Source of the DNA: Hydra vulgaris
Taxonomy: Eukaryota; Cnidaria; Hydrozoa; Anthoathecata; Hydridae
Assembly (NCBI RefSeq): GCF_038396675.1
Contig: NC_088920.1
Coordinates: 24,942,501 to 25,006,500, forward strand
DNA: 64,000 nt
Direction: 5' to 3'
Position numbers and translations under genes: made by a program. The notes under the pieces were generated by a model, which was given only the letters and a program-made list of their open reading frames with translations, did no database searches and was not told the origin of the DNA. Within the stretch, counting starts at the first letter, position 1. Each line of letters opens with the position of its first letter. Shown here piece after piece: positions 1 through 64,000 of the stretch.

Positions 1-826
<826 letters not shown>

Positions 827-1129
827 CACAAATTTATCTTTTGAATAATACGTTATATAACTGATCTGCGCGTATACGCGAGAAAAAGAAACAATTAAAA
901 TGACATAGGTGGTATTTATGCATCGCCCATAACTAAAAAATTATTTTATATCAAATAATGTTTTCATTATGTTTGTGGCTATGAAAATAGCCGTTTTTAA
1001 TTTCTTTCTTGAGGAGACTTCGGTTCTATATATTTTATGACTGGTAAATCCAGGTAAACAAATTTTTTTTTGACAAATCGATACTTCCTTCTCGGCAATC
1101 AAATCTTCAGTATTGAATTAACTTTTTAA

Positions 1130-1440
1130 TTAACCTATTTTTTTCCTTTTTTTTACACATGGCTTAAGTTGCATATTCTCTGGGTTTGTCTTTTGGTAAT
1201 GAGATTTAAGAATACTTTTTAATCGCAATGTTGGGCAAGGAATTGATTGATAAGTAGTTTTGAGTTTGTTAAACTCCATGTGAATTGATTCTCCACCTTG
1301 TTCTCCATAAAACCCAAATCCTGCTCCCCATTTTTGCATAAACGGAATAGCATGATGTTCCAACATATGCAGCTTAGGTGTCACTGAAGCCTCTGGCCAA
1401 TTTAAGCGATAAAATTTCATCAAGTCGTTTATATTTTTTT
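1130..1440 (-). CDS. RAG1-like last exon: zinc His pair and catalytic Glu motif
   Basis: The exon starts after TTTTTTTAG and ends at a TAA. It contains PKLHMLEHH followed by GAGFGFYGEQGGESIHMEFN. The H-x4-H spacing and the Glu in a Gly-rich turn before an aromatic/basic helix match the RAG1 segment with H937, H942 and E962. A basic tail with VKKRKKIG ends the protein. Retention of this block in an otherwise damaged locus suggests the gene was under selection until recently. Confidence 0.8.
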
Positions 1441-2222
1441 CTAAAAAAAATTTAAAATTAAATTAACAAAAAAAAATAAAAAAATAAGTATACATAAACT
1501 TATTTTAAAGCATTTTATAGAGTGCGACTTACTTAAAAGAATTAAATCGTCTTGTGTAATTGTATTTTTCGAAGAAAATATTTTATAGCACTGGGCAAAT
1601 TTATCAAATAGTTGTTTATATTTACTGCTAATTTCAACTGCAAACTGATGCATGTTTGTTCCTGAATATCCTTCATCGTGAACAAGCTTCGGGATACAGT
1701 TGCATAGCTGAAGTATTGAAGATTTCTAAATAGCAAATTTATTTTACTAAAGATATATTTTTAGGTTTATTGATGTATTATTTGTTGTAATTGCATTAAA
1801 TTACAATTTTTCCAAAACTATATTAGTATTAAAAGTAAAAAAAAAAGATAATAAACTATTATTTATCAAGTAAAAACCTAGTTATCTGTCTTTTACGTAC
1901 TACGTCATGCTTTTTATTCATATTAATATCTAATTTAATTACTTTTAGCATTTTATGCACGTGGTTTCCTATAAAACTTTTTCCGTGGTAAGCTTGACGT
2001 TGTACTTTAAGCTTTTGTAGTATCGTCTCAATCATCTTAGTGCATGGTCTCTGACCCATTTCTGATGAATGTTTTTCAAATAGAGTATTATAAAGATCAA
2101 TCTAAAAAAAACTTAAAGTAGTATAACATAAACTAACAATAGTTGCATAGCAGTAATAATTATATTATTCATTTCATAAAAACAAAGACTAATCTGTGAA
2201 TGACAGGGTTGATATTTAAAAC

Positions 2223-2291
2223 ACTATTTTTTTAAACTCTGATCTGCATATGAAATTATTTCATATGCAGATCAGAGTTTAAAAAAACAGT
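2223..2291. repeat. Near-perfect palindrome in RAG1-like intron 7
   Basis: Two 34-nt arms (2223-2256 and 2258-2291) are reverse complements with one mismatch and a one-base centre. It lies in the intron between exons 7 and 8 and could form a cruciform or a transcript hairpin. Confidence 0.9.
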
Positions 2292-2623
2292 GATCAGAGA
2301 GAAAAAAACAAAAATTAAATCTGTATATGAAAAATTGCTTTCGTGCTTATGAAAAAATGCAAATTGCTTGACCACAAACTTGTAAAAATGTGTTCTAAAT
2401 ACACTCAAACTGATTGACGTTTAAGCTTTTTTCTACAATTAGTTTGCACTATAGCAAATGCTTTCAAAACTATTTAGTGCATACAAGTTAACACCTATAC
2501 AACTTCATTTCTTATTTCATTTACAAACACAAATTCTACTTTTATGACTACACATATCAATATGAAATAGATAATATAAAATCATAAAAATATCAAATCA
2601 ATGAAATCAATAAACTGTATAAC

Positions 2624-2950
2624 CTTTTTCGCTTTTTCACTATTAAGTAACTCAATTTCTTTAGAGTAGAGAGATTGAAAATTTTCTAAATTATCTGAAT
2701 TGTTAACAGCAGCTAACAAAATGACATCATTGATTTCTTGGATTTGATTATCAAAGTTAAGAATTTCAGTTTGAAGATTTAACAATTGTTTTTGTTTTGA
2801 TACAAAAACTGGATATTCTTCTGAAAAGTTAATTCTGCTTTTGACTGCTTCTGCAGCAATCATAATATCTAATTGGTGGACTTCTTCTTCAAACAAATTA
2901 AAAAAATTCAAATAAATACCAAGAGCCATATGGAGACTAGGTAAAGATAC
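2624..2950 (-). CDS. RAG1-like exon 7: segment around the second catalytic Asp
   Basis: This exon is bounded by TTTTAG and AAG|GTTATA and reads through without stops. It opens with VSLPSLHMALGIYLNFF, which aligns by eye with the RAG1 segment that carries D708 (LHCDIG in vertebrates). In this copy the aligned position is Ala. A charged helical region, including HQLD and several Glu/Lys stretches, follows. If the alignment is right, the second metal-binding Asp is absent or lies elsewhere in this branch of the family. Confidence 0.7.
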
Positions 2951-3356
2951 CTAAAAATATAAATTGAAAGTATATAATAATGTACTTTTATTAAGCTGCA
3001 CTGCAAAGTTATTACTACAAATAAAAACAACATTACTTGATCTAGTGGTATTTTCAAAATGGGCTTTGTGATGACATTATTGAAGTTTTTTACATTTTTC
3101 TTTAAACCTCCGTTTTCTATAAATTTTTCATGATCCAATAGTAGATCTTCTAAGGTACGATCTTTTATTTCAGAACTTTTCTGCTCACCAAGATTCATGT
3201 CACTTGCTGTTGCATAACAGAAAAGACAACAATGCCTCCCTTAAAATAAAATGGATAAGAAATAGTTAAAATTATTAATTATAAAAAAAAATTATAAAAA
3301 ATCATATTTAATAATCTATTAATAAATTTTTTTATTATTTTTACTATAATATACTA

Positions 3357-3363
<7 letters not shown>

Positions 3364-3442
<79 letters not shown>
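3364..3442. repeat. (AT)n microsatellite in RAG1-like intron
   Basis: About 80 bases of AT dinucleotide lie in the intron between exons 5 and 6 of the RAG1-like locus. Confidence 0.95.
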
Positions 3443-3447
<5 letters not shown>

Positions 3448-4904
3448 TGTAATACTATATGTAAATATTATAAACCATATTGTGGTTTTTCATTCAGCAA
3501 AAATGTCCCAACCATTTTGTTTGAAGTTCAATATATTTCGAATTAAGTAGCAAAAATTATGAAAATACTGATAATTTGTCATTAATAAAGATAGAAATCA
3601 CCTGATGCTCCTGAGATTCCATAGAGGGCACATAAAAACTGATAATCACCAAAAACAAATACTCTAATATTGTTATCCCTGTTGAGGTGTGTAGAAATGT
3701 TTAAGATAAATTTAATATAAATATCATTTGTAATATATTACATTTATTTTAAAGTATAATTTATTAAAACTAATTAGTACTAAATTATTAAAACTATTTA
3801 ATTCAACTAAAAATAAAGCACATTAGTTATTAAAAAGAAAAAGAATTTTTTTATCTTACTTATACTTCATTTCTTGAAGATCTTCTATTTGCTTTTCAAA
3901 CCTTGACATGGCTACTTTGACATTGATTCTGTAATCCTTCGCCTCGAAAATGCTAAAAACTATGGTGTTGTCTTTGCTATTTGGGTTTAGGGTATTTGCA
4001 ACCTGGTAAGTTATTTTAAAACTCCCCCCACTCCTTATCAGGAATAAATTTGTGGTAATGAAGTCTTTTACAACTACATAAAAATAAATTATTTAATAAT
4101 TAAATACATTTTAAAATAATAAATTATTTAGTAGGCAATGGTTTTCATTTTAACTAATAACAAATATACCCAAATGAAAAAAAAATTTACTTTATAAATT
4201 ATGTTTTAAAAAAATTTTCATTATTGGTTGTTAAAACTACCTTTCTAATTGATCAAGATGTCTTAAAATATGCATTGGTAAATTTTCAATATAACCCCAA
4301 GATGCATATTTTATTTCAAATGTTCCTTTCTCTTTTTTTTCAAAGGTAAATGGTGCATTTTCCACAATAAGGTCATCACCAGATAACTTTTCAGCAACTA
4401 TTCTTTGAGAAGAATGTGATGCTGTATTTATATTAAAGCTCTTCAGCCATCTTTAAACAAACAAAAAAAATTATATGTCATGTTATAAAAATTAGTATAG
4501 AATAATATTTATATAGAAAAATATTAACCTGGAAATTGTTTTAAGCTTTTCCCATGGTATGCACAGATCTGCTTTCATTGCTACCATGTTAGTGGCACTA
4601 ATTACTACTCTTTCAGTATTTAGGTTATCCAATATTAATCCTTTTGACTCTGCTTGAAAAGAATTAAGGAGTTTTGATGATTGACAACAAATTGCATCAT
4701 TGGATGTACCAGACACAACTTTCAATTGTCTTTTAATAGAAGCATTTCTGACTCTAACTGTTGTGGTCGATGCTTGATCACTGCTTACATAAGCTTTCGG
4801 AGCAAGTGAAAACAAAACTGGCTAAAAAAAAAGATTTATGAAAAGTAATACCTATTTAATTAATGGTTATTATAAATTAAGCTAAAATTAAAATATATTA
4901 TTAC

Positions 4905-5925
4905 TCTAGGACCTCCACTTTTAAACTCAACAACTTGTTTACCATCTTTTGCAATCTTTTTCTTAAGAACATGAAGTGCAGCATCTTCAACTATTCTTGG
5001 AATATTGTCATCCACTGTAAGATTGAAAATCTCAGAAATATTGTTGTTAAGTAATGTTGACAATGATGATGTTGATGATGTTACTGTAAAAGATGATGAA
5101 GCCAAATTAGAAGTAAATAATGATATAGATGGTGATAACAATGAGGCTGTTTGTGCTATTGATTTATCAATGCATATACTCTTATGATTAGTATATAAAT
5201 CATACTCTTTCATTACATTGAACTTTTTTTTACATATGCACTCAATAGTTAATATGTTTAAAAGAGAATTTGTTTTTACACTGGTCACCAAGTCTGTAGG
5301 TAAAATAGGCTCTTTACATTTTGGACAAAATGTTTCATTAAGTTTTTTTACCTTTATAGTTTCCACTAGACAGAAAAAACAAAATAAATGTTCACATCTT
5401 TTAAGAGTAACTGGTTGTTTTGGTACTTTACTACATAAATTACACTGACAAAGTGATAAATGAGGATTAAATTGGTTTTTTAATTCCTCAATATCTATAT
5501 CTGAGTCATGTGCTATCACAATGCTACTTTTTATTTTAGCAATCATTGAAAATGACCATACTTTTTTACTAATATCAGGGCGACCAATGAGCTTTTTATT
5601 GTGTTTAAATAATTTGGCTACATTTAGACCTTTACTAAGTTTTTTTACCTGCTGACAACAAAAGCATTCCTCACAATGAGGTTTCCAGTTCATACATAAA
5701 CAAAGTGTTGTTGATGTCATTCTTTTGATAACATTATTTATGGTATTATAACACTTATGGCAAATTGTATTTGAATAAACATTTTCTATATCATCTGACA
5801 GCATGACATGAAACACTTTTTCAATTTTATTTTTTTGGTTTGTTCCAATAGGGTATTTTTTTTTTCCCAACCAAATATCCACAGACCCGACAAAGAAGAT
5901 TCAAGTTCTTGTTATGAATCTCCAT
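4905..5925 (-). CDS. RAG1-like exon 1: N-terminal zinc and RING region
   Basis: The first recognised exon starts at an ATG that sits directly after a pyrimidine-rich AG, so it may be spliced to an untranslated leader. It encodes LCRVCG about residue 13. After a one-base frame change in an A10 run come YPI, CHKCY and WKPHCEECFCC, then a RING finger (CNLC, CEHLFCFFC, CPKC) and the stretch PTDLVTSVKTNSLLNILTIEC. The last stretch closely follows the region after the RING in vertebrate RAG1, including a Cys/His knuckle (CICKKK to HKSIC). In vertebrates this region is an E3 ubiquitin ligase and dimerisation module. The exon ends at AGA|GTAATA in phase 0. Confidence 0.85.
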
Positions 5926-6537
5926 CTAAGAAAAAAAAAAGTTTATGGATAAATATACTGATTAACCAACAAGCTTTAACCTCATTTATTAAATAGTGTT
6001 TACATTCATAATTTAAATTAAGCTAATAAATCAATAATAAACTGCATACAAAATAAAATACTTTATTTAAAATTAAAATAGAAAAACTTAGCAAACTTTT
6101 TTACAAAGGACAATTTACGTTAACTAAAATGGTGTCAATTTATGACAATCGTTGGATGTAAATTTTGAACAAGAAAAAAAATTGAGTGCGAATATTACTT
6201 ATAAGTAATAAAAAGATAAAAGATTCATATAAATAAAATAATAAAAAATTTTAAGTTTTACCGCTCAAAAAAAAAGAAAAAAGACTTATAAATCTGTAAA
6301 CAAATCAAAGAAAAAAATTTTTTTTAAGTAAATCTGCATCAGTCATAAAAAAATGTTCTCCTATTATTTTACTTACTTTTTAAAAAAATTAAGTTACCAA
6401 AACACTACCAATATTTCACAACTACTTATTCTGGTAGAAAATGATATAAAAAGCAAATAGTAATAAAAAAACTAGTTGTCAACTAAAAATTAACTTTGTT
6501 GCGAAGGCCCGAAGCCATTTTGAAAGTCCAAAAATTT
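5926..6537. other. AT-rich stretch upstream of the RAG1-like locus
   Basis: No exon, RAG2-like kelch repeat or terminal inverted repeat was recognised. A pyrimidine tract immediately 5' of the RAG1-like ATG (minus strand) resembles a splice acceptor, so a leader exon may lie here or further upstream. Confidence 0.4.
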
Positions 6538-7125
6538 TTATAATCCAATTGCGCTTGCGTACAATAACTTGTCGCTAATTAAGTAAGTTTGAACGACCGT
6601 GGTAGATGATTGACTAGAAACTAGCATAGATTTATTTTTTATTTTTTCTTGCAAAAGATTACAATCTTGATGTTTAGATTCAACATAGAAATTTATTTTA
6701 GTCTGTAACTTTTTGCCAATTCCATCGCAAATTTTGCGTTTTAAATTCTCTCTCATTAATAAAGGAGTATAATGGTTGTGTTGAAAAGGAGAAAAAAAAT
6801 TTAAGATACCTTTGTAACAAAAAAGGAGATAAAAAGATTTAATATTGTTTAATGAATTTATACGAGGTAAAATAGTATGGCTAAATAAACTTTTATACTT
6901 TGGTAGACCAAAATCTGGGTATAAACATTCTATTTTTTTGCTGCAAACACTTGACAATGCAAGAATACAAAGGAAAGAAGAACAGTTTTTATCATTACAA
7001 TTATTAACAGCTTCCTCTTGTACCAATTCTTCACGTTTTTTTCCTGTATCCAAAGAACTTAGGGAGACTGACAAAGGAAGAATGTTATCAAAACATAAAA
7101 AAGCTTGGATTATTATTAAAAACAT
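6538..7125 (-). CDS. Hypothetical secreted-type protein, single exon
   Basis: A 195-codon frame is open from ATG to TAA, unusually long for such AT-rich sequence. The first 22 residues are hydrophobic (MFLIIIQAFLCF...), like a signal peptide or anchor. A Cys-rich segment (CNDKNC, SVCSKKIEC) is followed by YPDFGLPKYKSLF and by FQHNHYTPLL. I do not recognise the family. It is on the same strand as the RAG1-like locus and 0.6 kb upstream, but no splice donor joins them. It could be a lineage-specific gene or part of a mobile element. Confidence 0.4.
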   Translation of the reverse strand: MFLIIIQAFLCFDNILPLSVSLSSLDTGKKREELVQEEAVNNCNDKNCSSFLCILALSSVCSKKIECLYPDFGLPKYKSLFSHTILPRINSLNNIKSFYLLFCYKGILNFFSPFQHNHYTPLLMRENLKRKICDGIGKKLQTKINFYVESKHQDCNLLQEKIKNKSMLVSSQSSTTVVQTYLISDKLLYASAIGL

Positions 7126-7416
7126 ATTGAAAAGTTAGGTGGTTATAATAAAAATCAGCGTTTAGGAAAAGTTTAATTGAGGTCAATAATCTTAAATCAT
7201 TAACTATACAGTCATTCCCAGATAGACATAAGGAGATAGAACTGTATAGACAGTTTCCAGTTGTTTGAGACCTAAGATATATGTAAAATATAACAATTAA
7301 ATAATTTTCATTAAATTTATCATGTGTATTTTTAAGTTTAATATTTATTAGTTTTATATTTATTACTTAAAAAAATCAATACATTGTATCAATAACAAAA
7401 CAATATAATAAAAATA

Positions 7417-7758
7417 TCAGTACCTTAAAAGAAGAAAATTGCCATTATGTTTTTCTTTGAAAATCTTTGGAATAAAGATTTCATAACTTTTAAGTGTCTC
7501 ATCTTTAAAAGAGTCAACAATATTGGCATCTTTAAAAGAACTGACATTTGTTTCCAACTTTTTTTTCCAGGAGATTAATTTTATTGTGTCATTTTGCAGC
7601 ATAGCTGTTTTGACTTTGTTATTAAGCTTCGTGATTTCAATTTCGAGCAACATTTTGAATATTTGGTAATTTGATAATTTTATAAGTTTATGATTCCATT
7701 TATTAATTTTGTAAATTTTATATATTTCAGGGTGTATGTCAAAGGCGACGTCCGACAA
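7417..7758 (-). CDS. Unidentified exon, Lys-rich and helical
   Basis: An open minus-strand stretch of about 113 codons ends in CTTTTAAG|GTACTGATA, a fair splice donor. It begins without an ATG, as an internal exon would. The product is rich in Lys, Ile and Asn and probably helical (KMLLEIEITKLNNKV). No domain is recognised. It could belong to the same transcription unit as the THAP-like fragment at 8877-8995. Confidence 0.3.
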   Translation of the reverse strand: MSDVAFDIHPEIYKIYKINKWNHKLIKLSNYQIFKMLLEIEITKLNNKVKTAMLQNDTIKLISWKKKLETNVSSFKDANIVDSFKDETLKSYEIFIPKIFKEKHNGNFLLLRY

Positions 7759-7839
7759 TTTTTTTTTATCAAATAAATCATATAAATAAAAAATAAATTG
7801 CGAAGACTAAAATTTAAAAAAAGATACACTATATAATCA

Positions 7840-8403
7840 TATAAAATTGGGGACGTCCATTGGTGTATTGTATTGTGTATTTGTTATTATAATTTGTTTC
7901 ACCTCCTGATAACCGTATAACAGAAGATTTTAATAAATATTTAACTTAGGGTGTCGAAAGGGACGTCCAAAATCTATTTTAAGTAAAGAGTTCTATTAAT
8001 AATTTTTTTAACAAATTAAATCCAAAATTAACAACAATTTTCATTTTATAGTGAAATAAAATTGGGAGCGTCAATTAATGTTTTTCAACAAATATTATTT
8101 ATCAAAAATTGTTTTGACTTCCGGTTCATAACTATTTTTATGTAAACTTTAAATCTCGCTTAAACAACTCGCTTTAAACAAGAACCCGTTACGCTATAAA
8201 TATAACTGACTATAATTTTAACCCGATTCAACAAAACTGCAATATTATTTATAATATAAAACAATATATAATTTGAAATGCAGTATATTATATTAGTAAC
8301 TTATTATTTGAGCTTTACCCTTTTTTTTCTCAGACCAAAATTATATTTCTGATATTTTTGGGTACGTCCACAGACGTACCAGACGTCCCCTAGATCCGCC
8401 CCT
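7840..8403. repeat. Dispersed repeat with GGACGTCC-type motifs
   Basis: Short blocks here (TTGGGGACGTCCATTG, GGGACGTCC, GGGTACGTCCACAGACGTACC, and an end reading CTAGATCCGCCCCTG) recur in diverged form at 19690-20170. The terminus, read on the minus strand as CAGGGGCGGATCTAG, resembles a hAT-type end. A related end, CAGGGGCAGATCCAGG, lies at about 16098. Confidence 0.5.
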
Positions 8404-8599
<196 letters not shown>

Positions 8600-8876
8600 G
8601 TTGTACTAACTAGTTGCATGTTGTTTCATATTTAATACCAAAATGAATACAAAAGCTGCCTTGGCTATTTGGTTTATAAATTAGACATAAGACTTGTCTA
8701 AATTATTTAACGAAGTCCACCAACGAGAAGGTAAGCCATAGGGCTTTGCACTCCGTTTCTAAAATGATATACATTTAACTATAACGATCATTTTAATTAC
8801 AATGCAATACCATTACATATATAACTCATGCATAATAATATAAAAGATGACTCGCCATGAAAATTATGTACTCACT

Positions 8877-8995
8877 TGTAAATTCTATATCTTCTGGAAA
8901 AAAGTATTTCTCACAAAAATAAACATTTCCTTTTGTTATTCTTTCTTGTAATAATCCATCTAATGGACGGTAAATAGCAAGAAAATCAATCAACT
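8877..8995 (-). pseudogene. THAP-like exon fragment
   Basis: The minus strand reads LIDFLAIYRPLDGLL then NVYFCEKYFFPEDIEFT, ending at ACAA|GTGAGT, a consensus donor. The CEKYFFPEDIE part resembles the C-terminal C..H half of a THAP zinc finger, with Tyr where His is normal. The acceptor side is poor (AAAAAG). This is probably a decayed exon of a THAP-type transposase or its host derivative. Confidence 0.35.
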
Positions 8996-9660
8996 TTTTT
9001 ATTATAGTGAATTTTTTTTGTTATAGTGAATCGTGCAATTTGAGATATATGATACTGGTATTGAATAATAGTAAAAGTATAATTAATATAGTTATTAGTG
9101 CAGCATATGATAATTATATTAGTCTATTTTAAAGATATTGTTACATTAAATTTTTTTTTTCTCCAAATAGGTATACCACCCATGGTGTTTGCTTTCGCTC
9201 CTATTTCCACCCCTCGTGTGTGCAACTTCTGCAAATGATTTACTGTTTAGAAGCCCCTTATAAATAATAAAAACCAAAAAAGTCTTGCACACCCAAGGAG
9301 TGAGAGTAGAAATTTCAATTTTGCTAAGTGTTATTTAAAATGGCTTCTTAGCTGTTTTTTTTTTAATTTTCTAACTTGGAATTGATAAAAGGCTAATCTA
9401 TGAAATAATGGGCTGATCTATGAAATAAAAAATACATTTTCAACTTTTTTTCACAACAAAGACTTATAAATCGCTTCTTAAATTTTCTTTGCTCTGTTAA
9501 GCATTCATTTTATTTATTAAATACTATATTATCTAGTATTTTTAAGTATGTTTACATATTCTGCACAGTTGTTTTTAAATTAAAGAGTTTACAAAAAACA
9601 ATTTAGTTTAATTCGGAACACATTATGTAAATAGATTCAATTCATGTTACTTTAATCTCT
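8996..9660. other. Non-coding stretch
   Basis: No gene is recognised. It holds a short duplicated phrase (GCTAATCTATGAAATAA and GCTGATCTATGAAATAA near 9390-9426) and poly-T runs. Confidence 0.4.
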
Positions 9661-9663
9661 CGT

Positions 9664-10488
9664 TCACACTATATAATAAACGCAAGTAGAAATATGATGA
9701 TTAGGGATATCCAAATCATGTTTCTTTGGGCATAAATCATCCACTAAATAAAGTTTTTGTTTTATATTAAAAATTACTTCGAAAGTGCTGTCTTTTGCAA
9801 TAGGTAGGGCATATAAACTTGTACATTTTACCTTCGCCGAAAGATATTTCATTCGGTAGTTGATGGGCATTTAACTTATCTCGAATATCCGACTCAATAA
9901 AAAGATAGGGAGGAACACCATTAAAATTATTTGAAATCGTAAAATTATTTAAAATTGTAAGTTGATGTGAGCAATAAGAACACTTTTTTTTAAGAAAAAA
10001 GTTCAAGACGACGTCTTCACCTACTTTTGAGAAGCAGAGATCATTAATAGTTCTAGTTTAACTTCGTATGCACAAATGATTATTGCAAACTACTTGTGAC
10101 TCAAAAGACTGAATTGGCTGAATGTCTTTTGAGTCACAAAATCCGAATGTACAGATCGAGTAATTTCCGTTTTCGTCTTGAGAAACACAAAGCTTGCAAA
10201 CGTCTAATACTTTTTACTTTATTCCAATCATTGGAATCAATAAACCCTATTATAGAAGCAATTTTTTTTTTTGATATCAGGGTTTTTCAAATTAATCAAT
10301 ATGTTCTTAGACAGCTTGCTTGAAATCCTAAGCGCGAGTAAAAAATAATCAATTGTACGTGTGTTCAATAACTTAACTGGCTTTTTAAAATTTGATTTAA
10401 TAAGCTTTCCTCCCCATTTAGGAATATTACTAAAAAACCACGAGTTTTCACTTCGTTTTTCGTTAACTTTCAATTTCTTTGGACTGAC
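9664..10488 (-). pseudogene. C-terminal part of the DDE_4/SWIM element: possible cysteine-protease-like domain
   Basis: The minus-strand frames read SPKKLKVNEKRSENSWFF, then IPKWGGKLIKS and LLNTRTIDYFLLAL, later KKKCSYCSHQ, NGVPPYLFIES and YLVDDLCPKK. The order WGG, N-T-C-T-I-D, a Cys pair, PPYLFIE and a VDD segment resembles a ubiquitin-hydrolase-like (papain-fold) domain I associate with cnidarian DDE_4/SWIM elements. If so, the catalytic Cys has become Arg (NTRTID). Joining across the Tc1/mariner insertion at 10491-11803 keeps the frame with the upstream DDE/SWIM part, apart from one TAA. Several frame shifts follow. The family assignment is tentative. Confidence 0.4.
10094..10139. repeat. 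Short hairpin
   Basis: Perfect 15-bp arms (TTGTGACTCAAAAGA and its complement) flank a 16-nt spacer. It sits inside the decayed C-terminal region of the DDE_4/SWIM element. Confidence 0.8.
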
Positions 10489-10490
10489 TA

Positions 10491-11803
10491 ACGGGTGATG
10501 CGGAAGTTATCGGACAAATCCTACTTTCATTATTTGAGCATAATAATTAGTTTTTGTGGTTTTATGTATAGACATAAACGTTCTATAAAATATAAACTTT
10601 ATTATTTGAAACACAATTATTTAAAATGAGGCTAAATGCAGCTGAACGAGAATCTTTTCGAAAGCGACTAAAAATATTTTTTGTAAATAAACCTAATGTA
10701 TAAAAAAAAAAATCGTAAACCATTTTGAAAAGAAAGAATTTGCTCGAAGTACAATATATGATAACCTAAAAAGACTTGAAACTATTCAATCGTTTTCTGA
10801 TAGAAAGCACCTTGGTCGTCCGACATCCTGGACTAGAAAAAAGAAAGCCGAATTAATGAGACTTGTCAACAATCGAAAAAGGGTCAGTCATAGAAAAATA
10901 GGTATTAAGTTCGGTGTAAATCAATCTAATATTGGTCGTCAGTTAAAAAAAATGAATATTAAATATAGAAAACGTGAAAAGACTCAAAAATACACTATAG
11001 AACAACAAATAAAGGCAAAGAAAAGCAGCAGGAAACTAGTTAACCAACTCTATAACACAAAATCGCTTCTAGTCATCGATGACGAAAAATACTTTTGTTT
11101 TTCAGGGGACAACATGCCTGGAAATTCTGGGTACTACACAAACAACAAAAAGACATGCCCAGAAAGTGTTCGTTTTATAGGAAAAGAATATTATAAGAAA
11201 TTTCCAAAAAAATTATTAATGGGGATAGCCATATCTGACCGTGGTATGTCTGAGCCATTCTTTCGCACTTCCAAGGCTGTAGCGATCAATTCATCAATCT
11301 ATATTAATGAATGTTTAGAAAAACGACTTCTTCCATTTATTCACAAGTATCATGGAGATTTAACTATTTATTTTGGCCAGATTTAGCAAGTTCTCATTAT
11401 TCTAAAGATTCTCTAAATTGGATGGACCAATATGTCTATTACGTTGATAAAGAATCCAATCCCCCAAATGTGCCTCAAGCACAACCAATTGAAAATTTTT
11501 GGGGACATTTGGCAGAGAAGGTTTACGAGGGAGATTGGCAAGCTTCAACAGAGCAAGTTTTAATTGATCGCATTAAACTAAAACTACAAGAAATTGATTT
11601 AAACTTTTTACAGTCGCATATGATAGGCGTCAGAGCAAAAATGAGATCAATTACAGATGGTGGTGTTTTTTCATATAAAAAATAATATATTTTTATTAAA
11701 AGATAAATGCTTTATTTAAAAAAAATATTATAGTAGTTTGTTTTTTATTTATAAATAAGTTATTGACGTTTTTATTTTGTCGGATAACTTCCGCATCACC
11801 CGT
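10491..11803 (+). mobile_element. Tc1/mariner-superfamily element, copy 1
   Basis: A 1313-bp element begins ACGGGTGATGCGGAAGTTAT and ends with its reverse complement. The inverted repeats are about 28 bp with one mismatch, and TA lies on each side (10489-10490 and 11804-11805). It has inserted into the minus-strand DDE_4/SWIM transposase frame and lies antisense to it. A second copy lies at 26683-27980 with nearly the same sequence, so the family was active fairly recently. Confidence 0.95.
10625..11685 (+). pseudogene. Tc1/mariner transposase (copy 1, frameshifted)
   Basis: From ATG at 10625 the frame reads MRLNAAERESFRKRLK, a helix-turn-helix region with FARSTIYDNL, then HLGRP. The catalytic part has LLVIDDEKYF (first Asp), YLFWPDLASSHYS (second Asp) and QPIENFWGHL (Glu). 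Counting from WPD to PIE gives 37 residues between, so this is a DD37E-type enzyme rather than the usual Tc1 DD34E. A premature stop or frame break lies after NKPNV, and a further frame break comes just before FWPD (about 11365-11380). Tc1/mariner transposases cut and paste DNA at TA sites. Confidence 0.9.
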
Positions 11804-11806
11804 TAC

Positions 11807-14436
11807 ATTCCGCTTATTAGACAGCAAACGCTTTTTATTCTTGATAGATTTATCTTCATCTGTGCTTGAATGATCATCAAATGACTCAGAAAAAGAAACT
11901 AAATTAATTTAAGCCTTCTTTTTCGAAAACTTTTTTAATTTTTTTGACTCATAAACTTCATCTTCCGAAGTTTCAATTTGTGTCAACATTGAAGTTTCTG
12001 GTTTAGCGTTATTAGTAAAAAAGAATGTTAGCAATCCAGCTGGATTCGGAAGCATCTCTAAGTACTTTCCACATGCTAAATAATAAATTACACTAGCGAT
12101 ATGCGCACAGCATCCTACAGTTCTCATGTCGGTCTTATAAGTACAGTACCATCCTTCGATTCCAGTTTCATCATTTGCATTAGGTAAATATTTCACGTAC
12201 ACTTTATAATTTGTAGACCCAGAATAACGAGATCTGATAATAAGAGAAAGAACTTTTGATTTCCCTATCGATTGAACAATTTCACATATTGCCAATTCAT
12301 ATTTTCCTTAATTGAAATGTTCAGAAATGTAGCTTAAGCATTGCCTAAGTTGATATGAGCCCAAATTGATGTTGTTTTTTATTATTTTAATGTTTACAAA
12401 CAAAATCTTTTTGTTTAGTTTTTTAGTTTTGACCAGCTTTTCCAAACTATTTTCTGAATGAAGCTTTACTTTCATGTTATTAATATTTTTTTGTTTGTCA
12501 TCCTTGTCTGAGTAAAGACGCTTGAAAAATCTATTAATATGGGATGCTGCAATTCTGTTGTCGGTGAGTGTGTGAGGCAAACATTTATTGCGCACTTTAT
12601 TTAAGGCTCTGGGGCCGCATTCTCATCTCTCCGTTAAGCTTAACGGAGCGTTAGTTAAAAAATTTTTCTAAATTACATTAATAAAAAATTTACTTAAAAT
12701 TATAGTTTTTTAAGCATAAATGTTTTATTTTGGTATAAGTTTTATTTTAACGAACTTATATATATTTTCGTCATTTCTATACTTAGAAATATTGTAATGA
12801 AATTTCAGACAAATGCTCCGTTAAGCCTAACGAAGAGATGAGAATACGGCCCCAGAAAGATGTTTTTAGCCATGAATTTGTGACTTCGATAACCAAACGA
12901 CACTTGGTAATCATTCTAGATTGATTAGCTTATAATGTTGTCAATTGTTTTTGACCTTTTTCTACACATGCAGGCATTTTTGGCTTCAAATTATAGGTAT
13001 TTTTTAATTTATCAAGACAGTCTCGAAAACCTCTATCAAATAATATAATGTCACCAGGATGAAGCAATTTTCTAAAATTTTAGTCGCCAGAAGTACATCA
13101 TTCACGATTGAAGCGTCAATTTTTGTTATCTCGTGAAGTCCAAATACATCGACAATTTTTCCATTTGATATAGAAAATAAAAAAAGTTTAACCAAATGTG
13201 TTTTTTTTTTTTTTTTTTGTACTCTGAATGTTTTTTCGTTGAAAATAGTTGTTGCTGCTCTTTTGACAATAACAGTAAGTTCCGTCGACAACTAATATCA
13301 ACTGAGATTTTTTAGCATTAAGTATTTCTTTGGCCAATTTGCTGTTATTTGCTAACCATTCACTCCTTGTTAAGTGACCTACACCTAAGTTATTAGGGAT
13401 GAAATTTTTGACAAAAGCATCTCTTACTTATTGCAAATATCGAGATACTTCAAAATCAGAGTCAATATCAAAATAATCAGCGACAGTGTATTGATCAAGG
13501 CCAGTTTTTAGTCAAAACAGAAAGATGGCTAGAACTTGAGATTTAGATCTACTACTGGTGTTTCTAAGTGAAATCAAATCTTCACTTAGTTCTTCAAATT
13601 GTTGTCTATTGAATCCAGTAGTTCGCTGGCAAATAGAATCAGGTAGTTTTGAAATATCAGAAAACTTTGAAAATAAACTGCTATGCTGAGCGTAATATTG
13701 AAACATCTCTAGTAAAGATTTAACTTCTGATGCATTTAGTTTCACATTCTTTTTAACAACATTCAGCTGATTTAAAACTTCATTATTTAATAATCCAACT
13801 TCGTTCAAATGCTCTCCGCAGCATCTTGATCCAGCAGGTATAAGAATTTTTTTTTGGACATAAGCGTCAATAATGCCTTGCCCTGAAAAGAATTTGAAAT
13901 TTTTTGAAGAGTTATTAATGTGACATACGAAAAAATAGCGATGAGAAGCAGTTGTTTGAGGTATATCCACCAAAATTGATGTACTTTTTTCGCTCATTCC
14001 TTCGCTTTTTTTAGCTCAACTAATTCTTTTTTAAACTCAACTAGAAAACTTTTTGAAGACTTAAGTGATATTTTTTCATTTTGTTCAATAATCGGTAGGC
14101 AAGCTGATATTTGATTTGTTTCAAGCGTTTCAGACAACTCAAGATTCCTTGTTTGAAAATCAAACGACTGAGTCTCTATAAATCTACTTAACGGTGAATT
14201 TATTTCATCATTCTCCTTTCTCCGCGCTCTTTCAATACATTCAGCTCAGCAATGTGTTTCAAGCTCAATGGCATTTTTGTTTTTGTTGATTGTTTCTCGT
14301 ATTTCATTGATAGGTAAATATTTCACCTCAACTTCGTTTCTAAAAATACTCTAGATATTCCACGCTTATTTTTTACTTTATCCAATCTTTTGAAACAACA
14401 TCCGCATCTATATTCTCTTAAAGTTATTTCACTCAT
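11807..14436 (-). pseudogene. DDE_4-type transposase with SWIM zinc finger
   Basis: The ATG at 14436 starts MSEITLREYRCGCCFKRL. Broken frames continue through CGEHLNEVG, TGFNRQQFEEL and then the catalytic part: LILVVDGTYCYCQ (first Asp), GDIILFDRGFRDC (second Asp) and EVTNSWLKTSF (Glu). After a MITE insertion the frame goes on as CLPHTLTDNRIAASHINRFF and GSYQLRQCLSYISEH. A SWIM-like finger (WYCTYK...VGCCAHIASV) follows, then an acidic tail. DDE_4 enzymes are transposases. At least three frame shifts and several stops make this a fossil. The frame after the SWIM part runs past one TAA into the region at 9664-10488 once the Tc1/mariner element is removed. Confidence 0.88.
12609..12855. mobile_element. 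MITE inside the DDE_4 frame
   Basis: A 247-bp block starts CTGGGGCCGCATTCTCATCT and ends with a near reverse complement. The arms are about 35 bp with a few mismatches. The left arm includes the perfect palindrome CTCCGTTAAGCTTAACGGAG. It interrupts the transposase exactly between KTSF and the RALNKVRNKCLPHT segment. No clear target-site duplication is visible. Confidence 0.85.
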
Positions 14437-16095
14437 TTTTAGTTTTATTTTGAAAAAAATATTTCAACTTATTTCAAACTCTTAATCTTTTCATTTTGGT
14501 ACTTTTTAATTTTAAACAAACAACTTATATATGCCCGTTGGGAATACAATTTAATAGCATTAAGAGGTTATTATAGTCAGTTAAGTATTAGAAAATTGCG
14601 AGACTCTTTTTTAATTTTTCCTATTAAAAAAGCAGTTAATTAATCGTAATAATTAATTAACTTCTATATATAAATAATTATAATTAATCGTACGCATTAT
14701 AGTTGGATTAATAGTGTTTTAGTGATTTAAGAAATTAATTTAAACATAAACCAAAAGGGGCGAAAACTTGATAGTAGACGCCTACCTCTTTACGCATTTT
14801 TTAGTATGTATTTAAGTTCTACTTTTGCTATTTCTTTTGACCTACATAAATTAGTATTGATTTATTAAAAATATTATATATTTAATACAAATAAAAAAAG
14901 TTCTTTTACGATTATTATCATGTCATTGCCATTTTGTGTAATTATACCTAAATTGGCTAAACAACTTGAAAATATAATTGTAAATTTAAAAATAATTTTT
15001 TTAAAACTGAATGCTGGTGGAGTTTACAGCAAAAAGTAATTAGAAGAACTTGATTTTATTGTTATGAAAAATGTTTTTTCTCCTTTTTTTAGAGCCATAA
15101 GATTTTGCACATGGTAAGAACCATACTCTGCTTTATTCCTTTTTTTTCTTTCCAAAGTCAGTGCCTGATTTATTGTACCTGAACTTGTTACGTAATTTGG
15201 ATTTAATAAATAATCAATATAACCCAAAGTGACAAAGTTAACTATGGATTCGGAGTAATGGTAAGAGTCTTAATTCTAAATATTGCATTACCATGGTATT
15301 TCATAGTGACAATTTAAATGAATTTTACTATTTATTAATTGAGGTTTTTTATATCTTGAAAAACTTGATTTTAAGGTTTTTCTTTTATTCATTTTTAAAT
15401 TACATCCTAATTTTAAACATCTGTTTAAAATTAATTATAAAATTAATAAGTTAACGTAATAAATTTAAAAAAGGCTTTAAGTAGGTTTATATTTGAACTT
15501 TCTTGTTATTAGTATAATACGCTTCGAAAAGAAAAATATTTAATTTTTCCTGAGAGCAGTGGTAACAACAGATGTCATCTAAAAGCAAACAAAAAATTAT
15601 TATAACCTTAACTTTAATTTTAAGTGTAACATAAACTATTGCTGCCATAACAAATACATGAAAAAAATTATTGGTGTTAGCAGAAAACAAAATTATTCTT
15701 ACCTTAATGGTGTCGAATTTAATTTTATTACCTAAACTGTTGGCTAATGATCAATAAAGTAAATTTTAATTCATGAAAGTTTACTAAATTAAAACCATAT
15801 TTTACCAGTAGTCAGATTAAATATAAATAATGAAGTAGCACAGAACCTTATGGTCAAAACTAAATAAATGAAAAAAAATTAAATATAACAAAAAAGCATT
15901 TTTTTAATCGGCATAATATATTCGTTTTAATCAAAATATAAGAGAATAAATGCTAGTTTATGTAGATCAATAGAAATAAAATTTAACATAACATTAATGT
16001 ATCTTTAAATTAGGCTAAAATAATTATGATGAAATAATTATGTTGGACTAATGACTTTACTAATTAAAGTAAGATTAACACTTTTTTCTATGTTC
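14437..16095. other. AT-rich stretch with weak minus-strand ORFs
   Basis: Two small minus-strand open stretches are visible. One at 15024-15227 reads YVTSSGTINQALTLERKKRN. One ending at 15487 reads DDICCYHCSQEKLN after a CTTTTAG-type acceptor. Neither matches a domain I know. They may be exon remnants; the rest is non-coding. Confidence 0.3.
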
Positions 16096-16211
16096 CAGGG
16101 GCAGATCCAGGAAACGATTTGGGTACATCTGATATTTTCACAAGCAACTTTTAACCCTCTCCCCTCCTCTTTAGGAGAGGATGAGGAAGGATTGCAAAAA
16201 TCAACCTATTA

Positions 16212-16508
<297 letters not shown>

Positions 16509-16887
16509 GTAAATCTTTTTAGAGCCTTTGTTTGCTTTAAAATATGCAAGTATTTTACAGGGGCATTTTACAATTGTAGAATTACGTATTTGCACAAAAT
16601 TTACAATGTTATTATTAAAAATTATATTTACTTATTGCCATTATTAAATTAAACTTACAAACTGTAAAGTTTTATAATTATATTGTTACAACTATATTAT
16701 AAAATAACACAAATTATAACAAAATATTATTATATTATGATATAATATGCAATATTAAATTAAATAAAGAAATATTCAGAGATTCAATCTTATTACCTCT
16801 TTTTGTTAGGAAAAAGTTTAAAATCTTTATTTTATTAAATCTTGCTGATAAATACATAACCATAATACCATAATAACCATAAATATC

Positions 16888-19282
16888 AACATAATACACT
16901 ACCAAATGCATCATATATTGATCACATAGCTATCTCAAAAAACACTTCTCTTAGGTATTACAACTGTTTTGTTGCCCCCTTTTCACCTCAGAATATGAGT
17001 GATCATTTGCCAGTATCAATTGTAATTGAACTCATCGGAAGATCTCTCAAAGAGAATATTCACAAAATGACAGACAAAATTAGCATTCTAAATTATGCTT
17101 AGAATAATCAACGTTTTATACAATTATATAATGATTTCGTAAATAATAATATTAAAAATCTTAGCCTTACAAATAACAATTACGATAAAGAACTTATCAA
17201 AATCTATAATTTGATTACAAAAAGTGCATCTGAGGCTCTTAGCCAACACTTATCTGAGAAAAAACAATCATTATATTCGAAATCTTGGTAGACTCCCGAG
17301 TTAAATAGGAGTAAAAAAGTTCTTAGATTTCATTTTAAGAAATGGCGTGACACGGGTTTCGTAAAAGATTTAAGTTCGCACATTTTTAACCAATACCTAA
17401 TGGCACGAAAAAATTTCCGAAACGCTGTTAAGAAAGCACAAAACTATAACCTTTACAAAAAATACATAAAAATTGAGATGTTAAAAAATACCAATCCAAA
17501 AAACTTCTGGAATACTTTTAGAAATATACAGACTGATGCAAACTCAAAATTATTTACAAAAAATAATAAAAAGGACACGGAATCAATCACAAGAGAATTC
17601 GCCGATAGTTTCGAAAAACGGTTGAACACTAAATCTATAACGCATACCGCGACGAGTTTTCAAGTTCCACCTTGTACAAAATTTGACTTTGTAATAATAT
17701 CAGATGAAATTATAAGAACGGCTATCTCTTGCCTAAAATTAAACAAAACCAAAGATGCATTTGGAATATCTGCAGAACATTTAAAATATTTGTGTTGTGA
17801 AGCCCTAATAGAATGGCAAAAAAAATTCTTCACATTTTCTCTTAATCATGATCAAACGCCAAAGTCGACGTCTACATCACTTATAATACCACTTGCTAAA
17901 TCTTATAAAAAATCATTAACTGATCCAAATAACTACCGTGGTATCAGCATCATTCCAATCTTCACAAAACTAATTGAATATATAATCCTAATAATCTGTC
18001 CAGATCTAAAAGAAACTCATCCTCTTCAATTCGGTTTCACCAAAAATAGCTCAAACCTACACGCCAAATTTGTTATTAGTGAAACAATTAAACACTACAA
18101 CAACAACAACTCACCTGTTTATCTCTGTTCCCTCGATGCTGAAAAAGCTTTTGACAGCTGCAACTGGGACATTCTTTTTGAGAAACTGTTCAATAATGAA
18201 AAATTACCACTGTATATTGTTAATACAATATCGTCATTATACAGGGAAAGTAGTGCTTCTGTGTCTTATCTAGGTTGCAAATCATCTTTATTCTATCTAA
18301 CGCAAGGAGTGAGACAGGGATCGATTCTCTCGCCTCATTTGTACAATCTTTACATTCAAAACCTACTAGAAACCTTACAAAATGAAAGTGTCGTAGGAAC
18401 ATCAATAAATGGAAACTACACGGGTGTTGTAGCATATGCTGATGACATTATACTTCTTAGTTCCACCCTCTCTGGCCTACAAAAGCTAATTAATATCTGT
18501 AACATTTACACAAAAGAAAATTACATAAAATTGAATGCTGACAAAACCGAGTTTTTGTCACCGGAAAACATCAAATTAAAAAATGCACGATAACACTTAA
18601 CCACCAAAAAATAAAACTAGACAATAAACTTACTCATCTAGGCTTTATATGGGACACAAAATACTCACCAATTGCCTCACTTAATCGTTTAAACATTGAT
18701 AACCGAATATCCCATTTCCGGGCAGTAATACAGTCTTTAATTCTAGCTGGAATTCGTTTTGTTCACCCAAACTCTATTGTCCAGTTATATAAAACTTTAG
18801 CTGTTCCAACACTAACGTATGGTCTTGAGCTTTGCGACCATAAAGAAATGTTATTGCAAAAGCTTGATATAGTAGGAAGAATTGCACTAAAGTCACGACT
18901 AAACGTTTCAAAACATAGTAAAAGTTATATACATCCCCTATTTTGTATTGAAGATATGTCTATAATTACGCAACAAAATAAGATAAACTTATTTATTCGC
19001 CTGTTGAAAAATAAAATGACATTTGATATTCTTAAGTCGCAGTTGAACAACGAATCAGGTCAACGACCTTTTGTAGATAGCGTCAAGGCTCTGTACAGTA
19101 GTCATAAATTAAATATAGAGAAACTAATGCAACACAAAGAAAAAATAAAAATTACTGGTTTAAAAAATATAATTCCTGAAACGGATCTTAAAATCTTAAA
19201 ATGTGCAGTTGAGTACTGGAACTCAAAAGAACAAAGAACAATCCTCAAGGATGTTCTTGAAAATAAAATTCCTAGATCCTAG
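16888..19282 (+). pseudogene. 5'-truncated APE-type LINE (CR1/L2-like)
   Basis: The first part is the end of an APE endonuclease (SYIDHIAISKN, then MSDHLPVSI). A long open frame (17400-18593) then holds a reverse transcriptase: NYRGISIIPIFTKLIE, CSLDAEKAFDSCNWD, GVRQGSILSPHLYN and the catalytic VVAYADDIILLS box at about 18435. After a one-base frame shift near 18590 the thumb and C-terminal part continue (THLGFIWD, TLTYGLELCD) to the stop at 19282. The endonuclease N-terminus and any ORF1 are missing. Two stops lie before 17400. Clade is judged from motif style only; the copy moves by target-primed reverse transcription when intact. Confidence 0.88.
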
Positions 19283-19299
19283 AGATTTTTTTTGAAACT

Positions 19300-21860
19300 T
19301 TTTATTTACCTTACTTGTAATATATAGTGGGTGTTTAACAAATATATAAACAAAAACAAAAAAAAAAATTGAAAAAAAATTTATTCAAAAAATAAAAGCA
19401 TTTACCAATAAAACAATAAATTCACAGCATTTTAATACAAAGAATGATAACACTAAGTTGGCGTTGTTGGTGACACAAACAATGACATATCTGCAAGGTA
19501 ATGGAAAGGTAGCAATCACCTTTTTAAATATAACCAGAAAGCTACTATCTAAACTATTTACTTTTTCCACCTGACGTGTTCTGCAAACACCTTTTTAATT
19601 TTTTTATCAGCCAACAGAATAATACTTTCGATAGGCTCCTCTAACCTTTGTTGTCTGTAAAAGTTTAAAAAGTATTATACCTCTTTCATGTGTGTCAAAA
19701 GATACTTGACATAGTGCACTTTGCACGATACAAAACGTTGTTACATTGGGGATGTCTAAAAATTGGTATTAGTAAAGAAATTAATAACTTTGTTTTTAAC
19801 AAATCAAATAAAAATTTAAAAACATTTTTGATTGTTAATATAATAAAGTTGGGGACATCCATTGATCCATCTAATTAAATATTATTTTACTTTGACCTCC
19901 AGTTATGAAATGAATTTTTATATGAATTTCTAAGAAATAAATTTTTATATAAACTTTAGAGAAAAAGTCATTTTTTTTTTTTAATTAGTGTTTACTAAAC
20001 TTAAATCCGATAATAAAAGTTCTAATCTAATTTACTTGACAGTCAAGTAAAAAAGTGTTTTTATATGCACTATTAAAATGTTATATGAGCTTTTTTTTTT
20101 TTCAAAATTAAATTTTGCTTACTATTTTGGGTATTTCTACAGACATACTATCAATTATTGATTAGTTGATAGTGGTAAAAATTCTATTATTATCATTTAA
20201 TACCGTTATTCATACCATCTTACACATTTATATAAGTTATAGTTCAGACAGATCATAATTCATTATAAATTATTATCTTATAAATCATTTATATCTGTCT
20301 AAATATATTCAGAATAATTCAGTGAATACTTTTACAACTTTTACAAAAAAAAAAGTATTTATTTAAAGTATTTAACTTTTTTATGTAAATAAATAGCTAA
20401 TTAGTTAATAGTTTTTTATTACCATAACTTTTTCTTATATCGCCTTTCTAATATTACTTTTATTTAAACTTTATTTCTAAAATTCCAATCCTCTAATATT
20501 TTTTCCTCCTTGTTTATGTTTATCAAGGTAGTACGGATACACTTTTAAAAGTTATAAATCGAAATCTTTATCTCGTTTTGAGTTTTAAATAAATCAGGCA
20601 GGAGGAATAAACATGTGAAAAACACGTGTCTACGGGACATCGTCGTAAACAAAAAACACAAGTATATTACGGGCAGTTTTACTCGAGTTTAACATGTATT
20701 TTTTTAGGTTTTAAAGTCAAATTTAAATGTTGCATTTTTTTTATCAATGTTTTCATAGTCTTTACGGAAAGTAATTAATTTACGGATTCCGTAACGGTGA
20801 AACCATTAATATTTTAACTGGTATTTATGGTAATAGTTAATTTCAAAGAATGAAAATCATTTTTGACACGTGTTATTCCTTTTGTTTTAGAAGTTTTTAA
20901 ACACGCAATAGTAACCAAGCAAACGTCTTTCCGGTAAAAGTTTGCAAAAAGTTTTAATAAAAAAAAATTGCAAAAAACATTTAATTTAAAAAAAGGAAAT
21001 TTTCTAAATTTAATTGTTCTTTAAACAAACGAAAGTCTTTTCAAAATAGTCATTTTTTATAACATTACCGTAAAGATTCAAAAAATTTGAAATTGTTAAC
21101 TGCAACGCTCAACAAAACTAAATCTATTTTTCCATTACAAAACTACATATTTTTCCATTATAAAAAAAAAAAAAAATTAAAAAACAGCATACATTTGAAC
21201 CTATCATGACAGCTACATGATTTCAAGCTATTTTTTTATTGACGCTACACAGTTTATATACGAACATATTTCATAGGTTTATAAACTGAAATATCTTAAG
21301 TGCAATTTTTAATGAAAAGTTGTTAAGTAAAATGTTCAAATGTTTTTTATGAAGTCTGATTCGAATGTCGGAACAATAACAGATTTTTACTAATTCTAAA
21401 TTTCGAGGTTAAAAAAAGACCTCGCTAAAAAAAATTTCATTCAAATATTTATAATATTTATTTATTTTAATGAAATTTTTTTAGACAGGAATATAATATA
21501 ATGAATTATAACGAAATAATTTTACTATTTCTTTGTATCACTACCTCAAAAAAAGGTGAAATAAAACGTCTGAGTGTACTTTTCCTACTCTCCTGCGTGG
21601 ATGTTTTATATCAACATATTAAGTACGCAGTAATAAAGAAAAAAAAACACTAAGAGGAAGACCGTTACACAAACATTTAGAGGAATACCATGTTTTTAAT
21701 ACGAATGTGCTTATAAATTACGAATGTGCTTATAAATATCTTGATTAGTTTGTAGTTGCAAAATGAGCAAAAAAAAGCGAACTAAATTTTTTCGGAAAAA
21801 AATAAAACTCTTTAAGATGGTTTTTATACTTATTTTATATTATTAATACACTTTCTTAAA
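19300..21860. other. Non-coding stretch with a diverged dispersed repeat
   Basis: 19690-20170 repeats blocks of 7840-8400 (GGGGACATCCATTGATCC and GGGTATTTCTACAGACATAC). A 21-bp palindrome centred on TTTACTTGACAGTCAAGTAAA lies near 20030. A 19-bp phrase (ACGAATGTGCTTATAAATT) is tandemly doubled near 21700. No coding sequence is recognised. Confidence 0.45.
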
Positions 21861-22055
21861 TTTATCTTTCGAATGAGTCGAAGTGCAGAATGCAATATAA
21901 TACACCAATCCGATCGGATAAAACGCGTAGAAAAATTGAGGTCTGGATCCAAATTGTGTGGGTAAAATAAAAATAAACTTTTACATACAAGGGATTTTTA
22001 AGCGAACATTAGGCTTTCCTTTTGTTTAGATCATTTATCCTAAGATAAACTTATA

Positions 22056-23710
22056 ATGGATTTAGATTTAATTAATAAAATGAAAGTTTATGAGTTAAAG
22101 CAGTATTTAAGACTTTGAAATTTGAGTGTATCTGGAACAAAGAGGGAATTGGTTGCTCGTGTATTTTCTGCAATAGAAAACTTCATTGAGCCTGTACTAA
22201 CTGCAATGTTAAATGCAGTGATCCGTTTATCTTGTTAGATGGTTGGTTACCTGAAGAGGACAGTATTAAACAATGGCCAATGGTTTTGTATCCAGATATT
22301 TTTAACTATTTGATGTTTAACCCATCTGAATTAGGCAGCAATGACTTAAATGTTCATAAAAATTCAAAAGCTTTTAATTTTTATAAAACAGGCTAGCTTA
22401 AAAAACTCTCATATCACTGTATAAGTAAGGAAAGTCCATTTTGTGCAATAAAAAGTGAATGCAGACATTCACAACGTATTAATGATACAAGCCATAAACT
22501 GTGGTTGATTATAGAAAAAGAAAATGCAAAAATTCGATCTTGTCACTGTACATGTATGGCAGGAATGAGCCAAACATGTAACCATGTTGCTGCAGCAATG
22601 TTTAGAATTGAAGCTGCTGTAAGAATGGGCTTAACAAATACCGCTTGCACAATGGTTTCAATTCAATGGCTTCCAAATCGAAAAGATCTTTTACCTGTTA
22701 AAATTAAAAATCTAGATTTTAGCAGAGAAAATTTTTCTCAACATTTAAAAAAAAGGCCATTTGTAGACAGTTTGTATAAGAAATTTAATCCCATTTCTAA
22801 TTATTCTACTAAACTTAATCTTCAGGATGTTGAAAAAGCGTTAAAAGAAATAGCGCCTAATTCCATCATTTTTAATGCTGTCTCGAAACCAGATATTGAC
22901 TTTAGTTTAGAAGTAGTAAACAACATTAGTACTTGCCAATCAAATCTAATGAGTGTTAATGATATACTGATAATGTCAAAAGATATATTATCCCTTGAAA
23001 AAAATATAACACTTCATATGACACTTAAAAATATTGAAGAAATTGAGTAGTTGACCAAAGGACAAAATAAAAACAAATACTGGTATGAATATAGAAAAGG
23101 TGTTATAACAGCTTCAAAAAGTTACGATATTTGCACAAAAATGAACAAATTGAATAAAATTGATGCTGATATGTGGGAGTTAAATCAACGTATATCTGGC
23201 ATGTCATTTGTTAATTCAAACATACCTGCAATAAAGTATGGCAGGCAAATGGAACAGAATGCTGTTAATTGTTTTTATGAAATTTTAAAAATCAATCATA
23301 AAGGTGTAGCAATCAATGATTGTGGGTTATTTTTAGATAGAGATATTTCCTTCATTGGTGGTAGTCCTGATCGTATTGTTACTTGTTTGTGTTGTCCACC
23401 TGCATGTCTTGAAGTTAGATGCCCATTTTCTATAAAACACTTGTCCCCAGTTGAACCGAGCGTAAAACTTCCATAATTGATTAAAAATGATGTTGGTATT
23501 TCTTTAAACAAAAATTATCCATATTATATGCAATGCCTTGTACAAATAGCTGTTACAAGGCACCATCACTCATATTTTATGGTGTGGACACCTCGTGGAA
23601 ATTTTATTGAACATATAAAATTTGACAATAACAAATGGGAAGAAATCAATTGTAAATTTATAGACTATTGCTATAAATATTATTTGAGCACAATTTTTAT
23701 TCAAAACTAA
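22056..23710 (+). pseudogene. SAP-SWIM-YqaJ recombinase-like gene
   Basis: From ATG at 22056 the frame reads MDLDLINKMKVYELKQYLRL, then a stop and SVSGTKRELVARVF, a SAP DNA-binding motif. After DGWLPEEDSIKQWPMVL comes a SWIM zinc finger (SCHCTCMAG...TCNHVAAAM at about 22535-22595). The C-terminal half is a YqaJ-type exonuclease: KGVITASKSY, YGRQMEQNAV, FIGGSPDRIV and LEVRCPFS. In the family the last motif is usually E-x-K; here the Lys is Arg. Stops at about 22118, 22395, 23050 and 23476 and a frame shift near 22235 make it a pseudogene. Such proteins are common in animal mobile elements. A short exon-like ATG stretch at about 21873-21960, ending in TGTGG|GTAAAA, may be a leader. Confidence 0.88.
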
Positions 23711-23747
23711 GCTTTGTTGAATAATTAGAAATTGGATTACACTTGTT

Positions 23748-23930
23748 ATGCAAACTGCCTTTCAAGTGGTTATTCAACTTAAAATCAATCAAACTTTATG
23801 GCTTGTGTCATTAATACGTTGTGAATGTCTGAAAGCAAGAATGGTTGGGAAAACCATTGGCCATTGTTTAATACTGTCCTTTTCAGGTAACCAACCATCT
23901 AGTAAGATAACTAATCACTGCATTTTACAT
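23748..23930 (-). pseudogene. Inverted partial copy of the SAP-SWIM-YqaJ gene
   Basis: Reading the minus strand of 23851-23926 gives a close match to 22211-22288 (TTAGATGGTTGGTTACCTGA and TATTAAACAATGGCCAATGG on the plus strand there). Minus-strand bases of about 23790-23838 match 22456-22503 (AGACATTCACAACGTATTAA). The roughly 170 bases between these blocks are missing in the inverted copy. The gene and its fragment thus form an inverted pair about 1.5 kb apart. Confidence 0.85.
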
Positions 23931-23939
23931 TGTTAGTTA

Positions 23940-24580
23940 AAATATTTTTTGATATTTATCATTTAATTCTTATACTGCCTCAGTAGCATTTAGTACAAGC
24001 CTAATAAAGGTTTCCAGTTACAATATACGGCAGTTTGTTTTTTATTTGAAAAGGAAAAATAAATACGTCTACATTTCTAGAAATTTCTGTTTTTTCTATT
24101 AAAATTCTGATTCTGGCTGCCTTATCTCCCTTAATTTGCGTTTAAGCCTATGTTGACTATTTTGACTATGTCAAAATTATATGACTGTTCCTTCTTTTAT
24201 ATTACCGAAATCCTGGGATTGCCCAATATCAGTCCCGGCATTTCGAGAACAAACGTGCGAGGCGATTAACACTTCCTTTTTGTATCAATCGCCCTCTCCT
24301 TCTACCATTTGTCCTCTGTATTGAGTAAATTTTGTTACAAAGATCAAGCAATATATTTATTTGATACTATAAAGTGCTTCTTTTTTGAAAAATCTATGGT
24401 TCGTGAGTTATAACTGTTTAAAGTGGGAATTACGGCATAATAAAAAATTTTTTTCTTATGGACTCGTAAGCATGATATATCGTTAGGAAAGTAATTCAAC
24501 GCGAAGTAAATTTTTTCTTAGTTCGTTACGTATAATTATTATTGCTGGATCAGAAAGGGGCTAGGGAAGCGAAACTTGTT
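23940..24580. other. Non-coding stretch
   Basis: No ORF, splice-flanked exon or terminal repeat is recognised. Confidence 0.4.
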
Positions 24581-24588
24581 GCTCTTAA

Positions 24589-25443
24589 GGTGGTCGTCTA
24601 ATAAAAAAATCATTTTTGTTAAAAATCATTTTTGTTATTGGTGTAGTTTAAAAAAAAAATTTTTGCTCTTTCAGAAAATATATACTTTTACACATGTTTT
24701 TTAATTAGATTTTTCTAAAATTTACTTTCCATTATGACATGTATTAGTTTGTTCCCTTAGCAACGTCCTTAGCAACAATATTTTTTGGTTGTTTTGGGCC
24801 AAAATTATTAACCAAACTTGATAATATAAACTTTCTTGAGAATGAAGAAACTTAAAGCATGAAAGGATTTATTGATAAAGATAAACACCTGGAAGGAGGA
24901 AATAATTACTCTAAACAATCTTTTTTTTTTTTTTTTTTTTTTATTTTGTAGTTTTCTGTGTTTGTGATATTTCAGACTTAAAACAAGCAAATCTCAGCTT
25001 CTATGAACTATTTTTTAATGAAAGTTTCCGGGTTTGTTCATCTGTATATAAGTTATTATGTGAACCAGAATCTAAATAATACTTTAAGTATTTTAGGAAT
25101 TACGGGATACTATTTGTTGAATTTTACCCCTTTTTTAATTTCTCAAATACGAAGAGCTACCATTATGGATCTAAACATATTTATAAGTTTTTACTGGTTC
25201 ACATAGTAATTTTATGTATATTCTGCATGCAAACCAAACATCATGCAAAACGAATGTACAGATAACTAGAACACTTTGTTTTAAGAAAGTGATGTTTTAA
25301 GCATTTTTTTGATGATTCAACATTAAAGAACGTAAATAATTTTTTTATTTTTTATATAATACAAATATAACTTCTTTATGCTGAAAAATAAAATAAATTT
25401 TTCAACAAATTTTCTTTTTTATTTTTTTTACTTGACGACCACC
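24589..25443. mobile_element. Non-autonomous element flanked by TTAA (piggyBac-like)
   Basis: An 855-bp block begins GGTGGTCGTC and ends GACGACCACC, a perfect 10-bp inverted repeat followed inside by A/T-rich ends. TTAA stands on both sides (24585-24588 and 25444-25447), the usual piggyBac target. No transposase remains; the inside has only short frames and a poly-T run. The terminus does not begin with the common CCC of piggyBac, so the superfamily rests on the TTAA alone. Confidence 0.75.
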
Positions 25444-25555
25444 TTAAGTTTAGGCCAGGAAAGCCAAGTGAGGGATTCCTGACCCTAGACTTGCTGGGGG
25501 TAAAAAACGCATGCCAAACTTTTTAGTCTTTTTTTTTTCAGAAAATATACAATTA

Positions 25556-25868
25556 CAAGAATGTAATGTTCATGAAGGTTTGAAAAAAGATCAATGTAGT
25601 TGTAATCTTCCATTCAATCTTTACTGTTTTCCAAGTTCTTTAAAAAAAATTCTAGAGAAAGAGAAAAGTGAAAAGTTTTATTAAAAAGGAAAGGTAAAAA
25701 TTAGAAAAAATGGAATCCTTGCGACAGTGATTGTGTATGTTTGATGGATTTTGTGGATGGAACACCTACCAGTGCTAACATAAAGCCAAGAAGGAGTTTA
25801 AATAAACTTTGTACAAAATAGAACTTTTTAGTTTTGAAAGGTATTAGCACAGATTCCTGTGCTAATAC
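25556..25868 (+). pseudogene. THAP-region fragment, inverted copy
   Basis: The plus strand reads QECNVHEGLKK, FNLYCFPSSLKK, WNPCDSDCVCLMDFVDGTPT and PRRSLNKLC. It is homologous to the minus strand of 28422-28756, the N-terminal part of the neighbouring THAP/DDE_4 transposase, but lacks about 40 bases after DGTPT. It ends in a perfect hairpin, GTATTAGCACAG-ATTC-CTGTGCTAATAC (25841-25868), directly before the 3' end of that transposase. Confidence 0.85.
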
Positions 25869-26682
25869 ATTATTCCTTGTATACTATTATTTAACAACTT
25901 TAAGGTTTAATAATTCCATCTCTTGAATTATTGACCCATACAGGTTTCAAGTTACAGAGTACAGCACAAGGCCTCACAATATCATCAACATGACGTAACA
26001 TTGTTAGAGGAAAAACGATCTTTGAAATTCTGTAAGTTTTCATTCTATTTATGACTCGTTCAACGTGTATTCTTAAGTTAGCTATTTTTTTAGTTTTTTT
26101 ACATTCGAATGCAATCATTTGACTTTTGAGACGAGCACCTCGAGGAATTATCAAAGTACAAAATCTTAAGAAAAGTTCTTCCTGAATTTGAAATCCACAA
26201 TCTGCCATGACTTCATCTTCACGCTCTAACAAGTCATAAAAACCACTGTCTTTTGTTATAAAATTATCTAAACATCTTCCACGATAACAATCAGATAAAA
26301 AAAGTGATAAAACCACTCGGCGAAATTCCAAAAAGAAACTTAAACGAAATTGTGTTGTTTATAATCAGACCAAGTTGAAGCTTGTGCTAAGAGAGACTTG
26401 GGTCGTTTAATAAAAACTTCAGCACAATCAATAATCACACAACACTTGTAATATCCTGCATTCTTAAACACTCTAGGCAAATTTTCCCTGATGGTTTCAC
26501 GTGGAAGCCATAAAATAAGAGCACTACCTAACACACTGCTTATAAGTTTAATCCATGTGGTAAATGTGTCAGAAGAAGTAGTAGGAGAAATTCCGAATCG
26601 TTCTGCAAGGTCTTCATTAAGAATACCAAAACGAATTCGCGCAAGTGTTAAAAAAAATTTGTCACGATGAGAAAGTTTTCTA

Positions 26683-27980
26683 ACGGGTGATGCGGAAGTT
26701 ATCGGACAAATCCTAATTTCATTATTTGAGCATAATAATTAGTTTTTGTGGTTTTATGCGTAGGCATAAACGTTCTATAAAATATAAACTTTATTATTTG
26801 AAACACAATTATTTAAAATGAGGTTAAATGCAAATGAACGAGAATCTTTTCGAAAGAGACTAAAAATGTTTTTTGTAAATAAACCTAATATAAAAATAAA
26901 AAAAATCGTAAATCATTTTGAAAAGGAAGGATTTGCTCGAAGTACAATATATGATAACCTAAAAGACTTGAAACTGTTCAATCGTTTTCTGATAGAAAGC
27001 ACCTTGGTCGTCCGACATCCTAGACTAGAGAAAAGAAAGCCGAATTAACGAGACTTGTCAACAATCGAAAAGGGGTCAGTCAGAGAAAAATAGGTATTAA
27101 ATTCGGTGTAAATCAATCGACAATTGGTCGTCAGTTAAAAAAAATGAATATTAAATATAGAAAACGTGAAAAGACTCCAAAATACACTATAGAACAACAA
27201 ATAAAGGCAAAGAAAAGAAGCAGGAAACTAGTTAACTAACTCTATAACACAAAATCGCTTCTAGTCATCGATGACGAAAAATACTTATGTTTTGCAGGGG
27301 ACAACATGCCTGGAAATTCTGGATACTACACAAACAACAAAAAGACATGCCCAGAAAGTGTTCGTTTTATAGGAAAAGAATATTATAAGAAATTTCCAAA
27401 AAAATTATTAATGGGGATAGCCATATCTGACCGTGGTATGTTCGAGCCATTGTTTCGCACTTCCAAGGTTGTAGCGATCAATTCATCAATCTATATTAAT
27501 GAATGTTTAGAAAAACGACTTCTTCCATTTATTCACAAGTATCATGAAGACTAACTATTTATTTTGGCCAGATTTAGCAAGTTCTCATTATTCGAAAGAT
27601 TCTCTAAATTAGATGGACCATTATGTTTATTAAAGAATCCAATCCCCCAAATGTGCCTCAAGCACGACCAATTGAAAATTTTTGGGGACATTTGGCACAG
27701 ATAGTTTACGAGGGAGATTAGCAAGCTTCAACTGAGCAAGTTTTGATTGATCGCATTAAACTAAAACTACAAGAAATTGATTTTAACTTTTTACAGTCGC
27801 ATATGAAAGAAGCAAAATTGAGATCAATTGCAGATGGTGGTGTTTTTTCATATAAAAAATAATATATTTTTATTAAAAGATAAATGCTTTATTTAAAAAA
27901 AATATAATAGTAGTTTGTTTTTTATTTATAAATAAGTTATTGACGTTTTTATTTTGTCTGATAACTTCCGCATCACCCGT
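26683..27980 (+). mobile_element. Tc1/mariner-superfamily element, copy 2
   Basis: A 1298-bp relative of copy 1 with the same inverted repeats (ACGGGTGATGCGGAAGTTAT) and TA on each side (26681-26682 and 27981-27982). It is inserted antisense in the THAP/DDE_4 frame. Taking it out with one TA restores the host frame across LKRRFQSTKY-RKLSHRDKF. Confidence 0.95.
26818..27861 (+). pseudogene. Tc1/mariner transposase (copy 2, heavily broken)
   Basis: ATG at 26818 starts MRLNANERESFRKRLKMFFV. NIKIKKIVNHFEKEGFARST is intact where copy 1 is broken, but the frame fails after DNLKDLK. The middle part (27306-27554) matches copy 1 (MPGNSGYYTNNKKTC). A stop replaces the residues just before FWPDLASSHYS. 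Downstream, PIENFWGHL is kept but nonsense changes and small deletions surround it. It is more decayed than copy 1. Confidence 0.88.
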
Positions 27981-28829
27981 TATATTTAGTTGACTGAAAT
28001 CTGCGCTTTAATTTGCTAGTATTCTGAACAGATTTTGGTTCTCGCCAGTAACTAAGCTTTTGAAGAAATGGTATAAAAAGTAAGAAGATGACATTAAATA
28101 AAGCTATTGTAGATATTCCTGTATAAAAGTTCATTTTTTTGTCTATTTTGACTGTGTTGCATGAAAAAATCAACAATTTCTTAGTTTGATTAACTTGTTT
28201 TTGGTTTAGTTGTTTCAAGAATATATTCAAGAAATTAACTTTTTTAACAAGAGAATCAATCAAAGACGTTTTAGAATTACATCCTTCACACACATTTAGC
28301 AATGACTTGCTAGCATATGAATGTTCACGGCTTGGCGGTGGTAAATAAATTGTATTATCATTATTATTACTTAACTCATTGGTAATATTTTCATTTGTAT
28401 TATTATTCGTGTCATTACATTCTGTGCTAATACTTTTCAAAATTAAAAAGTTCGATTTTGGACAACGATTATATAAACTCTTTCTTGGTTTAATGTTAGT
28501 AGAATTATATCCCATATTTAAAGTAGGATCTGGATTAGCAATGGTAGGTGTTCCATCTACAAAATACATCGAACAAACACGATCACGGTCGCATGGATTC
28601 CATTTTTTCTTATTTTTACCTTCTCTTTTTAATAAAATTTTCCACTCTTCTCGTTCTCTAGAACTTTTTAAAGAACTTGGAAAACAGTAAAGATTGAAAG
28701 GACGATTACAACCAAAATTATTACTTTTTCAAACCTTCATGAACATTACATTCTTGTTTTTTCCTCTAAAAAAGTTTATAATGGCTATTCGAACACCCAA
28801 TTACTGCACAGTTACCTCTGTTACCCATC

Positions 28830-29240
28830 GTGTTGAATTCAAAAGATGAGATAAATAGAAATAAATACTAATTCAAATACAGATATTTTGGAAGTTTTTC
28901 GACTTTTTACCCACACAATTAGAGTTTTGTTCCCGCCGCGGAAAATGGTAGAATTTAAGTTGGATAGGTGTATTAAAAAATAAACTCCGTGGTCATTAAC
29001 GCTAAACTAAGTATATATTTGCTAACCTTTTTTTACGTGCAGGACAGCAGTATATACATAAATGAAAAGAGATACCGAAACAAAGTTTTTGTCGGTGGCT
29101 TGTTAAAAACAGTAATTTTTAATGTTTTAAATTAATGTATTTTTTTTTTTGAACAATTATTTTTGACTAAAATCAATCTTAACAACTAACTAATATTTCA
29201 TTTACAAGAAAAAAAATTACGAAATTAGTTGTTCTTTATA
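28830..29240. other. Non-coding stretch
   Basis: No coding sequence or repeat structure is recognised between the THAP/DDE_4 pseudogene and the RRM pseudogene. Confidence 0.35.
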
Positions 29241-29254
29241 GAGTATGTTTGGCG

Positions 29255-29739
29255 ACAAATTTTTTTAGACAAATACTGCAGATGTAACAAAATACTTAAG
29301 TGAATTCGGTAAAGTTTTAGACGCGAATATAGTCTAAGATGAAAACGGAAATTCTAAAGGTGATTTTATAAATAATTACATTATTCTATAATTTTATTGA
29401 TTATATTTGTTCGTTTCATAAAATATACCTTGTTTGACTTTTTTAGGTTGCGATTTTGTCTCATTTATCCATAAAAAACAAGTGAAATTGGTTTTAAATG
29501 CGTGTCCTTTATATCTTAACGGAAAAAAATTTAACGTTGGACCTGCGATAAGAAAACAGGTTTAACTTCTAGTTAAAGTTTTCTAGTTATACTTTTCCAT
29601 GTAGATTTAATATTATTCATAATTTTTTGTGGGAAATTAGGCGTCAAAGAGTATTGGGGAGTTGGTATCGATTATAAAGACGTCAAAAATAAAGTCCTAT
29701 TTACCGAATAGTGTTAAACCAGAAAACAATATTTTGTAA
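29255..29739 (+). pseudogene. Boule/DAZL-like RRM gene fragment, introns retained
   Basis: Three exon-like blocks with GT-AG borders are seen: about 29255-29359, 29447-29559 and 29641-29739. Joined, they read DVTKYLSEFGKVLDANIV, a stop, DENGNSKGCDFVSFIHKK, LYLNGKKFNVGPAIRKQ and a tail SKSIGELVSIIKTS. The FGKV...SKG.DFVSF (RNP1-like) and NVGPAIRKQ end are typical of the RRM of the Boule/DAZL germ-line RNA-binding family. Two stops in exon 1 (after FF and after NIV) and a frame problem upstream show decay. Retained introns mean this is a duplicated gene fragment, not a retrocopy. The first RRM strand is poorly preserved. Confidence 0.7.
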
Positions 29740-30016
29740 ATGTCGCTCATAATTCCGTTTAAAAGCTATTCGACGGTTCCTTATTTCGTTGACGTTTGTG
29801 GACTACTTTTTTTAGCAGCAAATATTTTTAGTTCTAAAATTTCGTGTAAATATTATCAAATAAATTATTTTTAACCTTTATTAATTTGGTTATTCGAGGC
29901 GACTTCCTCTTTCTAGCGTTTTAGTTATTTAGATTGGTTTTAATTATTAGTTTCAATTGATCCTTTATCTTATTGTAAACTAAAAAAATAATCAACAAGT
30001 TTATTGTTACCATATT

Positions 30017-31663
30017 CAGGCCCGGTTCTAACAGTTTTCTATGTGTAGGCGAGATGCAAATTTGCCGCCGCAAAAATTAAAAATGCAATAATTTCCAATT
30101 TGAAGGAAAATAGAAAAACACTGAAAATCAAACTTTAATATATTTTTATTTTATTACGAAAAATTACACAAAAACAAAGTAAATAAAAAAACTAAATTTA
30201 TACAAAAATAAAAAACAAAACAAATTCCATTCATGAAAAAATAAAAAACATCTTACAGCAAAAGCAAAATACAGTGTCTTTCGTAATGGAGTACACCAAC
30301 CAAGTGCGTTTAATTTTATCGCCATTAGACATTCGGCGATAAAAATGAAAGCTTGAAAATTTTCTACCTTGTACATCTTCGGGAAATAAAGACGGCAATT
30401 TTTGAATTGGACCATACTTCATCAGCAATGCTTTATATTTACCATCTATTATAGGCCATTTTGCCGGATCATTAAAATTAAGAGGCAAATCTTTATTGGT
30501 TTTGGGGTCTTCACCACTTTGATCTTCATTGTTTTCATTTTGTCCTATATCATCGACGTTCTGTACAACAACTTCACTTAAATTGGAGATAAATTCCACT
30601 TCATCAACATTTTCTGGTTCTTTAGCAGTTATATCATTTCCAGAATTTCTATATTCATTAACACTAACACTATCCGCATATTCTTTTTCTCCACCGCTTT
30701 CGATTTCAATTTCAACTTCATTTTGGTTTGAAGTTGAAGCTACTATAGGTGCCAGTGCTTTTTCGCTTGATGACCTGCTCAAAAAGTGCAACAAAGCATT
30801 CTTCTGTTTGGCAGAATTTGCTTCACGTTGAAGCCTAATTTTCTTGTATTGTGACCCAGACAAGCGCTGTCTCTTACCACGGTCCATTATATTGTATCGT
30901 TTAAAGAATTTAAACTTAAAAAAAATATAGCATTGATACATATACCTAAATTTTTATATTTAATAATAATAATAATAAGTTTATTCAAATACATGAAAAA
31001 GAAAACGAAAAAACAAACTTTAATTACTTACTTATAAAAATTATTGTTAGACAAATATTATTCAATTTATGAAAAAGTATAATAATTTTTTTTTTTTTTT
31101 CAAAGCTAAAGTTCGTTTAATAATACACTTTTATAACAATTTACAATAGATATCTCAAAGATAACATCAATAAAAATTTTTAATTTGCTTAGTCAGCGTA
31201 TTTTATGAACCAATAGAATTCGTTTGTTTGTATATTTGGCGGTTTGCTAACATCCATCCCTGAAAAAGAAAAAAGAAACTTTTTTTTACTGTTTCTTCTT
31301 CGCCAAATCCCAAATGTAAAACATGTATACAAACAAACGCTTTTATTACTATATTATTTATTTGAAAAAATTAGTATGTATTAAAGTTCCCGTAAAATAC
31401 AACGCCGCCTAAGCAAAAAATTTGTGGACTAATAGGAAATGTTATAATCTACAAAATCCATAACTTTAAATTATAAAAATGGAGTGAGTACGTAGAAGAA
31501 CATGGAAATTTTTAAAAAAAATAAAATAATTTCTTGTTACAAAAAAAAAATTTAAAAATTTTTTTTTTTTTGGGAAAACACAAAATAAATTAAGAAAATG
31601 CCTCTATAGAAAAGTGCCGCCGTCGGCTGTCGCCGACGTCGCCTACGTTTAAAACCGGGCCTG
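30017..31663 (-). mobile_element. hAT element, internally deleted
   Basis: The ends read CAGGCCCGGTT and its complement AACCGGGCCTG. A perfect 8-bp target duplication, ACCATATT, lies at 30009-30016 and 31664-31671. The element is 1647 bp and keeps only the first part of its transposase (minus strand). The rest is AT-rich sequence without coding potential, so it depends on an intact relative for movement. Confidence 0.95.
30231..30887 (-). pseudogene. hAT transposase N-terminal part (ZMYM/TTF-type)
   Basis: ATG at 30887 starts MDRGKRQRLSGSQYKKIRLQ, a basic N-terminus, followed by an acidic linker and then DPAKWPIIDGKY. The segment KIKRTWLVYSITKDTVFCFCCK is the start of a TTF-type zinc finger found in ZMYM1/5-like hAT transposases. 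The frame stops just after the CFCCK motif, so the dimerisation and catalytic parts (hATC, RNase H) are absent. The frame itself is undamaged up to that point. Confidence 0.85.
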
Positions 31664-31671
31664 ACCATATT

Positions 31672-33520
31672 TGATTTTTTACGAGGTTTGCGTTTTTAAA
31701 GTGATAATTGTTAGATAATTGGTTTATCTACCACTTTAAACAATTATATCTACTAAGCTCATGTTTCTATCGCAGCCACAAAACTTTTCACCTAATATTT
31801 TACACTTTAAAATTCAAGCAAACTTGCGTCATCTAAAATATTTTATAAACGAGAAACAAATTATTAAATCCACCTGATAAAACCACACAAAAAAGTTTTC
31901 TTTAAAGAAGAATTCTCAATTTCAATTGCGTTTTCAATTTGCGTCTTGCAACAGATTTTATTTTGGCATCGAAAGAAACTTTCTATTCAAATATACAGAA
32001 ACTTGCTCGAGTAGAACTAATTTTTGATTGTTACAATTTTCACATTTTAATTAGCAATTTACTGCGCTAAAAAGTAACTTGAAAAAATATTTAGAAAAGT
32101 GTTAACGATAAAAAGATCTTTTCCCTATTAAACTTGGTGTATTAATAGTAACCCCGGAAGGGATATTTTGGCATCAGCATTATTATTGAGCTCGTATTCA
32201 CTATATAAAAACGTCAAGAACATTTGCAACTTGTGTTTTCAAATAATTGTTGTACAGGGCTGACGACACGATGACGGGTTTTAAAGTATATGGGCACTAG
32301 CTTTAATTCATAAAAAAAGTCCTCTATATCTAGAAATTTCATAAATATAAAAAAAAAGTTCTTTTGAAAAAAAGTTAGGGGAGGCGGGATCAGTACCCTT
32401 GCCCTAATGAAGTGTTTTTTCCATTGATGAAAACCTTGATATGAAAAAACATGACATGGATTTTTGGAGTCACACTTCCTGCAGGTCAGTCTCAAGTCTC
32501 CAAGAATGCTTAAAAATCTAAGTGTATCATATATAATAACCTCTAAAGATTGTTTGTTTGCAAAAATTTTGGATCCAGCATAATAATTTTTGAAAGTGTT
32601 TCAATTTTTGCTTAAGATGCTCATTATACCTAATTACCATATATTTATCATCTACCCAGGGACAGATGCAGCATTGCATTCCTGCATCTACTCTACTAAA
32701 TTTCGCTAAAAATTTAACATTTTTATTATTTTATTTTATTTGTATTTAAATTATTTATCATTTCAGAAAGAGATTCTTTACAAAAAATCAAAAAGTATTT
32801 GCAAAAGGTTAATTCAATAAATGATTAAGAGCATATAAATAAACATTGTCATAACTATTTCATTTTATCTTAAATATTATCTTAAATATTATATATTATA
32901 TATTATATATTCTATTTTTATTTATTTTTATTTTATTTATTATTTTTCATTCAACTTTTGATTTTTTTTCAACTTTTTTCAAGAAGTTGTTTAAGTTTAT
33001 TGAATTCCAAAATGTCTTTCGATTTGAAAATTTTAACTGCGTCTTTAAATTTTTGTTTGAAAAATTTTGAATTAATTAGGGGCTATCAAATCATATAACA
33101 TGGTTTGGTAGCCCGCTAGTTAATTCAAATGCTTATATTACACAAAAATGGTATCTTTAAATGAAGCCAAAAATAGATGTATTTCATGCATTGTTTTCCA
33201 AACGAAATGGAACGGATTTCTAGGTTGTATAGAACTTTTCTTCATGAAAAAAAACACAATATTATCTATACGGCTGAACGGGGCTAGTTGAGTAATTTTT
33301 ACTAAATCTAACAGATCTCATAAACGGTGGGTCGGATTTACATGATTTTTTCAATATTTGAAAGAAATTTAACATCCTAAAAATTTGTCAAGAAAAAAGC
33401 ATAGTTTTTGAATTTTTTGGGAAGATATTGCCTAAAGTTTTCGGAGGCGCTCAACCTGCCCCAGCGGGGTTAGTTGAGCAATAGGGTGTGGTAAGTTGAA
33501 AAATCAACAAACAAATGAAT
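31672..33520. other. Non-coding stretch with hairpin and pogo-like motif fragments
   Basis: It contains a 64-nt hairpin at 33066-33129 and two phrases, GGGGCTAGTTGAGTAA (near 33285) and GGGGTTAGTTGAGCAA (near 33467), that resemble the subterminal motif of the pogo-like element at 54303. A short ORF at 32214-32495 (minus) has no recognisable domain. Nothing else is supported. Confidence 0.4.
33066..33129. repeat. 64-nt hairpin with G:U-type pairs
   Basis: Arms of about 29 nt pair over almost their whole length with one bulge. The few differences are transitions that would pair as G:U in RNA. The loop is a few bases. Confidence 0.6.
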
Positions 33521-33523
33521 ATA

Positions 33524-35115
33524 CAGTATGGTGCAAAACTGAACCAGAATGCATAATATTTTTACTTTCTTATAAAGAATTTAGCATTTTGAGAATTAAT
33601 ATTGCTGGTAGGAATTATTATTAAAAAAACAATTTTTATTAAGTATTTATTGAAGAAAAATATTTACTTACAAAATAATAAATGAAAAACATGGTGAATC
33701 AATTTGGCACCACGCGAAAAAAACTGTCAATTTTTGTCAATTTTGTCAATTTTTAATATTTTGTCCATAATCCTTTAGCTTTTTTAACTGCTGCTGATCT
33801 TCTATTTGTGCTCTTTACAAGATTTTCGTTTAACAAAATATTTTCCCACTGTTCTTGAACTCGTTCATATAACACATTAATGGATGATGGAGAGTCAGAA
33901 TAGTTATTACCGAGCGCTTTTTTTAATTGTGACCACAAATTTTCTATTGGATTCAAATCAGCACTTTGTGCTGGCCATAATAGCACTTAAAAGTCCTGCG
34001 AAGCTAACCAATTCTTAACCATTTTAGCAGTGTGCTTTGAGTCATTGTCCTGTTGAAAGATGACCTCATTTATTGGGTAAGGCATATTTTCAACAGTTTC
34101 TAATAATTCGTGCTGTAAAATATCAAGATACATTTCCTTATTCATGTTTCCAACTATTCTTCGAATTGGTCCAAATCCATAAGCCGTCATACAACCCCAT
34201 AGTTTAATATTGCCTCCCCCATGTTTTACTGTCTGAATAAAATCTTTTTGGGTTAATGGTTCACCTTTTCTTTTCCAGCTCCATTGGCGGCCATCAGTGG
34301 TATACCGAATAATTTTAGTTTCATTTGACCAAATAACTTTCTTCCAATCATCTTCGGTAAAGTTTTCATATTTTTTTACAAAGTTTAATCTTGCTTTGAT
34401 ATTTTTTTTACTAAGTAATGGCTTTTTTTTCTTTTCAATTGCTCGAAATTTACTTTTTTTGAGATCTCGCTGCATTGTCCACATGCTCACATTTTTTCCT
34501 ATATCACGTTGCAAAAGTTTAGCTGCATGAGATGTCGATTTTGCTTCTCCAGTAGTCAAATATCTGATTACTCTTCTACTGTCTACCGCACTCAGCTTCT
34601 TTGGTCGACCGCCAACATTTTTTTTTAGAATATGTCCACATTTTTTTCTAATTCGTTGCACAGTACTTGGACTAACTTTTAATTTAGAAGCAATTTCACG
34701 AGTTGTATTTCCTTCTTCGATCATCTTTTTTATTAAATCACTCTTTGTCTTTGAAATTCCCATTATATTAAAAAAAATTATCAAAAACAATAAATTTAAA
34801 CAATAAAATTTATGAAAATAGAAAATTATTTTAGATATAAATATAGTCAATTGATTTGCATACAAAATTATTAAATAGTTTGAGAAAAATAATAAAGATA
34901 TTGCCTTCATCAAGTATGGTGCAAAACTGAGTCAAAAGATGTTTGTCACTAGATAAAAATACTTGTGCATTGGGGTAAAAGGAGGAGGAGTAAAAAGTCG
35001 TAAAAATTAGCACTTTACTACTGTAATAATCCTGACAGCGCTAATATATCGAAAACAAAATAAACCATAGTTTTGTATTTTTTTAAAAACTCTGGTTCAG
35101 TTTTGCACCATACTG
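33524..35115 (-). mobile_element. Tc1-type element, near complete
   Basis: The ends read CAGTATGGTGCAAAACTGAA and the complement, with TA on each side (33522-33523 and 35116-35117). Length 1592 bp. A second copy of the end motif (AGTATGGTGCAAAACTGAGT) lies inside near 34913 and a partial inverted one (TTTGGCACCACG) near 33705. This suggests the IR/DR layout in which the transposase binds two sites per end. Confidence 0.93.
33753..34763 (-). pseudogene. Tc1 transposase with one stop and an Asp-to-Asn change
   Basis: ATG at 34763 starts MGISKTKSDLIKKMIEEG, followed by a paired-like DNA-binding region (TREIASKLKVSPSTVQRIRK, VGGRPKKLS). The catalytic segments are KVIWSNETKII, IFQQDNDSKHTA and SADLNPIENLW. 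In active Tc1 enzymes the first is WSDE, so the first catalytic Asp is Asn here (a single G-to-A change). A single TAA replaces a Lys codon at SQDF-VLLWP (33984-33986). The frame is otherwise continuous to TAA at 33753, so the copy is young. Confidence 0.93.
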
Positions 35116-35117
35116 TA

Positions 35118-35800
35118 TATGATACGTAACTTGGGTGAATCATCAATAAAACTTTTACTAAAAGTAAGCGTGTGTATAATTTAAAAACTTTTTATTTTAT
35201 ACACTTAAATGACGTAAGTAAAGAAAGAGAAAATATTAAATTGTAAGAAAGTGTCATAAAATATAGTATATAATATATCTTGAACTTCGAAGCCTGATTT
35301 AAAACTTACTAATTTTAAAAATATATATAAATAATGTCCCACTCTATTACTTCTTATCAAAGTAGTTTTTTTGTGTTCGATAGCTCAGTTTTATTTATTT
35401 TTCTCAAAGCTGCACAACACCCCTGCTAGACAAGGTAGCGCATTAGTTAGGTTCTAAAAAGAACAAAAAGACTTAAGAAAAAACAGTTAAATTTAATCAA
35501 AAGTCCGATAAATTGGTAAACTATCAACATTTAAGTGATGGCATATAAAAAATTTATACGCATACAGGAGAAAAATAGCAAAAAAATATTTTCCGAAATA
35601 GAAAAAGTGCCCGTGTATCTTACTCAATAGCTTTTAGCAAACTTTTTTTGCGCATTGTGTTAACATTCTAATTCCCTAACTTTATCCATAGATGTTTTGC
35701 CATGTGATGCGTAATTTTTGAGATATTTTTATAGCCCAAATTGCCCTTATGGTCAAATAGCACCGGCTCTACTCTATTTAGACATCGAAATTTCGCGCCA
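35118..35800. other. Non-coding stretch
   Basis: No gene or repeat structure is recognised between the Tc1 element and the SINE. Confidence 0.35.
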
Positions 35801-35802
35801 CA

Positions 35803-36025
35803 GTTTCTTTTTTTTTTTCTTTTTTTTAATTTTATTTAGGTGCCCTCATCCGCGGTGCTCTGTGAGAAGTCCTTACGGTCTTATCACAGAGCACCGCGGA
35901 TGAGCATTTAATATGAAGTTTACGCCTCCTTCCTAACCGATGTTGCAAAACTTGTCTAGATGTGAGGTTTGAACCAAGGATCCTTTGTTTCTTAGGCAAG
36001 TGCGCTACCACTGCGTCACGGCTGC
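35803..36025 (-). mobile_element. tRNA-derived SINE with a 21-bp hairpin (copy A)
   Basis: The minus strand begins GCAGCCGTGACGCAGTGGTA, a pol III A box (tRNA-like), followed by GGTTCAAACCTC, a B box. The body ends in an A-rich tail at 35803-35838 on the plus-strand map. Arms 35845-35865 and 35884-35904 are a perfect 21-bp inverted repeat with an 18-nt loop. Related pieces are at 43179-43310 and 51243-51400. SINEs are transcribed by pol III and moved by LINE machinery. Confidence 0.8.
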
Positions 36026-36029
36026 TTTC

Positions 36030-37580
36030 TCATGTTCTTGCATGTGTGCAACATAAGATTTTAATAAAACAAATAAAAATGATACTGATTATTCTTCTTC
36101 CTATTATTATCACAAAAAGTCAATTCAAAAAAAAAACAAAGCAACTTGTTTTTTACTGCAAACATCTTAAAAATCATCTGGTATGCTCATATTACTGAGA
36201 TACTCGTATTACCTGAATCCTTTTGCGAAGTTTATGGCACTTTATAATCGAAAATCCGGATCGAAAATACATATGCAAACTCATACGGGTTTCGAAAATT
36301 TTTATTAAGACTCCATATTAATAACAAATTGTTTCTTTTTCGGTGAGGTAACTTTTTATCCAATCATAGATTTTATTTATCACTCTGAATTGTTTCAAAT
36401 GCTTATGAAAAGTCAATAAATAATTCAAAAGTTAAGTTATTATTTTGCATTAATTTTAATATTAAGTTGTAATTTTTTCAAATACGTTTAAACAAAATTA
36501 ATACGCAAAACTAATAAACAAAATAAAATAAAGCATTTATTTAAGAATATATATATTTTTTTAAACTTTTTTTTTTTTAATTACGGTTATTATAGCTTAA
36601 AAAAATTAGTTTGACGAAGGTTCAGTAAAATTTAATGGAGCATTTGCCTTTGTTAACAATAAAGTTAATCCAAATAATTTTTAAGGACCTTCACTGAGCA
36701 AAATGTTAAAATTATAATTGCTATTTTATTTCGTCAAATACCTTTGAAATGCGTTTTGAAAAAATGTATTTTTTAATTAAATTATCAAAATTTGGCGTGA
36801 ATTTTACGACAAAAAATGTTATTACGTTCGAAAGTTAATAGTTCGTTCTAAATTTGATTTGCTTAAATTTATTTAAAAAATTAGAAACGAGATCGTTTAA
36901 ATAAAAATTATTTTTTTAATGTTACATGTTTATATTGACTAACTATTTCATAATTTAATAAACATAATTTTTTTTTAGGCACTATAGTTTTCAGGCGTTT
37001 GCAAACCATCGTATAAAATATATTTTAGGTTACAATAACTCGGAATCAACGTCTGACACAAAAAAGTAGTACAACGACAATTCTTAGGTTTTAAATATTT
37101 AAAATGAGCTAAAAGAAACGAGTAAATTCAAAAATAAAGATTTTAAGCAGGCGCGGCGCAGTTGAATCAGAACGTTGATTTCAGATTTAAGAAATTTTAA
37201 AATCTCAACCTTCTGGAATCAGGTTTTTTTAGTGCACCTCAAAAACTAGTTTATTTTTACTTTATTTTTCTACTTTATTAAGATTAACCTACTTAAAAAA
37301 AAAGTATTTCTATTTTTACTTATCATAATCTTAGGTAAGCAGTATTACTAAACTAATGTTTTACCGACAAAATTTCGAACTTACGGGGAAAAGGGTTTCA
37401 ACCGTCCTACGTACATTTATTATCGTTTTTGCTGTTTCCAGACACCGCATTTTTTTGTAAATAATAAATACAAGTCTATATAAGACTATATTAAAATTTA
37501 TTAACAAAACAAACTTTACCAAAGATAACAAAAAGAAATAATCAAACTTATTTTAAGAAAAAATATTCTTCACTCACTGT
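36030..37580. other. Non-coding stretch
   Basis: No gene is recognised. The last 100 bases are the 3' flank of the GPCR gene and hold an AATAAA signal on the minus strand (37502-37497). Confidence 0.4.
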
Positions 37581-37582
37581 TT

Positions 37583-38497
37583 TTAGTTATATGTGTGTAA
37601 ACTTATGTCTTCGTTGTTCGGATTTTGTAAGTTTTGTGCTGAAGTAGCTGAACGTTTCTTGTCAGATGCGGGGCGTTGCTTCTCAGACTGTACTCTTGTG
37701 CAATAAAAATGCCGAAAAAAATATACCAGGGGGTTAACTAGGTGGTATAAGTTTAAGAGCAATGTAGTGAATGGATGGGCAAAGGTTTTAAATGTTAAGC
37801 CGTATGCATTTGGAAAAATGCAGGAAAAAAAAGAAAGTCCAATTAAAAAGCAAAACCCGCTATTTTTGACGTCGTTATTGTTATTAAAGAGAACATCTCT
37901 AGTTGTAATTTTTCGAATTATTAGCAATGCGGCTAACGTTAGATAAAAAAATAATACCAGCGAGGAACCAATAAGCAGAACGTAACCCAAGTATACATAA
38001 CGAAACTCCTGCTTTATTAAATGTTTTATGACAGTGGCAAATATTAAAGCTGTACCCCATGGTACTAAGATTAGTGACAGCTTGCATTTAGACAAATTAA
38101 ATACGTAAAAATACGTTGGAAAAAGTACGCCAATAATTCTCTCAATTGCCATACTCAAAACATTGACTTGAGAAGAAAATAAAAAAAACAGAAACAAACC
38201 CTCCAATATATCGACTTTTAATTCTGTTTTAGGAAAAACATTATTCAATGAATGTTTCACAACCAAAACTTGTTTTATTAACATTATTGCTCCGGATAGC
38301 ATGTCGGCAATTGCTATATTAAGAAGAAATTGCTCAAAGCGGTTGCTCGTATTACCCTTTTTAATGGTTAAAAATATTGTTAAAGCGTTTAATATAATGA
38401 CCAAAGCATCAATAACCAAAGCGGAAATAACCCAGTACAGCATGTTCGATGCGATTTCTTTTAGAACAACTTGCAATAAAACACAATAAAAAAACAC
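37583..38497 (-). CDS. Rhodopsin-family G-protein-coupled receptor
   Basis: A 304-residue intronless frame with seven hydrophobic segments at about 21-44, 55-78, 97-120, 140-162, 169-194, 213-236 and 241-262. Class A marks are the LN pair in TM1, LNIAIAD in TM2, ERI at the end of TM3 (DRY position), a Pro in TM6 and NPLVY in TM7. The Cys that usually starts TM3 and forms the extracellular disulfide is not seen, and the extracellular N-terminus is very short. The second Met (residue 19) is an equally good start. The protein would be a plasma-membrane receptor; its ligand cannot be told. Many hydrozoan GPCR genes are single-exon. Confidence 0.88.
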   Translation of the reverse strand: MFFYCVLLQVVLKEIASNMLYWVISALVIDALVIILNALTIFLTIKKGNTSNRFEQFLLNIAIADMLSGAIMLIKQVLVVKHSLNNVFPKTELKVDILEGLFLFFLFSSQVNVLSMAIERIIGVLFPTYFYVFNLSKCKLSLILVPWGTALIFATVIKHLIKQEFRYVYLGYVLLIGSSLVLFFYLTLAALLIIRKITTRDVLFNNNNDVKNSGFCFLIGLSFFSCIFPNAYGLTFKTFAHPFTTLLLNLYHLVNPLVYFFRHFYCTRVQSEKQRPASDKKRSATSAQNLQNPNNEDISLHTYN

Positions 38498-38499
38498 AC

Positions 38500-40030
38500 A
38501 ACAACAGAGTGAAAAGAATGCTCTGTAGAGAAGATTCTTTTTTATCTCAATTTAAAACAAAGAACGGTGCCAAATTAACGATGTTTTCTTTCTTTGGAAT
38601 GTTCAAAACGTGCATTTTTTTTGTTAAATGTATTTTGGCGAGTTTTTGTTTTGAAAAAGTAGGTTCCTTTCTTTGGAATGTTAGAAACGCTCGAGCTTTT
38701 TTTTCATTATTAATAAATTTTCATAAACTTAACGTTATTTTTATAACGATATTAATTTATATAGAGAAGTTACTGTTTTGAAAAATGCACAATGGAAAAC
38801 ATTGAAATACGTTAAATACCCTACGCACAATGAGAAAAAAAATAATAATTATTCGAACTTTTTAAAAAAGATAATGAACAAATTTTTAAATGGTTTTTTC
38901 AACTTAGTTACGAAAAGTAAAAAAATTTCTTGCCTTTACTCGCTTTTTTATTTTAGTATATTTCTTATCTTTAATTAATCAACATTATTTTTTTGTGTTT
39001 CAGATAGCTAACTTCCAGGCAGAGCAAACTCCAAACATTTGTATATTTATACTCATGTCAAATAATGAAGCTTTGTAGAAAACTGATTGGAGGCTGGGAA
39101 CGAAAATGAATGATTGGAGGCTGGAAACGAAAGCCCTTTGACTTCATCTCCCCTACCCCAAACATGAGGGGCAACAAGTTGATAAAACACTTTTTGTACT
39201 AATCTTAACTAGACTTATATTCATCATTAAATTTTAAGTTTCATAGTATTATCTCTCAGCATTCAAATTATGACCATATAAAGTTTAAATATTCATCAAT
39301 TTGAGGGGGTTACAAACTCTATTAAGTTATTTTTATACATTGAACATTTTTTTTAAGATAAGTTACAGAGCGAAATTTCGAGAAGAAATAAGAAGAAACG
39401 AGAAAAATAAAGTAAAAGAGAAATAGAAAAAATGGAAGATTTAACAAAAAAATATTTTATTACAAAATGACGTCAACAGCTAAACGGCCCAAAAAAAAAT
39501 GAAAACAGTCGCTTTATCAAAAGCTGTAAACGAGTAAATATTAAACGCTACTGCAGTTTCACCCACCTTTTCCTCTCTTTTTTTTTATGATTGAAATAGA
39601 GAATTTTATCCTGATTTAAAATTTTATTGTCTAAATAAAAATATTTAAATAATTGTTTTTTCTTTATTTTTGTATTTTGTTATATCAACCAAAAAAAAAG
39701 AGTAAAACGAATAAACAAATAAAAAAACAATAATATAAATAATTTTAATTAAACATTAAAAAAGGTATTTTTTTAAATTCTCCTATTATAAAAAATTTTA
39801 GTCAAACCAACGCGACGATTTGTTAAAAAAAAAAATTAATTACAACTAATAAAGAGTTAGGCAAAAATAAATGTTCATATTGTAAAAACGACAACTTATA
39901 TTTACGTCATCGCCAATCTCCCTAGGGCATAATTATGTACAAAAAAGCTCGTGTCACATTTACACTATTAATTTCAATGTCGCCGCTAATTTAAAATAGC
40001 TTATTTAAATAAGCTATATTTAAATAATTC
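38500..40030. other. Non-coding stretch with a short tandem duplication
   Basis: A phrase of about 27 bases with GATTGGAGGCTGG is repeated twice near 39085-39140. Plus-strand ORFs at 38449-38978 are low-complexity, have no domain and overlap the GPCR start. Nothing else is supported. Confidence 0.4.
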
Positions 40031-40031
40031 A

Positions 40032-43000
40032 CTTTTTTTTTTTTTTTTGAACATCTTAGCTTGTGCAAGCAACCACTAATTAGAGTTGGAAGTTACTGAA
40101 AGAGAAAAGATAAAAATTGTAGAGAAAGATAACAATTGACAGACGACTTAAGGGATAGCAAATTATATGAATCAGAAAAGCAATATGAATGAAGCGAATT
40201 CCAAACAACTGATGTTCGAGGAAAAAAACAAGATGAATTTGGAGCACTTAGGAACTTTTGGAGTGGAATGAATTTGGAGCACTTAGGAAGGCCTTTGGAG
40301 CACTTAGGAACAGTCACAGTAAAAGGATGAGACTCAATTGAATGACGAGTAACACGAAAATGAAATTTAGTAGATGGCACAAGAGATGAAGAGAAATTTT
40401 GTAGATGGCACTAACTCTTTAGGGCGGTGCCCATAAAAGTATTTGTAGAAAAGAGAAAGAAAAGCAATACTACGACGATGTGATAATGGATGGAGGTTGG
40501 CTGCAAGAGCAAGTCCAACTATGTTTACAATGCGTTTTTGCACCTTGTCTAGAAAAGAAAAGGCATCATTAAAAGATCCGCCCCAGATATGGCTACAGTA
40601 TTCCATACAAGGCCGGATTTGAGATTTATAGAGATAGAGAATAGAATTCGGAGTAAGAAAGTGTCGAGCTCGATAATGTGATGCAACCTTAGCAAATGCT
40701 AATTTTGCAACGGATTTAATATATGGTCTCCAAGAAAGATCAGTAGTAAGAGTTAATTCTATGACGAAGGGTAGATGACTCATCGAGTAAATTACCGTTC
40801 ATAAATATAGGAAGATCTAAATTATTGCGATTGGCTAAAAAATAATTAAGCTTATTCTGAATTAAAGTTCACTGTGAGTACCATGCTGTAGCAGAAATGA
40901 GATCCTTTTCAAGCTCAAATGCCCCCTCCAAGAAATCAGAGAGTGTTGGCTTCTTATCACGACAAGAATAAATGGTTGTATCATTAGCAAGCAATACCAC
41001 CTTAGTTGTGAAAGATTGTTAATGTAAATTAAAGAGTATAAGGCCAAGGATTAAACCTTCAAGAACCTCTGAAGTTACAGAATAAAAAGAAGAGTGCTGT
41101 CCATCGAGGACAACTTTTATACTACGATTGGTAAGAAAGGATTCAATATTCTTAAAGATGTTACCAGATACACCGTAAGAAGAAAGCTTATGACTAGCAT
41201 GCCAAACTTTATCAAATGCTTTAGAAATGTCAAGAGCGATGGCCTTAACCTCTCCACCTCTATTCAATGCAAGATAAAACCTATCGGTTATAACTTTTAG
41301 CAAATCAGCTGTAGAACGAGAAGATCGAAATCCATATTGATGGTCAGAAAGTAAGTTATTAGATTCAAGATGAGAGATTAAGTGTTTGTTAATTAAAGAT
41401 TCAAAAACCTTGCTTATGATAGGAAGAAAACTAATGGGATGATAGTTAGACAAATCAGATCTCTCTCCAGAATTTTTGAAGATAGGGATAACAGATGCCG
41501 CTTTCCAGCAGGCAGGAAAACAAGACTTTGATAAAGACTTGTTAAATAGTTTTGAAAGTTTTGACGACAGCTCCGAAGAACACTTCTGCAAGACTATAAT
41601 AGGTATGTTGTCCGGGCGACAAGCTGTAGAAGAGTCTAGGCAGGAAATTACTTTAGATACAGAAGCTGGACCTGTTTGACGGCTAAATCAGGTAGAACGC
41701 AACTAGTGGAATCAAGAGATGATATTGATGAAAAGTTCTTAGCAAAAAGTTCGGCTTTGTCTTTAGTTGAGGTGACAAAGTCTGCACCATACAAGAGCGG
41801 TGGAATTACAGATTTGCCCTTATTATTGATACTATTAAAGATTATCCAGAAGTCACAAGAACCTAATTTTTGTGATGAAATACAAAATTTCATAACCTGA
41901 GAATAGCGGGCTTTGGCGTTAGACAAAATCTTTATACAATGGTTTCTAGCAGTAATAAACGGACGTCTGTTTTCTGGAGAATAGCTTTGCTGATAGCTAT
42001 ATGGAAATAACGGTTTCGATTGGCAATTGCAGCAGCACAATGAGAGGAAAATCATAAAGAAAAGTGAGGCTTGACCTGGAATTGTCGAGAGGGAATAAAA
42101 AATTCCATGCCAGCCTGATTCCACAAATTTATGTAAGAAGCACATTTATCAACAGGAAGACGAAAGATTTCTACCCAAGGGCCATCACGAAGAAAATCAC
42201 GGAAAGAGTCCCAGTCAGCTTTAAGGTAGTTGTAAGAGGTACGATAATAGGGGGATTAAAATGATGAAGAAGAATGTGACAATAGAGATCTTAGAGAAAT
42301 CAAACTGTGATCAGAAGCATCTAAGGGTGAATGTGGAAAAACTGAGAACCTACTAGGATCAGAAACAAGACATAAGCCGAGTAGAGAAAGTCAATGATTC
42401 GGGTTGTGTGGAAAGCGATTTGGAAAGTTGACTTTTTGAGTTAGGGATTGTGAAAGACAAAAGTTTTGGGCTTTAATGCCTGCAGAGTTAGTGACACTAG
42501 AGCCAAGTCATTTAGTGTGATGAGCATTAAAGTCACCGACAACAACAATATTGACTGATGGATAAAGAGAGAAGGCTTGGTCAATATGATCAGAAATAAC
42601 ATCAAATAGAGTGCAGTCGTGAGATAAAGGAGAGCAATATAGAACAAAGAGATAGGCAATACAGTGAAGTGGTGCTAAACGAAAGCACATAAAAGAATAG
42701 TCTGTGGATTCAAACCTAGTTTCCAGACAAATGATTGAATTCTTACGAATGTAAATGCCCAGGCCAAGCGTGTGACTATTGGAATCTTTACGAATTAAAG
42801 GAAGATAACTATTAACACTAAGATCACAAGATGAGACAGCTGAACTCAAATTAGTCTCACAAAGAGCAAGTAGGTCTGGTGAACTTTGCAAGAGATAAGA
42901 CTCAACAGAAGAAAAGTTACTTCGAAGGCCACGAACATTAGTAAAAGATTTTTGGTGATGACGATGGTTTTTTGTGTTTCATAGTTTTTGGTACTTTATT

Positions 43001-43100
43001 CATTTTTAAATTTGTTAAAGAACTTGACTCAAAGCACAGAGTGTACTCAGTACACTGTTTAATAGCTCAAGCAATTGCCTCAATTACTTTTAATAAACCC
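40032..43100 (-). pseudogene. Jockey/CR1-type LINE
   Basis: The minus strand opens near KSFTNVRGLRSNF and LLALCETNLSSAV, an APE endonuclease start, with VVVGDFNAHHTK further on. The reverse transcriptase reads FPACWKAASVIPIFKNSGER, NYHPISFLPIISKVFE, QYGFRSSRSTADLL and ALDISKAFDKVWHA. The catalytic YADD box has become LANDTT (about 40985). The C-terminal part has RPCMEYCSHIWGG and LDKVQKRIVNIV. A T-run at 40032-40048 is the poly-A tail. Many frame shifts separate the pieces, so it is inactive. Confidence 0.88.
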
Positions 43101-43178
43101 TAGGCCCTAACAAAAGCCTCCAAATGTGGCCTGGGCAATGCACACCATAAGTACAAACAGGAGCACCATCAATGCGCA

Positions 43179-43310
43179 ACAAGAAGTCCTTACAGCCTTA
43201 TCACAGAGCACCGCGGAAGACCATTTGAAAGGAAGTTCACGCCTCCTTCCTTACCGATGTTAAAAACTTGCCTAGAGGTGGCGTTGAACCAGGGATCTCG
43301 ACAGCTGCTC
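43179..43310 (-). mobile_element. tRNA-derived SINE, partial (copy B)
   Basis: It shares AAGTCCTTACAGCCTTATCA and GAGCACCGCGGA with copy A and has a B-box-like GGTTCAACGCC on the minus strand. The A box region is deleted and only one arm of the hairpin remains. It abuts the 5' end of the LINE on the same strand. Confidence 0.65.
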
Positions 43311-43539
43311 AAGAATAGGGTTTGGCTCAGAAATCAATCACTATAATAAGGCGTTTTAACTTGGCTAAGCATTTAAATAATTCCGTTTTTATCGGCGATA
43401 GAAACTAGGCTGTTAAATGTTTAAAATGTTAAAAGCAGGAATGCGGAGTTCCAAAAAAGACTGCGGATTTGAAAGCCACAAAATAATTACTTGTTTCAAG
43501 TTTTTGGTATCCAGCTTTAAAAGTATAAAAAAGCATATG

Positions 43540-43650
43540 TGCTACTAATAATAGGAAAAAAATGGACTACTAATATGAAAAAAAGCTTATGGGTTACTAA
43601 TAGGAAAAAAAGGGCTACAAATAGGAAAAAAAGGGCTACAAATAGGTCAG
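43540..43650. repeat. Degenerate ~21-bp minisatellite
   Basis: About five imperfect units of GGCTACAAATAGGAAAAAAAG; the last two are the most alike. Confidence 0.7.
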
Positions 43651-43973
43651 GGAGAACAATCGATTTTTGAACCCGCAGTCCTTAGGTATAATGGCGGCAA
43701 CGACTCCGGGATTAAAAGCAATAATTTCCAAGTCATTAGATATCATAAATTTTTTTTCTTATAGCAGATTATTAATCAACTGACATGTTTAGAGCTTCTG
43801 GACACCAGAGACCATAAAATAATAAAGTTATAAAGTCCTTTCGGGACTCCACATCCCTTTTAACTTAAAAGTTTATACAGTTCTAGCTCCTACGGTAGCT
43901 TTGACAGCATCAACAATAAATGACAAAAACACATTTAAAAAGTTTGATTAAAAGTTTATAGTTATAAAGTAAG

Positions 43974-43977
<4 letters not shown>

Positions 43978-44025
<48 letters not shown>
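43978..44025. repeat. (AC)n microsatellite
   Basis: About 48 bases of AC dinucleotide. Confidence 0.97.
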
Positions 44026-44029
<4 letters not shown>

Positions 44030-45694
44030 TTAAAAACTATTACGATCTCGATTCTTCATTGCGCCGAATAAAGTTTTTCTATTATATACTAATTTTCCCA
44101 AAGCTTTAAGAAAAAAATATCATTTTTGTAAAATACTAAAATAAAATAGACTTATGTAAAAATTAAAACTAATCACACCTCGGGAGCACATTTTCTTTGT
44201 TTAAGCCGGATGAAGTCTGCGTTAATGTGGCATCTAATTGGTGCCCAACATTTGGAATCAATTTCTGTAACTCTTCTTATTTTTCGTTTTCTTGATCTTT
44301 TTTAATCATAGAATAATTCGTTTCTTTTAAAACAGGTTTTTTACCTTAAAAAACTCACCGTCTGATTGGAGCTTAGTGGGTGAGACAAAGTTTCTTGGAA
44401 AGCTAAATAAAAAAAAAATCAAATTAAAGACCAAATAAACTGAGTTAAAAAGTTTTTTGCTTAAAATAAAATGTTTAAGAAGTATACCTCGTTCTTTTTA
44501 AGCTTTTGAAAATTGAATCTTAATCTGTACAAGAATTAAAAATAATTATAAAGCTTTGACGCACGTTTCTGGATATAATTATGCAAACAAGAAATTAGCG
44601 TTCAGGATTTGGTAAACGACATGTTCGACTTGTAATAGTTGACTTCTGTGGTTTATTATAAAAAGTCCAAAATTGATATTAAGTATCAAAAAGTGACTTA
44701 CTACAAACAGTTTTGTTAATATTTTAGGGCTTCTAGTATTAGTTTCTTATAAACAAGTTTCTTATAAAAAAACAAAGTGTATTCTTAACACCGCAATAAA
44801 TAAAGTAGCGTATAAAATGAAAATAAAACTTTGTAACAGCAAATTAGCATTAAACTAACAATTTTTTATCATTAATTTATTTGTGTACAAAAATAAATAA
44901 ATAATAAAAAACACAACTTGAAACTTAAAAGTAAAAACTTAATATTAAGTATTTTACGGAAAATTGATTAAAACAAAAAAAACTTTAATTGAATTTGATA
45001 AACCAAATATTAAAATTCAAGTTCTTCATAAACAAGTGTTAATAATAACAAAATAGTACTGTATAAAAAAAAAATTTTATTGCATTTTTAATTTTTCTTA
45101 AAAGTCGGGTCTCAAACTTTACTAATTCTCCAATTGAGGTTCAACCTGTTCAAATTTAACTTCATTCAAATCTTTATCTAAAAACTATTGCATATATTTT
45201 ATTCTAAACTATTACATTATATTTTATTCTAAATAATATTGCAGAACATTCAAGTTCTATTAGTTAAAATACGTCCTTTAATATTTTCTTGAACTTTTTT
45301 TTATCGACTTGTTTCGTTTACATAAATTTTTATTTTACCGCTTACTGCTTTAAATATTTGATCAAACGTGATAAAAATATGCGCAACTACGATACGAATC
45401 ACGTGATATAAAAAAAATATTTTAGTTTTAATATAAAAAAAAGATATAAAAAAAAAATATTTTAGTTTTAAATTTTACAAAACTTAAGTTTTTAAAAAAC
45501 TTGTTTTTATCAGGAATAAGGGTAGTGTTAACCTAATTCCGGATGCATACAAAATAGAAAAAGCACACACAATTTCTCTTGTTTCGTACATAAATTTTCA
45601 TTCTAGACAATCAGTAGTTTTTTTGTTCATAAGGTTTATTTAAGTCTCTACATAATTAAGAAAAAATAAGAGCCATATTGTGTAATTAAAATCG

Positions 45695-45949
45695 GCCGGG
45701 TGAATAAAAAAAAGCAATTGTTTTTACTCTGGGATTTGGAGTAATTGTTCAGCTTTACTAAAAATTTGAGCGATTTTGCACACATTTTTATTTACGTAAG
45801 GTAAGCAATTTACTCCAGAAACGCTGAGTAATCGCTCAGCTTTTGGTGAATAAAATTTGAGCAAAACTGCTTAGGTTTTCACGTAAAGCAGACAAATTAC
45901 TCCAAAAACCCTGAGTAAAAAAGCAATTGCTTTTTTTTATTCACCCGGC
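45695..45949. mobile_element. MITE with long inverted repeats
   Basis: A 255-bp block starts GCCGGGTGAATAAAAAAAAG and ends with the complement. The arms extend about 37 bp (through CAATTG and TTTTTACTC). Inside, the motif pair TACTCC...TGAGTAA occurs several times. No target duplication is obvious. Confidence 0.85.
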
Positions 45950-45973
45950 TCAATAAGTTGTTATCACTTGATT

Positions 45974-46120
45974 AAGTTAAAAATCTTAGGTAATCCTTGA
46001 AAAAAAAGAACTTTTTTAAATTTAAAAATAAATAAAATAAAGCATTTTTAAAATTAAAAATAAAGTAAAATAAAGTTAAAAATCTTGAGTAATCCTTGAA
46101 AAAAAAGAACTTTTTTAAAG
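45974..46120. repeat. Direct repeat of about 46 bp
   Basis: The phrase beginning AGTTAAAAATCTT(A/G)AGTAATCC-like and ending GAACTTTTTTAAA occurs twice, about 97 bases apart. Confidence 0.7.
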
Positions 46121-46980
46121 TTAGTAGGTCTAAAATAAAGCAGCGTAAGTAAAACTTAAGTTGTAGAAGTGTATAAGTATTTAGCTAAGTAATTACAAAG
46201 GTCTTTTGAAAAAAAACATTCTTTTTATATATTAAATGAGTTTTGTTTTAGACTTAACGTTTTAGTTACTATTTAAAAAAACAATGGTTTTCCACTTTGC
46301 ATTTCTTATTGTTCAGTGATGCGTGTTAAAAACTTATTTAATTGTAAAGTTCATTCGTTTAGCTTTCTGTTTTGTTTTTAAAGAGATTTACTATACTAAT
46401 TTTAATTAGTTGTCAATCCGAATTTTAATTAGTTGCCATCCAAATTTTTTTCAAAAAAATGTGCGGTCGCTGAAAAAAGATTTTTGTTAAAACGGCTGGT
46501 AGCGAAAAGAGTTAATTTAAAAAATGCAATTAAAAAGAGTGTCACAACATCTAGTCAATAAATAAATAAATTGCTATTTCATATTAATTGAAATGAAATT
46601 TTAGGATCTTTTGACCTCTATCTTTTTTTCGACAAGCTTTTGCATACTTTAAATACTCGGTTTGCTAATGTTAAATAACAAGACGTCATCGACGCTCTTT
46701 ACCGCTTCTTTTTTTGGTTATTAAAATCAAAAAATTTTTTCTTTGGTTTTTACGGAAGCTTATCGAAGTATTTGATTGGCGAAAATTTTGAAGTAATTAA
46801 TTTGGCTAAAATTCTTTTAAAATGAAAAATACTTTTCAGTGTAATAAGCGATTTTGGATAAAGTTTTACAAATAAATAAAGTTATAAGAACTACATTTTA
46901 ACAAGTAATATAAAAGTTGTATATAAAAATACAATATGTAAATAGTAAAAATTATCAAGTGATTGCATTTTTTTAGGAAA

Positions 46981-48258
46981 ATGGGTAATGCTCAATCAGC
47001 TGCTTCAAATAAGTCGAAGTCTTCGGATTTAATTACAACACGTGAACAAAGCAAGTTGCTTGCGAAAGAAAAGAAAAAACAAAGTAAAGAATTTTTAAAG
47101 CAGGGTTCAATATGGCAAAAAGCTTTTAGAACATTGAGACCGATAAAAAGATCTCAATATAGTAAGCAAACTCGAGATTTGGTAAAGACTTGGTCAATTA
47201 CCGAGATCCAATCATTATTGAAAAAGTATGAAACACTAGAAGCTGTTAGAGAACAAAAGTTTTTGCCCGATTCAGATCGCAGTATAAATGGAAACCTTCA
47301 AAATGATTTGTGTCAACTTTTTTATAGCAAACACCGAACAGATACAATAATTGAGTACAAAGATACATTATTTCGTGTTCATAAAATTGTTCTTATATCA
47401 AGGTGTCGGTACTTTCGAAGCATTCTTGTAGATATAAACCAAACTCATGTTAAAATTGGTTGTGACATTTTAGATGTAAATATTTCTGATTTTACAGATT
47501 TAATCTGTTATATATATTGTGGTTATACAAATAAAAATGAATTACTTAAATCTATCAACATAAAAAAATTATCAATAGAAAAATTTGGTTTGTTTAACAC
47601 TTTAGAGGATGATATGCAAAAGCTTTTCAATTCAAAAGAAGGAGCTGATTTAGTCATATGCTACATAAATGGGCAGAAAAACTTGTTATCTGAGTATTCA
47701 GAAATATTAAAGCCGTTTGATGAAACACTTAATGTTCATTGTCATCTTTCTATTGTCTCTTCTCGTTCGCCTTTTTTAAAAAGATTATTGGACACAAAGT
47801 ATTGCAATCAAATTGAACTCACAAAACCATTGCGGTTAGAAATAAACGACCGTATTATTCCCAAACATTTACTCAATATCGTAATGGAGTGCATTTATTT
47901 TGATCAAGTTAATTTTAATTCAATCTTTAATGAAAAATATGAGTCTTCTACCATAAATAGTTTTGAATATGTTGAAATTGCAATAAAAGTGTTTGAGATT
48001 GGTCAGTTTTTAGAAATACCGTCTTTGATAAGAGGATGTGAAGATATCATTGTAAATGATATTCTCACATCCTCTTTGAATCTAAGTACTACCACATTAA
48101 ATAAAATACTTGAATGGAGCAGTGTTGACTCTAAATATGTATATCAGCAAGCAATTCAGTTTTTGCGAGAAGAGTTTATCCCATTATGCAAAGATTTTTC
48201 GGAATTTAATAAGATAACAGTTGGAGACAGAGAGTGTTCAGATGAAGAAAATTTTTAA
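46981..48258 (+). CDS. BTBD7-like protein with two BTB/POZ domains
   Basis: The start is taken at MGNAQSAAS, which follows a pyrimidine-rich acceptor (TTTTTTTAG|GAAAATGG); an upstream in-frame ATG lies in that acceptor region. Gly2 with Ser6 fits an N-myristoylation signal, as in vertebrate BTBD7. The order is a basic N-terminus (FRTLRPIKRSQYSKQTRDLV), BTB1 (about residues 117-212; DTIIEYKDTLFRVHKIVL), BTB2 (about 221-300; HCHLSIVSSRSPFLKRLL) and a BACK-like part (FLEIPSLIRGCEDIIVNDIL). It stops at 425 residues; human BTBD7 has over 1100, so the C-terminal half is missing or in later exons. BTBD7 acts in epithelial branching and adhesion control. AATAAA follows 43 bases after the stop. Confidence 0.87.
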   Translation: MGNAQSAASNKSKSSDLITTREQSKLLAKEKKKQSKEFLKQGSIWQKAFRTLRPIKRSQYSKQTRDLVKTWSITEIQSLLKKYETLEAVREQKFLPDSDRSINGNLQNDLCQLFYSKHRTDTIIEYKDTLFRVHKIVLISRCRYFRSILVDINQTHVKIGCDILDVNISDFTDLICYIYCGYTNKNELLKSINIKKLSIEKFGLFNTLEDDMQKLFNSKEGADLVICYINGQKNLLSEYSEILKPFDETLNVHCHLSIVSSRSPFLKRLLDTKYCNQIELTKPLRLEINDRIIPKHLLNIVMECIYFDQVNFNSIFNEKYESSTINSFEYVEIAIKVFEIGQFLEIPSLIRGCEDIIVNDILTSSLNLSTTTLNKILEWSSVDSKYVYQQAIQFLREEFIPLCKDFSEFNKITVGDRECSDEENF

Positions 48259-48300
48259 ACGTTGTTCTTCACTCATTGATGAATGTCCTATAGATTCGCC

Positions 48301-48306
48301 AATAAA
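48301..48306 (+). promoter_or_regulatory. Poly-A signal of the BTBD7-like gene
   Basis: AATAAA lies 43 bases past the stop, with T-rich sequence after it. Confidence 0.45.
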
Positions 48307-48828
48307 TGCGTCTTTAAACTAAACTATTATTTTTAAGTTTTTTATCTACTTTGTATTGTTCATTTTTATTGAGTATACTATAGCCGTTTCTCAAAACGCC
48401 TTCAGAAGCTTTACACGTATTTCAAGAAAAATGCAAATTAAAAAAAATAATAATAGTAGAAACTTGTTGTAAAACGTTTTTTGAAACTAATAATTTTTAT
48501 AAATTTTTTTTATAATTCTTCAAAAATAATTATTCAAATAACATTTGTAGACATCTAATTTAGTTTATTTTTCAAAAAAGTCAAATTTGATTTTTTTTTT
48601 AAATAAAGGCGTTTCAAAAAACGGCTGTAATATAATATTATTAAGCTGTTGTAACTTAGCAACCCGATTTTGTTTCTTGTTGAGTTTAGTTTTTTTTTTT
48701 TTTTTCATCAATTTGGTTGTTTTTTTGTATGATATACTTTTTGAAGTGAAGGTTCTAATGATTAGAATCTTTACTTCAAAAAATATTCACCAAAGCAAAT
48801 TAATCACCTTTTTTACAAGTTTTCATAA

Positions 48829-48935
<107 letters not shown>

Positions 48936-49066
48936 AATTATGGTTAAAAGTATAGTAGAGTTGTTTGTTTGTATTAATCAAACCATAAATGTTTTCATAG
49001 TTAAGCCCTTTTTGGTTAATAAATATTTATTCCTACAGTGTTCCGATTAAGGCATCTCTCCCCTAT

Positions 49067-49071
<5 letters not shown>

Positions 49072-49158
<87 letters not shown>
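49072..49158. repeat. (AT)n microsatellite
   Basis: About 87 bases of AT dinucleotide. Confidence 0.95.
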
Positions 49159-49161
<3 letters not shown>

Positions 49162-49974
49162 TAGAAAATCACTTAACAAAAATTTTTTCCATTTAACACT
49201 GTGTTTCATCAACAAAGATTCATCAGAAATGGATGATCAAATTAATAAAACTTCAATTTATACCAAAAATTAAATTGTTATACTTTCGAATTTTCATAAG
49301 TTTTACGCAACTAACGTTACATTTTTCTTATACTTTGTTTACAAGTCCTTGTATCAGCTTTAAGTTTCTTAGATACTCCACCATGGGGTGACCTACAAAA
49401 AGGTGTAAAACTAAGTGGCTCTAAATTACACCATTACCTTTTTTTATTAGATTATCCGGGATGCATCATAAAAAATTATTTGCTACATTTAATCAAAAAG
49501 ATCCTAGAAATAGCCTAGTTCTAGTATGGAAACATCTAACTTATGTAAACTTCAAATTAATGTTAAAAAATATAAGTTTAAGTTGAACAGTTGAACTTTT
49601 ACTTAAAAATTGAATTGCTACAATATCTTATGTATTTTGATTTATAGAATTTATTTGCCGTTTTATAAAGTCTTTTGTTTATTGAATAGTGTTAAAACTT
49701 TCCCAGACAATTTGTGTTGAAGTAATTAGTTCGTCGTGTTTCAAAACACCGGGAAAAATTTCTTGCGCATTTCCATGACAGAGATACTTATGTTATTAAT
49801 GTGCTCAGGTAATTAGTCCTAATAAGTTGCGGATGGTCTGAAAACAAATTATGAATAAAGAAAAAAAATAAATAAACTTGTCCTGCTACTCCAAAAGGTG
49901 CTGCTGTGGAAGCTAAAACACAGCCCATAGCTAGCAAAAACTTTTAAACTTTATTTAACAATTAAAAGGCTTTT

Positions 49975-50600
49975 TCAAATACTTAATTTGCTTTTGTAGA
50001 TCATTGGAAGAAGAGGGTCTTGGTTTTTTGGACTTCATACTTCATTTTCAAGACAATTTTAGTAACTTTCATTAGGATTGAGGTCTGCTGAATTACTAAG
50101 TCAATGACCTCAATTACATTCTCACGTAACCAACTTTGAACAACTCACTTTCGTAGAACAACAACTAAAGTGTTTGATTAAAGGTTTGTCATTAAAAATT
50201 ACATCCTCACCATCCACTAACCAGTATTTCTGACAGAATACCATATGGTCTTTTATATTTTTTTGAGAAATGTGTTTTTTTTTTGAACATATCTCAAACA
50301 ACAAAAAATGATCAAATTGCACAAACGTCTTCTAACTGTTGCAATATTTGGTGTAGATGAAACTTTAGAAGCTTTTGCAAACGGGTACGCTTTGGTATAA
50401 CAATGAATGCGACCTGCCCTTTAAGTAGTCGTTCAATGCGGACTTTGCTTTTAAAAATACCAGTTTAATGATATCGTTTCAAAGTTTTTCTGATGCAGCA
50501 ATGCGTTACATTAAACATGCAGCAATAGCAGTCAGTATCAAACCTTGTTCACGTAGCAGTTTGAGTACGTTTTTCTGTTTTTAGTTTTTTCCACCATTAA
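49975..50600 (-). pseudogene. Ancient Tc1/mariner transposase fossil
   Basis: The minus strand holds KHISQKNIKDHMVFCQKYWL, GEDVIFNDKPL and, after shifts, SADLNPNESY*NCLENEV, matching the Tc1 order: a KP.IS..N segment, WSDE-like and SPDLNPIENLW. Many stops and frame changes separate them. No inverted repeats were found. It is unrelated in detail to the three better-preserved Tc1/mariner elements here. Confidence 0.6.
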
Positions 50601-51240
50601 TATTTTACTACTTTGCTAAAATAACAACTAATTATGACGAAAACAAAATTAGTGATTTAAAATCAATTACCTAAGCATTCAATATAGTTACCAAAAATTT
50701 TAAATGTAAAAAAAAAAATGTTTTAAACATGTATTTAAATTTTTCTGCAAATTTTAACAATGTTCCGAATTTTTGATCGTGACTGTACCCTATAGATAAA
50801 ACTACTTAATGTAATAATCAACAAATTATGTATATTGCGATATGACCGACTTTTAAATGAGACAAATACCCTCAAGATGTTTTTACCGCACGCACTTTAA
50901 TAATGAAGGTCAGAACTTGTTACCTACTAAATGTACAGAATATTTTTGCCTCAGGGAATTGCCTCGACATATAATCCGTGGTGGGTATTTGGCAAGATAT
51001 CTATTTGTGGCACTTTTAATAGTAAAAATTAATATCAAATTTAAAGTTACCGTTTGGTTATAGTAATTCAGATACAACATGAAGCCTTTTATACTTTGCA
51101 TATAGTAACTTAGCATTAAACAACCAAAAATGAAATATGCAGCTTTTAATATCAGGATCTAGTATGATTTTTTCATTTTGTAATTAGTTCCAAGTAACCT
51201 CTTTTTGAATGCATCAATAAATATAACATAATGGTACTTC
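50600..51240. other. Non-coding stretch
   Basis: A short ORF at 50857-51063 has no recognisable domain. Nothing else is supported. Confidence 0.35.
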
Positions 51241-51242
51241 AA

Positions 51243-51400
51243 AACAGCCGTGGAGTAGTGGTTAGGGTTCTGGATTCAAAGTTGGAGGTTCCATCGGTAA
51301 AGAAGAAGACGTGGACTTTTAAATTAAACTACTTTGCATTTCTCTGCGATAAGACCGTAAGGACTTTTTAGAGCACCTAAATAAATTTGAAAAAAATCCA
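51243..51400 (+). mobile_element. tRNA-derived SINE (copy C)
   Basis: The plus strand reads AACAGCCGTGGAGTAGTGGT (A box), a degraded B box (GGAGGTTCCATC), the shared phrase GATAAGACCGTAAGGACTTT and an A-rich tail TAAATAAATTTGAAAAAAA. It is the same family as copies A and B. Confidence 0.75.
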
Positions 51401-52586
51401 TTTAAGGTTACAAACGGTATTAAAATAAAAGTCTTACAGAGAAGTCTTACTATCCAAAAAACTCAAAATCCCAGAAATTTTTTTCAACTACTCCCTGGGA
51501 GCTACTTTGTTAAGTGTTTGAAAGCCCAGTCTGGTTTTGAACTTGTAGAAGGTGTTGAGCAGTCAAGGTAGATGTAGCTGCTGGGAAAAGTTCTCTTTGT
51601 CTTAATGGCCCTGGATAAAAAGTTTGCATCAACATAAACAGTTTCTCATATTATATCATGATTGTAAGTCTTAGCCTTAGGATAATAAGAGTTTTATTAA
51701 AGTGAAGGCATGGGAAGGTAAAGTTGTTCTACATCGAAATTTTATTGACAATTCCGGTACACCCCTAAAAAACATTTTTTATCGTAAAAAAAAATTTTTA
51801 TTTCTTAAGATTAAAAAAAAGAATTGTATGGTATATATGCAGGGCTGGTACAAGGATATTTTTGGTATATGCGAGATCAAGGCTTGGCGCCCCCTATAAA
51901 AAAAAGTGTACCTTTTGCAAATTCTAAAAAAATGTTGAGGGTTTATTATTTTTTTAAGTTTTTAAATAATAGGTAAAGTATTTCTGAAATGATTGTTTCC
52001 TAAAAAATTAAGATTAACAGTAAAGCAGATTATATTAATAAACCAATATTTTTTTATGACAGTTATTATTATGGAAAAATCAAAATATAATGGTAAGCTT
52101 ATTATTAACTTTTTATATAATGCGTTTTGGAAATTTGTGCATATTTATTTAAACCCTGTTTTCTACATAAAAACTGAGTACGTAATTGTAGGCGTCACAA
52201 AATACATTTTTAAACAAAGAAATTAACAAATAAATATCGTAAAGTTTTTATTGAGAAAAATAAAATGTATTATTAAGTAACAAATTTCCTCGCCTTAAGT
52301 TTAGCTTAGTCTTTTGAAAAGGAATAGGTTTCAAATGTACTTAGAACCTGGTGCTGAATTGCTAATCTGGCTATCCATATAGGCGATCCTGAGAAATGGT
52401 CAATCAAAGCTAATTTTTGATAATTTTGAATTTATTTCTTCGCTGGCCACTGATACCGGGAACAAAACCAACATTTTCAATGCTAGACACTCATTAGGAA
52501 TGATGTCAATCAAACATTTGTGACAATGTTAAAAATGACAATGGTGTTTTTGAACATCTTTTGGCAACATTGGAGCTAAGATTACA

Positions 52587-52845
52587 ACAGTTCATTCCTA
52601 TTGACGTCACTCTTGCATCAGCTGTCAAACAGTTCATTCCTATTAGCGTCACTCTTGCATCAGCTGTCAAACAGTTCATTTCTATTGACGTCACTCTTGC
52701 ATCAGCTGTCAAACAGTTCATTCCTATTAGCGTCACTCTTGCATCAGCTATCAAACAGTTCATTTTTATTGACGTCACTCTTCCATCAGCTGTCAAACAG
52801 TTCATTCCTATTGACGTCACTTGCATCAGCTGTCATAACGGAATA
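52587..52845. repeat. 42-bp minisatellite, about six units
   Basis: Units contain CAGTTCATT, TGACGTCAC or TAGCGTCAC, then CTTGCATCAGCTGTCAA. The first four units alternate between the GACGTC and AGCGTC forms, hinting at a two-unit higher-order repeat. As 42 is a multiple of three, all frames stay open and give repetitive peptides on both strands; these are not genes. Most units hold a full TGACGTCA palindrome (a CRE-type site) and the E-box-like CAGCTG. Confidence 0.93.
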
Positions 52846-52951
52846 CAGATTTTCGAACTTTTCTTTAACTGCATCTGCTTCATAGTTTTTATTCTTTTAT
52901 GTTATAGATGAATTCAAAATGTTCGCTGTGATTTTCCATCTGTTCAAATCT

Positions 52952-53293
52952 TTATGACAAAGAATTAATTGAAGAGTCTAAAACTACAAAAAAGAAATTT
53001 AAATTAAAAGACTCCACTGCTAAATTCACAGACTTATCTTGACCTTTATAGTAAAATTGCTTCTTGATTTTTCTTGGCCGAACCATAACTTCAACAGAGA
53101 AATTTAGATCAATGTCCATTATTTTGGTCATTTCCATAGCATTTGTAATAAAAAAATGCAGCCCATTTTCCGAATTTATGTTCTCCAAAAAAGTCTCGAC
53201 ACTTTCAATTAGTTTCGAAGTGCTCTGCAGATTAACAGTTTTTATCTTAAGTTTTTTGTTCACTAAATCAAATTTGAACGAGACATCATACAA
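52952..53293 (-). pseudogene. hAT transposase fragment (ZMYM1-like)
   Basis: The minus-strand frame reads VNLQSTSKLIESVETFLENI, FFITNAMEMTKIMDIDLN, VRPRKIKKQFYYKGQDKS and FFFVVLDSSINSL, in the order typical of the central RNase H insertion region of ZMYM1-like hAT transposases (RPRK...Y then F.VVLD..I.SL). Flanking frames within the element are broken. Confidence 0.65.
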
Positions 53294-54854
53294 GAGACCA
53301 AAGAGTAGAATAATTTAAAATCTATATCTTTATTAGCAATTCTAATAGCGGTACATTTTCCAAAAGCATCAATATTGGAATCTATCGCGGATTCATAGAC
53401 AGCGTCATTAACCTCGTTAATGTGTTATTGTAAATATTCAAGGGCGTTATCCTGCTCTCCGAAAAGAATTTCAATTAAAGGAATACAAGCAAATTATTTA
53501 CATGCTTTGTTTATATACTTCATAGATGGATTGATCCAGAAAAAAAGTTATAAACTTCTTGAATATTTCTGAAGAAGTTAAAAGCTAGAGTACAGGAAAA
53601 TGCTGCATCATTGGAAACAAGGTTTAGTGAATGGTTTTCACAGGGAACAAAAAAATTTTCGTGGGTCAAGGTCTAGGATCTTTTTTTGGACGCCTATATT
53701 CTTTTCTTTTAAGCGCGATCCAGAAAAGCTCGTCTAGCAAGCAAGCTGTCAACCTTTGCCTAGATGTATCAGAGACCTAAACAAATCCAAGAAAATGCTC
53801 CCTCACCTTAACTTTTTAACTACAAGTATCATTTGTTCTTTACGACCTTAAATAAAATTTACGCACCCGTAATGTTACTTAGTTGTAATTTAAAGCGCTC
53901 ATGTACAGAAAAAGATTCAGCTTTATTAATGAAGCAGATTAATAATACCTTTTAAGTCTTGAGACTGTGAATTGTTTTCTGACGTATTTTGCTTCTAGAG
54001 TACAAGTTGTTTTATTTTCTTTTTCAAATTCAAGTACACCCAACACTTAACATCAAGAAAGGAATATTAAAAAAATAGTACACAATGGTTATAAGCATTT
54101 AACATACAAAAAGCATGATTTAAATAATTCGCGTGGCCCATGGGCCGGCCCTGTATATATGTAAAAATATATACACAATTTTTACGTATCAGATTGATAA
54201 AAATAAATTATTTAAATATTAATACAAATTTTAAAATAAATTTTGGTATAATAACTATTATATGTATTTATTTTTCTAAATTATAATATCTAAAAAGTAA
54301 TACCGTAGCGTGGGGTAATCGAGCACTTCACGGGGTAATCGCGCACCCGTTAACATATTCATCTTAAAAGACAAGTTAAACATTTATTAATAATGCTTAG
54401 TTCATTTTCAAGCTAAAAATACATAAAGTAACTTTAAGAAAGTATAAGTTGTTAAATACAGTTCTTTTGGAAGGAAATAAATAACCAATAACAAGTTAAT
54501 TATATCACGGTGTAGATTCATAGAATCCCGTAAAAACTATTAACTGGAAACACTAAGGGTAAGCATTTGTAGTTAAAACTTTCTTAGAATTTTGAATTTT
54601 TTTTTAGTATACCATTCATATATTGCAGTAAACTCGTATAAGTTTTCAAGTCTTATAAATAAATTGTTCATAAAATATATGTGTTTAAAGTAAGGTGGGG
54701 TAATTGAGCACTTTTATATGGGGTAAATGAGCACCTTTTGAAAATACTGGTTTTTATTCTTATAGTATTTTTAATAATAAAATTAATACTTAAAGATACA
54801 AATAATTTGAGTTTTAGCTCATATTTTTCACTTTTTTATAACAGATTTGTGGAA

Positions 54855-57090
<2,236 letters not shown>

Positions 57091-57332
57091 CCAAAAAGCT
57101 AATACCAAATAAAACCATAAATAAAATTACCAATAGGCGAAACTAGGCCGTGGACTGGGTCCCAAAGATTCCCCAAAATAGGATGTCTGCAAGTTTTTAA
57201 ATCTTATTTTTTGTAATATATATGTATATACATATATATATAAATATATATATATATATACATATATGTAAATTATGTTAGTGTATTTTACAAATAGAGT
57301 GCTCAATGTTCTTAAAGAACAGAGCAATAATT

Positions 57333-57500
57333 AATTAGTAAAAAACACTTATCTAACTTTTATCTTCGACTTGAAGTTTCACCATTGCTGGATCATCAGG
57401 AAGAGTTCTCTGCTGGATCATCAGGAACACTTCCTGATGATCCAGCAATGGTGAAACTTCAAGTTGAAGATAAAAGTTAGATAAGTGTTTTTTACTAATT
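57333..57500. repeat. Large near-perfect palindrome (71-nt arms)
   Basis: Arms 57333-57403 and 57430-57500 are reverse complements with one difference; the 26-nt spacer contains a partial direct copy of the arm (CTGCTGGATCATCAGGAA). It is flanked by AT-rich repeats inside the pogo-like element. Confidence 0.95.
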
Positions 57501-57501
57501 A

Positions 57502-57630
<129 letters not shown>

Positions 57631-57894
57631 ACACACCTCTATATACAAACTCGATAACTTTATCAAAAAAATAATTAGGTGCTCGTTTACCCCAAATCGT
57701 GGGGTAAATGCGCACCCGTATATTTTTTAACATAAATTCTTCGCTTTATATTTTTTCTTAAATCCAACGTACCTCTTTGAAAGATATAATGTAGTACTAA
57801 ATAACATATCTCACTTTTTAAAATTATCTACAAGTTTTTATTTTATTTTGAAAAAAGCAATTAAAATGGTGCTCGATTACCCCACGCTACGGTA

Positions 57895-58270
57895 CCAAAT
57901 ATGATTTGCACAACTTATATTCCGGTCGCACTTAATAAATTCGCACTACGTTTTTACCTAGTTTTAAGTTTTTATTTAAACCCACAATAGATTTTAAATA
58001 CTAATCAAATGAAATTTAAAATGGCTTAAACGCATGCAATAAAAATCAATGATTTATTTATTTATAAACTTGCGGATTTTATTAGACATAAAGTGAACCC
58101 GCACGGAAAAAACACATAATGAAACTTATTAGTCTTGCTTGTGGTTTTTTTTGGCTGCTTTATTTTGTTGGAAAAGTTTAAGAAATAGATATTACGAAAA
58201 AAGTATTTTTATATTATTGCTTTATTTATCTGTCTTGTGGTTTTATTTTGTTTAGCCTCCTTTCCTTCGA
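57895..58270. other. Non-coding stretch
   Basis: No gene or repeat is recognised between the pogo-like element and the LINE. Confidence 0.35.
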
Positions 58271-61200
58271 AATGGCTAAAAGTTATGCCAGCGTGGCGAC
58301 ATCTGGTAGTGGGGGCGATAATGGAACAATAAATCTTGAAATCTTTAATCCAAATTCTTTTCCAGATAGCTATCCAGTTCTTATATGTTGATATGGTTAT
58401 TTAAACTGCAGTGTAGAAGATTTTTTGGGAGCCATTGCAAAAAAAAACCTATTATGTTATGTCTGGGGTATCACTAGGCACTATAACAACCATTATTTCG
58501 AGTTTGTCGTTAACAGTGTAAATAAGGTTACCGACTTTCTAAAAACTGAAATAGTAATCAAAAACGTATCCTTATCAATCACACAAAAATTTATTCGAAA
58601 TATTCACATCTTAGTCCAAAACATTTCCAAACATAAGGAAAAAACTTAGCTGCTGGAAGAGGTATTTTCGATTCTTATAGTTGCCAAAAAGTTAAAGTTC
58701 TCGGCGAATTTATATTTACTGGTAATGTAATAATTGTAATCAAAAATTGGCAAAACCCTTACTTAAATCCTTTGTCTCGATACCAAAACATAGATGGCTA
58801 TACACTGAGGTATAAACACAACGGACAATCTCAATCCTATTCTAAACCCGAAAAATACAACCACACCAATAAACGTTGATGTCTCAGAAAAAATATCCTT
58901 AGAATAAAATGTGTCAACATTTGAGGTAAAACCACAGTCAAGTTCGCAAACTGAAATGTTGCCTGCTACCATATAAGTTATCGAAAATATAGACCTCATT
59001 GAAATCGAACAACCAAAAGAATGTAGCAAGGAGACAAAAACATCGAGGAGAAAAAAAAAAAACAAGACAGAAAATAATGTAAATCCAAAAAAAAGTAGTA
59101 ATAATGTAGTATTTGTAGAAGAAACGGGAACAAGTAAAGAAAACAAAAACAATTTCCTCGAAAAAGAAGGCAGTATCGACGACGATCAAGATCTCAATTT
59201 TAACTTTGATAGCTATGATGCATTAAATTGTGCGGAGAAGATGTCGTAAGATTTTCTTTTTCTTTTAATTCTTTTTTTTTTTTTTAATTTTTTTTTTTTC
59301 TTAAATTTTTTTCTAAACTCTTTTATTTCTATTTATTCTCAAAAAAATTTTGCGATTCTTTTACGTTCTATTCAGAAATGCATGTTCTATTATTAAGTAA
59401 GCGGTTAAGCTGTTGTAGTTTGTATCGTTGTAGTTCGCGCTTTTTTGTGAAATGTTATGGTCCAGTGCGTCCATCTGTTCGTATTACGTCAGTTCATAAG
59501 AAAACACGTGTTCCAAGGTTAAGGTTTATACGTTTGTGTTTTTTATGTCAGGTGCTAAAATTATATTTATGTATAAGCTACACGTGTTTTCAAATTAGGA
59601 AAGCTGATCCTCTCCTTCATGTCTATTAATATTTTAACGTGCAACAAAAACGGTCTAAACGACCAAGACAAACGCAACAATTTTTTTTGGGTTTCTCAAA
59701 AAATTCACCTTCGATCTTATCCTCCTTCAGGAAACAAAATCCGGACCTTCCACTGTTAAACAGTGGAGTGACAATTTTAATTAAAATTTAAAACCGTCAA
59801 TTTTAGTAAAACTAGATAAGGACCAGGATACTGGAAATTAAATTATTCCCTATTGGAAATAGAGGTGCATAGGCAAAAAGTTGAACTCTTAATTCATGAT
59901 TGGCAAACTAAAAAACGGTCCTATAAGTCAATTTTAAAATGGTAGAGTGACTGCAAACTTTTTGTCAGGGCTGAATTACAATATATATCGATACAGGAAA
60001 GTGCGAAAAACAAAAAACAAATCAAAAGGATTGAAAACGAAATCCAACGGGAGCGACAAAACGCTAACCTGAATTCAGATAGCATCAAACAAAAACGCGA
60101 TGCTCTTTTCTTGCTTCAGCTTCCAGGAGCGTTTAATCGCACGAAACAAAAACTAATCGAACAAGGAGAAAAACCTTTAAAATTTTTGTATAATTTGGAA
60201 AAAATCCAACAGCAGAACAAATCAATTACCGAAATTTGCAAGAATGATGGCACACTGACGAGCGAACCTGGTGAAATACTCAACTCCCTGGTTTCATATT
60301 ACAAAAACATTTACACCAAAACTACGTCTTGTCACACATCATTAAACGTTTGAGTGATGATGAAAACCAAATTTTAAACACCTGCCCAACCGGCGTGGAA
60401 CTAAAAGAAGGCCTATTTAAATTTGAAAACGGAAAATCTCTGGGCTATGACGGAGTTCCAAATGAATTTTACAAAACTTTTTGGCATGTTTTGGAAGAAG
60501 ATTTTGAAAAACTTGCCTGCGAAATACTTTTCGTTGAAAAAAATACCAGCCACTCTTTAAAAAAATCAATAATTTCACTGATTCCCAAACAAGAAGATCT
60601 TACCGAATGCAAAAATTGAAGACCCACATCCTTAATCAGCGCTGATTACAAAATAATCACAAAAGCGCTGGCCCTTAGACTTGCAAAAGTAATGGGGAAA
60701 ATTATAGAACCAAATCAAACTTGCGGAATCCCAGGAAGAACAATATTCTCAAATTTACATTTAGTCCGTGATCTTATAGATTACGCAGAATTTAAAAATC
60801 TACCTAGTTTCATTTTATCTATAGACCAAGAAAAGGCGTTTGACAAAGTCGATCGTGCGTTTCTACTGCAAATTCTCCAAAAATTCAATCTCGGAGAAAA
60901 TTTTGTATCCTTTGTTAACACCCTATATTCAGAAGTTTTGACTTCTGTTCTGAATTGCGGTTTTTTGTCTGTCTTCTTTCCTACGGAAAGAGGAGTCAGA
61001 CAAGGCGACCCTCTCTTTTCTGCTGTACGTTTTTGTTGCCAAAGCTCTTGCTTTGGTGGTCAGAACGGATAGCAGACAAAATAGAAAAAAAACTCAAGTT
61101 TCTGGACTACGTACTTTGTCACTTAGGGGAAAGACTATGTTGATAAATACGCTAGCAATGTCAAAAGTGTGGTTTCTGGCAAACGTGTTGCTCATTCCTG

Positions 61201-62134
61201 ATTAGGTAATAGAACGTTTGCATATAGCCATTTTCGAAAATCTGTGGCAAAAGACCAATTTCAATCCGGTAAAGAGAGAGACACTTTTCTTACCCATCAA
61301 AAGCGGGGTCTCGGAATTTTATCTCCGAAGGAGCAAAGTCTTGCACTTTGCCTCAAAACACTCTTTCAACTGAAAGAATGCGTAGAGGATAAAACTCACG
61401 ATTGTTACTTTTTTTCAAAGTATCGGTTGGCAAGTTCACTTATAAAATTTACGAACCAAAACCAAAGCTGGATCTTTTTAAAACAGAACACTTTTCCAAA
61501 ACACTGGGACAACAAAACGTCTCAGTACTACAAAATAACAATTGAAATATTAAGCAAAACGGGTCCCTGTTTAACATCCCCCTAAAATCAACAAAGAATT
61601 TTTACCTAGAAGTGGCAAAAAACAAAAAGACAGTTGTGCCAGCAGAACTTTTCTGGAACGGTTCAACAAAAACAACAATGCCGTGGACCCAAATTTGGAA
61701 ATAAAAATTTTACTTCTCACGCATGCGGACCGACACAAAATATCCTCTTTCGTTTTCTACACAACAGTCTACCTTCTACGGCCTTGCTAGCCAAAAATAC
61801 AAGGCAACAGATCGTTAAAAATAACAAATGCAAAACTTGTGGTAAAATTGAGGAAAACCTTCACATCTTTGCCTACTATCCTCCTTCTGTTAAAATATGG
61901 GAGTATTTTAAACATGTATATTACTCCTTGACATCCCAAAAAAATTTTTCTCCGATAAATTCGATTTTCTTGATAGAAACAGCGAATTTATCGGAGAAAA
62001 ACCCTACATCGAAGCTGCTGTTGACACTCACTCAAACCATCATAAGTGCAATATGGAACAGCAGATGCCACCTCATGTTTAGTAACATAAAAATTGACTT
62101 AAAGACATTACTTTTTTTTTTAAACCTTACCTAA
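58271..62134 (+). pseudogene. Tx1/L1-like LINE, heavily damaged
   Basis: An ORF1-like start (MAKSYASVATSGSGGDNG) is followed by broken frames. ORF2 begins near ILTCNKNGLNDQDKRN (endonuclease) but most of that domain is lost. The reverse transcriptase pieces are GKSLGYDGVPNEFYKTFW, SLISADYKIITKALALRL, QTCGIPGRTIFSNLHLVRDL, LSIDQEKAFDKVDRAFL and GVRQGDPLFSA. The block carrying the YADD box is deleted. The C-terminus has a zf-RVT type CKTCGKIEENLHIFAYY. QTCGIPGR and DQEKAFDKVD are typical of Tx1-type L1 elements. More than ten stops and shifts; inactive. Confidence 0.85.
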
Positions 62135-62262
62135 TTCTCGACATCTATCCGCACAATGGATAAACTAATAAAAAACACACAAAAATATAAAATCAAAAAA
62201 CACAAAAAAATATAAAATCGAAAATTGCAAAAAAATAAAAAACATAAAAAAACATAAAAATA

Positions 62263-62265
<3 letters not shown>

Positions 62266-62354
<89 letters not shown>
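62266..62354. repeat. (AT)n microsatellite at LINE 3' end
   Basis: About 90 bases of AT follow an A-rich stretch after the LINE ORF2 end. Confidence 0.93.
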
Positions 62355-62355
<1 letters not shown>

Positions 62356-62559
62356 TATAAAATAAATATAAAGTAGAAAATTTAAATAATATTTTTAACA
62401 TTTGGAAAACATATATATTGTAAAACATTGTAATTATTATAGCCTGAGATAATGTAAAATCATAAAGTTGTATATAATATATAAGTATTATTATTTAAAA
62501 AAAAAAAAAAAGAACTCGCATTTTTTGTTAACAAATTTAATTCGCCAATTGTATCTAGA

Positions 62560-64000
62560 ATGCCTAAAAAATGTTGCGTGACCAACTGTAATGGTAATTA
62601 CAATAAGCAAAATAAAGAAAATGTTTTTCGGCTTCCTTCTGAAAAAGAAGAATATAATCGTTGGATGAATGCCATTCCACGAGATAATGTACCTGACAAC
62701 CCAGATACAGTTATTTGCGAAAGACACCTGGATATCCAACAGTTACCAAATTTGGCCATAAAAGGCCTCACGATCCTCCATCAGTTTTCACATGTGTCAA
62801 GCCTAGTTTGATACCTACTTTTCCACCACCATTAAGGACAACTTTTAAAGCATTTTTATCTGTCCGGAACATTATAGCCGATGAACTTGATATGTTTTTA
62901 GCTGCTGATAAGATTTCATGTTTTAAATCATTACATCAGAAGCTACAAAATAAAGAAATTGATTTTGGTATAGTTGATGTAACTTGGTATTTTGCTGGTG
63001 ATTATTTGCTAATCATTCAGTCAACAGACTTTGAAGAAAACTCTTCGATAGTCAGATTTATGCTTAAGATTAAGAATGATCTTACTTTTGAGGGATACTT
63101 TTGTGGAGTTAAGTATAAAATTGCATCTCTATCTAAAAATAGGATTTTCATAATTGATTCTTGCTCGAAATTACAAGAAGCTTTTAAATATTTTGAATAA
63201 CTTAACAAAAGGCAGAAAAATTATAAATCTTTTGCAGCTCATCCGTGACCTGAGCTTTACTACAATTGGGAAGAAAAAATATAGCTCAGAAACAATTGTT
63301 AGAGCATTTGATTAATTTGCGATTTCAAGATCATTATATGAAAGATTAAGGAGAGATTTTGGACTTCCAAGTATTTCCCTCTTAACAAAGCTAACTTTAA
63401 AACTGGATTCTGCAATGGACGATATAGAGTTTTTAAAATCAGCTTTTTCAAAGCTTGACAATGAAATGCAAAAAAAGTGTATACTTTTAATTGATGAAGT
63501 CTAAGTTAAATCATCGCTTACTTATCATGCTGGCTCAGTCTTTGGTAAAGCAGTAAATAAACCAGACTTTTTAGCAACAACTGTTTTAAGTTTTATGTTA
63601 GTGTCACTTTATGAGGGGCCGCAATATCTGTGCAGAATTTTACCAGTTTGTGAGCTTGATTCTGAATTTCTTTTCTGAACAAACTCAATTTGTCTTAGAA
63701 GGAATAAAGAGCGCTGGAGGGGTACCTGTAGCCCTAACATTCGACAATAATCGAGTAAACCAAGCACTATTTAAAAATTTTGATTGTGTTGATCCATGGT
63801 TGACTAAAGATAATATGTTCTTGTTATATGACTTTGTGCATTTACTTAAATCTGTTCGTAATAACTGGATAACAGAAAAAAGTCAAATGTTATGTTATGA
63901 ATATGATGGGAAAGCGAAATATGCATGCTGGTCTAGTATCTTAAGCTTGTTCAAACTCAAAGGAAATAGCATTGTAAAATTGTCTAAACTTACAAGTGTC
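62560..64000 (+). pseudogene. THAP / P-element-like transposase (partial, runs off the window)
   Basis: ATG at 62560 starts MPKKCCVTNCNGNYNKQNKE, a THAP zinc finger with CCVTNC, RWMNAIP and VICERH. A frame shift near 62735 changes to PTVTKFGHKRP. The transposase body follows: SRSLYERLRRDFGLPS, CILLIDEV (first catalytic Asp), YHAGSVFGKAVNKPDFLATT, ALTFDNNRVNQALF (second Asp) and LYDFVHLLKSVRNNW. The order matches Drosophila P and vertebrate THAP9 enzymes. Stops occur at about 63200, 63247, 63313 and 63502, and frame shifts after that, so it is inactive. The 3' end lies beyond the window. Confidence 0.88.

Follow-up and report, generated by a model that had tools for sequence, protein, structure and literature searches.

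Chapaev DNA transposons were reportedly described by Kapitonov and Jurka in 2007, and the N-RAG-TP element of Aplysia is said to go back to Panchin and Moroz in 2008. According to the passages on Chapaev in Kapitonov and Koonin (2015; PMC4411706), the Transib superfamily has four clades, Chapaev among them, the Chapa domain of Chapaev corresponds to a truncated N-terminal part of RAG1, and a RING finger stands behind Chapa in two Chapaev subgroups; the tree legend of that paper has Hydra magnipapillata among its species. The passages on DUF1280 in Majorek 2014 (PMC3985635) equate this domain with putative Chapaev transposases and, in a tree of RNase H-like proteins, unite it with RAG1 in a single clade. 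Genuine RAGL pairs in Cnidaria are recorded from corals and Aurelia (PMC7204232) and from Fungia (PMC9435367).

Here we analyzed 64,000 nucleotides of the Hydra vulgaris genome (contig NC_088920.1; hereafter the window), in which one locus is very probably a damaged copy of a cut-and-paste DNA transposon of the RING-bearing Chapaev kind that has spread recently. Its layout of Chapa, RING and DUF1280 matches the published accounts of Chapaev, and the element is therefore of a kind already described. Chapa zinc domain, RING, DUF1280-type core and animal hosts are common to the window gene and to Chapaev as portrayed in the relevant sections of PMC4411706; the differences are that the window copy is broken and that neither termini nor a target-site duplication were found with it. 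Transib (HzTransib), in the same sections of PMC4411706, has the core as its only identifiable domain, whereas the Hydra gene adds Chapa and RING. N-RAG-TP, going by its description in part of PMC8355894, is likewise a mobile element with RAG1 N-terminal-like sequence, whereas in Hydra this region is fused to a DUF1280 core.

Gene structure and losses of frame

The locus holds one gene on the minus strand (5925-1130), with ten exons; at the boundaries chosen, all nine introns start with GT and end with AG. Exon 1 (4905..5925) encodes the Chapa or RAG1 importin-binding-type zinc region, the RING finger and a linker; exon 2 (4529..4821) encodes linker and the start of the core, which continues through exons 3 (4241..4450) and 4 (3860..4073). 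The FGDY motif, with the second conserved Asp (D179 in the numbering of a Hydra relative, P0003), lies in exon 5 (3602..3678), followed by a C-x2-C motif in exon 6 (3037..3239), an LPSLHMALG motif and long helices in exon 7 (2624..2950), a RQAYHGKSFIGNHVHKML motif in exon 8 (1943..2101) and helical core in exon 9 (1533..1725). Exon 10 (1130..1440) ends the core with H-x4-H, a GEQGGES motif (E538 of P0003) and the stop codon. Intron 7 contains a 71-base near-perfect palindrome (2222-2292; 96%), perhaps a small hairpin element.

Joined at the protein level, the exons give 1002 residues, in keeping with the ten exons and near 1000 codons that the earlier note had read from this DNA. The joined exons measure 3008 nt and their translation is not open from end to end; the same note's statement that intron phases agree throughout suits the splice sites, which do fit, but passes over two losses of frame inside exons. 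The junctions of all ten exons recur, each in at least one close H. vulgaris gene model (single isoforms of these models omit exons or parts of exons), which places the gene far beyond chance. That a single gene unites both halves, a RAG1 N-terminal region with RING and a core, is likewise supported.

The first loss of frame is found in exon 1 at a run of ten A (5856..5865, minus strand; T on the plus strand), which parts MEIHNKNLNLLCRVCGYLVG from KKKYPIGTNQ; in relatives P0004 and P0005, the protein runs on unbroken at this point. The change could be a real indel or a homopolymer assembly error. In exon 4, at about 4030/4031, the window reads KE-WGGSFKI where all five of the nearest Hydra proteins (P0001-P0005) have KEIQIKIGGDYGGGSFKM, and close relatives code for about 10 more residues at this point; counted in codons, about 29 bases would be absent relative to them. 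The missing segment includes the position of Asp109 (P0003 numbering), so that the first conserved Asp has no codon in the window copy, and assembly error is a harder explanation here than in exon 1. The window copy as given is broken. With the frame lost twice and the first Asp absent, it should be inactive, as far as its sequence tells.

These losses bear directly on the proposal that the locus could be a host gene descended from an old RAG transposon. In its explicit form, that proposal makes the locus a member of the RAG1/RAG1L clade, a RAGL gene that lost RAG2 and its terminal repeats and was then domesticated by its host; we regard this as extremely improbable. A domesticated host gene should have an intact open reading frame, whereas in the window copy the frame breaks at two points and the first Asp is missing, and near-identical proteins are encoded on two other contigs. 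A broken frame together with near-identical proteins at two other places in Hydra leaves the window gene not credible as a host gene.

N-terminal region and RING finger

Residues 1-340 matched two Pfam profiles above their cut-offs, PF12560 (RAG1 importin binding; 31.9 bits, cut-off 23.3) and PF00097, a C3HC4 RING (30.7 bits, cut-off 21). The best PDB match of this part was mouse RAG1 (E = 2.6e-12 over residues 22-247; 50.1 bits, bias 14.6), which takes in the block after the RING; next came the BRCA1 RING (3.1e-10), a match for which the RING alone suffices. The reading of this part as a RAG1 N-terminal zinc region, RING and downstream block was thus well founded, and in this respect the Hydra protein and RAG1/RAG1L (ProtoRAG) are alike by sequence. 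When the Chapa domain is judged via PF12560 and the RAG1 match, the order is Chapa and then RING, as in two subgroups of Chapaev. A PF12560-type region with a RING is not exclusive to RAG1/RAG1L, since it is known from Chapaev too (PMC4411706, in its account of the Chapaev domains).

The core by sequence

The core spans residues 341-1002 (∼660 residues), and its sole Pfam match up to E 1 was DUF1280, at 23.3 bits just below the cut-off of 25. All five relatives scanned exceeded that cut-off (P0003, 47.9 bits; P0015, 61.7; P0028, 51.4; P0042, 68.9; P0038, 70.2), and the DUF1280 core characteristic of Chapaev is recognized through the near-identical P0003, the window copy itself scoring below the cut-off with the segment that holds the first Asp absent from it. 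Searches of the PDB with the core sequence, and with a 37-row profile of core relatives, retrieved no RAG1 chain at E up to 10, whereas a mouse RAG1 core fragment used as a positive control retrieved the RAG1L of 6b40 at 2e-52 (phmmer). Relatives at the distance of RAG1L are therefore within reach of this search, and its negative outcome speaks further against a domesticated RAGL gene. At E up to 0.001, the control did not retrieve HzTransib, and the lack of a match therefore leaves room for a relation of Transib grade; hhalign of the core against a mouse RAG1 fragment gave a probability of 28. Judged on its sequence, the window gene is not a member of RAG1/RAG1L. The RAG1 core claimed for this locus was not recovered at this level: on the profile check that the earlier note had suggested for the spliced product, the N-terminal RAG1 profile was found (PF12560) and the core gave DUF1280 only.

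Predicted fold and conserved residues

Fold prediction was made on P0003, standing in for the window protein, and on this predicted fold the core of the near-identical relative is supported as a RAG1/Transib-type transposase. Residue conservation was counted over the non-gap rows of the 37-row alignment, in P0003 numbering: D109 was conserved in 31 of 31 rows, D179 in 35 of 35, C198 and C201 in 36 of 36, H512 in 34 of 35, H517 in 34 of 34 and E538 in 33 of 33. E538 was paired by hhalign with E962 of RAG1, and the spacing of 19 from D179 to C198 equals that from D708 to C727 in mouse RAG1, of which we take D708 and E962 to be catalytic. For the wider group, the motif description in PMC12730594 (2025) places a C(2)C and an H(3-4)H motif in the stretch from the second D to the last E, and both are present in our alignment. 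Set against RAG1/RAG1L, the Hydra core is alike by the predicted fold of P0003 and has the C-x2-C, H-x4-H and D-D-E pattern in common, yet lacks a RAG1 match by sequence in the PDB.

These features point to a transposase of the kind that has a RING and, before it, the Chapa zinc domain known from the RAG1 N-terminus, both ahead of a DUF1280 core. In intact relatives, this core probably adopts an RNase H fold like that of RAG1 and Transib, with a D-D-E active site at D109, D179 and E538 (P0003) and a putative zinc site of C-x2-C and H-x4-H. Such an enzyme would presumably bind the terminal repeats of its element, cut and rejoin DNA and so move the element, while the part made up of Chapa and RING may serve in dimerization or as a ubiquitin ligase, both of them roles reported for RAG1. 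On the predicted fold, the transposase should work in the RAG1/Transib manner.

Relatives and copies

The three best protein matches were H. vulgaris gene models with 90-98% identity, the next two having 85% and 66%. Gaps aside, the window product differs from P0001 (LOC136085802) by 6 substitutions in 971 alignment columns and from P0003 (LOC136088017) by 4 in 590, so that the proteins of these two loci are 99% identical to it outside gaps. P0001 and P0003 sit on different chromosome-size contigs of 52.6 and 87.0 Mb, which favors spread in the recent past. The locus in the window may be the third of these copies, or else an alternative version of either one.

The protein search with the core gave at least 48 matches (7995 candidates scored). 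Among the 48 listed, 23 were from H. vulgaris under 22 distinct LOC names, and others came from Hydractinia (3), Holothuria (2), Branchiostoma (5), sea urchins (3), Pocillopora (1) and Antedon (1). With 22 LOC names listed and two near-identical loci, the family is multi-copy and dispersed, as Chapaev should be. PF06918 was present in 36 of the 48 matches listed, with PF12560 in addition in 8, and PF12940 (the RAG1 family, by the accession given in the relevant part of PMC3985635) was absent from all 48. None of the 48 bore the name Chapaev; the protein names being silent, the label for the family comes from the papers. The three protein searches yielded no sequence of RAG1, RAG1L or Transib, and the tree (31 rows, unrooted) was built without RAG1 or Transib rows. 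In it, the window groups with P0001 and P0003 (support 100/100; end branch 0.0032) and P0007 joins next, all being from Hydra. In the domain counts of the Hydra viridissima genome paper (PMC7642931), with columns ordered as in the legend, DUF1280 stands at 13 and 31 in two Hydra genomes and at only 0-4 in five other cnidarians.

Proteins that are 99% identical at two Hydra loci, within a family that extends over several phyla, argue for a mobile family rather than an old single host gene. The many Hydra gene models, some of them with predicted isoforms, would also suit a family of Chapaev-derived genes put to use by the host and spread by ordinary gene duplication, of which the window copy would be a pseudogene. 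This we consider very unlikely, given that the relatives span cnidarians, echinoderms and amphioxus with clusters made up of Hydra alone, and that near-identical proteins are found on different chromosome-size contigs.

Termini and surroundings of the gene

Neither terminal inverted repeats nor a target-site duplication came to light around the gene within the window. For the wider group, the description of element ends in PMC12730594 gives CA..TG ends in most cases and duplications of 2-5 bp. Here, the best 5'-CA..TG-3' pair matched at 18 of 24 positions, against a mean best of 17.9 and a highest value of 20 in 50 shuffles, and 13 candidate pairs reached at least 17/24, against a shuffle mean of 6.2 and a highest count of 13 (50 shuffles). 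Only 1129 bases of the window follow the stop codon, so the 3' terminus of the element may fall outside the window. That no termini were found around the window gene agrees with host-used genes spread by duplication; other mobile elements inside the window count against them, and a Chapaev transposon copy is the reading we retain.

Six-frame translations of 1-1129 and 5926-10400 gave no Pfam match to a RAG2-like domain at E up to 0.1, and, in contrast to RAG1/RAG1L, neither RSS-like ends nor a RAG2-like partner was found in the flanks inside the window. In the known RAGL elements (PMC7204232) RAG2L is convergent, so a partner would lie mostly outside the window, which holds 1129 downstream bases; the lack of a RAG2-like kelch gene nearby, as stated in the earlier note, is thus confirmed in part, for the flanks covered. 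Upstream of the Chapaev gene and on the same strand, several open stretches occur at 6538-7806 (minus strand), one of which contains the motif TGNCLYSSIS and matched otubain very weakly (E = 0.086); these stretches may represent a second gene carried by the element, or the decayed remains of a gene separate from it.

Elsewhere in the window, two copies of one element (10488-11809 and 26680-27986) are 94.6% identical and have 30-base inverted ends, and an ORF at 10697-11386 looks like a Tc1/IS630-type transposase, with a weak Pfam match (E = 0.048). A long ORF at 54708-55949 matched DDE_1 (E = 1.9e-20) and looks like a pogo-type transposase, and a reverse transcriptase ORF at 17292-18593 (RVT_1, E = 1.4e-30) probably belongs to a LINE-type element. 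The 431-residue ORF at 46963-48258, with a BTB domain (E = 5.7e-16), is likely an ordinary host gene, while that of 322 residues at 37583-38551 (minus strand) resembles, by eye, a seven-helix receptor. A tandem repeat of about 84 bases lies within an ORF at 52586-52835.

Implications

Recognition of this locus as a probable Chapaev copy removes a tempting false lead, that of a RAG1 host gene in Hydra. A RAG1 N-terminal region with a RING is not diagnostic of RAG1, as a Chapaev core bears the same front end. The predicted structure of P0003 lends support to the published idea that the cores of RAG1, Transib and Chapaev are akin although their sequences share little, and the near-identical Hydra copies offer a place to test RAG2-free transposition. 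Tentatively, and at somewhat less than even chances, Hydra may harbor a very recently or still active transposon that combines the whole RAG1 layout (Chapa, RING and a core of RAG1 fold) with independence of RAG2. If that were true, its intact sister copies would be a living test bed for the pre-immune roles of the RAG1 N-terminal region and RING.
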